NCBI GenBank assembly: GCA_018650465.1
Contig: JABIFY010000113.1
Location: 1-39,303 of the forward strand
Direction: 5' to 3'
Source: Alphaproteobacteria bacterium
Lineage (GTDB): Bacteria > Pseudomonadota > Alphaproteobacteria > UBA2966
DNA length: 39,303 nt
The notes below the pieces were generated by a model. The model did not search any database. It had not been told where the DNA came from and saw nothing but the letters and a program-made list of their open reading frames with translations. Below, in pieces: positions 1-39,303 of the stretch (positions are counted from its first letter, which is position 1; every line of letters begins with the position of its first letter). The position numbers were made by a program, and so were the translations under genes.

Positions 1-60
1 CACGAGTATAATCGCATTGGGTGGTCGGGAGGGGGAGCGGGCGGCCCGGCTAATCAAATC
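1..60. repeat. Dispersed palindromic repeat, family 1, edge copy
   Basis: The first 60 bases align along their whole length, with few differences, to the reverse complement of positions 2581-2640. The shared core is a GC-rich run containing GGGAGGGGGAG next to a conserved ATAATCGCA segment. In the complete copy near 2600 this run is one arm of a large hairpin, so the other arm of this copy probably lies just outside the window. It sits directly downstream of the serC stop codon. Confidence 0.7.
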
Positions 61-82
61 TTGAAAAGCAGGCAGAATTTAA

Positions 83-1237
83 CTAGGTAGCTTGATGCGA
101 CGCCTTGACTTCTGCAAAGGCCCAGTCGAGCCAGGGCATCAGGGCAGCGGTGTCGGCAGCTTCAACCGTGGCACCGCCCCAAATACGAAATCCGGGAGGA
201 GCCGAGGCGTAACCGGCGATATCGAAGGCAGCACCTTCTTTTTCCAGCAAGCCAGCCATTTCCTTGATCAAGGCCTTCTGTTCCGCCGCATCATGCCCGG
301 CAAACCAGGGATCAACGACGTTCAGACAGATGGAAGTCGAGGAGCGTAAGGCTTCATCTGCCACCATGAATTCGATCCACGGTGTTTTTGCTACCCAGTC
401 AGAAATGGCGGCCAGGTTGGCTTGGCTGCGCGCGATCAGGCCCTCAAGGCCATGACCGGCTGCCCATTTCAGGGCATCCAGGGCGTCTTCAATAACCAGC
501 ATGGAGACCGTGTTGATGGTGGCCCCCTTGAAGATGGCTTCATTGAATTTACCACCGGATGTCAGGCGGAAGACCTTGGGGATCGGCCAGGCAGGCACAT
601 ATGTGTTCAGGCGTTCAACGGCACGGGGGCTGAGGATAATCACGCCGTGGGCGGCTTCACCACCCAGAACTTTTTGCCAGGAAAAAGTCGTGACATCCAG
701 TTTCGGCCAGTCGAGGTCCATGGCGAAGATACCGCTGGTGGCATCACAGATGGTCAGGCCAGCACGATCCGCCGGAATCCAGTCTGCGTTTGGCACGCGC
801 ACACCCGATGTGGTGCCGTTCCAGGTGAAGATCACGTCGTTGTTAAAGTCGACGGAGGCCAGATCAGAAATCTGGCCATAGTCGGCTTCGATCAAGCGAT
901 GATCGATCTTCAGCTGTTTGACGACATCGATGGTCCATTGGGAACCGAAGTTCTCCCATGCCAGGACATCAACGCCACGCTGGCCGAGCAATGACCACAT
1001 GGCCATTTCAACCGCACCGGTGTCGGAGCCTGGCACAATGCCAATAAAATAATCGTCAGGTAATTTGAGAATGCTGCGCATACGGTCACAGGCGTCGTTG
1101 ATCTTCGCCTTGCATTCACCCGCGCGGTGCGAGCGTCCGTGATGTGCATTTTCGAGAGCAGCCGGAGTCCAGCCCGGTCGTTTGGCGCAAGGCCCCGATG
1201 AAAAACGAGGATTTGCAGGACGTATTTCTGGTTTCAT
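83..1237 (-). CDS. serC: Phosphoserine aminotransferase (alphaproteobacterial type)
   Basis: Makes 3-phosphoserine from 3-phosphohydroxypyruvate and glutamate using PLP, the second step of serine synthesis. The protein is 384 aa, normal for the alphaproteobacterial SerC subfamily. Its N-terminus [18 protein letters not shown] is the substrate-binding signature. The PLP site is visible as D165 in CDATSG and the Schiff-base lysine K189 in FSWQKVLGG. The ATG at 1237 follows a purine-rich GGAAGGAAGGG stretch. A TTGACA-type promoter and a hairpin leader lie upstream. The usual partner serA would be downstream, beyond the left edge, so its presence cannot be tested here. Confidence in function is high. 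Confidence 0.95.
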
Positions 1238-1324
1238 GTTGTTTCCCTTCCTTCCAGAAGAGCAGCAACCCGTTGGGGGGTTGTAGCCCGCCGCGGACCA
1301 TAGAGATGTATAGTTTTATGTCAA
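1238..1324 (-). promoter_or_regulatory. serC promoter and hairpin leader
   Basis: On the minus strand a perfect TTGACA (1319-1324) is followed after 16 bp by TATGGT (1297-1302, 4/6 to consensus). The predicted leader of about 50 nt holds a hairpin with arms CAACCC (1266-1271 complement) and GGGTTG (1278-1283 complement), just before the ribosome binding site. A conserved serC leader RNA motif has been described in alphaproteobacteria. This hairpin could belong to it, but I cannot confirm a covariance match by eye. Confidence 0.45.
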
Positions 1325-1359
1325 CGCCAGAATTGAACCCATTTCAACTATTTCAATCT

Positions 1360-1376
1360 TGTTACATTGTGTAACA
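1360..1376. promoter_or_regulatory. TGTTACA-N3-TGTAACA dyad, candidate operator
   Basis: A perfect inverted repeat with 7-bp arms and a 3-bp centre (TTG) lies in the divergent region between serC and the plus-strand aminotransferase at 1438. Its size suits a dimeric helix-turn-helix repressor. No regulator gene is adjacent, so the cognate protein is unknown. Confidence 0.45.
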
Positions 1377-1437
1377 GCCAGTTGACAGGAAAGGTGGGTC
1401 ATGGCGTCTTGTTTTCAGGTTAGGGTAAAGGAACTGA

Positions 1438-2574
1438 ATGATGATCCCGTCACAACGCCATTTGTTTGATATCCCGGAAGATGTTGCCTATTTCAATTGC
1501 GCTTATATGTCGCCACTGAGCCACGTGGCACTGGCCGCGGGCGACATGGGGCTGAGGCGCAAATACAATCCCTGGAAAATGTTCCCGGCTGATTTTTTCA
1601 CTGAATCCGAAGCTACACGCGCCGTCTTCGCCAGTATGATCAATGCCAGTGCCGATGACATTGCCATTGTGCCTGCCGCCAGTTATGGCACGGCCATCGC
1701 CAGTGCCAACATCCCTCTGGCCAGTGGTCAGAACATTGTTTTGTTGGATGAACAGTTCCCTTCCAATGTCTATCCCTGGTTCGAACAGGCGAAGGCGGCC
1801 AGCGCAGAAATCATCACCATTGCGCGCCCCATAGATGATCAATGGACCCCTTTGATTCTGGACGCCATCAACGATAAAACCGGCATCGTCGCCCTGCCCC
1901 ATTGTCACTGGACGGACGGCGGTCTGATCGACCTCGTGGCCGTCGGCAAACGCTGCCGCGAAGTTGGCGCTGCCCTGGTCATCGACGCCACACAGTCATT
2001 GGGCGTTTTGCCCTTTGATGTGCAGGCCATCCAGCCAGATTTCATGGTGGCTGCGACATACAAATGGCTGATGGGTCCCTACACCATGGGATTTTGTTAT
2101 GTGGCGCCCAAATGGCACGATGGTCGCCCCCTGGAAGAGGGCTGGATCCAGCGCGGCGGGTCAGAAGACTTTTCCGGGCTTGTTGATTATCGCGAAGATT
2201 ACCAGGCCGGCGCGCGGCGTTATGACATGGGAGAGCGCGCAAACTTTGCCCTGATGCCTGTCGCCAAAGCCGCCCTCGACATGATTATGGATTGGGGTGT
2301 GGAAAAAATTCAGGCCACGTTGCGGTCCCGTACCAACACCATCGCCGAGCACGCCAAAGCCCTTGGTCTCGGCTCGATCGATCCTGACTTGCGGGCCGGG
2401 CATTTTCTGGGTCTACGTTTCCCAAAAGGTGTGCCCGACGGCCTTGCCGCCAAGATGGCCGACAACAATGTCTTTGTCAGTGTCCGCGGCCCGGCCATGC
2501 GCATTACGCCGCATGTGTTTAATACGGATGCTGATGTAGATAAATTGTTTGCCGTTCTGGAACAGGAAATATGA
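1438..2574 (+). CDS. Class V aminotransferase-fold PLP enzyme
   Basis: A PLP-dependent fold-type I protein of the class V family (cysteine desulfurase, isopenicillin N epimerase and kynureninase relatives), 378 aa. D183 in VIDATQSLG should contact the pyridine nitrogen, and K209 in AATYKWLMGP is the Schiff-base lysine. The N-terminus VAYFNCAYMSPL resembles the FNxAxxxP substrate-loop motif of this family. The start is well placed, with AAAGGAAC six bases before the ATG. A second class V gene follows on the same strand, separated by a large hairpin repeat, and the two may act in one pathway. The substrate cannot be told from sequence. The fold assignment is firm and the reaction is unknown. 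Confidence 0.85.
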   Translation: MMIPSQRHLFDIPEDVAYFNCAYMSPLSHVALAAGDMGLRRKYNPWKMFPADFFTESEATRAVFASMINASADDIAIVPAASYGTAIASANIPLASGQNIVLLDEQFPSNVYPWFEQAKAASAEIITIARPIDDQWTPLILDAINDKTGIVALPHCHWTDGGLIDLVAVGKRCREVGAALVIDATQSLGVLPFDVQAIQPDFMVAATYKWLMGPYTMGFCYVAPKWHDGRPLEEGWIQRGGSEDFSGLVDYREDYQAGARRYDMGERANFALMPVAKAALDMIMDWGVEKIQATLRSRTNTIAEHAKALGLGSIDPDLRAGHFLGLRFPKGVPDGLAAKMADNNVFVSVRGPAMRITPHVFNTDADVDKLFAVLEQEI

Positions 2575-2580
2575 ACCTTA

Positions 2581-2670
2581 TATTTGATTCACCAAGCCAG
2601 CCCACTCCCCCTCCCAACCACCCAGTGCGATTATCCTGTGGATGGTTGGGAGGGGGAGTGGCCTGGCCGG
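2581..2670. repeat. Dispersed palindromic repeat, family 1, complete copy
   Basis: Two perfect 19-bp arms, CCACTCCCCCTCCCAACCA at 2602-2620 and its exact complement at 2643-2661, flank a 22-bp loop. With one mismatch the pairing extends to 2596-2620 and 2643-2667. The left half matches the complement of positions 1-60. It lies between two co-directional genes and would form a very stable RNA hairpin, so it may end transcription or protect the 3' end. It also excludes the upstream ATG at 2642 as start of the next gene. Confidence 0.85.
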
Positions 2671-2689
2671 GCACCAGGAACCTGATAAC

Positions 2690-3919
2690 ATGAGCAGTCA
2701 CGAGTTTGGTGACGGGCCAAACAGTTTGTACGAAGAAACGCGTTTGCCTGAATTCAATATCGTCCGGGCCCGGCGGGAAACACCTGGTGCGGAAAACGTT
2801 TTGCATTTCAACAACGCCGGTGCGGCCTTGATGCCCGAGGTTGTCAGCCAAGCCGTCAACCGGCATCTGCAACTGGAATCTGAAATCGGCGGTTACGAAG
2901 CCGCTGCCCGGGCGGCCCGACCGCTGGCCCGGGTCTATGATGTTGTGGCAAATCTGATTAACGGTCATCCATCGGAAGTGGCCATTGTGGAAAATGCCAC
3001 GCGCGCCTGGGACATGGCCTTTTATGGCATGTCCTTTCAGACCGGCGACCGCATCCTGACCTGCCGTACAGAATATGCCTCCAACTATATTGCCTTTTTG
3101 CAGGTTGCCCGCAAAACCGGGGCCGTGATTGACGTCGTGCCCTCTGACGATAGCGGCCAGGTTGACGTCAACGCCCTCGCCAACATGATCGATGATCGCG
3201 TCAAACTGATCGCCATCACCCATGTGCCGACCAATGGTGGCCTGGTCAATCCGGCGGCTGGCGTCGGTCAAGTTGCCAACGCTGCCCGCATTCCCTTTTT
3301 GCTGGATGCCTGCCAGTCCGTCGGCCAGATGCCCATTGATGTGGCAGACATTGGCTGCGATATGCTCTCGGCCACGGGGCGCAAATATTTGCGCGCCCCG
3401 CGCGGCACAGGATTTTTATGGGTGCGGGATGGCATGCTGGATAAACTGGAACCGCCGTTCCTTGATCTGCATGCTGCCAGTTGGACCGGCCCCGACACAT
3501 ACGAGTTACAGCCCGATGCCAAACGGTTCGAGAACTGGGAAGGATATGTGGCTGGTCGCGCCGGTCTCTGTGCCGCCGCCGAATATGCCCAAGCTTGGGG
3601 CCTGGACAAAAGCTACGCCCGCATCCAGACCCTGGCCGCAGGTTTACGCGACAAGCTGTCATCCCTGCCCGGTGTATCCGTGCACGACATCGGTGTTGAA
3701 AAATGCGGCATCGTAACCTTTCAAAAAACAGGTCTGGACGCCGACGACAGCGTAGAGCATTTGCGTGACCAGGGCATCAATATCTCCAGCTCCTCACCTT
3801 TTTCCACCCGCCTCGATTTCGAAGACCGGGGCCTGGACACCCTGTTGCGCGCCAGTGTGCATTATTACAACACCGACGCAGAGATTGAGCGCTTTTGTGA
3901 GGCGGTAGAGGGTTTGTAA
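2690..3919 (+). CDS. Class V aminotransferase-fold PLP enzyme (second copy)
   Basis: PLP fold-type I class V protein, 409 aa from the ATG at 2690. This start follows CCAGGAAC and avoids the hairpin arm that contains the in-frame ATG at 2642. HFNNAGAALMP (residues 39-49) is the substrate-loop motif. D206 in LLDACQSVGQ and K232 in ATGRKYLRAP are the PLP contacts. The RKYLRAPRGTGFL stretch is typical of cysteine desulfurase-like and EgtE-like C-S lyases, so a lyase or epimerase role is as likely as transamination. It differs clearly from the protein encoded at 1438, so this is not a recent duplication. A palindromic repeat that could act as terminator follows at 3943. Confidence 0.85.
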   Translation: MSSHEFGDGPNSLYEETRLPEFNIVRARRETPGAENVLHFNNAGAALMPEVVSQAVNRHLQLESEIGGYEAAARAARPLARVYDVVANLINGHPSEVAIVENATRAWDMAFYGMSFQTGDRILTCRTEYASNYIAFLQVARKTGAVIDVVPSDDSGQVDVNALANMIDDRVKLIAITHVPTNGGLVNPAAGVGQVANAARIPFLLDACQSVGQMPIDVADIGCDMLSATGRKYLRAPRGTGFLWVRDGMLDKLEPPFLDLHAASWTGPDTYELQPDAKRFENWEGYVAGRAGLCAAAEYAQAWGLDKSYARIQTLAAGLRDKLSSLPGVSVHDIGVEKCGIVTFQKTGLDADDSVEHLRDQGINISSSSPFSTRLDFEDRGLDTLLRASVHYYNTDAEIERFCEAVEGL

Positions 3920-3942
3920 GGGACGCTATTCCGACAAACGCT

Positions 3943-3973
3943 CCGTCACCCCGCACTTGATGCGGGGTGACGG
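3943..3973. repeat. Palindromic repeat, family 2; likely bidirectional terminator
   Basis: Perfect 13-bp arms CCGTCACCCCGCA and TGCGGGGTGACGG around a 5-base loop CTTGA, lying between convergent genes. The same unit recurs at 10251-10343. GC-rich palindromic intergenic repeats of this kind are common in alphaproteobacteria. The position suggests it insulates transcription from both sides. Confidence 0.75.
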
Positions 3974-4000
3974 GAGAGCGAAATCCTGATTGCCTACAAC

Positions 4001-4792
4001 TTAACCAAACGCCAGAGACACGCGCCCCAAACCCTTGATCTCTCCGGTGGCGCTTTCGCCCTTGTCCAGCCAGGCGGTTTTGACCAATGATCCCAACATG
4101 ATGAATTCGCCAGCCTTTAACGTCTTGCCATAACCGCCCATGGTGTTGGCGACGAAGGCCAGGGCTTCAAGAGGATGGCCGAGCACATCGCGGCCGTGGC
4201 CGACGCTGGTCTCAGTGCCGTTCACGACCATGGTGCCTTCGATGGCTTCCAGGTCCAGGTTTTGCCAGTCGTTAACTTCATCACCCAGCACGCAACCGGC
4301 ATTACAAAAATCATCGGCCACCAGGGTGATGGCAGGCATGTCCAGAATGCCCATATAGCGATCATCCACAACTTCGAAACCAGGCATCAGGGCGGCGATA
4401 TGGCCTTCCAGATCCTGACGGGTCCAGGGTTCTGCACGGGGCTCAATGTCTTTGCCAAGGCGCACCACAATTTCCAGTTCAATCCCCGGCGAACAATATT
4501 GGCTGCGATCCAGGTCGCCGTGGTTGCGGGCCACCAGATTGCGCCGGACCCGCCCCATGCTGGGTGTGGTCATCTTCATATAGGCTTGCATTGTGGTTGA
4601 GGTTACGCCCACCTTCCAGCCGCCATATTCCTCGCCCTGTTGGCTGAACCAGTCATGCACGGCCCACTGGATATCGTAGGCGTCGTCAAAACTTTCCGGG
4701 TTTGTACCATCGGGCAAGCTGTTGAAGGCTTGTTGTGCTACCCGGTGTTCACCGATAAAGGCAGCGGCTTCTTTTTGTTTTTCAGATGGCAT
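4001..4792 (-). CDS. 2-keto-4-pentenoate hydratase / fumarylacetoacetase-fold protein
   Basis: Belongs to the FAH/MhpD superfamily, divalent-metal enzymes that hydrate or hydrolyse 2-oxo acids in ring-cleavage and sugar-acid pathways. The protein is 263 aa from the ATG at 4792, which overlaps the upstream dehydrogenase stop by 11 bp and has AAAGG nine bases upstream. A longer reading to 4834 would run further into that gene and lacks a site. The metal ligands are visible as E105 and E107 in GIELEIVVRLG and E140 in PGFEVVDDRY. GWKVGVTS (58-65) is the substrate-loop lysine motif of 2-oxo-pentenoate hydratases. Together with the tartrate/D-malate dehydrogenase-type partner it suggests hydroxy-dicarboxylate or oxo-acid catabolism. 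The exact substrate is unknown. Confidence 0.8.
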   Translation of the reverse strand: MPSEKQKEAAAFIGEHRVAQQAFNSLPDGTNPESFDDAYDIQWAVHDWFSQQGEEYGGWKVGVTSTTMQAYMKMTTPSMGRVRRNLVARNHGDLDRSQYCSPGIELEIVVRLGKDIEPRAEPWTRQDLEGHIAALMPGFEVVDDRYMGILDMPAITLVADDFCNAGCVLGDEVNDWQNLDLEAIEGTMVVNGTETSVGHGRDVLGHPLEALAFVANTMGGYGKTLKAGEFIMLGSLVKTAWLDKGESATGEIKGLGRVSLAFG

Positions 4793-5855
4793 CAGCGATG
4801 GCCTTTCCCAGTTCTTCAGTTGTACCGGTGCCACCCAGATCCGGGGTCAACACCTTGCCTTCGGCGATCACGCGCTTGAAGGCATCTTCAATGGCCTGGG
4901 CTGCTTCCACATGGCCCAGATGTTCCAGCATCATGGCCCCGGACCAGATTTGGGCGATGGGGTTGGCAATGCCCTGGCCCGCAATGTCGGGGGCGGAGCC
5001 ATGCACCGGTTCAAACATGGACGGCATATCGCCCGCCGGATTGATGTTGCCACTGGGGGCGATGCCAATGCCGCCAACCACGGCGGGTCCCAGGTCGGAA
5101 AGAATATCGCCAAACAGATTGGAGCCGACGACGACATCAAAATAGTCCGGCTTGCCGACAAAGTGAGCACAGAGGATATCGATATGAAACTTGTCAGTGC
5201 TGATGCCGGGATATTCTGCTTCGATGGCTTCGAAGCGTTCATCCCAATAGGGCATGGTGTGGATAATGCCGTTGGACTTGGTGGCCGAGGTCAGATGTTT
5301 GGCGGGACGCTGTTCGGCCAGGCTAAAGGCATAGCGCATGATGCGATCGACGCCTTGTTTGGTGAACATGCTGTCCTGGACGACGAGTTCTTGTTCGGTC
5401 CCGGCATAGAGCCTGCCGCCGATTTCCGAATATTCACCTTCAACATTTTCGCGCACGATGATCATGTCGATGTCGCCAGGGCCATAGCCCTTCAACGGGC
5501 AATTGATGCCTTCAAACAATTTCACCGGACGGACGTTCGCATATTGAGAGAAAGCCCGTCGGATCGGAATGAGCAGGCCCCACAGGGAGATATGATCCGC
5601 CACGCCGGGAAAACCCACAGCGCCCAGGAATATCTGGTCGAATTCGCCCAAGGTCTTGAGGCCGTCTTCCGGCATCATCTCGCCACCTTTAAGATATTTT
5701 TCGCAAGACCAGTCGAATTCCGTCCATTCCAGACCGATGTCAAATTTGGCGGCGGCGGCTTCCAGCACCCGGATGCCTTCCGGCACCACTTCCTTGCCAA
5801 TACCATCCCCGGCAATCACAGCAATCCGGTGCGCGTTTGTAACGTTTGAAGTCAT
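4782..5855 (-). CDS. Tartrate dehydrogenase / D-malate dehydrogenase family protein
   Basis: NAD-dependent beta-hydroxyacid oxidative decarboxylase of the isopropylmalate/isocitrate dehydrogenase superfamily, 357 aa. IAVIAGDGIGKEVVPEG (residues 11-27) is the N-terminal nucleotide-domain signature. VRENVEGEYSEIGGR carries the family's substrate-loop residues, and the metal site lies in VVVGSNLFGDILSDLG. FEPVHGSAPDIAGQG near the C-terminus is the NAD-binding loop. The Trp-rich DHISLWGLLIPIRR segment matches the TtuC/DmlA tartrate and D-malate dehydrogenases and not LeuB. It is translationally coupled to the downstream hydratase. Tartrate, D-malate and alkylmalates are all plausible substrates. 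Confidence 0.88.
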   Translation of the reverse strand: MTSNVTNAHRIAVIAGDGIGKEVVPEGIRVLEAAAAKFDIGLEWTEFDWSCEKYLKGGEMMPEDGLKTLGEFDQIFLGAVGFPGVADHISLWGLLIPIRRAFSQYANVRPVKLFEGINCPLKGYGPGDIDMIIVRENVEGEYSEIGGRLYAGTEQELVVQDSMFTKQGVDRIMRYAFSLAEQRPAKHLTSATKSNGIIHTMPYWDERFEAIEAEYPGISTDKFHIDILCAHFVGKPDYFDVVVGSNLFGDILSDLGPAVVGGIGIAPSGNINPAGDMPSMFEPVHGSAPDIAGQGIANPIAQIWSGAMMLEHLGHVEAAQAIEDAFKRVIAEGKVLTPDLGGTGTTEELGKAIADAI

Positions 5856-5922
5856 GTGAGGTCAGCTCCGCCAGTAATATCAGATCCAGAACAAAAACTG
5901 ATGCTAAGCGATCAAGCGGAGA

Positions 5923-5966
5923 ATTGCCAGGTGATTGCCAGGTGAATGCCAGGTGAATGCCAGGCG
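5923..5966. repeat. Four tandem 11-bp repeats
   Basis: Four consecutive copies of an 11-base unit (ATTGCCAGGTG twice, AATGCCAGGTG, AATGCCAGGCG) lie between the stop of the SPOR lipoprotein gene and the start region of the dehydrogenase gene. Copies differ at one base each. It could be a slippage-prone spacer or an array of binding sites; no known motif was recognised. Confidence 0.8.
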
Positions 5967-5972
5967 GCTGAC

Positions 5973-6887
5973 TTATTGTTTGGTTTTAACGGCGACGCAA
6001 TCAACGCCCTTGTCCTTGAGCGATTTACAGGCTGTTTTGGCATCATTGCGAGAGGCATATTCATTGATGACGATCAGTGTAAATACATGGCCCTTTTTGT
6101 TCGGCTTGGTGGGTACATAGCGTACCTTTGCATCGTTCAGTTCCAACACCGTTGTGCTGGCCAGAATTTCAGACCAGCCAGTTTCCGCCCCGTTGAGCGT
6201 TTTGTAGGCGGCAAGCTGAACACCCCAAGGCAGGCCAGCTGAATTTTTTACCAGTTGTTTGGGTGCCTTTTTTGGCGCGGCAGGTGCCATAGGCTTGCCC
6301 GAAATGCTATGTACTTCAGATTTCAGTTCGACAACTTTCAGATCAAGTTCAGCAAATAATTCAGGCAATGTTTCCATGCGCTGGGTCATGTGGTGGACAC
6401 GCTCGGACACATCCTCCAGACGCTCGGATAATGCGTGAATGCGCTCGTTTATGGCCATCATTTGCTTGTCAACAAACGAGACAGAGACACCTGGCAACTG
6501 ATTAGCTCCTTTGTTGGATGCTCTGTCAGCGGCCCCGGCTTTTGCCTTTGCTTCGTTCTCACGCAGCTCTTTTTGCATGGCGGCAAAATCGGCGTCTTCC
6601 TTTTTCTCTTCTTTCTTTTCTTTTGCGACCTCTTTTTCTTCTTCATCGTGGGCCTTTTTGTCAGCCGCCTTTGCCTCGGTGACTTTTTCTCTCGCAAGGG
6701 CTTCTTTGGCCAAGTCTTCTTTCGACTTGTCGAAGTTCATGATTATGGAGGCCTTTTTGGCCATGTCATCATCACTTAAATCCGGCTTACCTGATTGCAG
6801 GCAGCCCGCGACCAGCAGAGAAGTAGCCATGGCAAAAGACACAACGCCAATGCGGCGAAAATTCACGACATTCAAATTCAAGGACAT
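5973..6887 (-). CDS. SPOR-domain lipoprotein with charged coiled coil
   Basis: A 304-aa envelope protein. The N-terminus has a hydrophobic signal ending in the lipobox LVAGC, with lipidated Cys29. Residues about 60-120 are an extreme Lys/Glu/Ala-rich stretch, and 140-200 form a heptad-type coiled coil. The C-terminal 80 residues, starting WGVQLAAYKTLNGAETGW, form a SPOR fold, which in other proteins binds denuded septal peptidoglycan. It is therefore probably membrane-anchored and acts at the division site or cell wall. A GGGGGAG ribosome binding site lies nine bases before the ATG at 6887. It is transcribed alone. The family is recognised by architecture only; no specific orthologue is claimed. 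Confidence 0.8.
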   Translation of the reverse strand: MSLNLNVVNFRRIGVVSFAMATSLLVAGCLQSGKPDLSDDDMAKKASIIMNFDKSKEDLAKEALAREKVTEAKAADKKAHDEEEKEVAKEKKEEKKEDADFAAMQKELRENEAKAKAGAADRASNKGANQLPGVSVSFVDKQMMAINERIHALSERLEDVSERVHHMTQRMETLPELFAELDLKVVELKSEVHSISGKPMAPAAPKKAPKQLVKNSAGLPWGVQLAAYKTLNGAETGWSEILASTTVLELNDAKVRYVPTKPNKKGHVFTLIVINEYASRNDAKTACKSLKDKGVDCVAVKTKQ

Positions 6888-7011
6888 GACTTACAACTCC
6901 CCCGACCGGGCATAAAACCCGGTACCTATAAAATACCTGCTTGCCCGATAATTTATACCATTTTTGATATCGAATAGAAGTAGGTCAGGAATGCCAGGAA
7001 AGCGTTAAATA

Positions 7012-7527
7012 TCAGGACAGCATTAACTGGTAGTATTCCGGGTTCTCGAGGATACTGTTGTAATAGGGATCAATTTCCTGAAATCCCATAGAGCGGTATA
7101 GCCCGATGGCTTCGCTCATGGCGGCGACGGTATCCAGTCGCATGGCGGCATAACCGATGTTTGCCCCTTGGCGGATAATCGCTTCGGCCAGCTTGCGGCC
7201 CAGGCCCAGGCCTCGAAAATCATCGCACACATAAAGCCGCTTCATTTCGCAGATCACGCCGATGTCCGCATCGCGCTTTTGCAAGCGCAAACCAACAGCT
7301 CCGGCTGGCATGCCATCGACACGCGCCAACATCAAGGCCCCTTCCGGTTCGCCATAACAGCCTGGGAAAGTCGCCATTTCCTGGTCGAAGTTCTGGGAAC
7401 TTAAATCAAAATTCAGTGACCGGGCATACCCAAGGAAGATCGCTTTGACCGCAGCGATATCCTCAACCGAGCGGGCTTCAATGATCGTGATGCGAGGCAT
7501 TGCCTTAAAGACAGTATTTGTCGTCAC
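7012..7527 (-). CDS. GNAT family N-acetyltransferase
   Basis: GCN5-related acetyl-CoA-dependent acyltransferase, 171 aa from a GTG at 7527. The acetyl-CoA pyrophosphate loop is RGLGLGRK (residues 105-112), preceded by the strand MKRLYVCDDF. The C-terminal AIGLYRSMGFQEIDPYYN is the usual GNAT motif B. The GTG overlaps the stop of the phzF-like gene as GTGA, giving translational coupling. An alternative ATG at 7500 would give 162 aa and is also possible because the first nine residues are not needed for the fold. Substrate unknown. Confidence 0.85.
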   Translation of the reverse strand: MTTNTVFKAMPRITIIEARSVEDIAAVKAIFLGYARSLNFDLSSQNFDQEMATFPGCYGEPEGALMLARVDGMPAGAVGLRLQKRDADIGVICEMKRLYVCDDFRGLGLGRKLAEAIIRQGANIGYAAMRLDTVAAMSEAIGLYRSMGFQEIDPYYNSILENPEYYQLMLS

Positions 7528-8303
7528 AACAAAAACTCGCCGACCAGCACCTCGCGGGCCTTGCCGGCAATAGCCACGCGGTCACCCTCAAAGCGGCAAT
7601 GTAACTCGCCACCACGGGCCGAAATTTGCCGGGCAAGCATCTCACTCTTGCCAAGACGGTCCGCCCAATAAGGAATAAGTGTGCAATGGGCAGAGCCTGT
7701 AACCGGGTCTTCGTCAATGCCTTCACCCGGAGCAAAGAAACGCGAGACAAAATCGCAGTTATCGCCCGGTGCAGTGACAATCGTGGCCCATTTTTCCAAG
7801 CGCGCCATGGCCGTAAAGTCGGGGGTGAGAGCGGCGACTTCTGCTTGTGTCTCATAAACAACAAAATAATCACGCGACTGCAAGGCCAGGGCAGGATTGC
7901 CGCCCAGAGCTTGCATCAAGACAGCATTCGCCTCCATGGCCTCCGGTGGGCGAGCGGGGAAATTCATCTCCATCAAATCACCCTGCCGGGTCACGACCAG
8001 ATCACCGCTTTTTGTGGAAAAGGTCAGCTTGTCCTGCGTGGGCTCCAGGCGATTAAAGATTACATGAGCAGATGCCAGTGTGGCATGACCGCAAAGGTCA
8101 ACTTCTGATCCTGGTGTGAACCAGCGCAAATCATATTTGCCATTCTCGCCGACAAAAAAGGCGGTTTCTGACAGATTATTTTCCATGGCCATATTCTGCA
8201 TGGTGGCGTCATCCAGCCAGGTTTGCAGCGGACAAATCGCCGCCGGATTGCCGGTAAACGGCTGATCGGCAAAAGCATCGATCTGATAAAGTGGAATTCT
8301 CAT
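7524..8303 (-). CDS. PhzF-family isomerase
   Basis: Member of the PhzF/diaminopimelate epimerase-like fold, 259 aa, the full family length. The N-terminal PLYQIDAFADQPFTGNPAAI and the catalytic glutamate E46 in NNLSETAFF are visible, as are GHATLASAHV and DEDPVTGSAHCTL in the second half. PhzF of phenazine synthesis isomerises a dihydro-hydroxyanthranilate, but most homologues lie outside phenazine clusters and have unknown substrates. No phenazine genes are nearby, so that role is not inferred. It forms a two-gene unit with the GNAT gene. Confidence 0.88.
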   Translation of the reverse strand: MRIPLYQIDAFADQPFTGNPAAICPLQTWLDDATMQNMAMENNLSETAFFVGENGKYDLRWFTPGSEVDLCGHATLASAHVIFNRLEPTQDKLTFSTKSGDLVVTRQGDLMEMNFPARPPEAMEANAVLMQALGGNPALALQSRDYFVVYETQAEVAALTPDFTAMARLEKWATIVTAPGDNCDFVSRFFAPGEGIDEDPVTGSAHCTLIPYWADRLGKSEMLARQISARGGELHCRFEGDRVAIAGKAREVLVGEFLL

Positions 8304-8341
8304 TGCTTGCGGTCCCCTTAACTGAATGTCCTGAAAGCTTG

Positions 8342-8380
8342 ATCCCCTGCCGCAGGATTATGTTGTCCGTGGCAGGGGAT
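8342..8380. terminator. Hairpin between phzF-like gene and DUF1127 remnant
   Basis: Arms ATCCCCTGCCGC and GTGGCAGGGGAT pair over 12 bp with one mismatch, and ATTTTA follows on the plus strand. On the minus strand, where the flanking genes lie, the following tract has few T residues, so it is only a candidate factor-independent terminator for the upstream DUF1127 gene. Confidence 0.45.
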
Positions 8381-8415
8381 ATTTTACCAAAGTCGTCTGT
8401 TACATCCGAATGCGA

Positions 8416-8714
8416 TTATCTTGCCTTGCGGATATCCCGATGAACCCATCGATCACGCGCCATATAGTCGGCCTGGCCCCGGGTAATTCCGATGTCTTTC
8501 AACATGTGCTCATCCATATTGCGCAAGGCGGCGCGTTCCATTCGATCATAATGCCAGTTGAGAAGAACATGAATGACGGAAAGGACCGGCGTTTGGGCGC
8601 ATTAAAAATGGTTTCAGTCTCTGAAACCTGGGTAACTGCTTTCAGGCGCGAGCTTTTGTCCGCCAAAAAACCTGAGCCACGGGCCTGTGATTGCATTGTA
8701 TCGATCCAATTCAT
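8416..8714 (-). pseudogene. DUF1127 (YjiS-like) protein, apparent frameshift
   Basis: Translation from the ATG at 8714, which has a strong AGGAG site eight bases upstream, gives MNWIDTMQSQARGSG and runs to about residue 43. The DUF1127 signature LNWHYDRMERAALRNMDEH, then MLKDIGITRGQADYMARDRW, lies in the next frame and ends with TAA at 8416-8418. The second frame has no ATG of its own before the middle of the domain and is closed upstream by a TAA. Adding one base near 8588 (for example one more C in CGCCGG on the minus strand) would restore a single protein of about 99 aa. Small DUF1127 proteins are common in alphaproteobacteria and some affect RNA turnover or phosphate and stress responses. 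The cause may be decay, a sequencing error or, less likely, programmed shifting. Confidence 0.75.
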
Positions 8715-8748
8715 GATAATTCTCCTGTTTTCTCCGTTAATTGGTATG

Positions 8749-8828
8749 ATTGTCACCATTTACTTGTGATTTTCTGTATATAATTGACATATTGTCACCG
8801 TCAACGTATATATTGTCACCATGACAAT
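8749..8828. promoter_or_regulatory. Divergent promoters with three phased ATTGTCACC operators
   Basis: ATTGTCACC occurs exactly at 8749-8757, 8791-8799 and 8812-8820, with centre spacings of 42 and 21 bp, that is four and two helical turns. The last copy is half of a perfect dyad ATTGTCACCATGACAAT (8812-8828) that covers the mocR start codon. The plus-strand promoter reads TTGACA (8784-8789), 17 bp, TATATA (8807-8812). The minus-strand promoter reads TTGACG (8799-8804 complement), 18 bp, TATACA (8775-8780 complement). The sites overlap both promoters, as expected for autorepression by a MocR protein. Confidence 0.75.
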
Positions 8829-10206
8829 TTGGGCACCCGATATCACGGACCGAACCGGTCCCCGCTATGAGGCCATTGCTGATGCAATTGCCGAAGCGAT
8901 CACGGCTGACGAGCTGGCCTCCGGCGAAAAACTACCGCCCCAGCGCGACCTGGCCTGGCGGCTGGGGGTAACGGTGGGCACCATCAGTCGCGCCTATCGC
9001 CTGGCCCACGACCGGGGCCTGGTCACGGGCGAAGTGGGTCGGGGCACCTATGTGGCCCCCCCTGGCGATCTGGGGGACGAGGTTGTGCCTTCTCCGACAG
9101 AAAACTTTGTTAATCTGGCGCGCAATTATTACCCGCCTTCACCACGCCTGGCCGACGCCTTTTCCGATGCCCTGCAAACCCTGGCTGTGCGTCCAGGGCG
9201 CGAGCGGTTGTTGTCTTACCTGCCGTCAGCCGGGCACATTGATCACCGCCGCGCCGGTGTGAAATGGGTTAAACGGGTGGGGCTGGAGGCTGATGCCGAC
9301 AATGTGGTTTTACTGGGTGGCACCCAACAAGGCCTGGTGGCGGCCTTAAGTGCCCTGGCCAAACCAGGCGATACGGTTTTATCGGAAGAGCTGTCCTATA
9401 TGGGACTTGAGATGGCAGCGACGAGCGCCGGTATGAAGATGGCCGGTGTGGAAATCGACGAAGAAGGCATGCGGCCTGACAGCTTGCGCACCATGGCCGT
9501 GCGAACCGGTGCCCGCATCGTCTTCACCGTACCCACACTGCATAACCCCACCGCGGCGATTATGAGCATTGAGCGACGCCGCGAGATAATCGAGGTCGCC
9601 CGTGATCTTGAATTGATCATTGTTGAAGATGACGTCTATGGCTACCTGATCGAAGACCGCCCGCCCCCCATTGCCGCCCTCGCCCCGGAACGCACGATCT
9701 ATCTTAGCGGCTTGTCAAAGTCTGTTGCATCCGGCCTGCGTGTCGCCTGGGCCGTTGCCCCAAAAGATATTTGCGAAAAAATCACCACAGCGATCTTCAG
9801 CCTGACGGTGGCCCAGCCCGGCATCAACCCGGAAATCGCCAAAATGTGGATCGACAACGGCGCTGCCGATGATGTCATTCGCTGGCAACGCAAAGAGGTC
9901 GCGGCCCGTTATGCCATCACCAGCGAGATCTTTTCCGATCTGGAATTCAAGGCACACCCGGCGGCCTATCACATTTTCCTGTATCTGCCTTCACCTTGGC
10001 GCGCCCAGGAATTTGCCGAAGCCGCCCGTGCCCGCGGTTATGGCATCGTGCCAGCGGATACCTTCGCCGTCGACCGAACGCCTGCCCCGCACGCCGTGCG
10101 CATCTCGCTATGTGATCCGCGCAATCACGACACCCTGCGCCAGGCTTTGATCGTCATTCGTGATTTGGCAATTTCAGGTCGACAACCCCAGACCCATGTG
10201 ATTTGA
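8821..10206 (+). CDS. MocR-type GntR regulator with aminotransferase domain
   Basis: A 461-aa fusion of an N-terminal GntR winged helix (about residues 10-80, with LPPQRDLAWRLGVTVGTISR as recognition region) and a class I aminotransferase domain. The PLP site has D270/D271 in VEDDVYGY and K300 in LSGLSKSVASGLR. MocR proteins use PLP or an aminoacyl adduct as effector. Residues TIWAPDITDRTGPRY match the usual start of this subfamily, which fixes the ATG at 8821. The predicted transcript start is about two bases before the ATG, so the mRNA may be leaderless. Three ATTGTCACC sites cover the promoter. Likely targets are itself and the divergent DUF1127 gene. Confidence 0.92.
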   Translation: MTIWAPDITDRTGPRYEAIADAIAEAITADELASGEKLPPQRDLAWRLGVTVGTISRAYRLAHDRGLVTGEVGRGTYVAPPGDLGDEVVPSPTENFVNLARNYYPPSPRLADAFSDALQTLAVRPGRERLLSYLPSAGHIDHRRAGVKWVKRVGLEADADNVVLLGGTQQGLVAALSALAKPGDTVLSEELSYMGLEMAATSAGMKMAGVEIDEEGMRPDSLRTMAVRTGARIVFTVPTLHNPTAAIMSIERRREIIEVARDLELIIVEDDVYGYLIEDRPPPIAALAPERTIYLSGLSKSVASGLRVAWAVAPKDICEKITTAIFSLTVAQPGINPEIAKMWIDNGAADDVIRWQRKEVAARYAITSEIFSDLEFKAHPAAYHIFLYLPSPWRAQEFAEAARARGYGIVPADTFAVDRTPAPHAVRISLCDPRNHDTLRQALIVIRDLAISGRQPQTHVI

Positions 10207-10250
10207 AGAAATCTCGAAAATCGTGGGTCGAGCCACGCCTTCCAGCACTT

Positions 10251-10343
10251 CGTCACCCCGCACTTGATGCGGGGTCCATGCGTAAAGATTATTTACACTC
10301 CTTGCGGGCAATGCGTGGACCCCGCATCAAGTGCGGGGTGACG
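10251..10343. repeat. Palindromic repeat, family 2, inverted pair
   Basis: Two copies of the unit CGTCACCCCGCACTTGATGC plus GGGGTCCA face each other, at 10251-10281 and about 10314-10343, around an AT-rich centre. The whole 93 bp is therefore a large inverted repeat. It lies between convergent genes (mocR and the FAD oxidoreductase), matching the single copy at 3943. Such paired units resemble BIME-type elements and may stop transcription from both sides. Confidence 0.8.
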
Positions 10344-10364
10344 CCGTTATTGTTGGAAATTTGT

Positions 10365-11765
10365 TCAGCTTTCCCCACACATTATCGCCGCCGCCCGGCC
10401 TGCCATGCGGCCAAGCGTGACGGCGGTCAGCAGGCCATTGCCGGAAAGATAACCCCAGTCCGACGGACCTGATACGCCGCGGGCAGCGCCGCCACCGGCA
10501 TATAGATTGTGTAAGGGGCTGCCGTCTTGACGCAGGACCTGGGCCTGGTCATTGACCTTTAATCCGCCTTGCGTGTGGAACAGAGAGCCCGTGACCCGCA
10601 CCGCATACCAGGGCGCTTGCAGGGCTGGATTGCCGGTGAAGTCGCGGCCAAATTCATCCACACCCTCACCCGCTGCCAGGGCAGCCGTCTCCGCCATAGT
10701 GGCACGCAAATTGTCTTCCGGCAGGCCTGTAATTTCGATCAATTCATCAATCGTTGCTGCCTTGCGAACGGCATCTGATTTGATGGCCAGGCGGAAATCT
10801 TCAAAATCCAGGCCGCCGTCATAAATGCGCTGATCAAAGATATTCCAGGCGATACTTTCCGGTTGGCCTGCGACAATCCGGCCTTGTTCGGAATAGCCCA
10901 GATGTTCATTGGAAAAGCGCTTGCCGGTCACATTGACCTGAAAACCACCCTGCATCATCAGGGCCCAACTGATTAAAATACCATGGGGGTGAGCAACCGA
11001 ACCATGGCCCTGGAAGGAGCCAAGGTCCGCCATAGCTGCGCCCAAAGCTTCGCCCCAGGTAATGGCGTCACCCTGATTGCCGGTATGACCAAAATAGTTG
11101 GCATCGCTCATTTCCGGAATCAGTTGGGCGATCATTTCCGCATTGCCACCAAAGCCATTGCAGGCGAGGATCAAGGCCTCGCAGCCGATCCGTTCTTCCG
11201 TGCCATCTGGTCGAACCAGGCGCACACCGGCAATGCGGCCCACCTCATCGGCGTAAAGATCAACCACTTGTGCTTCGGTCAGGATATCAATGCCTGCATT
11301 TTCAGCCGCCCGACTGAAGCTGCCGATTAAATCAGCGCCAGTGCGTGAGACCGGTGCATGCATGCGTAACTGGCTGTGATTGGGATACAAAAAGCCCTCA
11401 ACCAGGGTCAGTTCGATATTGTGGTCATCAACCAACCAGTCGATGGCCGGGCCAGATTCAGCGGCGATGGCGCGAACCATGGCTTCATCGGTTTCGCCGT
11501 GGGCCTTGGACAGTATATCTGCGGTCATAATGTCGACGGTATCGCCAACCCCCAAAGCCGCCTGAATTTTTGTTTCGCACGCCGGAATCATGCCCGATGA
11601 CAGGGCGGTCGATCCTTGCGGCACGGCATCCCGTTCCAACACCAACACACCCACATTGGCGTCGGCCACAGTCAGAGCGGCGGTTAACCCACAGGCCCCT
11701 GCCCCGATAATCAGAACCGGAACTGTGACTTCAAACGATTGTTCATTGAGGGGCAGAACCGCCAT
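10365..11765 (-). CDS. FAD-dependent oxidoreductase (fumarate reductase/ketosteroid dehydrogenase type)
   Basis: A 466-aa flavoprotein of the FAD_binding_2 family. The Rossmann motif is VLIIGAGACGLTAA (residues 18-31), followed by ERDAVPQGSTALSSGMI. The C-terminal LHNLYAGGGAARGVSG and GYLSGNGLLTAVTLGR segments close the FAD site. Family members reduce or introduce C=C bonds next to a carbonyl or carboxylate. It is the last gene of the seven-gene operon and starts three bases after the isochorismatase-like gene. In that context it may desaturate an intermediate or reduce a substituted maleate/fumarate; no direct evidence identifies the substrate. No signal peptide or haem-binding CXXCH is seen, so it is probably cytosolic. 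Confidence 0.85.
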   Translation of the reverse strand: MAVLPLNEQSFEVTVPVLIIGAGACGLTAALTVADANVGVLVLERDAVPQGSTALSSGMIPACETKIQAALGVGDTVDIMTADILSKAHGETDEAMVRAIAAESGPAIDWLVDDHNIELTLVEGFLYPNHSQLRMHAPVSRTGADLIGSFSRAAENAGIDILTEAQVVDLYADEVGRIAGVRLVRPDGTEERIGCEALILACNGFGGNAEMIAQLIPEMSDANYFGHTGNQGDAITWGEALGAAMADLGSFQGHGSVAHPHGILISWALMMQGGFQVNVTGKRFSNEHLGYSEQGRIVAGQPESIAWNIFDQRIYDGGLDFEDFRLAIKSDAVRKAATIDELIEITGLPEDNLRATMAETAALAAGEGVDEFGRDFTGNPALQAPWYAVRVTGSLFHTQGGLKVNDQAQVLRQDGSPLHNLYAGGGAARGVSGPSDWGYLSGNGLLTAVTLGRMAGRAAAIMCGES

Positions 11766-11768
11766 GGA

Positions 11769-12374
11769 TCAAGCTTTAAAAGCCGCCGCGACGTCTGCGC
11801 AGGAGGCAATGGTCGCAATAGTCGACAATGACCCGATGGTGTCCTTGTGGGCGGCATCATTAAAGGCCGCACAGCCATCCTCCAGCACCACACAATGGAA
11901 GTCCCGTACATGGGCATCGCGCACGGTTGAGGCCACGCCACCATTTGTGACAATGCCGCCAAAGATCAATGTATCAAGCCCAGCCTTGCGCAGGCCCCAT
12001 TCCAGTCGACTGTTGAAAAAAGCAGAGAAGGCAACTTTTTCAATGGTTAAATCAGCGGGCTGCAATTCATCGATTAAAGCCTGGCCCCAGCTGCCGGGCT
12101 TAAAATCGCCCTTCTTCAGAAAGGGCCGCAGCTTCTTCAGATGATCGGAAATATAAGGTTCGCCACCCTTCATGGGCACCATAGTGAAATGTGTCGAAAC
12201 AATCCACGCCCCGGCAGCCCGTGCCGCGTCCGCCACAGCCGCATGGCGTGGGATCAAGTCAGAAATGGCAGACGCCGTCTGGCCTTCGCGACCATAAGCG
12301 CCTTCCTTGTGCAAAAAATCATTTTGCATATCGCAGATCACAAAGCCAATGGTCGCGGGATCAAATTTCAGCAT
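11769..12374 (-). CDS. Isochorismatase-fold hydrolase lacking the usual catalytic Cys
   Basis: A 201-aa protein of the cysteine-hydrolase/isochorismatase superfamily. Members with a Cys nucleophile hydrolyse amides and carbamoyl groups (nicotinamidase, N-carbamoylsarcosine amidase, maleamate amidase). D15 in ICDMQNDF and K113 in IEKVAFSAFF fit the catalytic Asp and Lys. The nucleophile motif reads TNGGVASTVRDA, so the position normally held by Cys is Gly146. True isochorismatases such as EntB and PhzD also lack that Cys. The enzyme may thus use a different mechanism or have a different job. It lies three bases after hyuA, a pairing known from hydantoin and creatinine routes. Confidence 0.88.
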   Translation of the reverse strand: MLKFDPATIGFVICDMQNDFLHKEGAYGREGQTASAISDLIPRHAAVADAARAAGAWIVSTHFTMVPMKGGEPYISDHLKKLRPFLKKGDFKPGSWGQALIDELQPADLTIEKVAFSAFFNSRLEWGLRKAGLDTLIFGGIVTNGGVASTVRDAHVRDFHCVVLEDGCAAFNDAAHKDTIGSLSTIATIASCADVAAAFKA

Positions 12375-12377
12375 AGC

Positions 12378-14465
12378 TTAAGCCTCCGGCTTGCGGCTAA
12401 TGACAATGTTGCCAAAGTCATCCACCAACCCGGTCAGATCGGGTTCAATAAAAATTGTTGTGTCTGGCTGTTCCAAAAGCGCTGGCCCCGGAATTATTGT
12501 CCCCACGGGCAAGGGCAGGCGCTCGTAGATATTGGCCTCATGCCAGGCACCATCCACCCAGACCTGGCGGGTGCCGAGGTGTGATGATTCCAGGCTGGCG
12601 TCTCCCTTGGGTGCCAGCAGCGACAGATCAAATTTGGGGCGACGGCCAATGACAGACACACGCAAGTTCAAGACCCGAATGGCGATGCCGTCCAGGGGTC
12701 GACCATAGACCTGGCGATAACGGGCCTCAAATGCCTCACGAATGTCCTCTTCGCTAACGCCGGTGGCACCGCCTTCATAGATAATCGGCAAAGCCACATC
12801 GACCGTATGGGTCTGGCCCATATAGGACATGTCCAGTTCAAACACCGTATCAATGCCGCCAAAGCTGACCCCCGCTTCCTCCAGAAGGTTCAGCCCCTTG
12901 CCCGCAAGGCCCGTCATTTGAGAATCAAGCTGGGTCACATTCAGATCCCCCAACACGCCGTTGAGGGTTTGGACAAAATCGTGCCGCATATCGGCAATGG
13001 TACAGCCCAGGGCACTTGTCACACCAGGAAAGCGCGGCACCAGGGCATTTTTCAGGCCGACGTCTTTCATCAAGGCGCCGGCGTGCAAGGCACCGCCACC
13101 ACCGAAAGGCATACCGGCAAATTCATTGGGATTGTGGCCGCGTTCGATGGAGACCAAACGGATCGCCCCGGCCATTTTGGAATTGGCCACACGAATAACC
13201 GCTTCAGCCGCTTGCATGACATCCAGGTCCAGAGGCTCGCCCACATGGACCATAATGGCTTTTTTGGCGGCCTCAACATCCAGGCGGTCCAGCTTGCCGC
13301 CAATGGGCCGGTCGGCGTTAATGCGTCCCAGCACAACATTGGCGTCTGTAACCGTCGGCCGGTCATTGCCCTGGCCATAACAAACAGGGCCGGGATTTGA
13401 GCCTGCCGATTCAGGTCCGATCTGAAGCAATCCACCACGATCCACCCAGGCGATGGAGCCACCGCCGGCACCGATCGTGGTAATCTCGATCATCGGTGTG
13501 CGCACGACCATACCAAAGTCGATATTGGTCTGGGCCGACAAGGCACTTTGACCTTCCGCCACCAGCGAGACATCAAAACTGGTGCCGCCCATGTCACAAG
13601 TGATGACATTCGGAAAACCGGCAGCCACAGCGATATGAGCGCTGGCGATGACACCGGCAGCCGGGCCCGACAAAGCTGTCCGGATGGGCAGGCGTCGGGC
13701 GGTATCAACTGACATAACGCCGCCATTGGATTGCACGATCAGAACCTGACCTTCGAAACCATCATCCCCCAAAGCCGTTTCCAGGCGATGCAAATAATTG
13801 CCAATGGGTGGTTGCAGATAGGCATTCAGGGTTGCGGTTGAGGTGCGCTCGAACTCACGGATTTCCGGCAGGATTTCTGATGAGGTGACAATATGATCGT
13901 TGGGCCAGACCTCACGCACCGCAGCAAGGGCGGCATTTTCGTTGTCGGCGTTGGCATAGGAATTAATGAAAACGATACAGACAGATTCAGCACCCAACTC
14001 CAACAACTGATTTGCCGCGGCCTTGACCTCATCGGCGTCAACAGCTTCGTGGATGGTGCCGTCGGCCAGGGTGCGTTCGCCTACTTCCAGGCGACGGTCA
14101 CGTGGCACCACGGGTTCAAACTGTCCCCACAGGCCCCAGGTTTGTGGCCGGTCGCGGCGACGCATCTCAAGGGCATCACGAAAGCCTTTGGTGGTGATGA
14201 TACCGGTGACGGCCCCTTTGCGTTCCAACAGGGCATTGGTGCCGACCGTCGTGCCATGCACCACTGTGGCCAGTTCAGAAAAGTCGTCGACCTTTTTGCG
14301 GATGCCTTCGATAAAACCGACGGACTGATCTGGTCGCGTTGAAGGCACTTTGGCCACATCACATTCGCCGGTGGCTTCATCAAGGAAAAAGACATCCGTG
14401 AAAGTTCCGCCCACATCGACGCCAACAATATATTTTTTGGCGGCTTTATCTGATGACGTACTCAT
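12378..14465 (-). CDS. hyuA: Hydantoinase/5-oxoprolinase subunit A
   Basis: ATP-binding subunit of the hydantoinase/oxoprolinase family, 695 aa, full length. The N-terminal VGVDVGGTFTDVF (residues about 14-26) is the phosphate-binding motif of the actin-like ATPase fold. VVHGTTVGTNALLERKGA and TCDMGGTSFDVSLV are further family signatures. With HyuB it would open a cyclic amide (hydantoin, 5-oxoproline or a related lactam or imide) using ATP. The related acetone carboxylase family uses the same fold. The ATG overlaps the hyuB stop by 4 bp. Context with a lyase, a hydratase pair and an isochorismatase-fold protein points to catabolism rather than glutathione recycling. Confidence 0.92.
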   Translation of the reverse strand: MSTSSDKAAKKYIVGVDVGGTFTDVFFLDEATGECDVAKVPSTRPDQSVGFIEGIRKKVDDFSELATVVHGTTVGTNALLERKGAVTGIITTKGFRDALEMRRRDRPQTWGLWGQFEPVVPRDRRLEVGERTLADGTIHEAVDADEVKAAANQLLELGAESVCIVFINSYANADNENAALAAVREVWPNDHIVTSSEILPEIREFERTSTATLNAYLQPPIGNYLHRLETALGDDGFEGQVLIVQSNGGVMSVDTARRLPIRTALSGPAAGVIASAHIAVAAGFPNVITCDMGGTSFDVSLVAEGQSALSAQTNIDFGMVVRTPMIEITTIGAGGGSIAWVDRGGLLQIGPESAGSNPGPVCYGQGNDRPTVTDANVVLGRINADRPIGGKLDRLDVEAAKKAIMVHVGEPLDLDVMQAAEAVIRVANSKMAGAIRLVSIERGHNPNEFAGMPFGGGGALHAGALMKDVGLKNALVPRFPGVTSALGCTIADMRHDFVQTLNGVLGDLNVTQLDSQMTGLAGKGLNLLEEAGVSFGGIDTVFELDMSYMGQTHTVDVALPIIYEGGATGVSEEDIREAFEARYRQVYGRPLDGIAIRVLNLRVSVIGRRPKFDLSLLAPKGDASLESSHLGTRQVWVDGAWHEANIYERLPLPVGTIIPGPALLEQPDTTIFIEPDLTGLVDDFGNIVISRKPEA

Positions 14466-16192
14466 TGTGCTGCGCCCTGACGAAGTTGTTCTGTTTTGGG
14501 TGTGTTGACGCTGCCATCATCGTTCAGGGCAACAGCATAATCGCGGGCCGCCCCGTCGCGGCTGACATAGCCAAGCTGAAAATCACGGGCCACGGCAAGT
14601 GGGTCGCGCTGCAAGGCCTGGCCATAACCACCCCCGCCGGGTGTTTCCAGATGCACGTGCTGACCCTTTTTGATCTTGATGCCAACCATTTTTGACGCCA
14701 TGGGCGGTACTTTGTAACCGTCATCCTGTTCGTAGGTAAACTTGTTCAGGGCACCACTGCCGCCGCCAACAACGCCCGGTGGGGCATAACGTCCACGTTC
14801 GCCAAACAAAAAGACATCGGCGTTTTCTTCCAGCAATTCAATTTCATAAATGGCACCCAAACCACCGCGATTTTTGCCCGGGCCACCGCTGTCCGGACGC
14901 AGGGCCCATTGGGTAAAGAACATGGGGTAGGCTGATTCCAGAATTTCGATGGGGGGAATGGTCGCCGTCGAGATTGGCGCGTTGCCGTGGTTCAGACCAT
15001 CGCCTTCCGGGTGACCCCCGTGGCCACCGCCGAAGAAGCTGAACATCACCCAGCGACGGCCATCGACCCGGTGCCCGGCCAGGGACAGGGCGTTGATGGT
15101 GCCATAGGCGCAACCATTGCTGCGCTCAGGTGCGGCCTGGGCCACGGCGCCGAAGACAACATCGATGATGCGTAAAATGGTTTCCGTATAACCGCCCACG
15201 GGCTTGGGTGCTTTCACGGCCAACATGGTATTTTCCGGGATAATAATATCGATGGGTTCGAGCACGCCGGAATTGGCGGGAACTTCCGTAAAGACATGTT
15301 TGATGGCCACATAAACCGAGGCCACAGCCGTCGAGAGCGCAATATTCACCGGCCCGGCACAGGCATCCGAGGTGCGCGAAAAATCGAGCGTCATGTGATC
15401 GCCCTGAATGGTCAGATCGAGCGCGATTTTCAACGGCTCATCAACAATACCGTCATTGTCCAGCCAGTCATCACAGGTATAAGTCCCGTCAGGCAATTCG
15501 GAAATGTTGGACCGCATCAACTGCGCTGCCCGTGATTTCAGCTCGCCCAGGGCTTCGGTCACGGTATCCGCGCCATATTCATCCAGCAAAGCGGTCAGGC
15601 GGCGAATCCCCAGGTCCAGGGCATTGATCTGGCCATTAAAATCGCCATAAAGGCTGATGGGCTGGCGGGAATTGGCTTGCAGGATATCCACAATATCCTG
15701 GCGGAATTCGCCTTTTACATAGACCTTGACCGGGGGGATCAACATGCCTTCCTGGAAGCTTTCCGTGGCTTCCGGGTTGTAGTTCCCCGGCACATTGCCG
15801 CCCACATCATGCCAGTGACCCACCGAGGCCAGATAACAATATAGCTTGCCATCACGATAATAGGGTCGCACCAGTTTGAAGTCCGACAGGTGGGTGCCGC
15901 CATCGTAGGGGTCGTTAAAAATATAGATGTCGCCGTCGGCCAGATCGCCATCTTTTGCGGCCTTTTCGATCACGGCTTTGACAGCAAAGGCCATGGCCCC
16001 GACGAAGATCGGCAGGCCCGATTTGCCCTGCACCAGGGTTTCGCCCGTGACCGCATCGTAAAGGCCGTGAGAGGCATCGTGGGCTTCGGCGATGATGGGA
16101 TTAAAGGCACTGCGGAACAGGGTCGCGTCCATTTCATCGGCAATTTGTTCCAGGCGACCTTTCAGAACCGCAAGGGTGACAAGATCAATCAT
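14462..16192 (-). CDS. hyuB: Hydantoinase/5-oxoprolinase subunit B
   Basis: Partner subunit of HyuA, 576 aa, normal length for HyuB. It opens with LVTLAVLKGRLEQIADEMDATLFRSA (split here as LKGRLEQIADEMD and ATLFRSAFNP), the family start. YIFNDPYDGGTHLSDFKLVRP and the Gly-rich end HLETPGGGGYGQA are also typical. Its start overlaps the upstream lyase-gene stop by 4 bp and its stop overlaps hyuA by 4 bp, so the three are translationally coupled. N-methylhydantoinase and 5-oxoprolinase are the known activities. No racemase or carbamoylase typical of hydantoin operons is next to it. Confidence 0.92.
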   Translation of the reverse strand: MIDLVTLAVLKGRLEQIADEMDATLFRSAFNPIIAEAHDASHGLYDAVTGETLVQGKSGLPIFVGAMAFAVKAVIEKAAKDGDLADGDIYIFNDPYDGGTHLSDFKLVRPYYRDGKLYCYLASVGHWHDVGGNVPGNYNPEATESFQEGMLIPPVKVYVKGEFRQDIVDILQANSRQPISLYGDFNGQINALDLGIRRLTALLDEYGADTVTEALGELKSRAAQLMRSNISELPDGTYTCDDWLDNDGIVDEPLKIALDLTIQGDHMTLDFSRTSDACAGPVNIALSTAVASVYVAIKHVFTEVPANSGVLEPIDIIIPENTMLAVKAPKPVGGYTETILRIIDVVFGAVAQAAPERSNGCAYGTINALSLAGHRVDGRRWVMFSFFGGGHGGHPEGDGLNHGNAPISTATIPPIEILESAYPMFFTQWALRPDSGGPGKNRGGLGAIYEIELLEENADVFLFGERGRYAPPGVVGGGSGALNKFTYEQDDGYKVPPMASKMVGIKIKKGQHVHLETPGGGGYGQALQRDPLAVARDFQLGYVSRDGAARDYAVALNDDGSVNTPKTEQLRQGAAQ

Positions 16193-17076
16193 TTTGAACC
16201 CTCATAATTCTTGGCGTCGTATTTTTCACCGTCCTGCAAAAGCTGATCTGTGCCCAGCAAATCATTCAGCTGGGTAATATCCAGCATGCGATCTTTAAAA
16301 GGATCGTTCCAGCCTGCGGATTTCAGGCTGGCAAAATAGTCCTGTTCCATGCGTGCCCTGGCGCGCACCAGACCACCTGGAAAGATCACCAATTTGTAGC
16401 CCAGCGCCTGCAAAGATGCAGCGTCATGCATGGGCGTCAGACCACCTTCAACCATGTTGGCCAACAAAGGTACTTTACCCTTGAAGTGTTTGGTCAGAAT
16501 TTTCATCTGATCGTCATCTTGCGGGGCTTCGATAAACAGAACATCGGCCCCGGCTTCGACAAAAAGTTCAGCCCGGTCCATGGCGGCAGAAAAACCTTCT
16601 ACGGCGATGGCGTCGGTGCGGGCGATGATCAGGGTTTCTTCGCTGAGGCGGGCATCCGTGGCCGCATGGATTTTGCCGACGACTTCCGCAGGCGGCACAA
16701 GAGTTTTGCCCTTCAGGTGACCGCAACGTTTGGGCATGGCCTGGTCTTCGATCTGCAAGGCGTTGGCCCCACAGCGTTCAAACAGGCGCACTGTGCGCTG
16801 CACATTCAAGGCATTGCCAAAGCCCGTATCGGCATCGACGATCAGGGGCAGGTCCAGGCGTTCGCGAATGGTGGAAACGGTTTCGGCCACCTCGTTCATG
16901 CTGACCAGACCAATATCAGGGCGACCAAACCGGCTGTAGGCAATGCTGGCGCCGGAAAGATAGGCGGAATGAAATCCGGCCCTCTCGGCGCTGGCGGCAC
17001 TGAAGGCATCATAAATACCAGGGGCGACGACGATGTCGTCTCCGGCCAGTTGTTGGGAAAGGGTTGGGTGGGTCAT
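16189..17076 (-). CDS. Isocitrate lyase/PEP mutase superfamily C-C lyase
   Basis: A 295-aa TIM-barrel enzyme. IVDADTGFGNALNV (residues 79-92) holds the metal ligands D81 and D83, and QIEDQAMPKRCGH contains E110, D111 and the acid/base C118. The KRCGH motif marks true lyases (2-methylisocitrate lyase, 2,3-dimethylmalate lyase) as opposed to phosphonate mutases, which lack that Cys. It should split a 2-hydroxy dicarboxylate or tricarboxylate into pyruvate or another 2-oxo acid and an acid. It directly follows an aconitase-family large/small subunit pair of the short type. That is the same pairing as DmdAB and Dml in nicotinate fermentation by Eubacterium barkeri, which gives the best functional hint. 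Confidence 0.88.
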   Translation of the reverse strand: MTHPTLSQQLAGDDIVVAPGIYDAFSAASAERAGFHSAYLSGASIAYSRFGRPDIGLVSMNEVAETVSTIRERLDLPLIVDADTGFGNALNVQRTVRLFERCGANALQIEDQAMPKRCGHLKGKTLVPPAEVVGKIHAATDARLSEETLIIARTDAIAVEGFSAAMDRAELFVEAGADVLFIEAPQDDDQMKILTKHFKGKVPLLANMVEGGLTPMHDAASLQALGYKLVIFPGGLVRARARMEQDYFASLKSAGWNDPFKDRMLDITQLNDLLGTDQLLQDGEKYDAKNYEGSK

Positions 17077-17077
17077 A

Positions 17078-17590
17078 TTATTTTACCTGTTGAGCAGCTA
17101 ATTTCCGCTCCAGCGATGGCACCAGGCCACCGGCAGCGATCATATCCAGAAGATGCGGCGGCACAGGATCACAACCCCATGTCTCACCGGTGGTCAGATT
17201 TGTGACTTTGCCGACCTCGCCATCGACCATCAGGCGGTCTTCGGGCGAAGCGGTTATGTCCGCCTGCGAGGTCACAGCCAGCAGGCCAAAATTCAGGGCG
17301 TTGCGATAAAAAATACCGCCATAGGATTTGGCGACCACAGCCTTGATGCCCAATATGGTGAGGGCCTGGGCTGCCTGTTCACGGGACGAGCCAATACCAA
17401 AGTTAGCCCCTGCCAAAACGATGTCGCCGGGGCGCACGCCAGGGGCAAAGGCCGGGTCCACGGTTTCCAGACAGTGGCTGGCCATTTCTTCCATGGAACC
17501 CTTCATATAGATGCCAGGGGCCAGCACATCCGTATCGACTTCATCGCCAAACAACCAGGCGCGACCACCTTCTTTTACTGGTTCAGTCAT
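17078..17590 (-). CDS. Aconitase-family small (swivel) subunit, LeuD/HacB/DmdB type
   Basis: A 170-aa swivel-domain subunit. GANFGIGSSREQAAQALTIL (residues 61-80) is the conserved loop, and FYRNALNFGLL follows. The length matches the short archaeal-type HacB/DmdB group better than the roughly 200-aa LeuD of leucine synthesis. The specificity loop after DTDVLAPGIY reads MKGSM, unlike the YLRT and YLVY loops of homoaconitase and isopropylmalate isomerase, so the substrate is likely different. It overlaps the large subunit gene by 4 bp and ends one base before the lyase gene. Confidence 0.88.
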   Translation of the reverse strand: MTEPVKEGGRAWLFGDEVDTDVLAPGIYMKGSMEEMASHCLETVDPAFAPGVRPGDIVLAGANFGIGSSREQAAQALTILGIKAVVAKSYGGIFYRNALNFGLLAVTSQADITASPEDRLMVDGEVGKVTNLTTGETWGCDPVPPHLLDMIAAGGLVPSLERKLAAQQVK

Positions 17591-18867
17591 GCGCCGCCTC
17601 CGTTCAGAAATTCACGGGGGTCGGCGATATGACCGGCCACAGCGGCCGCCGCCACCGTATAGGGTGAGGCCAGATAAACATCTGAATTGCCCGGCCCCAT
17701 GCGGCCCTTGAAGTTGCGTGCCGTCGAGGCGATGCAGACCTCATTTTCCGACAACACACCGGCACCATACCCGGCACAGGCACCACAGCCAGACGGCATC
17801 AGGATGGCTCCGGCGGCTGTCAAAGTGGCAAGCGTACCGTCGGCGGCAGCCTCGGCCGTGGTCCGCGTAGACGCAGGTGCGATCAGCAAACGTACGTTGG
17901 AAGCGACCTTGCGGCCCTTCAAAACACGCGCGGCCATTTTCAGGTCCTCCAGCTTGGCCCCGGTGCAGGCCCCGATATAGGCCTGGTGAACATTTTGACC
18001 CGCATGATTTTCAACGCCTGAAGAATTGGCCGGGCTGTGTGGTGCTGCCACTTGTGGTGATAAGGTATTGGCATTGAATTCGTGTACGGCCCGGTAGGCG
18101 GCGTCGGCATCGCCCTGCCACTTTTCGATGTCGCCGGGATTGCCACCAGCCGCCGTGACATAATCTGCCGTCTTCTGGTCCGCCGCAATGATACCGGTTT
18201 GCGCCCCCAGTTCCGCTGCCATGTTGCACAAGGTCAAACGTTCCTGCATGGACAAGCCAGAGATCGTCTCGCCGGCATATTCAATGACCTGATAGTCGCC
18301 GCCACCCATGCCCATCTTTGCACAAGCCGCCAGCATCATATCCTTGGCAGAAACGCCATTTGATAGATTTCCCGACCAGAGGATCTGGATCGTGGACGGC
18401 ACCTTGATCCAGGTCTCGCCCGTGACCAACACACCGGCCATGTCCGTTGCCCCGACGCCAAACATGAAACATCCTACAGCCCCGCCAGAAGGTGAATGAC
18501 TGTCACCACCAACGACAAACATGCCTGGCGAGAGATGGCCATTTTCCTGCAAGACAACATGACATATGCCCTGCATGTCGTGGAAATTATCAACCCCGTT
18601 GGCGGCCACCCACTTGCGTGTGGTATCCAGAATATGGGCACTTTCTGCATCGACCGCAGGCACATAATGGTCAGTTACAACCACGACCCGATCCGTATCC
18701 CAGACTTTAGCACCCAGGCGTTCAAGAATGGGGGCGACCCTTCGCGGTCCACCAGAATCGTGCATCATGGCCAAATCAACACGGCAGGTCACGATCTCGC
18801 CCGCCGTCACAGTTTCCTGACCGGCGGCCTTGGCAATGATTTTCTCAGCCAGCGTTTGCCCGGGCAC
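17587..18867 (-). CDS. Aconitase-family large (4Fe-4S) subunit, LeuC/HacA/DmdA type
   Basis: A 426-aa hydro-lyase large subunit. The three 4Fe-4S ligands are C301 in IGACTGAKLEDL and C361 and C364 in PSGCGACAGYG. GGDSHSPSGGAVG (residues 120-132) replaces the commoner GDSHT. The length fits the short HacA/DmdA group (about 420 aa) and not bacterial LeuC (about 466). It would add water to a cis-unsaturated dicarboxylate such as a substituted maleate. The start is a GTG with GGAG seven bases upstream. It is the first gene of the operon, behind a good sigma70-type promoter. Confidence 0.88.
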   Translation of the reverse strand: MPGQTLAEKIIAKAAGQETVTAGEIVTCRVDLAMMHDSGGPRRVAPILERLGAKVWDTDRVVVVTDHYVPAVDAESAHILDTTRKWVAANGVDNFHDMQGICHVVLQENGHLSPGMFVVGGDSHSPSGGAVGCFMFGVGATDMAGVLVTGETWIKVPSTIQILWSGNLSNGVSAKDMMLAACAKMGMGGGDYQVIEYAGETISGLSMQERLTLCNMAAELGAQTGIIAADQKTADYVTAAGGNPGDIEKWQGDADAAYRAVHEFNANTLSPQVAAPHSPANSSGVENHAGQNVHQAYIGACTGAKLEDLKMAARVLKGRKVASNVRLLIAPASTRTTAEAAADGTLATLTAAGAILMPSGCGACAGYGAGVLSENEVCIASTARNFKGRMGPGNSDVYLASPYTVAAAAVAGHIADPREFLNGGGA

Positions 18868-18892
18868 TTTACACTCCGTAATTTTTAAGTTG

Positions 18893-18927
18893 ATATAGGT
18901 TTATACCATTTAAAAAAAGCTTGTCCA
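18893..18927 (-). promoter_or_regulatory. Promoter of the seven-gene catabolic operon
   Basis: On the minus strand TGGACA (18922-18927) and TATAAA (18900-18905) are separated by 16 bp, each 5/6 to consensus. Transcription would start near 18893, about 25 bases before the GTG at 18867. The -10 region overlaps an imperfect AT-rich dyad (18892-18907), which may bind a regulator, but no regulator gene is in the operon. Confidence 0.6.
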
Positions 18928-19002
18928 CACTCTTTCTGTTCGCCCCTGCGTCCCCCACAATATATGACCGACAAACCCATCAAATGAACAGAGAGCAGGT
19001 AT

Positions 19003-20388
19003 ATGAGCGGTATTGAGCGCAAGGCACTTTTGCAAATGACCGCGGATCGAGCTGCACAGTATTTGCTTGATCTGGAGATGCGCAGTGTCGCAGCAGATGT
19101 GGGCGCCGTCGACCTTTTGCGCCAGAAACTGGATTTCGATCTGCCTTCTCAAGGCCAGTCCGACGTGCACGTTCTTGAATTTCTGGACAGGTTTGGCAGT
19201 CCGGCCACCGTGGCCAGTGCAGGTGGACGCTATTTCGGATTTGTCACGGGTGGTGCCGTCCCGGCTTCCCTCGCCGCCAACTGGCTGGCCAACACATGGG
19301 ACCAGAACGGCTTTTCTTCTGTCAGTTCGCCTGCTCTGGCGGCCTTTGAGGATACTGCCTTGCGCTGGTTGAAACAGGCCCTGGGTCTGCCAGCGTCTGC
19401 AGGCGGCGCCCTGGTAACAGGTGCGACCCTGGCAAATTTCACCTGCCTTGCTGCCGCCCGCCACCAGGTGTTGAAAAACGTTGGCTGGGATGTGGAGGCT
19501 CAAGGCTTATTCAGTGCACCGCAGATCACCGTCGTCGTTGGTGAGGAAGTTCATTCCACCGTTTACAAGGTCCTCGCCATGTTGGGCCTGGGTCGTGACC
19601 GGGTGCTGAAACTACCTGTTGATGACCAAGGCTGCATCCGGGCCGACAACCTGCCGATATTAAACGGCCCGACAATCCTCTGCCTGCAAGCAGGTAACGT
19701 TAATTCGGGCGCCTTTGATCCGGCGGCAGCACTCATTCCCTGGGCGCGATCAGCCGACGCCTGGATCCATGTGGACGGGGCTTTCGGCCTCTGGGCTGCG
19801 GTTTCCGATAAACACAAACATCTGGCCGCTGATTTCGCGGACGCGGATTCCTGGGCCACCGATGCTCATAAATGGCTGAATGTACCTTATGACAATGGCA
19901 TCGCCATTGTGCGCGACGCAGATGCCCTGCATCAGGCCATGGCGATCGTTGCGGCCTATCTGCCGCCAGGGGCCACACGGGATGCCATCGAATTTACACC
20001 GGACAGCTCACGCCGGGCGCGCGGCGTTGATATCTGGGCGGCCCTGGCTTCCCTGGGACAAGAAGGCCTGTCGGACTTAATCGACCGCAATTGCCGCCAG
20101 GCCAAAACCATGGCGACAGGCTTGCAGGATGCAGGGGCAACTATTCTGAATGATGTGGTTCTCAACCAGGTGGTCGTTGCCTTCGACGATGACACGACCA
20201 CTCACGAGGTCATCCAACAAGTGCAGGATGATGGCGTTTGCTGGTGCGGCGGCACAAACTGGCAAGGTCGCGATGCCATGCGAATCAGCGTCTCCTCGTG
20301 GGCAACAACGGATGAAGATATCGACAAAAGTCTGACCGCCATTGTTAATGCCTTTGACGAGGTCCGTCAGACGAAGCAAACTATCTGA
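19003..20388 (+). CDS. PLP-dependent group II amino acid decarboxylase-like protein
   Basis: A 461-aa fold-type I PLP enzyme of the glutamate/aromatic amino acid decarboxylase group. H184 in GEEVHSTVYKV stacks on PLP, D258 in IHVDGAFGLWA contacts the ring nitrogen and K290 in ATDAHKWLNVPYD is the Schiff-base lysine. Decarboxylation of an amino acid is expected, but relatives also act as aldehyde synthases or desulfinases. A weak GCAGG precedes the ATG. It is divergent from the seven-gene operon, and its stop is directly followed by the ATG of an HCCA-isomerase-like gene, so the three plus-strand genes form one unit. Confidence 0.85.
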   Translation: MSGIERKALLQMTADRAAQYLLDLEMRSVAADVGAVDLLRQKLDFDLPSQGQSDVHVLEFLDRFGSPATVASAGGRYFGFVTGGAVPASLAANWLANTWDQNGFSSVSSPALAAFEDTALRWLKQALGLPASAGGALVTGATLANFTCLAAARHQVLKNVGWDVEAQGLFSAPQITVVVGEEVHSTVYKVLAMLGLGRDRVLKLPVDDQGCIRADNLPILNGPTILCLQAGNVNSGAFDPAAALIPWARSADAWIHVDGAFGLWAAVSDKHKHLAADFADADSWATDAHKWLNVPYDNGIAIVRDADALHQAMAIVAAYLPPGATRDAIEFTPDSSRRARGVDIWAALASLGQEGLSDLIDRNCRQAKTMATGLQDAGATILNDVVLNQVVVAFDDDTTTHEVIQQVQDDGVCWCGGTNWQGRDAMRISVSSWATTDEDIDKSLTAIVNAFDEVRQTKQTI

Positions 20389-21072
20389 ATGACCTTAAAA
20401 GCTCACCTCTATTTATCTGTCCGAAATCCGAATTCATATTTTGCAGCCCGGCAATATCATCAATTGCGGATGGGCCACGACATTGAGATCGACGTGCGCG
20501 CCGTTTATCCGCTGGCCATTCGTTATCCGGATTATTTCGAAAAAACATCGCCCCTTTGGGTACCCTATCTAATCAGGGATTGCCGCCGATATGGCGAATT
20601 TATGGGTATGGATTTTGATTTACCTAAACCGGATCCGATTGTACAAAACCTGGAAACCCTGGAAATAGCCGATGAGCAACCCTACATTTTCCGCCTGACG
20701 AGATTGTTACAACTGGCCGCAACCCGTGGTGCCGGCCTGTTATTTGCCAAACACCTGATGACCCTGATCTGGAACGGGAAAACTCCTGGCTGGGACGAAG
20801 GCGATCATCTTGCCAACGTCGCAGCGGCAGCCGGCCTGAACCTCGATGAACTGGATGGGGAAATAGAATTCTCGGGCGGTCAAATCGACAAACAGATATT
20901 TGCCAATCAGGACAAACTGCATGAAGAAGGCCACTGGTACACGCCATCCTTTGTCTTTGATGACGAACTTTTTTACGGCGAATCTCGATTTGACCTGGCC
21001 CTGTGGCGGCTTGAACAACACGGCTTACAAAGACGAAACTCTCTTTCACCGACAACCGAACACGGGAAATAA
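20389..21072 (+). CDS. HCCA isomerase/DsbA-like thioredoxin-fold protein, copy 1
   Basis: A 227-aa member of the 2-hydroxychromene-2-carboxylate isomerase (kappa-class GST-like) family. The N-terminal beta strand and GSH-binding loop read YLSVRNPNSYFAARQY, a degenerate form of the usual SPYSYL motif. The cis-proline loop, normally GVPT, is YTPS here. PGWDEGDHLANVAAAAGL matches copy 2 closely, showing a tandem duplication. It starts immediately after the decarboxylase stop with no gap. Family members isomerise a ring-cleavage product or transfer glutathione. The changed active-site motifs suggest that this copy has diverged. Confidence 0.8.
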   Translation: MTLKAHLYLSVRNPNSYFAARQYHQLRMGHDIEIDVRAVYPLAIRYPDYFEKTSPLWVPYLIRDCRRYGEFMGMDFDLPKPDPIVQNLETLEIADEQPYIFRLTRLLQLAATRGAGLLFAKHLMTLIWNGKTPGWDEGDHLANVAAAAGLNLDELDGEIEFSGGQIDKQIFANQDKLHEEGHWYTPSFVFDDELFYGESRFDLALWRLEQHGLQRRNSLSPTTEHGK

Positions 21073-21728
21073 TGATGACGATCAAGGCGCAATTATACTG
21101 GTCTTTCCGAAGCCCCTACTCCTATCTGGCGACCAAACGCTATCGTCAGATGTCCGAGACCTGGGACGTTGATATAGACGTTAAACCGGTCTATCCCATT
21201 GCCATTCGCAACCCGGCATTCTTTAGTGATGTTAACCCTTTGTGGATTCCCTATTTGCTGAAGGACATTGCCCGCATCGCGGAATATGAAGGCCTGGGAC
21301 TTGCCTTTCCGCGACCTGATCCCGTTGTCATGAACAACGAAACCCGCGAAATTTCACCGGACCAGCCGCACATATTCTGGCTGACACGTCTGGGTGTTGA
21401 AGCCGCCAGCCGGGGCAAGGGCGTGGCGTTTTTGGATGAAGTTTCAACCTTGATCTGGGGCAGCGGCGTTGATGGCTGGCATGAAGGAGACCATCTGGCA
21501 CAGGCAACAACACGCGCCGGACTGGATCTCGAAGACATGCGGCAGTCGATTGCCGGCAACGAAGACAAACTGGATGACATCATCGCCAACAACCAGAAAG
21601 ACCTGGAAGCCGCAGGCCATTGGGGTGTGCCGACGCTGGTCGTCGATGATGAGCCCTTTTTTGGCCAGGACCGCGTCGAAATGGTCTTGTGGCGCATGAA
21701 AAAGCTTGGCTTGAAAAAGCGCGATTGA
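21072..21728 (+). CDS. HCCA isomerase/DsbA-like thioredoxin-fold protein, copy 2
   Basis: A 218-aa paralogue of the preceding gene. It keeps the canonical motifs: SFRSPYSYLATKRY (catalytic Ser17 region) and the cis-proline loop GVPTLVVDDEPFFGQD. The GWHEGDHLAQATTRAGL block aligns with copy 1. Its ATG shares one base with the copy 1 stop (TAATG), so translation is coupled. The two may form a heterodimer with one regular and one altered active site, which is inference. The substrate is not evident; nearby aromatic-type genes are in other operons. Confidence 0.85.
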   Translation: MMTIKAQLYWSFRSPYSYLATKRYRQMSETWDVDIDVKPVYPIAIRNPAFFSDVNPLWIPYLLKDIARIAEYEGLGLAFPRPDPVVMNNETREISPDQPHIFWLTRLGVEAASRGKGVAFLDEVSTLIWGSGVDGWHEGDHLAQATTRAGLDLEDMRQSIAGNEDKLDDIIANNQKDLEAAGHWGVPTLVVDDEPFFGQDRVEMVLWRMKKLGLKKRD

Positions 21729-21760
21729 CAGTTTGTTATTTAAAGGCACATTAGGATGGA

Positions 21761-21778
21761 GTCTGATTAATTTCAGAC
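21761..21778. promoter_or_regulatory. GTCTGA-N6-TCAGAC dyad
   Basis: A perfect inverted repeat with 6-bp arms and an AT centre lies between the thioredoxin-fold gene stop and the histidine kinase start. It could be an operator for the kinase gene or a short hairpin at the end of the upstream operon. There is no T-run, so a classical terminator is unlikely. Confidence 0.35.
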
Positions 21779-21807
21779 CATCGAAATTCTCGTGTGTGTG
21801 AGGCCAA

Positions 21808-23799
21808 ATGGCAGGTGCAGCGGACTATAGCAAAAGCAGTCAGATCGAACTGATTGGACACTTGATGTCCAGCCAGGCTTTTGCTGAAGAAGGACTGGAT
21901 GCCGCCTTGCGAGAGACGGTGGTCATTGGTGCTCGTCTGCTGAATGTGGACCGCCTGAGCATCTGGCTGTTGGAATCCAATGAAACCGAAGTCAATTGTA
22001 CGGTGGCCTATAATCGTGCAGACAATACATTCGATTCCGGCACTCTCACGGATATCACGGCACGGGCGGATTATCTGGACTTGCTGAAACGCCGACATGT
22101 TGTTGCCGTGGAAGACACAAAAACTGACCCGAATGTCGATGCTATCCGGGACCAATTTCTTACGCCAATGAATATCGGTGCCTTGATGGACGGCTGCATC
22201 CACCAGGATGACAAATTCATGGGCTCAGTCATCGCATCGCACTTCAACGGCACCCGAAAATGGCAACCAGAGGAAGTTGCCTATTTGGGCATTATCTGTC
22301 AGTCCATTACCAACCTGTTGGAAAGGTCTTCCCGGCAAGCCGCCGAAACCAGGCTCAGGGACTGGGTCGATACCTCGACGGTTTCGCAGTGGCAAATGGA
22401 CGCGAACCTGATCTATACGAGGATTGATGCCCATAGTGCTGAAAGCTGGAGAGAAACTGACAAGTTCTTCATTGGCAAAACCCGCTGGGAGGCTATTGGT
22501 GCCTCGCTCGAAGATCCGGAATGGCAGGCACATTACGAAACATTGCAGAACCGCTTGCCCTTTCGCAATTTTGTTTATTCGTTGGAAACACCAAATGAGG
22601 GGCGAAAAGTAGTCTCTATCAGTGGTAATCCCCTGTTCGATTCCCAGAATAATTTCCTCGGTTATCGTGGCACCACCAATGACGTGACCGATGTTGTTGG
22701 CGCGGAAGCTGCCCTGGTAGAGACCGAACAGCGCTTTAAGGATCTGGTTTCAGGCTCTCTGCAAGGCGTGGGCATCACAGTCGATGATTTGCTCGTCTTC
22801 GCCAACGACGCCTTTGCCAAGACTTTCGGATATGAGCCCGACGAAGTGATCGGCATGCGCAATACTGATTTCGTGGCACCTCAAGATCAGGCTCAAAGGG
22901 CGGCATATCGAAAGCAGAAATCCGAAGGCGCACAGGAGATGCGCGGCATTACCAAATCCGGTGAAATCAGGCAATTCGAAGCCCTTGCCAAAAACATGAC
23001 CTGGATGGGTAGCCCCGCCCGACTATTAACACTGATCGACATTACCGAAAAAAGAATTGCGGAAGAGCATTTGCGCCACGCTCAAAAAATGGAAGCGGTT
23101 GGCGAATTGACGGGCGGCATCGCACACGATTTTAATAACCTGCTGTTGGTCATTATGGGAAATGCCGAACTTCTGCTCGATAAGGTCCCCGATAACGACG
23201 ATAAGGCCCAGGAAAATCTGGCCAATATCCAACGCGCCGCCCAGGGAGGAGCCGAACTCACCCGCCGTCTGCTGGCTTTCGCCCGACGCCAACCACTGCA
23301 AGCCGAGCAAACAGATATCGGTCCTTTGATTGAAGGATTGCACAGCATGTTCGGGCATACGCTGGGTGGGACCATCAAATCAAAAATATTGATCGAGCCT
23401 GAGTTACCCTCCGTGCTCGTTGACCAGGCTCAATTGGAAAATGTTTTGCTCAACCTGGCAATTAACGCCCGTGATGCCATGCCCGAGGGCGGCGATTTTG
23501 CCATTCGTTGCAGCAAATACATCGAAGAAGAAGACAGTCCGGTTCTGAACGAAGGCTTGAAGCAAGGCACCTATGTGAAAATCGATGTGCGCGACAATGG
23601 CTGCGGTATTTCACCCGAGATCATTGATCGTATTTTTGATCCCTTTTTCACCACCAAAGATGTCGGCAAAGGCACAGGACTTGGCCTGAGTATGGCATTC
23701 GGTTTTGCCCGCCAGTCCGGTGGACATGTTTCCGTTTCCAGCCCGCCAGGCAAAGGCACGACCATCAGCATCTGGTTACCTGCGGTAATGCCGACCTAA
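21808..23799 (+). CDS. Soluble hybrid-free sensor histidine kinase, GAF-PAS-PAS
   Basis: A 663-aa kinase without membrane segments. Order: GAF (about 15-175), PAS (about 185-295, ending in the PAC-like NNFLGYRGTTNDVTD), PAS (about 305-415), HisKA with phospho-acceptor H440 in GGIAHDFNNLL, and HATPase (about 535-658). The N-box is NVLLNLAINARDAM, the G1 box DNGCG (597-601), the F-box FDPFFTT and the G2 box GKGTGLGLS, all intact. The AHDFNN type often carries a C-terminal receiver, which is absent here. No response regulator is adjacent, so it is an orphan kinase. The ligand sensed by GAF is unknown. It overlaps the convergent GntR gene by 4 bp at the stop codons. Confidence 0.9.
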   Translation: MAGAADYSKSSQIELIGHLMSSQAFAEEGLDAALRETVVIGARLLNVDRLSIWLLESNETEVNCTVAYNRADNTFDSGTLTDITARADYLDLLKRRHVVAVEDTKTDPNVDAIRDQFLTPMNIGALMDGCIHQDDKFMGSVIASHFNGTRKWQPEEVAYLGIICQSITNLLERSSRQAAETRLRDWVDTSTVSQWQMDANLIYTRIDAHSAESWRETDKFFIGKTRWEAIGASLEDPEWQAHYETLQNRLPFRNFVYSLETPNEGRKVVSISGNPLFDSQNNFLGYRGTTNDVTDVVGAEAALVETEQRFKDLVSGSLQGVGITVDDLLVFANDAFAKTFGYEPDEVIGMRNTDFVAPQDQAQRAAYRKQKSEGAQEMRGITKSGEIRQFEALAKNMTWMGSPARLLTLIDITEKRIAEEHLRHAQKMEAVGELTGGIAHDFNNLLLVIMGNAELLLDKVPDNDDKAQENLANIQRAAQGGAELTRRLLAFARRQPLQAEQTDIGPLIEGLHSMFGHTLGGTIKSKILIEPELPSVLVDQAQLENVLLNLAINARDAMPEGGDFAIRCSKYIEEEDSPVLNEGLKQGTYVKIDVRDNGCGISPEIIDRIFDPFFTTKDVGKGTGLGLSMAFGFARQSGGHVSVSSPPGKGTTISIWLPAVMPT

Positions 23800-23808
23800 G
23801 AAGTCGGC
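23790..23808. terminator. Short hairpin across overlapping stop codons
   Basis: GCCGAC and GTCGGC form a 6-bp stem around the overlapping TAA (kinase) and TAG (GntR regulator) stop codons. It could act weakly in both directions. The stem is short and there is no clear T-run. Confidence 0.3.
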
Positions 23809-24617
23809 GACCAGGCCTTCTGCCCTGGATTGGCCTGAACACGGGACAAATCCATGCGGTATTGGTATCGGTCCGGACGATAAAGGCCGGTAATGAATTC
23901 GACGGGCCTGTCCAGTTGATCATAAACGATGCGTTGAATACGTAACAATGGCGTCGTCAAATCGACCCCCAGCAAAGCCGCCACTTCCGGGTCAGCCGCT
24001 GTGGCTGTCAAGGTTTGTTCGGCGCGGGTAACCTCAACACCACTTCGTTCCAGCAATATCAACAAGGGTGTCGTGGCCAGGTCCTCACGGGTATAACTTC
24101 GCCCCACACTTTCCGGCACATATGTCAAAAGATGAGAAAACGGTTCTGCTTCCAGATGGCGCACACGGACAGCCCGCTGGACCACATCTTGCGTCGTGCA
24201 CCCGATGGCCGAGGCAACAGGGTCGGTGGCATGCATATAGTCAAATTCCAGCAAGGTCACCTCGGTTTCCAGACCCATCGACATGATATTTTCCAGCATG
24301 CCTTCAACGTGGGCCTTCACTGGCGGGGCAACACCCCGGTAAATTACGCGCGTGCCGCGACCGCGTTCGCGCACAACCAGGCCTTCTTCAGCCAGGTCAT
24401 TCAGGGCGCGTTTGGCGGTTATCCGGGAAACATTATAGATGCGGGAAGTTTCATCTTCGCTGGGCAGTAAATTTCCTTCGACATATTCCCTGTTCAATAT
24501 CTTGTTGCGAAAGATCATATAGATCTGATGATAAAGTGGCGTCGGCAGTTTTTCATCCACACGCATCCCGGCCCCATTGCCTGGCGTGCGGTCGGTACTT
24601 GTTTTTACATCAGACAT
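23796..24617 (-). CDS. GntR family regulator, HutC/UTRA type
   Basis: A 273-aa repressor from the ATG at 24617, chosen because GGAG sits six bases upstream and because the longer reading to 24917 adds 100 residues with no family match. The winged helix covers about residues 20-90: TPLYHQIYMIFRNKILNRE, then LPSEDETSRIYNVSRITAKR, the recognition helix. The C-terminal UTRA ligand-binding domain covers 105-265 and ends with FITGLYRPDRYQYRMD. HutC-type members sense small acids, sugars or amino acid derivatives. It is divergent from the NTF2-like gene. A perfect 17-bp dyad at 24774 is a candidate operator. Confidence 0.9.
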   Translation of the reverse strand: MSDVKTSTDRTPGNGAGMRVDEKLPTPLYHQIYMIFRNKILNREYVEGNLLPSEDETSRIYNVSRITAKRALNDLAEEGLVVRERGRGTRVIYRGVAPPVKAHVEGMLENIMSMGLETEVTLLEFDYMHATDPVASAIGCTTQDVVQRAVRVRHLEAEPFSHLLTYVPESVGRSYTREDLATTPLLILLERSGVEVTRAEQTLTATAADPEVAALLGVDLTTPLLRIQRIVYDQLDRPVEFITGLYRPDRYQYRMDLSRVQANPGQKAWSPTS

Positions 24618-24873
24618 TTTCTCTCCACCTGATCCCGAAACTGAAAATCGTCCCATTGCTGTCGTTTGCCAAAGCCATACAGCGGATCGCTTTAGAGATA
24701 TAGCATCCGCCAGCTTTGCCGTCCAACTAGCTTCCTGATGCTGCTTGCCAATGCTACACTTGCGACTTGCAATTCTTTCCCGGGGAAAGACGTGGCTTGT
24801 CTGGATTGTTCGTGGTCGGTTTCCCGACGCGCACCGGTTAAGGCCAAAATATATAATTAAGTAAGGATTTATC
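24618..24873. promoter_or_regulatory. Divergent regulatory region with TCTTTCCC dyad
   Basis: This 256-bp gap separates the GntR regulator from the NTF2-like gene. It holds a perfect dyad TCTTTCCCGGGGAAAGA (24774-24790, 8-bp arms, one centre base). The size and symmetry fit a GntR/HutC operator. I saw no convincing complete promoter or small gene in the rest. Confidence 0.5.
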
Positions 24874-25278
24874 ATGAGTACCGATACAACGACCCAATCA
24901 GCTTCCGATACCGTCAAAACATTTCTTCAAACCATGGAAGCGCGCGACCTTGAGGGGGCGGCTAATTTTCTCGCCCCGGGCTTCAGCATGACATTTCCCG
25001 GCGATGCGGTTTTTACGGAACTAAGCGAACTGATCGCCTGGTCGAAAGATCGCTACCAGTCCGTTGGCAAAAAATACGACCGCTTTGACGAATGCCCGAC
25101 AGCATCCGGGGCCATCGTCTATTGTTATGGCACCCTGCATGGTATCTGGCTGGATGGCAGCACCTTTGAAGGCATTCGTTTTATTGATCGCTTTACCGTC
25201 GAAAATGGAAAATTCGTCGACCAGCGCGTCTGGAACGATATGGCAGAAGTATTGAAAATAAAGTCGCTACCTGTTTAA
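24874..25278 (+). CDS. NTF2-like / SnoaL-type small protein
   Basis: A 134-aa cone-fold protein. VKTFLQTMEARDLEGAANFL at residues 14-33 is the helix pair that opens NTF2-like domains. IRFIDRFTVENGKFVDQRVW near residue 100 is the closing strand pair that lines the pocket. The family includes SnoaL cyclases, ketosteroid isomerases and many binding proteins, so no reaction is assigned. It is divergent from the GntR/UTRA regulator and probably controlled by it. It is convergent with the Tm-1-like gene, nine bases apart. Confidence 0.75.
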   Translation: MSTDTTTQSASDTVKTFLQTMEARDLEGAANFLAPGFSMTFPGDAVFTELSELIAWSKDRYQSVGKKYDRFDECPTASGAIVYCYGTLHGIWLDGSTFEGIRFIDRFTVENGKFVDQRVWNDMAEVLKIKSLPV

Positions 25279-25287
25279 TCGGCGATT

Positions 25288-26535
25288 TTATTTGGCGACG
25301 ACTAAGCCATCTTCCAGCCAGCGATCAAAAACCTCGAGGGCCAGGTCAGTAAAGGCCGGGTCGTTGATATGGGCGTCCGTTTCAATCAACTCAACGGCCG
25401 GGTCATTTGTTTCCACCAGGGTCTTGCACAGCGCTTTCAGGCCTGCCGGATCGAAAAGATCGCCGCCTTCCCGATCCCATTCATCGACCCCCCCATGGGG
25501 CACGATCAATGTCGTCGAACTGCCTTTGGCCGCATTGGCGGCCAGTCTGGTTGTGATCTGCCGGGCCGAGATGGCCCGCTCGTCCTCAGTCATCATGGCA
25601 CAGGTGATCAGTCGGTTATGCTGATGAAACTCCCGCCCCACAAGATGGACCGGGATGTCCTGTGCAGCCTGGGCATCAATCAGATCAACACCCCCTGGTG
25701 CCGCCATATAGGGAATACCGGCATCACCTGCTGCCAGCATGCGGTCGGCACCCGCATTAACGGGCGAGCCCATAAGCTGGTTGCTAACCTCAACCAGGGC
25801 AAAATCAAGCACCGCGACCACTTTTTTCTGGCGCACCAGAAATTCCATGGCCCGTCCCCCCATCCCCGTGGCGTGAAAAATTGCAACTTCAAAACCGCGC
25901 CGTTCCAGTTCCGGCTTCAGGGTCACCATATATTTCAGCGAGGATTTTCCCAGCGAAGAAATGGCCACAACAGGCCGATCCCCTTTCGGGGCTTCCACCG
26001 CGCGCACCGCGCCCAGAACGGCACCACAGGCCTGGCTGAGAGAGGATTTGCAGATCGAGTTCAGGCCATACAAACCACCCGCCCACAGGATCATCATCAA
26101 ATCAGGTGCAATGCGTTCCGGTGGCAACAGGGGTGAAAAAGATACGGTGGACACCACAACCTTGGGCACACCCAGCGGCAGGGCACAGGTAACTTCCAGG
26201 GCAAGATCAGTGCCCATGGTCCCACCCAGGATGATCACACCGTCGGCCTTTTTGTCCTGCACCAGGCCCAGCACAAGTATCGTCGCCCCTTCGGCCGTCT
26301 TGATCATGGCATCATTTTCATCGCCGAGATCAGCAATCTGTTGATTGCTCATACCCACGGCGTTGGCCACATCATGTTTACTGATATCCACTTCGAAAGT
26401 GGGATCACCCAACACGCCAACATCCATGATCAGGACCTGGGCCCCCTGCCCCACCAGGCATTCCTTCATAAACAGGATTTCGTCAGCCTTGGTATCAGCC
26501 GTGCCCAAAAGCATAATAACGGGGGTTTTTGTCAT
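25288..26535 (-). CDS. UPF0261 / Tm-1-like ATP-binding domain protein
   Basis: A 415-aa protein of the family that matches the N-terminal half of the tomato virus-resistance protein Tm-1. It opens MTKTPVIMLLGTADTKADEI, the conserved start, and contains IILGGTMGTDLALEV and AISSLGKSSLKYM, two nucleotide-site blocks. Tm-1 proteins usually have a TIM-barrel partner of the PEP-mutase-like type, fused or adjacent. None is next to this gene, although an isocitrate-lyase-family gene is 9 kb away. The biochemical role in bacteria is unknown to me. The fold and family are clear. Confidence 0.85.
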   Translation of the reverse strand: MTKTPVIMLLGTADTKADEILFMKECLVGQGAQVLIMDVGVLGDPTFEVDISKHDVANAVGMSNQQIADLGDENDAMIKTAEGATILVLGLVQDKKADGVIILGGTMGTDLALEVTCALPLGVPKVVVSTVSFSPLLPPERIAPDLMMILWAGGLYGLNSICKSSLSQACGAVLGAVRAVEAPKGDRPVVAISSLGKSSLKYMVTLKPELERRGFEVAIFHATGMGGRAMEFLVRQKKVVAVLDFALVEVSNQLMGSPVNAGADRMLAAGDAGIPYMAAPGGVDLIDAQAAQDIPVHLVGREFHQHNRLITCAMMTEDERAISARQITTRLAANAAKGSSTTLIVPHGGVDEWDREGGDLFDPAGLKALCKTLVETNDPAVELIETDAHINDPAFTDLALEVFDRWLEDGLVVAK

Positions 26536-26723
26536 TTGATTTTACTTTCCACAGCGCGGCGGCAAGGCTTGAATTTTGGCTTGTTTTTCTCAGCCAAGCT
26601 TGTCGCAATATAGTTTCATCGTCAACAAATCTTCCGGTCTTCAGGCTTGGCAGGGTTCCCTTTTTTTTACCTCTTTCGCATAGAGTCTTTGCAGACATCG
26701 TGTAAGTTCCATTACATAAAACT

Positions 26724-27818
26724 GTGTCGGAACGAATGATGCCCAAACTACAATCCAGAAAAAAAGCCGGCCGCAGGGCCTTTGAGGCCAACATCCTGGA
26801 TGGCCTGACTGATGCGGTTATCCTGATTGACGAAAACCGGATTATTGTTGATGTCAACGCCGCCGCCATTGATCTGCTGGGGACCGATGCCAAAGGCCTG
26901 GGCCTGGGCCGGGTGATCAACAATGCACAAGTGATTAAAGCCGTTGATACGGTTTTGACAGGCGGCAACGGAGATCAGGGTGAGGTGCTCTTGCCGCCGC
27001 CTGTATCAAGAAACTGCGAGATGCGGGTAATAGCCTTGCCCGCACGCAACCCGACCAAAGCGAACTGGATCATGTTGGTGTTGCGGGATGTGACGGATGC
27101 CCGCAAGACCGAGCAAATGCGGACAGATTTCATCTCCAATGTCAGCCACGAATTACGCTCACCAGTTTCCTCTCTGCTGGGTTTTATCGAAACCCTGCAA
27201 GGCCCGGCCCATGATGACGCGGATGCTCGTGATCGCTTTTTGGGCATCATGGCAGACGAGGCCCGGCGCATGACCAGTTTGGTCAACGATCTGTTGACCT
27301 TGTCCAGAGTAGAGGCCGACGAGCATATCCGCCCGGCTGGACCTGTGAACATAGCCGGTGTTCTGGCCGAAATATCAACGGTTCTGATGGCCCGGGCACA
27401 GATGCGCGGTATGACAATTGATTTGCGCATCCCCGACGACCTGCCGCAAGTCACCGGCGACAAGGAAGAATTGATCCAGGTCTTTCGTAACTTGATCGAC
27501 AACGCCATCAGTTACGGCAGCGAGAATACATCCATCCAGGTCGTCGCGGAAAACCAGGGCCAGGTGTTTGGTACACCCGAAGCCATGCTGGCTGTGTCCG
27601 TGACAAACCAGGGTGCGGGTATCAATCCACAAGATATCGAACGCTTGACGGAACGCTTTTATCGTGTCGACAAGGGTCGCTCACGCGCCACTGGCGGCAC
27701 CGGTCTGGGCCTCGCCATCGTCAAACACATTATTGGGCACCACCGCGGCAACCTGGAAATCCGCAGCACGCCAGGTGAAAATACCAGCTTTACGGTTTGC
27801 CTGCCGATCCCGAAATAA
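26724..27818 (+). CDS. PhoR-like histidine kinase without membrane segment
   Basis: A 364-aa sensor kinase. A PAS domain (about 20-125) is followed by HisKA with H142 in FISNVSHELRSPVSSLLGF and by HATPase (about 245-362). RLTERFYRVDKGRSR and GGTGLGLAIVKHI are strong PhoR signatures. Two features are odd. No N-terminal transmembrane helix is present, and the G1 box reads NQGAG (N295), where the adenine-binding Asp is usual. No phoB or pst genes are next to it, only unrelated catabolic genes. The start is uncertain: GTG at 26724 or ATG at 26736 or 26739, none with a strong ribosome site. Confidence 0.85.
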   Translation: MSERMMPKLQSRKKAGRRAFEANILDGLTDAVILIDENRIIVDVNAAAIDLLGTDAKGLGLGRVINNAQVIKAVDTVLTGGNGDQGEVLLPPPVSRNCEMRVIALPARNPTKANWIMLVLRDVTDARKTEQMRTDFISNVSHELRSPVSSLLGFIETLQGPAHDDADARDRFLGIMADEARRMTSLVNDLLTLSRVEADEHIRPAGPVNIAGVLAEISTVLMARAQMRGMTIDLRIPDDLPQVTGDKEELIQVFRNLIDNAISYGSENTSIQVVAENQGQVFGTPEAMLAVSVTNQGAGINPQDIERLTERFYRVDKGRSRATGGTGLGLAIVKHIIGHHRGNLEIRSTPGENTSFTVCLPIPK

Positions 27819-27824
27819 TCCCCG

Positions 27825-28388
27825 TCAGGTCACAACCCAGCCCTCTGGCGGTGCGCCTTTGCCCGGATGCACGGTACCACAGTGTGGGCATTTTCGGGCG
27901 GCTTCATCGGCATGAAAAGCCTCATAGATCACGGGCAACTGGCTAACGATACCACTGGCTGAAGTCAGGGCCGCTTCGACCCGATGGACCAGGCCTTCGC
28001 AGTTGAAGCAATACCATTCAAACGCTTCTTTCATACCGAACATGCGGGGACTTTCCACAACCAGGCCGATGGAGCCGACCTCGGGTCGTTGTGGTGCATG
28101 GCGGGTATGGGAGGGCAGGAAAAAGACTTCACCTTCGCGGATCGGCACATCGTATATCTTACCGCCGTCAGCGATTTTCAGCACCATGTTGCCACGATAC
28201 TGAAAGAACCACTCCTCCACTGGATCGTCATGAAAATCGACCCGCGTGTTGGGGCCGCCGACAACCATCACAATCATACCGGTCTCTTCATGCAGCATCT
28301 TGTTGCCCACAGGGGGCTTCAGCAGATGCTGGTTTTCATCAATCCATTTTTCAAAATTGAAGGCTTTTAATGTCGGATGCGTGCTCAT
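27825..28388 (-). CDS. nbaC: 3-hydroxyanthranilate 3,4-dioxygenase
   Basis: Cupin extradiol dioxygenase that cleaves 3-hydroxyanthranilate to 2-amino-3-carboxymuconate semialdehyde with Fe(II) and O2. The protein is 187 aa, typical of the bacterial form. Fe ligands H53, E59 and H97 lie in VDFHDDPVEEWFFQY and PSHTRHAPQRP. R49, R101 and E112 match the substrate and acid-base positions. The C-terminal rubredoxin-like site has C127, C130, C167 and C170 in CFNC and CPHC. It is the last gene of the dehalogenase-homologue operon, 18 bases after the DapA-like gene. No kynureninase or semialdehyde decarboxylase is adjacent, so a modified substrate is possible. Confidence 0.92.
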   Translation of the reverse strand: MSTHPTLKAFNFEKWIDENQHLLKPPVGNKMLHEETGMIVMVVGGPNTRVDFHDDPVEEWFFQYRGNMVLKIADGGKIYDVPIREGEVFFLPSHTRHAPQRPEVGSIGLVVESPRMFGMKEAFEWYCFNCEGLVHRVEAALTSASGIVSQLPVIYEAFHADEAARKCPHCGTVHPGKGAPPEGWVVT

Positions 28389-28406
28389 GATACCCCTCCG
28401 GTTAGA

Positions 28407-29378
28407 TTATTCAGCGGCGGCAGAATTTGTGCCCAGACCGCAGGCTTCAAAGGCTGCCCTGGTCGCGGCCTTTTCCTGCTCCGTCAATTCCAGCATGGGC
28501 TGGCGCACGCGCCCGCCGACCTGGCCCAACAATTCCTGCCAGTATTTTTGATGCGACTGGGGCTTGCCACCGGGTCGCGTTGACTTCAGAGCCTGCCGAA
28601 CCGGTTCCAGGCTGCGCCAGATTTCCTTTGCCTTGTCGACCTCACCGGCAAAGGCGGCTTGAGTATAATCATGCATGCGACGGTCGTTCGCCGTCTGCAG
28701 CAAATAAGGCGGTGACGAGCAAAGATACAACTGCCAGCCAAGATCAAGAATATTGTCCAGCCACTCTTCTTCCGAGGCCGTGCTTACCAGCAATTTATCA
28801 CTGGCCCGCGCCGTCAGGTCGGCGTACATGTCGCGTGGTACGCTGTATTTGATGGCCACAACGTTGGGCAAGTCCGCCAGTTCGGTGCACAACTCAGGGC
28901 TCATCAGATAGCCACTGTCGGGATGACTCCACAGGGCAATGCCAATATCCACAGAATCTGAAATATGTTTGTAATATTGCCGCAACAATTCATCCTGGTC
29001 AGAAGCGAAATGCAGGATCGGCGCATGCACGACAATATAATCAGCGCCGATATTCTGCGCGTGGTGTGCAAGGTCCAATACGACATCCATGTTCTGGTCC
29101 GAACAAGACATGATCGTCGCACCTGCATCAGCAGTTTCCTCGACGGCGATGTCAAAAGTCCGCTTGCGCTCTGCAACACTCATGGAAAAGAACTCGCCCT
29201 GCTTGCCGGAAATAAACAGACCCTCAATGCCGAGATCACCAACCCAGTGTCGGATGTTGGAACGGAACCCCTCTTCGTCGATGCTCAAGTCGTCGCGGAA
29301 TGGCGTCAGGCCGGCGGCCCAGATGCCGCGCATATGTTCACGGGCATAATCCTTGGCCTCACTTTTTGAATATTTCAT
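28407..29378 (-). CDS. DapA-family aldolase/dehydratase, atypical active site
   Basis: A 323-aa TIM-barrel protein of the dihydrodipicolinate synthase/N-acetylneuraminate lyase family. The Schiff-base lysine is K177 in NVVAIKYSVPRD. The 2-oxo-acid carboxylate loop, normally GTTGE, reads GKQGEF (58-63). The usual catalytic tyrosine in TPYY is replaced, since the strand reads VVHAPILHF. Such changes occur in hydratase-aldolases and in family members of unknown role. The gene overlaps the molybdenum hydroxylase gene by 4 bp. A retro-aldol step after ring cleavage is plausible in this operon but not shown. Confidence 0.85.
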   Translation of the reverse strand: MKYSKSEAKDYAREHMRGIWAAGLTPFRDDLSIDEEGFRSNIRHWVGDLGIEGLFISGKQGEFFSMSVAERKRTFDIAVEETADAGATIMSCSDQNMDVVLDLAHHAQNIGADYIVVHAPILHFASDQDELLRQYYKHISDSVDIGIALWSHPDSGYLMSPELCTELADLPNVVAIKYSVPRDMYADLTARASDKLLVSTASEEEWLDNILDLGWQLYLCSSPPYLLQTANDRRMHDYTQAAFAGEVDKAKEIWRSLEPVRQALKSTRPGGKPQSHQKYWQELLGQVGGRVRQPMLELTEQEKAATRAAFEACGLGTNSAAAE

Positions 29379-31534
29379 ATCGTCTTTCCTTCCTTCGCAG
29401 CCTTAATCGCTTGCCAAACCGTTTCACTGGTGGCTGGCATATCAACATGTTCAACCCCCTGGGCTGCCAGGGCATCCAGTATGGCATTCATAATCGCCGC
29501 TGGTGCCCCGATGGTGCCCGCTTCGCCAACACCCTTGGCTCCCAACAGGTTTACCGGTGACGGGGTGCAAAGCTGGTTGATGGTGATCCTGGGGATATCA
29601 CTTGCCCGTGGTAAAGCGTAGTCCATCAGGGAGCCTGTCAACAACTGTCCCTCGTCGTCAAAGACGATTTTTTCCATCAAAGCTTCGCCCAACCCTTGAG
29701 CAATACCGCCAAGGATTTGGCCCTTGACCAGCATCGGATTGATAATCGTTCCCGCATCATCGACCCAGTCGAGTTTTTCGACGCTGACCTCACCGGTCTC
29801 ATCGCAAATTGAAACAACAGCAAGACAGCCACCATAACTCCAGGCTTCACCTTCAGCCTCATAACGGACGTCTGCTTCAAAGCTTGTCTGTTCCGGGTTA
29901 TCGATGCGTTGCTGCTTGACCTGGCGGGCGGCCAGCAACAAGGCGCTGCCACCAATGGCCGTGCTGCGACTGGCCAACGCGCCGATCCCCGACGTCACCT
30001 TGTCCGTATCCCCGTGAAAAACCCGAACATCCCATGGATTGACGTTCAGTTCATCGGCCACAATTTGCCGGACGGCGGTTTCCCGCCCCTGACCCTGGGC
30101 ACTGGACCCTGTTGCGGCTTCGACAGTTCCGTCTTCCCGAATTCTGACGCGGGCTGTTTCCCATCCCTGTCCGCAGGGTTCGATATACAGGGCGATACCA
30201 ATGCCGACCAGGTCACCGACGGCCCTTCGTCGTTCCTGACTTTTTCGTAAATCCTGATATTCGGCCAGCTCGGTCAGCTTTTCTAATGCGGCTGGATAAT
30301 CGCCTGAATCAAGACAAATGCCGGTTGCGCGGGAACAGGGCAACTGGTCACGGTTCAAGAGATTTGTTTGGCGAATTTCCACTGGATCCATATGCAGTTC
30401 ACGGGCGGCCTTATCCATCAGGCGTTCCATCAGCATGGCCGCTTCTGGCCGACCCGCGCCGCGATAGATATTCACGGCAGAGGTCCGACTGAGGGAGGCA
30501 GACATCTCGATCTGAACAGCGTCACAGCCATAGGGACCAGGCAGGATACGGGCGGCATTCCAGGCTGGGACAGCCGCACTGAACGGCAACCAGTGCCCCA
30601 ACTGCCCCTCGATCTGTGCCTTCAGACCCAGTAATTTTCCGCCCTTCGAAAAGGCTGCCTGACCTTCACATTTGGTGCCGCGGCCATGACTTTGTGCCAG
30701 AAAATCCTCGCTGCGATCCGCCACCCACTTTATTGATTTACCCAGTTTATCCGCTGCCCAGGCAACAAACACTTCCTCCGGGTGCAACGAAGCCTTGGCC
30801 CCGAAAGCGCCGCCAACATCCGGCGTGATCACTCGTACCCGGTGTTTTTCCTTGCCCAACAAGTCCGCCAGATCAGCGCGGGATCGATAAGGCGTTTGTG
30901 TGGACAACCAAACCGTCAGACGACCTTCGCCTGGCTTGCCTGGCTGGGCCACCACAGTCCGTGGTTCCAGCGCCACAGCATTCAGGCGGGGATGATCAAT
31001 CTGCACTGAAACCACTGTTGCATCGGCAAAGGCTGCCGCCACATCCCCATCCCGCCAGCTTTGGGCAAAGGCCTGGTTGTCCGGGCAATCCGCAAACAAG
31101 GTTTCGGGGTTTTCAATGTCGTCATAGTCAACAAAGATATTTTCGACCGCATCCTGGGCTAGCTGTCGGGAGCTGGCCACCACCGCAGCCACGGGCTGGC
31201 CAACGGCAAAAACCTGATCTTGGGCAAGGCAAAAAACCGGCGGGGCAAAAATACCGTCAATGATCGGATTTACCGGCAAATCAGCAATGCCCGCCGTGTC
31301 TGCCCCGGTAAAGACCGCCACAACGCCGGACCCTTTTGCAGCATCCGTATCAATTGCCAGCCGACCTGACGGCACTGGCGATCGTAAAAAAGCAACATGC
31401 AGGCAATCATCCGGTGCCACATCCCCGGTGTAACAACCACCGCCCGTTAACAGCCGGTCATCTTCAACGCGCCTGAGGGATTTGCCGATCCAGGTCTGTG
31501 CCTGATCGTCGATTTGTGGATGGTCGTCTGTCAC
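29375..31534 (-). CDS. Molybdenum hydroxylase large subunit (xanthine dehydrogenase/CoxL family)
   Basis: A 719-aa molybdopterin-binding catalytic subunit, slightly short for the family. It begins with WIGKSLRRVEDDRLLTGGG, then the MoCo-binding TPDVGGAFGAKASLHPEE (238-254) and NIYRGAGRPEA (355-365). The catalytic base is E671 in GAKGVGEAGTIGAP. Family members hydroxylate N-heterocycles, aldehydes or CO. The CO-specific loop AYRCSFR is absent. The 2Fe-2S and FAD subunits (CoxS and CoxM types) that normally accompany it are missing from the operon and the window, so they must be elsewhere or the enzyme works differently. Start is GTG, overlapping a 32-codon frame. Confidence 0.88.
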   Translation of the reverse strand: MTDDHPQIDDQAQTWIGKSLRRVEDDRLLTGGGCYTGDVAPDDCLHVAFLRSPVPSGRLAIDTDAAKGSGVVAVFTGADTAGIADLPVNPIIDGIFAPPVFCLAQDQVFAVGQPVAAVVASSRQLAQDAVENIFVDYDDIENPETLFADCPDNQAFAQSWRDGDVAAAFADATVVSVQIDHPRLNAVALEPRTVVAQPGKPGEGRLTVWLSTQTPYRSRADLADLLGKEKHRVRVITPDVGGAFGAKASLHPEEVFVAWAADKLGKSIKWVADRSEDFLAQSHGRGTKCEGQAAFSKGGKLLGLKAQIEGQLGHWLPFSAAVPAWNAARILPGPYGCDAVQIEMSASLSRTSAVNIYRGAGRPEAAMLMERLMDKAARELHMDPVEIRQTNLLNRDQLPCSRATGICLDSGDYPAALEKLTELAEYQDLRKSQERRRAVGDLVGIGIALYIEPCGQGWETARVRIREDGTVEAATGSSAQGQGRETAVRQIVADELNVNPWDVRVFHGDTDKVTSGIGALASRSTAIGGSALLLAARQVKQQRIDNPEQTSFEADVRYEAEGEAWSYGGCLAVVSICDETGEVSVEKLDWVDDAGTIINPMLVKGQILGGIAQGLGEALMEKIVFDDEGQLLTGSLMDYALPRASDIPRITINQLCTPSPVNLLGAKGVGEAGTIGAPAAIMNAILDALAAQGVEHVDMPATSETVWQAIKAAKEGKTI

Positions 31535-31629
31535 TGAGGATTTTCCCGGATCAAATCAATAACCCCAAGGATATCTCTTTGGACTGGCAGTGCAATGCCC
31601 GGCAACCATTCATTGCTGGCTGCAATCAT
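31531..31629 (-). CDS. Possible 32-aa small protein or leader peptide
   Basis: In the 109-bp gap between the MarR gene and the molybdenum hydroxylase gene an ATG frame encodes 32 residues, opening MIAASNEWLPGIALPVQRD and ending in NPQ. Its TGA overlaps the GTG of the next gene by 4 bp (GTGA), the same coupling used elsewhere here. The ribosome site is poor (GGGG only two bases from the ATG), so it may be chance. No family recognised. Confidence 0.25.
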   Translation of the reverse strand: MIAASNEWLPGIALPVQRDILGVIDLIRENPQ

Positions 31630-31643
31630 TTCCCCGCGATCAC

Positions 31644-32093
31644 TTAACCTGCAATCACCCTGCACAGCAGATCATTGAGCGTACCTTGTTCAACAATTGT
31701 CAGGGGTGAAAGGGTTTTTTCAGCCGCATCTTGTGAATGACCGGCCAAAGTAGCGGCCATCTGTGTTCCGGTTTGGGTCAGAAATACCAGGCGCCTGCGT
31801 TGATCTTCCGGCGATGGCGAGCTGTCCACCAGGCCGCGCTTTTGCAAGCGCTGGATGACGCCATGCACGGTCGCCGGTTTCATGCCGCTTTGGCGTCCCA
31901 GTTCATTTTGTGACACCTGTCCCAGTTCCATCAGCTTGAGGATGGCACCCAACTGTGGCGGTGTCAGGTCCAGATCACCCATGTTGCGGCGCAAGTTGCC
32001 CAGGGCCACAGCCTGAGCCCGGCCCAACAAGTAGCCGATCTGGTCATCCAACCGATAAGCGGGCTCTTCCGCTTTGCGCGCCTGTATACTCAC
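31644..32093 (-). CDS. MarR family transcriptional regulator
   Basis: A 149-aa winged-helix repressor. TPPQLGAILKLMELGQVSQN leads into the recognition helix ELGRQSGMKPATVHGVIQRL, and the wing is SPSPEDQRRRLVFLTQTG (residues about 93-110). MarR proteins release DNA on binding small phenolics or aromatic acids. The gene overlaps the dehalogenase homologue by 4 bp and is inside the operon it most likely controls. A 30-bp palindrome at 33450 over the operon promoter is a strong candidate operator, also close to the divergent M81 gene. Confidence 0.92.
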   Translation of the reverse strand: MSIQARKAEEPAYRLDDQIGYLLGRAQAVALGNLRRNMGDLDLTPPQLGAILKLMELGQVSQNELGRQSGMKPATVHGVIQRLQKRGLVDSSPSPEDQRRRLVFLTQTGTQMAATLAGHSQDAAEKTLSPLTIVEQGTLNDLLCRVIAG

Positions 32094-33427
32094 ACCTCGC
32101 CCGCCTCAACACGGGCCTTGGCGGCATCAGGGCTTTCTGCGGCGGCATAGCGTTTGCGACCTTCGGCCCTGTCCGTTGGATGGGTGCCCATATTATCGGG
32201 TGCGGGCCACATATCTGGTTCGTGTACGGCAAATTTATCTGCACTGGGTTGCTTTTTGTCCAGGTTCAAATCCCGTTCATTGGTTGCCTTCGGATTGACC
32301 ATGTACCCATCCACTGTTTCCAGATCGAACCACCAGCGGTTTTCCGGATTGCGTTCACCGTATTTCAGTTTGTCATCCAGCCAAATCAGAAAGCGCCGGG
32401 TGACAGGCAGTTTGATCGCCATCCACATGGCCAGGCGGTGATGCATCAGGCCCTCTTTGTTCCAGGGGCACATTTTCATGCAGCGACCACAGGCCGAGCC
32501 CTTGGGATTGGTCGTGCGATACTTTGTGCAGCCCTCGGAATCCGGCTTCCAGGTTTCATAGCCGTTATACATAATCTTGTCGCCAAAAGGGATGGCCCCA
32601 CAGGGACATTCACGGGCGCATTTTTTGCACGAATTACAAAAATCCTGCATACCAAAATCGATGGGTTTATCGATTTGCAGGGGCATGTCGGTGGTCACGA
32701 CGACCGTCTTCAGCCGCGGCCCCACAAAAGGATTGACCACCATTTCGCCAATACGGCTCAACTCCCCCAGGCCCGCCAACAGCGACAAAGGTACATGCTG
32801 CACATGGCTGTCGAAATTTGTGTGGGCGCGGGCCGGAAAGCCCAAGCGACGGATATAGTCGGCCACGATATCAGCGATTTCGGCCCCACGCACATATGCC
32901 CGGTAGCTTTGCGCGCCGCTGATCCAGTCATCGCCACTGGCGCTGTCCATAGTCGTAAAACCCTGATCGATAATCATGACAATGGCATGACTGTGATAGG
33001 GCTCGATAACCTTGCCGTGTTTGTCGTGGCTGTACCAGCAATAGTCTTTTGCCTCACAGATGCCGGTCAAATCGGCATCGAGAAAATAGGACAGGGATTT
33101 GATATGTTCCGAGAGCTTTTGCGGATCGTTGCTGATGGGGGCGACCTCAGCTGCAACCTCGCCGTCCTGGGCCTTGATCAGATGTTTGCCCACTTCACTG
33201 AAGGCGGCGGATATGGGGGATTTCTTGATAAACCGTTTGACCTCAGCCGCCGGGCGATCACCAAAGTCACCGTGGGCAGCCCGGAAAAAACCGTTCGCCC
33301 GCATGGGCGAGCGCTGCACTTCGTCATCGATGATCAAGGTCGTTGGCTGATCGACCCGTTTGATCTTGTGCATGGGATACTTGCCCTGATGCATGGGACG
33401 CTTGCGCCTTGAAAAGATTGGCAGCAT
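32090..33427 (-). CDS. Reductive dehalogenase homologue, cytosolic type
   Basis: A 445-aa protein of the RdhA/epoxyqueuosine reductase superfamily, corrinoid and two-4Fe-4S enzymes. The corrinoid domain covers about 100-255, with the typical LLAGLGELSRIGEMVVNPFVG run split across 217-236. The FeS ligands are C264, C267, C270 and C274 in FCNSCKKCARECP and C300 plus C313, C316 and C320 in CGRCMKMCPW. There is no Tat signal, so it is cytosolic, unlike respiratory RdhA. It also lacks the C-terminal flavin/2Fe-2S reductase module fused in the aerobic catabolic type. Activity on a halogenated or methoxylated aromatic is inference. GGGAG nine bases upstream supports the ATG at 33427. Confidence 0.85.
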   Translation of the reverse strand: MLPIFSRRKRPMHQGKYPMHKIKRVDQPTTLIIDDEVQRSPMRANGFFRAAHGDFGDRPAAEVKRFIKKSPISAAFSEVGKHLIKAQDGEVAAEVAPISNDPQKLSEHIKSLSYFLDADLTGICEAKDYCWYSHDKHGKVIEPYHSHAIVMIIDQGFTTMDSASGDDWISGAQSYRAYVRGAEIADIVADYIRRLGFPARAHTNFDSHVQHVPLSLLAGLGELSRIGEMVVNPFVGPRLKTVVVTTDMPLQIDKPIDFGMQDFCNSCKKCARECPCGAIPFGDKIMYNGYETWKPDSEGCTKYRTTNPKGSACGRCMKMCPWNKEGLMHHRLAMWMAIKLPVTRRFLIWLDDKLKYGERNPENRWWFDLETVDGYMVNPKATNERDLNLDKKQPSADKFAVHEPDMWPAPDNMGTHPTDRAEGRKRYAAAESPDAAKARVEAGEV

Positions 33428-33449
33428 GGCTCGGGTCTCCCGGATTTAT

Positions 33450-33500
33450 CATTATAACTATAACGTTATTATTATAATGAATATTTTTGAGAAGAGTCAA
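33450..33500 (-). promoter_or_regulatory. Operon promoter overlapped by a 30-bp palindrome (MarR operator)
   Basis: On the minus strand TTGACT (33495-33500) and a perfect TATAAT (33471-33476) are 18 bp apart, and the start point would be near 33464. A palindrome from 33450 to 33479, with outer arms CATTATAA and TTATAATG and centre ATAACGTTAT, matches its own complement at 26 of 30 positions. It covers the -10 box and start point. The operon encodes a MarR protein, so this is its likely binding site. Confidence 0.8.
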
Positions 33501-33571
33501 ACCGTAATATTTTCTCTGTGATGACAACGCGGCAAAAGACAGTCACAGTATAGTGTCGAAACAACCGCCCC

Positions 33572-33622
33572 CTTGTGAAAGCCGCTCTCTTGTGAAAGCC
33601 GCTTTCTTGTGAAAGCCGCACT
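33572..33622 (+). repeat. Three tandem 17-bp repeats before the mlrC-like start
   Basis: Three head-to-tail copies of CTTGTGAAAGCCGC plus three variable bases (TCT, TTT, ACT) end exactly one base before the ATG at 33623. They occupy the ribosome-binding region, where no strong Shine-Dalgarno sequence is present. Copy-number change would alter the leader by 17 bp. Confidence 0.9.
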
Positions 33623-35083
33623 ATGAAAAAACTGTTCATCGCCTGTCTGGGCACGGAAACCAACACTTTTTCAAATATGCCCACAGGCGAGCAAACCTTC
33701 GCCGAAACCATGCTTTATCATGGCGACGCCACGGAAAAATCAGATGAGCTGTTTGCCGCCCCTCTGAAAGTCTGGCGGCATCGGGCTGAAGCCTTGCAGG
33801 CCGATGTGGTGGAAAGTCTGGCCGCCTTTGCCCAACCCGCGGGGGTTACGGTGCGCAAGGTTTACGAAGATTTTCGCGATGAAATTTTGACCGACCTTAA
33901 GGCCGCGGCCCCGGTAGATGCGGTGATGCTGAGCATGCACGGCGCCATGGTGGCTGACGGTTACGATGATTGTGAGGGTGATCTGATCAGCTGTTGCCGC
34001 GACATTGTCGGCCCGGACACCATCATCGGCGTAGAACTGGACCTGCATTGCAGCATCACCAACGCGATTACAGAAGGGGCCGATGTGTTGGTGTTGTTCA
34101 AGGAATATCCACATATCGATGCCGCCGAGCGCGCCGAAGAAGTTTTTGAAATCTCGCTGGCTGCATTACGCGGTGAGATCAAGCCGGTCCTGGCCGTGCA
34201 TGATCTGAAGATGATCAGCATGTGGCGCACGCCTGTGGGCGAGGCCGCCAATATTGTTGCCCGCATGACGGAACTGGAAGGCGAAGACGGCGTCCTGTCA
34301 GTTTCGCTGGCGCACGGTTTCCCCTGGGGCGATGTGCCCGATGCCTCGGCCAAGGTGTTGGTGATGACCGATGGCAACCCTGGTCTGGCCCAAGCGACAG
34401 CCGATCAGTTGGGTGCAAAAATCTGGTCCTTGAAGGATCAAACCCACCCCACCGGCCTGACCATTGATGAGGCTTTGGACCAGGGCATGCAGGCCACAAA
34501 GGGGCCTGTTGTGCTGGCTGATCTCGGTGACAATGCCGGTGTCGGGGCACCGTCTGATTCAACCTTTATCCTGCAACGCATTGTCGAGCGGGGCCTGGAG
34601 AATGTTTTGACCGGCATCTATTGGGATCCGGTATCGGTGCGCTTTTGCATGGAGGCAGGTGTTGGCGCTGAGTTCGATCTGCGCATCGGCGGCAAAGTCG
34701 GCGTCGCCTCGGGTAATCCGGTTGATTTGCGCATCACGGTAAAAAATATTCTGCGTGATGCCCGCCAACCCTTTGCCAAATCCTTTGCGCCGTTGGGCAA
34801 TGCGGTCTGGATCCAGGCACAAAATGATCTGGATTTATTGATTTGTGACAATCGCTGCCAAACTTTCCATCCGGAAGCGTTCACACAGATGGGCATCGAT
34901 ATTATGGCCAAACAGGTTGTCGTGGTGAAATCAACCCAGCATTTTTACTCAGGCTTCGCACCCATTGCAGCGGACATATTATATGTTTCGGCCCCAGGGG
35001 CGATTCCCATGGATTTTGCCAATATTGAATTCGATAAATTCAGCGACGCCTATTGGCCCCGTGATGAGGACCCGCACAGCTAA
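33623..35083 (+). CDS. M81 family metallopeptidase (MlrC-like)
   Basis: A 486-aa protein of the microcystinase C family. It opens KLFIACLGTETNTFSNMPTG, the family start with the ETNTFS motif. DAVMLSMHGAMVADGYDDCEGD and GVELDLHCSITN hold the conserved Asp and His residues that bind zinc. VLADLGDNAGVGAPSDST and the C-terminal FAPIAADILYVSAPGA are further signatures. MlrC cleaves the tetrapeptide left from microcystin, but most homologues are in organisms without that pathway, so the true substrate is unknown. Its promoter region is shared with the divergent MarR-controlled operon. Confidence 0.9.
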   Translation: MKKLFIACLGTETNTFSNMPTGEQTFAETMLYHGDATEKSDELFAAPLKVWRHRAEALQADVVESLAAFAQPAGVTVRKVYEDFRDEILTDLKAAAPVDAVMLSMHGAMVADGYDDCEGDLISCCRDIVGPDTIIGVELDLHCSITNAITEGADVLVLFKEYPHIDAAERAEEVFEISLAALRGEIKPVLAVHDLKMISMWRTPVGEAANIVARMTELEGEDGVLSVSLAHGFPWGDVPDASAKVLVMTDGNPGLAQATADQLGAKIWSLKDQTHPTGLTIDEALDQGMQATKGPVVLADLGDNAGVGAPSDSTFILQRIVERGLENVLTGIYWDPVSVRFCMEAGVGAEFDLRIGGKVGVASGNPVDLRITVKNILRDARQPFAKSFAPLGNAVWIQAQNDLDLLICDNRCQTFHPEAFTQMGIDIMAKQVVVVKSTQHFYSGFAPIAADILYVSAPGAIPMDFANIEFDKFSDAYWPRDEDPHS

Positions 35084-35096
35084 AAGGAAATCAGTC

Positions 35097-35309
35097 TTAC
35101 GGGTTCAGGTCTTGCCTCATGGCGCGCGTGACGGCCAACAGTTTGGCAACACGTTCGCAGGTACATGAACATTCCAGAGGTCGGGACAAATTGATCCGAT
35201 CCTGGTTGATTTTTGGCTCTTCGCACTGCTTGCAAGTCGCGGCAATACTTTCACCGAATATCTCGATGGCCTTGCCATAGTGATTGTAGTATTCGTCGGA
35301 ACGAAACAT
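35097..35309 (-). CDS. Small Cys-rich hypothetical protein
   Basis: A 70-aa protein from the ATG at 35309, preceded by a run of six G (an in-frame ATG at 35336 has no site). It carries two Cys groups, TCKQCEEPK in the middle and LECSCTCERVAKLL later, five Cys in all, which could hold a zinc ion or form disulfides. No signal peptide or membrane helix is seen. It lies alone between the M81 gene (convergent) and the CoA-transferase gene. I do not recognise the family; it may be real or a conserved small metal-binding protein. Confidence 0.45.
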   Translation of the reverse strand: MFRSDEYYNHYGKAIEIFGESIAATCKQCEEPKINQDRINLSRPLECSCTCERVAKLLAVTRAMRQDLNP

Positions 35310-35394
35310 GGCGCCCCCCGAAACCTTCATATTCAATTGACCAGTTGCCTCGAGGCTTGTGTGGTCGAAATCTCAGTAAGCCTGTCAGATCATA

Positions 35395-36609
35395 TCATTT
35401 AATGTTCAAGGCCGCAATTTCAACCTCTGAGAGGCCAAATTCCCTCAGAACCTCTTGCGTGTGTTGGCCCTGCTCAGGTGGCAGGCCCTGGATGGCCGCC
35501 GGGGTTTTCGAAAATTCCACAGGTGGGCCCGGAAACTTCAATGTGCCGTCAACAGGATGTTCCATCGTCTTGAAAAAATCGACCTGTTCAAGATGCGGGT
35601 CGGTCAATAAATCTGTGGTGGACTTGATGCGGGCGGCCGGAATTTCCGCCTTGTTCAGAGCGGCCATCCATTCCTCGGTGGTGCCGTCCTGAATGAAAGA
35701 TTGCAGCAAATTGCTGTAATCAGCCACGTGTTTGAGGCGGGCTGCCACATCCTTAAAGCGGGGATCATCCCGCAATTCCGGTTGGCCGACGATATCGGTA
35801 AATCGTTGCCAATGTTTATTGGTATAAACAGTCGCCCCCACATAGCCATCTTTGGTGCGAAAGGGTTTGCGTTCTTTTGTGACAATGCGCTGGTACACGG
35901 GTTCACTGATCGGCGGATCAAATGCGGCCCCTGTCATATGCTCGGTTAACATGAAGGACGCCAGGGTTTCGAACATGGAGACACTGACTTCCTGGCCCAC
36001 GCCCGTTGTCGCACGGGCATAAAGCGCTGCATTCACGGCATAGGCTGCGGTCAGGCCAGACACCTTGTCGGCCATGACATTGGCAAGGTACCTCGGCTCC
36101 CCCGCAGCTGTGGCCTCCAGCAAAGGTACGCCCGTCATGCCCTGGATAGTATCGTCATAGGCAGGTTGCCCGTCATACTCGCCCTTACGACCAAATCCAT
36201 AGAGATTGGCATAAACCAGGCCAGGGTTTCCGGCTGACAAAGTTTCGTAATTTAGTCCCAAACGTTCCATGGCCTGGTGGCGCACGGAATGGATAAAGAC
36301 ATCACATTTTGCCACCATTTTCAGCAGGGCGGCCTTGGCTTCTGGCCGTTTCAAGTCAAGCTGAATACTGCGTTTGCCCCGGTTCAGGGTGTAATAAAGG
36401 CCGGTATAGCCATCACGTTTGCCAGGGCCGATCTGGCGTGTGATATCACCTTCGGGCCCTTCCACCTTGATCACATCGGCACCCAGATCAGACATGATCT
36501 GCGTGCAATATGGCCCCATCAAAACGGACGTCATGTCGACGACCGTGACGCCGTCCAAGGGGCCGCCCAAGGGGCCACCAGGTGTGGCCCCTTTTTGACT
36601 ATGTGGCAT
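35395..36609 (-). CDS. CaiB/BaiF family (class III) CoA-transferase
   Basis: A 404-aa family III CoA-transferase, which moves CoA between acids through an aspartyl-CoA intermediate. After a low-complexity Gly/Pro start comes VTVVDMTSVLMGPYCTQIMS (21-40), then SDLGADVIKVEGPEGD. The catalytic aspartate is D152 in GQPAYDDTIQGMTG. NRGKRSIQLDLKRPE is another family block. The gene follows dctM by three bases and so is co-transcribed with the TRAP transporter. That suggests the imported acid is activated as a CoA thioester. Substrate unknown. Confidence 0.9.
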   Translation of the reverse strand: MPHSQKGATPGGPLGGPLDGVTVVDMTSVLMGPYCTQIMSDLGADVIKVEGPEGDITRQIGPGKRDGYTGLYYTLNRGKRSIQLDLKRPEAKAALLKMVAKCDVFIHSVRHQAMERLGLNYETLSAGNPGLVYANLYGFGRKGEYDGQPAYDDTIQGMTGVPLLEATAAGEPRYLANVMADKVSGLTAAYAVNAALYARATTGVGQEVSVSMFETLASFMLTEHMTGAAFDPPISEPVYQRIVTKERKPFRTKDGYVGATVYTNKHWQRFTDIVGQPELRDDPRFKDVAARLKHVADYSNLLQSFIQDGTTEEWMAALNKAEIPAARIKSTTDLLTDPHLEQVDFFKTMEHPVDGTLKFPGPPVEFSKTPAAIQGLPPEQGQHTQEVLREFGLSEVEIAALNIK

Positions 36610-36612
36610 TTG

Positions 36613-37959
36613 CTAGAACTTGGAGTTCGGCAAGAACAGAGACAGGATCGGGAAAAGCACAATCAGGCCAAATACAACCAGGTCCATGGCGAGGAAATTG
36701 ATCACGCCCCGGAAAATCGTATGTACGGGTGCGACCTTGGTACCGACCACACTGCCAATGATAAACACGTTCAATCCCACCGGCGGCGTTATCAGGCCGA
36801 TTTCCAGCAGCTTGACGACAACCACACCGAACCAGATCAAATCAAGACCCATGTTATCCACCAGGGGAATAACAAAAGGCAATGTCAGCAACATGATGCC
36901 AATGGGATCAAGGAACATGCCCATGATCAGATACATGATGACGATGACCAGCAAGATCGACCAGTCGGCCATCTGATAGGTTTCCGTCAGGGCCATCACT
37001 TCACGGGTCAGACCGGTCAAGGACACAAAGGCCACGAACATCTTGGCACCAGCGGCGATGAAAAAGATGGATGCCGTTTGCCTGGCCGTTTCTTTCATGG
37101 CCGAAACAAATTTTTCCCGGTTCAACTTCTTCGTCGCAAATCCGTAGGCGGTTGCGATTGTCACACAAACCGCCGCGGCTTCAGTTGCCGTAAAGATGCC
37201 ACCATAGATGCCACCGATGATGATAACGAACAGCAGGACGGCGGGCCAGGCACGGAACGAGGCAATCCAGCGATCACGGTTAGTGATGGTTTCTTCGGGC
37301 ACCGGTGCGTCCTGGGGGCGAATTTTTGTCCAGATGAAAATAACGACAATGAACCCCAGCAATGAAAGTAACCCTGGAACAACGCCGGCCAGGAACAGTT
37401 TGTTGACGGAGGTTTCGGTAAATAATCCATAAAGGATGAACAAAACACTTGGCGGGATCAACGAACCCAGGGTCCCGCCCACAGCAACGGTCGAAGTCGC
37501 CAGTTGGGTGCTGTATTTAAAGCGCAACATTTCCGGAATACAAATCCGTCCCATGGCCGCCGCACAGGCCACACTGGATCCGGTAATCGCCGAAAAACCG
37601 CCACAGCCAACGACAGATGCCATGGCCAAACCGCCCGGCACTTTCGACAGCCAGACCCGGCCTGCATAATAGATTTCGGTCGTAATTTCAGCATGATAGG
37701 CAATATGCCCCAGGGCAATGAATAGCGGGATCATACTGAGCGGATAGGAGTGCAAGAATTCAAAGGCATTTGACGAAATCAATGCCATTGTCGGGTAAAC
37801 GGCTTTGGCGTACTGGAATTCGTCTCCATATTTAGAGCCGAAGAACAGATAAGTGCAAACAATTGCCAGACCCGCCAGGGTAAAGCCAATTGGTACGCGC
37901 AAAGCCATAAGGATGAGCGCAATAGAAAAGCCGACCAGGCCGATGGTAGTTGGATCCAT
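36613..37959 (-). CDS. dctM: TRAP transporter large permease
   Basis: A 448-aa inner-membrane protein with about twelve hydrophobic helices, the DctM ion-transporter subunit. Typical blocks are LRVPIGFTLAGLA (24-36), VVGCGGFSAITGSSVACAAAMG, LIPPSVLFILYG and GLITPPVGLNVFIIGS near the C-terminus. TRAP systems use a sodium gradient and a periplasmic binding protein to import organic acids. It lies six bases after dctQ and three before the CoA-transferase gene. Confidence 0.95.
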   Translation of the reverse strand: MDPTTIGLVGFSIALILMALRVPIGFTLAGLAIVCTYLFFGSKYGDEFQYAKAVYPTMALISSNAFEFLHSYPLSMIPLFIALGHIAYHAEITTEIYYAGRVWLSKVPGGLAMASVVGCGGFSAITGSSVACAAAMGRICIPEMLRFKYSTQLATSTVAVGGTLGSLIPPSVLFILYGLFTETSVNKLFLAGVVPGLLSLLGFIVVIFIWTKIRPQDAPVPEETITNRDRWIASFRAWPAVLLFVIIIGGIYGGIFTATEAAAVCVTIATAYGFATKKLNREKFVSAMKETARQTASIFFIAAGAKMFVAFVSLTGLTREVMALTETYQMADWSILLVIVIMYLIMGMFLDPIGIMLLTLPFVIPLVDNMGLDLIWFGVVVVKLLEIGLITPPVGLNVFIIGSVVGTKVAPVHTIFRGVINFLAMDLVVFGLIVLFPILSLFLPNSKF

Positions 37960-37965
37960 GAGCGT

Positions 37966-38511
37966 TTAATTTTCAGTTCGAGAAGGAGATATCGCTGTCG
38001 CACCCCGAAAGGCAGCCAGTCCGTCGTAGAAAACCAGCGTGGCCATACGGACGACAAACACAACATAGCCGACAAAAAAGGCTGTCAGGCCAGGCCATTC
38101 CGGCAATTCAAGATCACCGAAGAAATAGGCCCCATCCTCGACAGCACTCGTCAATTCAAGATAGCCGCCATAGGCGATAGGCAGTAACACCAGGAACCCG
38201 ACAACAGAGGACAGCAGATCAAGCAGGGGCTGAGCCTTGTCCGACATCAGGCTGGTAAAAACTTCCACCATGATATGAGCACGTTGCGCCGATACATAAG
38301 ATAACGGCAAAATGACACAGGTGATCATCAGCTCGCGCACGATAACCACGCTATCAGGTACCGACCATCCAAAGACCGCCCGTGTCACAATCGCTGTTGT
38401 GATCAAGGCGCAAATCCCGAGAATGCAAATAGCGGAGAGGGCAACCAGCGCCCCCTCCACATTTTGCAGTACCTTGGGACCAGGTACCGATATTTCAGAT
38501 TGTTCCTGCAC
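37966..38511 (-). CDS. dctQ: TRAP transporter small permease
   Basis: A 181-aa four-helix membrane protein of the DctQ family. Hydrophobic helices lie near residues 18-43, 50-78, 92-120 and 130-160, and VTRAVFGWSVPDSVVIVREL is the typical loop after helix 1. It begins at a GTG that shares one base with the dctP stop (TAGTG), so translation is coupled. DctQ joins DctM to form the membrane complex. Confidence 0.93.
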   Translation of the reverse strand: MQEQSEISVPGPKVLQNVEGALVALSAICILGICALITTAIVTRAVFGWSVPDSVVIVRELMITCVILPLSYVSAQRAHIMVEVFTSLMSDKAQPLLDLLSSVVGFLVLLPIAYGGYLELTSAVEDGAYFFGDLELPEWPGLTAFFVGYVVFVVRMATLVFYDGLAAFRGATAISPSRTEN

Positions 38512-39303
38512 TATCGTGTCCAGGGATAACCCTTGGCCTTACGTTCATCATCATACTTCTTGAGAAGGCCGAGATACTGGCCGCGGAACGCTTCCGGGTC
38601 CATACCGGCTGCTTTCATCTTGGTTGTCCAGTCTGCAAGATATGTCCCTGCTGAAGAAACCAGCGTGGCTTTATCGGCATCAGAAAACTCGTGAATAGTC
38701 ACGTCTGACATTGCGGCCAGGTCTTTCATGGCCTTGCTGTTGCCTTTGCCAATTTCATGGGCATATTTGTCGATATACTCAGATCCAAGTTCATTGAAGA
38801 CCTTCTGATGAGCAGGTGACAGGCTTTCCCACACATCCTTGTTCATGACATAACCAAGGCTCATCAATGCGCCCCAATCCAGAACAGTGACTTCTTTTGC
38901 GACTTCATACATTTTGGTTGCGGGAATGAAGTAAGCATAAACCTGGGCACAGTTGATCAGGCCGGTATCCAGGCCCGAATAGGCCTTGTAGGCCGAAATC
39001 CGTACAGGTGTTGCGCCAATGTCCTTGAAGACCTTGCCATAAACACCCACACCCCGGACTTTGATACCCTGAATGTCGGCAATGGATGTGACCGCCTTGC
39101 CCTTACAGATCAACTGAATCTGTGTGGTCGTGAAGTTTGAAACATAGTGCAGGTTCAGTTTGTCAAACTCGGCTTTCAGAGCCGCGTTTGTTGTGGCCAT
39201 TTCCACAGTACCCGACTTAATAGGATAAAGCCCTGAAGTGATTCATACTTTGAGATTCTCCGACCAAAGAAAGTCTCAAAATATGCAGCAATTACTTGGC
39301 AAG
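38511..39303 (-). pseudogene. dctP: TRAP substrate-binding protein DctP, partial, apparent frameshift
   Basis: The C-terminal two thirds of a DctP-type periplasmic binding protein is read from about 39230 down to 38511, with LICKGKAVTSIADIQGIKVR (the TRAP family signature region) and AYSGLDTGLINCAQ. That frame closes with a TGA just upstream of 39230. The neighbouring frame is open from the window edge and reads AAYFETFFGRRISKYESLQG, which joins naturally to LYPIKSGTVEMATTN if one G is added to the GGG at 39231-39233. So a one-base deletion in a G run breaks the gene, either a real mutation or a sequencing error. The N-terminus and signal peptide lie beyond the window. Confidence 0.7.

Follow-up and report, generated by a model that had tools for sequence, protein, structure and literature searches.

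Gene content and control of the locus

The window, by which we mean the whole stretch of DNA analyzed here (39,303 bp), is an entire contig (C151) of a 4.8-Mb draft genome. It carries five genes in the order rdhA-marR-MoL-dapA-HAO, spanning positions 33427-27825 and lying on the minus strand throughout (Table 1). The 4-bp overlaps that the earlier note had described within a set of genes reading in one direction were indeed found, at the RdhA/MarR and MoL/DapA junctions, and gaps of 109 bp and 18 bp separate MarR from MoL and DapA from HAO, respectively. Within the 109-bp gap neither a promoter-like nor a terminator-like site was reported. Promoter-like matches across the region number four, against a mean of 3.8 in shuffled sequences, and thus show no excess; a weak match lies just upstream of HAO. 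From the sequence we infer that the five genes are probably co-transcribed.

Table 1. Positions of the genes and putative control elements in the window
Feature	Position	Strand	Length or match
rdhA promoter TTGACT-18-TATAAT	33500-33471	minus	11/12 consensus positions
Inverted repeat over rdhA -10 box; candidate MarR operator	33450-33479	minus	
RdhA	33427-32090	minus	445 aa
MarR	32093-31644	minus	149 aa
MoL, molybdenum hydroxylase large subunit	31534-29375	minus	719 aa
DapA-like	29378-28407	minus	323 aa
Weak promoter-like match	28435-28406	minus	9/12
HAO	28388-27825	minus	187 aa

MarR belongs to its family by matches to PF12802/PF01047, and its control of the operon, as suggested previously, is plausible because an inverted repeat covers the -10 box of rdhA. 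Two facing half-site matches occur in the window and two occurred in none of 100 shuffles, the pattern having been taken from one of the matches themselves. Among the MarR-bearing loci compared, dyads resembling this repeat precede rdhA in G003, L025 and L028, and RdhA is likewise followed by a MarR (50-76% identity) in L024, L025 and L028.

In a comparison with the other species of the genus, RdhA has a dN/dS of 0.025, HAO of 0.031, DapA of 0.050 and MoL of 0.127; these values are only rough, since dS is close to saturation, and MarR yielded none. MoL has the highest ratio among the genes with a value, yet its motifs YRGAGR, GGAFG and GEAG are intact, and we do not regard it as decaying. Two class-V PLP enzymes at the window start (1438-3919) were rejected as kynureninases, the first reaching 33 bits where the cut-off is 246 and the second being unlisted for that family.

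A single-domain reductive dehalogenase

RdhA scores 187.2 bits against TIGR02486, above the cut-off of 160.35, and is unlisted for the Pfam Dehalogenase model at E 0.001. It matches PDB entries 4ras/6zxu with an E value of 1e-176, and its AlphaFold model superimposes on NpRdhA with Z 42.6 across 424 residues, compared with fold Z scores of 21.6-24.4 for respiratory RdhAs. Both 4Fe-4S Cys motifs are kept, at 264 and 313. Among the NpRdhA residues listed in excerpts of PMC10463259 (F291, S422, M423, Y426, K488, R552), five of the six have retained equivalents in the alignment; the exception is M423, which is replaced by Tyr, and all 20 single-domain RdhA rows carry Tyr or Phe there. The remaining set is kept in 37 of the 46 aligned RdhA-like rows, and the nine rows without it include seven of the eight other RdhA-like loci examined in the same genome. 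According to the same excerpts, ortho-halogenated phenols are substrates of every catabolic RdhA characterized so far (PMC10463259).

By inspection RdhA has no Tat signal, as SRRKRP near the N-terminus is followed by no hydrophobic stretch, and the protein begins at NpRdhA residue 251. Judged by family score and predicted structure, it is a genuine reductive dehalogenase by family; because the duplicated, vestigial N-terminal core domain is missing, it is filed as a single-domain variant beside the catabolic NpRdhA type, and not as a member of it. The homologue recognized in the earlier note thus has, by family score, residues and fold, a real cytosolic-type core with the ortho-halophenol residue set, and the corrinoid-binding features on which that note had made its reading depend are present in the model (fold, motifs).

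A probable cassette for opening and cleaving 3-hydroxyanthranilate

HAO scores 218 bits against TIGR03037 (cut-off 146) and 242 bits against NF009763 (cut-off 220). Aligned with 1yfu, it keeps both CxxC pairs as well as R49, H53, E59, H97, R101 and E112, which we take to be the metal and substrate residues; by equivalog score and aligned residues it is a 3-hydroxyanthranilate 3,4-dioxygenase. The DapA-like protein matches PF00701 and falls below every NCBIfam equivalog cut-off, including that for 4-hydroxy-tetrahydrodipicolinate synthase (79.6 bits, cut-off 206). It is not a true DapA, given this score and Trp150 in place of the catalytic Tyr, and is assigned to the superfamily only. The Schiff-base Lys177 and Trp150 are invariant in 35 of 35 cassette DapA homologues, and we propose that the protein may act as a hydratase-aldolase, which fits the earlier suggestion of ring opening followed by an aldolase.

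MoL contains domains PF02738, PF20256 and PF01315, and its best NCBIfam match, below cut-off, is glyceraldehyde dehydrogenase alpha. It was rejected as an aerobic CO dehydrogenase large subunit, since YRGAGR replaces the loop of that enzyme and the score against TIGR02416 is 409 bits for a cut-off of 991. The window operon contains no gene for an FAD or 2Fe-2S subunit. A PF03450 search found no orphan FAD subunit in the genome, where each of six PF03450 loci lies beside its own large subunit; this model can miss some, and the FAD subunit of L143 escaped it, matching PF00941 alone. Of the 18 loci with a cassette MoL, L143 is also the only one whose MoL gene group includes an FAD subunit.

To place these genes in context, we compared 35 DapA loci, made up of the window, a further 21 genomes that gave a DapA match and 13 of 47 plasmid records (G115, at 34% identity, was left out of the 23 genomes with a match); some of these loci stop at contig edges, among them L204 and L206. 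HAO is present in 28 of the 35, aspartate dehydrogenase in 20 and kynureninase in seven. MoL occurs in 18 loci and an aldehyde dehydrogenase (ALDH) in 14, the two never together, and three loci have neither, counting as such L149, where a different MoL (37%) lies about 6 kb away. In three of the MoL loci, an ALDH of another kind (27-33% identity) lies close by. The 35 loci include close kin (Ensifer, Shinella and 'Roseateles'; Phaeobacter and Tritonibacter; G368, G198 and G291), and therefore the 18/14/0 split does not represent 32 independent events. Because MoL is exchanged with ALDH and never accompanies it in the 35 loci, MoL probably works on the opened ring as an aldehyde oxidoreductase, and is probably not, as had been supposed, a hydroxylase that prepares the substrate.

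The MoL/ALDH-DapA-HAO cassette is spread across Alphaproteobacteria, exists without RdhA, and has relatives that are common on roseobacter plasmids. In the HAO tree, the window HAO groups with other DapA-linked HAOs in a clade of 11 rows (support 100/98). Linked and unlinked HAOs are separated by one change, a number as low being obtained in 0 of 500 shuffles, although support for the split is weak (30/79) and the 'unlinked' genomes include G021, G079, G198, G291 and G368, with DapA on another contig; in G079 the HAO adjoins a MoL. LysR, TRAP and aspartate dehydrogenase genes of the cassette are absent from the window operon, and aspartate dehydrogenase is encoded on another contig of the window genome, as is a kynureninase above the family cut-off. 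ACMSD and 2-aminomuconate deaminase are not among the features listed for 11 annotated cassette regions, whose annotation is incomplete. The argument that a lack of kynurenine genes implies a different substrate is weakened by kynureninase in seven of the related loci (some carrying the annotation kynU) and elsewhere in this genome; the cassette's main substrate is likely to be 3-hydroxyanthranilate itself.

The proposed pathway, its rivals and known systems

As a possible reading, we tentatively propose a catabolic operon whose reductive dehalogenase, dependent on B12, would supply substrate to a cassette for the breakdown of 3-hydroxyanthranilate. A MarR ligand would relieve repression at the rdhA promoter, and RdhA, with electrons from a ferredoxin-type system encoded outside the window, would take off the halogen ortho to the phenolic OH, converting 4-halo-3-hydroxyanthranilate, derived from 6-halotryptophan via the kynurenine pathway, to 3-hydroxyanthranilate. 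HAO would form 2-amino-3-carboxymuconate semialdehyde, which MoL would oxidize where other bacteria would use an aldehyde dehydrogenase, and the DapA-like enzyme would hydrate the product and cleave its chain via a Schiff base, giving iminosuccinate (or oxaloacetate) and malonate semialdehyde; aspartate dehydrogenase would then convert iminosuccinate to aspartate. Because rdhA lies directly in front of the 3-hydroxyanthranilate ring-opening genes, the arrangement suggests that RdhA strips the halogen before ring opening, and for the steps that follow we infer a putative decarboxylase-free route of HAO opening, MoL/ALDH oxidation and DapA chain cleavage. 4-Chloro-3-hydroxyanthranilate is a reported HAO inactivator, which dehalogenation would also clear. 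The fuller version, in which RdhA is a guard enzyme that removes the 4-halogen from 3-hydroxyanthranilate derived from marine 6-halotryptophans or 6-haloindoles, sparing HAO, and is followed by an undescribed decarboxylase-free route to aspartate and malonate semialdehyde, we regard as doubtful. The halogenated anthranilates or indoles of the earlier note are in this way kept as a halogenated substrate and sharpened to 4-halo-3-hydroxyanthranilate; from its overall reading we retain RdhA, MarR control and opening followed by an aldolase, and abandon the role given to MoL and the different-substrate argument.

The linkage of RdhA to the cassette is confined to two of the 35 loci, in the two genomes of one genus, and is no special sign there, because gene order is conserved well past the operon. 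The other 33 loci lack RdhA, L025 and L028 have the rdhA-marR unit but no cassette, and marR and MoL are separated by the longest of the gaps within the operon, all of which would be expected if rdhA-marR were a chance neighbor of an independent 3-hydroxyanthranilate cassette, acting on an unrelated ortho-halophenol (bromophenol, halogenated hydroxybenzoate) with no common substrate. A marine Roseobacter RdhA debrominates 2,6-dibromophenol (PMC13101508), which also agrees with such a reading. We nevertheless consider it unlikely, given the shared strand, a gap in which no promoter-like or terminator-like site was reported, an arrangement kept in both species despite near-saturated synonymous sites, and a substrate that fits chemically. 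Among 36 named RdhA loci compared, several too short to reveal neighbors, close relatives of the window RdhA have a 4-bp overlap with a different ring-cleavage set, in the order HpaB-LigA-LigB-RdhA (L029, L030, L036), which favors the proposed operon. We found no literature report of RdhA acting on an aminophenol. Other observations speak against the proposed operon as well: MoL, with the highest dN/dS, has no FAD or FeS subunit next to it; LysR, TRAP and aspartate dehydrogenase are missing from the operon; three loci carry neither MoL nor ALDH, and three MoL loci have a second kind of ALDH close by; and kynureninase above cut-off is absent from part of the cassette genomes, as NadA is from most of them.

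The remaining alternatives concern the cassette itself. That HAO serves NAD synthesis, from kynurenine through 3-hydroxyanthranilate to quinolinate to make up for an absent NadA route, while DapA and MoL belong to another pathway, would agree with the presence of kynureninase in the window genome (G000) and with the failure to find NadA (PF02445) there and in 22 of the 26 genomes searched; of these 26, 20 have the cassette, and NadA was not found in 17 of those. However, the absence of NadA is not tied to HAO, because five family members without HAO lack it too; NadA and cassette genes occur together in G342, G350 and G112, no kynureninase scored above cut-off in seven of the 20 cassette genomes, and this improbable reading leaves no place for DapA, ALDH/MoL or the transporters. 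A slightly more improbable one takes MoL as a ring hydroxylase before HAO, the cassette opening a different ortho-aminophenol or N-heterocycle-derived acid: quinoline 2-oxidoreductase and other N-heterocycle hydroxylases belong to the MoL family, and in many cassette loci kynureninase is not nearby, but an ALDH, which replaces MoL, is incapable of ring hydroxylation, seven loci do have an adjacent kynU, and the best NCBIfam match of MoL, though below cut-off, is aldehyde-oxidizing. Least of all do we expect the cassette to be the homarine (N-methylpicolinate) pathway or part of it, a very improbable reading that is weakened by kynU and the MoL/ALDH exchange; 3-hydroxyanthranilate is the better match for kynU and HAO. 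In its favor, PMC13390433 cites a 2026 publication on a conserved homarine pathway in bacteria, homarine uptake by Ruegeria pomeroyi is rapid (PMC12817926), and the cassette has its relatives on roseobacter plasmids, but the N-methylglutamate dehydrogenase linked to homarine (PMC13390433) is not among the features listed for the 11 incompletely annotated cassette regions.

If the proposed dehalogenase-fed operon is real, a cytosolic B12 dehalogenase would gain a specific natural role within tryptophan-type catabolism, and the use of halogenated tryptophan would be explained even though its breakdown product poisons the ring-opening enzyme. RdhA aside, the comparison points toward a possible 3-hydroxyanthranilate pathway in rhizobia, roseobacters and others for which ACMSD would be unnecessary, and which the cultured carriers Phaeobacter, Ensifer and Tritonibacter make testable. 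In the limited literature collection searched, the only match for such a pathway, in partial text, concerned trypanosomatid vitamins, and no paper joining dehalogenase, halotryptophan and kynurenine was found.

Compared with known systems, the window RdhA is closest to the catabolic NpRdhA of Nitratireductor pacificus (PDB 4RAS, 6ZXU, 6ZY1), whose catalytic core is about 50% identical and which shares its fold, both 4Fe-4S motifs and F291/S422/Y426/K488/R552; NpRdhA, however, has about 700 aa with the vestigial core copy, and Met where the window protein has Tyr. HAO keeps the aligned metal and substrate residues of the bacterial NbaC-type dioxygenase (PDB 1YFU) but, unlike this reference, belongs to a clade with genes beside a DapA-type lyase. 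MoL shares domains and active-site motifs with CoxL-like molybdenum hydroxylases and differs in its loop and in having no adjoining FAD or FeS subunit. The lyase has the barrel family and Schiff-base lysine of the DHDPS/NAL superfamily (DapA, NanA, KdgD), in which the usual motif is GTTGE, whereas the window lyase has GKQxE, and Trp150 for the Tyr of DapA and NanA. Catabolism of 3-hydroxyanthranilate through ACMSD uses kynureninase, HAO, ACMSD and a deaminase; the cassette has the first two in common with it, and a DapA-type lyase, aspartate dehydrogenase and either ALDH or MoL take the place of ACMSD and the deaminase.

Gene layout and candidate promoter

The five co-directional genes with two 4-bp overlaps described in the earlier note were confirmed in the order RdhA-MarR-MoL-DapA-HAO, where MoL is a molybdenum hydroxylase large subunit and HAO is 3-hydroxyanthranilate 3,4-dioxygenase. 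The overlaps lie at RdhA/MarR and MoL/DapA, and gaps of 109 bp and 18 bp separate MarR from MoL and DapA from HAO. The window is one whole contig of a 4.8 Mb draft genome (G000) that is 98.9% complete.

Features of the window
Feature	Position	Strand	Basis
RdhA	33427-32090	minus	name backed by family searches
MarR	32093-31644	minus	name backed by family searches
MoL	31534-29375	minus	name backed by family searches
DapA-superfamily protein	29378-28407	minus	name backed by family searches
HAO	28388-27825	minus	name backed by family searches
Promoter-like site	33500-33471		TTGACT-18-TATAAT, 11/12 consensus positions
Two facing half-sites	33450-33479		only matches in window
Second gene group	10365-18867	minus	

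The promoter-like site lies upstream of rdhA; across the region such matches number 4 against a shuffle mean of 3.8, and are thus not in excess. The half-sites span its -10 box, and two half-site matches occurred in 0/100 shuffles, with the pattern itself derived from one of the two sites. Similar AT-rich dyads lie upstream of rdhA in the other three RdhA-MarR loci (G003, the second species of the genus, and loci L025 and L028). For the marR-MoL gap, the site search reported neither promoter-like nor terminator-like matches, and a weak promoter-like match (9/12) immediately precedes HAO. From these sequence features, which are consistent with a MarR-repressed operon, we infer MarR binding and co-transcription. 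The second gene group (an FAD oxidoreductase, an isochorismatase-type hydrolase, HyuA, HyuB, a PEP-mutase/isocitrate-lyase-type protein and two aconitase-family parts) resembles a further catabolic operon.

A widespread cassette, probably for 3-hydroxyanthranilate

The cassette, probably for 3-hydroxyanthranilate (3-HAA) and comprising MoL or an aldehyde dehydrogenase (ALDH), DapA and HAO, is widespread. Among 385 genomes sampled from the class, HAO occurs in 35 (1e-30) and DapA in 23 (1e-45), the two being frequently adjacent; within the order, 2/15 genomes hold both HAO (E up to 1e-20) and DapA (1e-60), both from this genus. We assembled 35 DapA loci from the window, 21 other genomes with a DapA match and 13/47 plasmid records, excluding a 34% match in G115 and counting once the contig that, by length and match, G003 and L024 (isolate SI054_bin61) have in common. 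Named carriers include Shinella, Ensifer, Tritonibacter scottomollicae, Phaeobacter LSS9, Sinorhizobium mexicanum, Rhizobium bangladeshense, Agrobacterium pusense, Chelatococcus and Paroceanicella. By tblastn, HAO is found in 28/35 loci, aspartate dehydrogenase in 20/35 and kynureninase in 7/35. MoL directly precedes DapA in 18/35, and 14/35 have an ALDH sharing 60% or more identity with the one in locus L144; the two are together in 0/35, and three loci (L146, L149, L204) have neither. A different ALDH (27-33%) is nearby in three MoL loci. In the HAO tree of 39 rows, one change explains the 23 DapA-linked rows (0/500 shuffles were as low); the branch dividing linked from unlinked rows is weak (30/79), and the window HAO falls in a well-supported DapA-linked group of 11 rows (100/98).

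Because kynureninase shares the gene group in some cassette loci, 3-HAA is the probable HAO substrate; the HAO residues presumed to bind metal and substrate are retained. Since MoL and ALDH replace each other across loci, they would do the same job, aldehyde oxidation, and the aldehyde would most simply be the HAO product. In 35/35 cassette proteins, the DapA homologue retains the Schiff-base Lys177 and has a GKQxE loop, and Trp150 occupies a position where Tyr is usual. If 2-amino-3-carboxymuconate were hydrated and then cleaved by a retro-aldol reaction, the products would be malonate semialdehyde and iminosuccinate. Iminosuccinate is what aspartate dehydrogenase, whose gene also belongs to the cassette, acts on. 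Chemistry and gene content suggest this reaction chain. The earlier interpretation is partly supported: a genuine RdhA does stand ahead of the cassette. The earlier note placed the hydroxylase before ring cleavage; the exchange of MoL with ALDH favours a position after it.

A possible link between the dehalogenase and ring cleavage

In 3-HAA, the ring carbon that is ortho to the hydroxyl and unsubstituted is C4. In the sea, 6-bromo-indoles are common. Going by titles of Parli 1980 and Colabroy 2005, cited in PMC10721613 and PMC7910607, 6-halotryptophan reportedly gives rise to the 4-halogen, and 4-chloro-3-hydroxyanthranilate inactivates HAO. Dehalogenation of 4-halo-3-HAA by RdhA would free the HAO substrate and protect HAO, the next enzyme. 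That RdhA works together with the cassette is a sound hypothesis open to testing rather than a finding. In the neighbourhoods of close RdhA relatives, whose comparison the earlier note proposed, ring-cleavage genes recur in L029, L030 and L036. Counting against the hypothesis, the cassette link is confined to one genus (2/35 DapA loci, the window and G003), and RdhA-MarR stands without the cassette in L025 and L028. Gene order is kept between G000 and G003 far past the operon boundaries. MoL has no adjoining partner subunits and the highest dN/dS among the genes compared, and a LysR gene adjoins HAO in G003 but is absent from the window. Alternatively, the HAO product might go into NAD synthesis, as searches did not detect NadA in 22/26 genomes, among them 17/20 cassette genomes and G000 itself, but five family members without NadA also lack HAO, and NadA coexists with cassette genes in G342, G350 and G112. 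In G000, aspartate dehydrogenase (C131) and kynureninase (C34) lie on other contigs; kynureninase above cut-off was not found in 7/20 cassette genomes searched.

In L029, L030 and L036, from Kordiimonadaceae/Emcibacteraceae-type bins, the row runs IclR-type regulator, HpaB, LigA, LigB, RdhA (of the single-domain group) and MFS genes, with a 4 bp LigB/RdhA overlap; by sequence, this is another candidate operon for dehalogenation and ring cleavage.

The single-domain RdhA and its relatives

G000 holds nine RdhA-like genes (C151, the window, and C92, C154, C6, C122, C68, C52, C88, C150), four exceeding the TIGR02486 cut-off; 7/8 of the others lack the K488/R552 equivalents. In the class sample, 44/385 genomes have a match (1e-20), and at least 24 have one above cut-off, with at most five candidates per genome scored. 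IOR-type genes are near RdhA-like genes at 3/8 other G000 loci examined and 4/36 named loci. At L009 (C122, 6710-12674), iorA-iorB-rdhA are co-directional, the pair being indolepyruvate:ferredoxin-oxidoreductase-like and a possible source of low-potential electrons; this RdhA is double-domain and keeps the five ortho-halophenol residues. IOR-type genes also lie within about 5-6 kb in L007 and L010 (G000) and in L026, L027, L028 and L049. At L008 (C6, 5697-7957), a second RdhA-like gene adjoins a divergent DapA-superfamily gene, whose product is 24% identical to the window DapA over the matched part. Nearly identical pairs of 324- and 352-aa Fe-S proteins with a weak TIGR02486 signal occur on two contigs (L006, 8127-10156; L015, 4080-6109), ligase-like genes alongside each. 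The sulfate-reducer-type Desulfatiglandales SG_15_bin78 (L053, L055, L057) carries four RdhAs of the NpRdhA-like group (394-410 aa) that retain the five residues.

The window RdhA is real and single-domain. Its TIGR02486 score is 187 bits, above the cut-off of 160, and in the tree it lies closest to G003 and a Sneathiellales bin (98/89). Its dN/dS against the second species, 0.025 with dS near saturation, is the lowest among eight genes with a value. Loss of corrinoid-site features, which the earlier note named as counting against its reading, was not found among those examined in the sequence and predicted model. The AlphaFold model (mean pLDDT 74, pTM 0.82) matches NpRdhA of Nitratireductor pacificus, the closest solved structure (E 1e-176), with Z 42.6 (2.5 A, 424 residues), against 21.6-24.4 for respiratory RdhAs and 13.4-13.8 for epoxyqueuosine reductases. 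According to excerpts of PMC10463259, the catabolic RdhAs characterised to date all act on ortho-halogenated phenols, and the NpRdhA residues singled out include F291, S422, M423, Y426, K488 and R552. All of these but M423 have equivalents in the window RdhA, as in 37/46 aligned rows; M423 is replaced by Tyr (Tyr or Phe in 20/20 single-domain rows). The main alignment spans NpRdhA residues 251-695, and a second, weaker one pairs residues 78-256 of the window RdhA with the vestigial domain at NpRdhA residues 52-222. In contrast to NpRdhA, which carries this vestigial core copy in front, the window RdhA and its 19 single-domain relatives (57-94% identical; 443-463 aa, the called ORF of L025 being longer) are without it.
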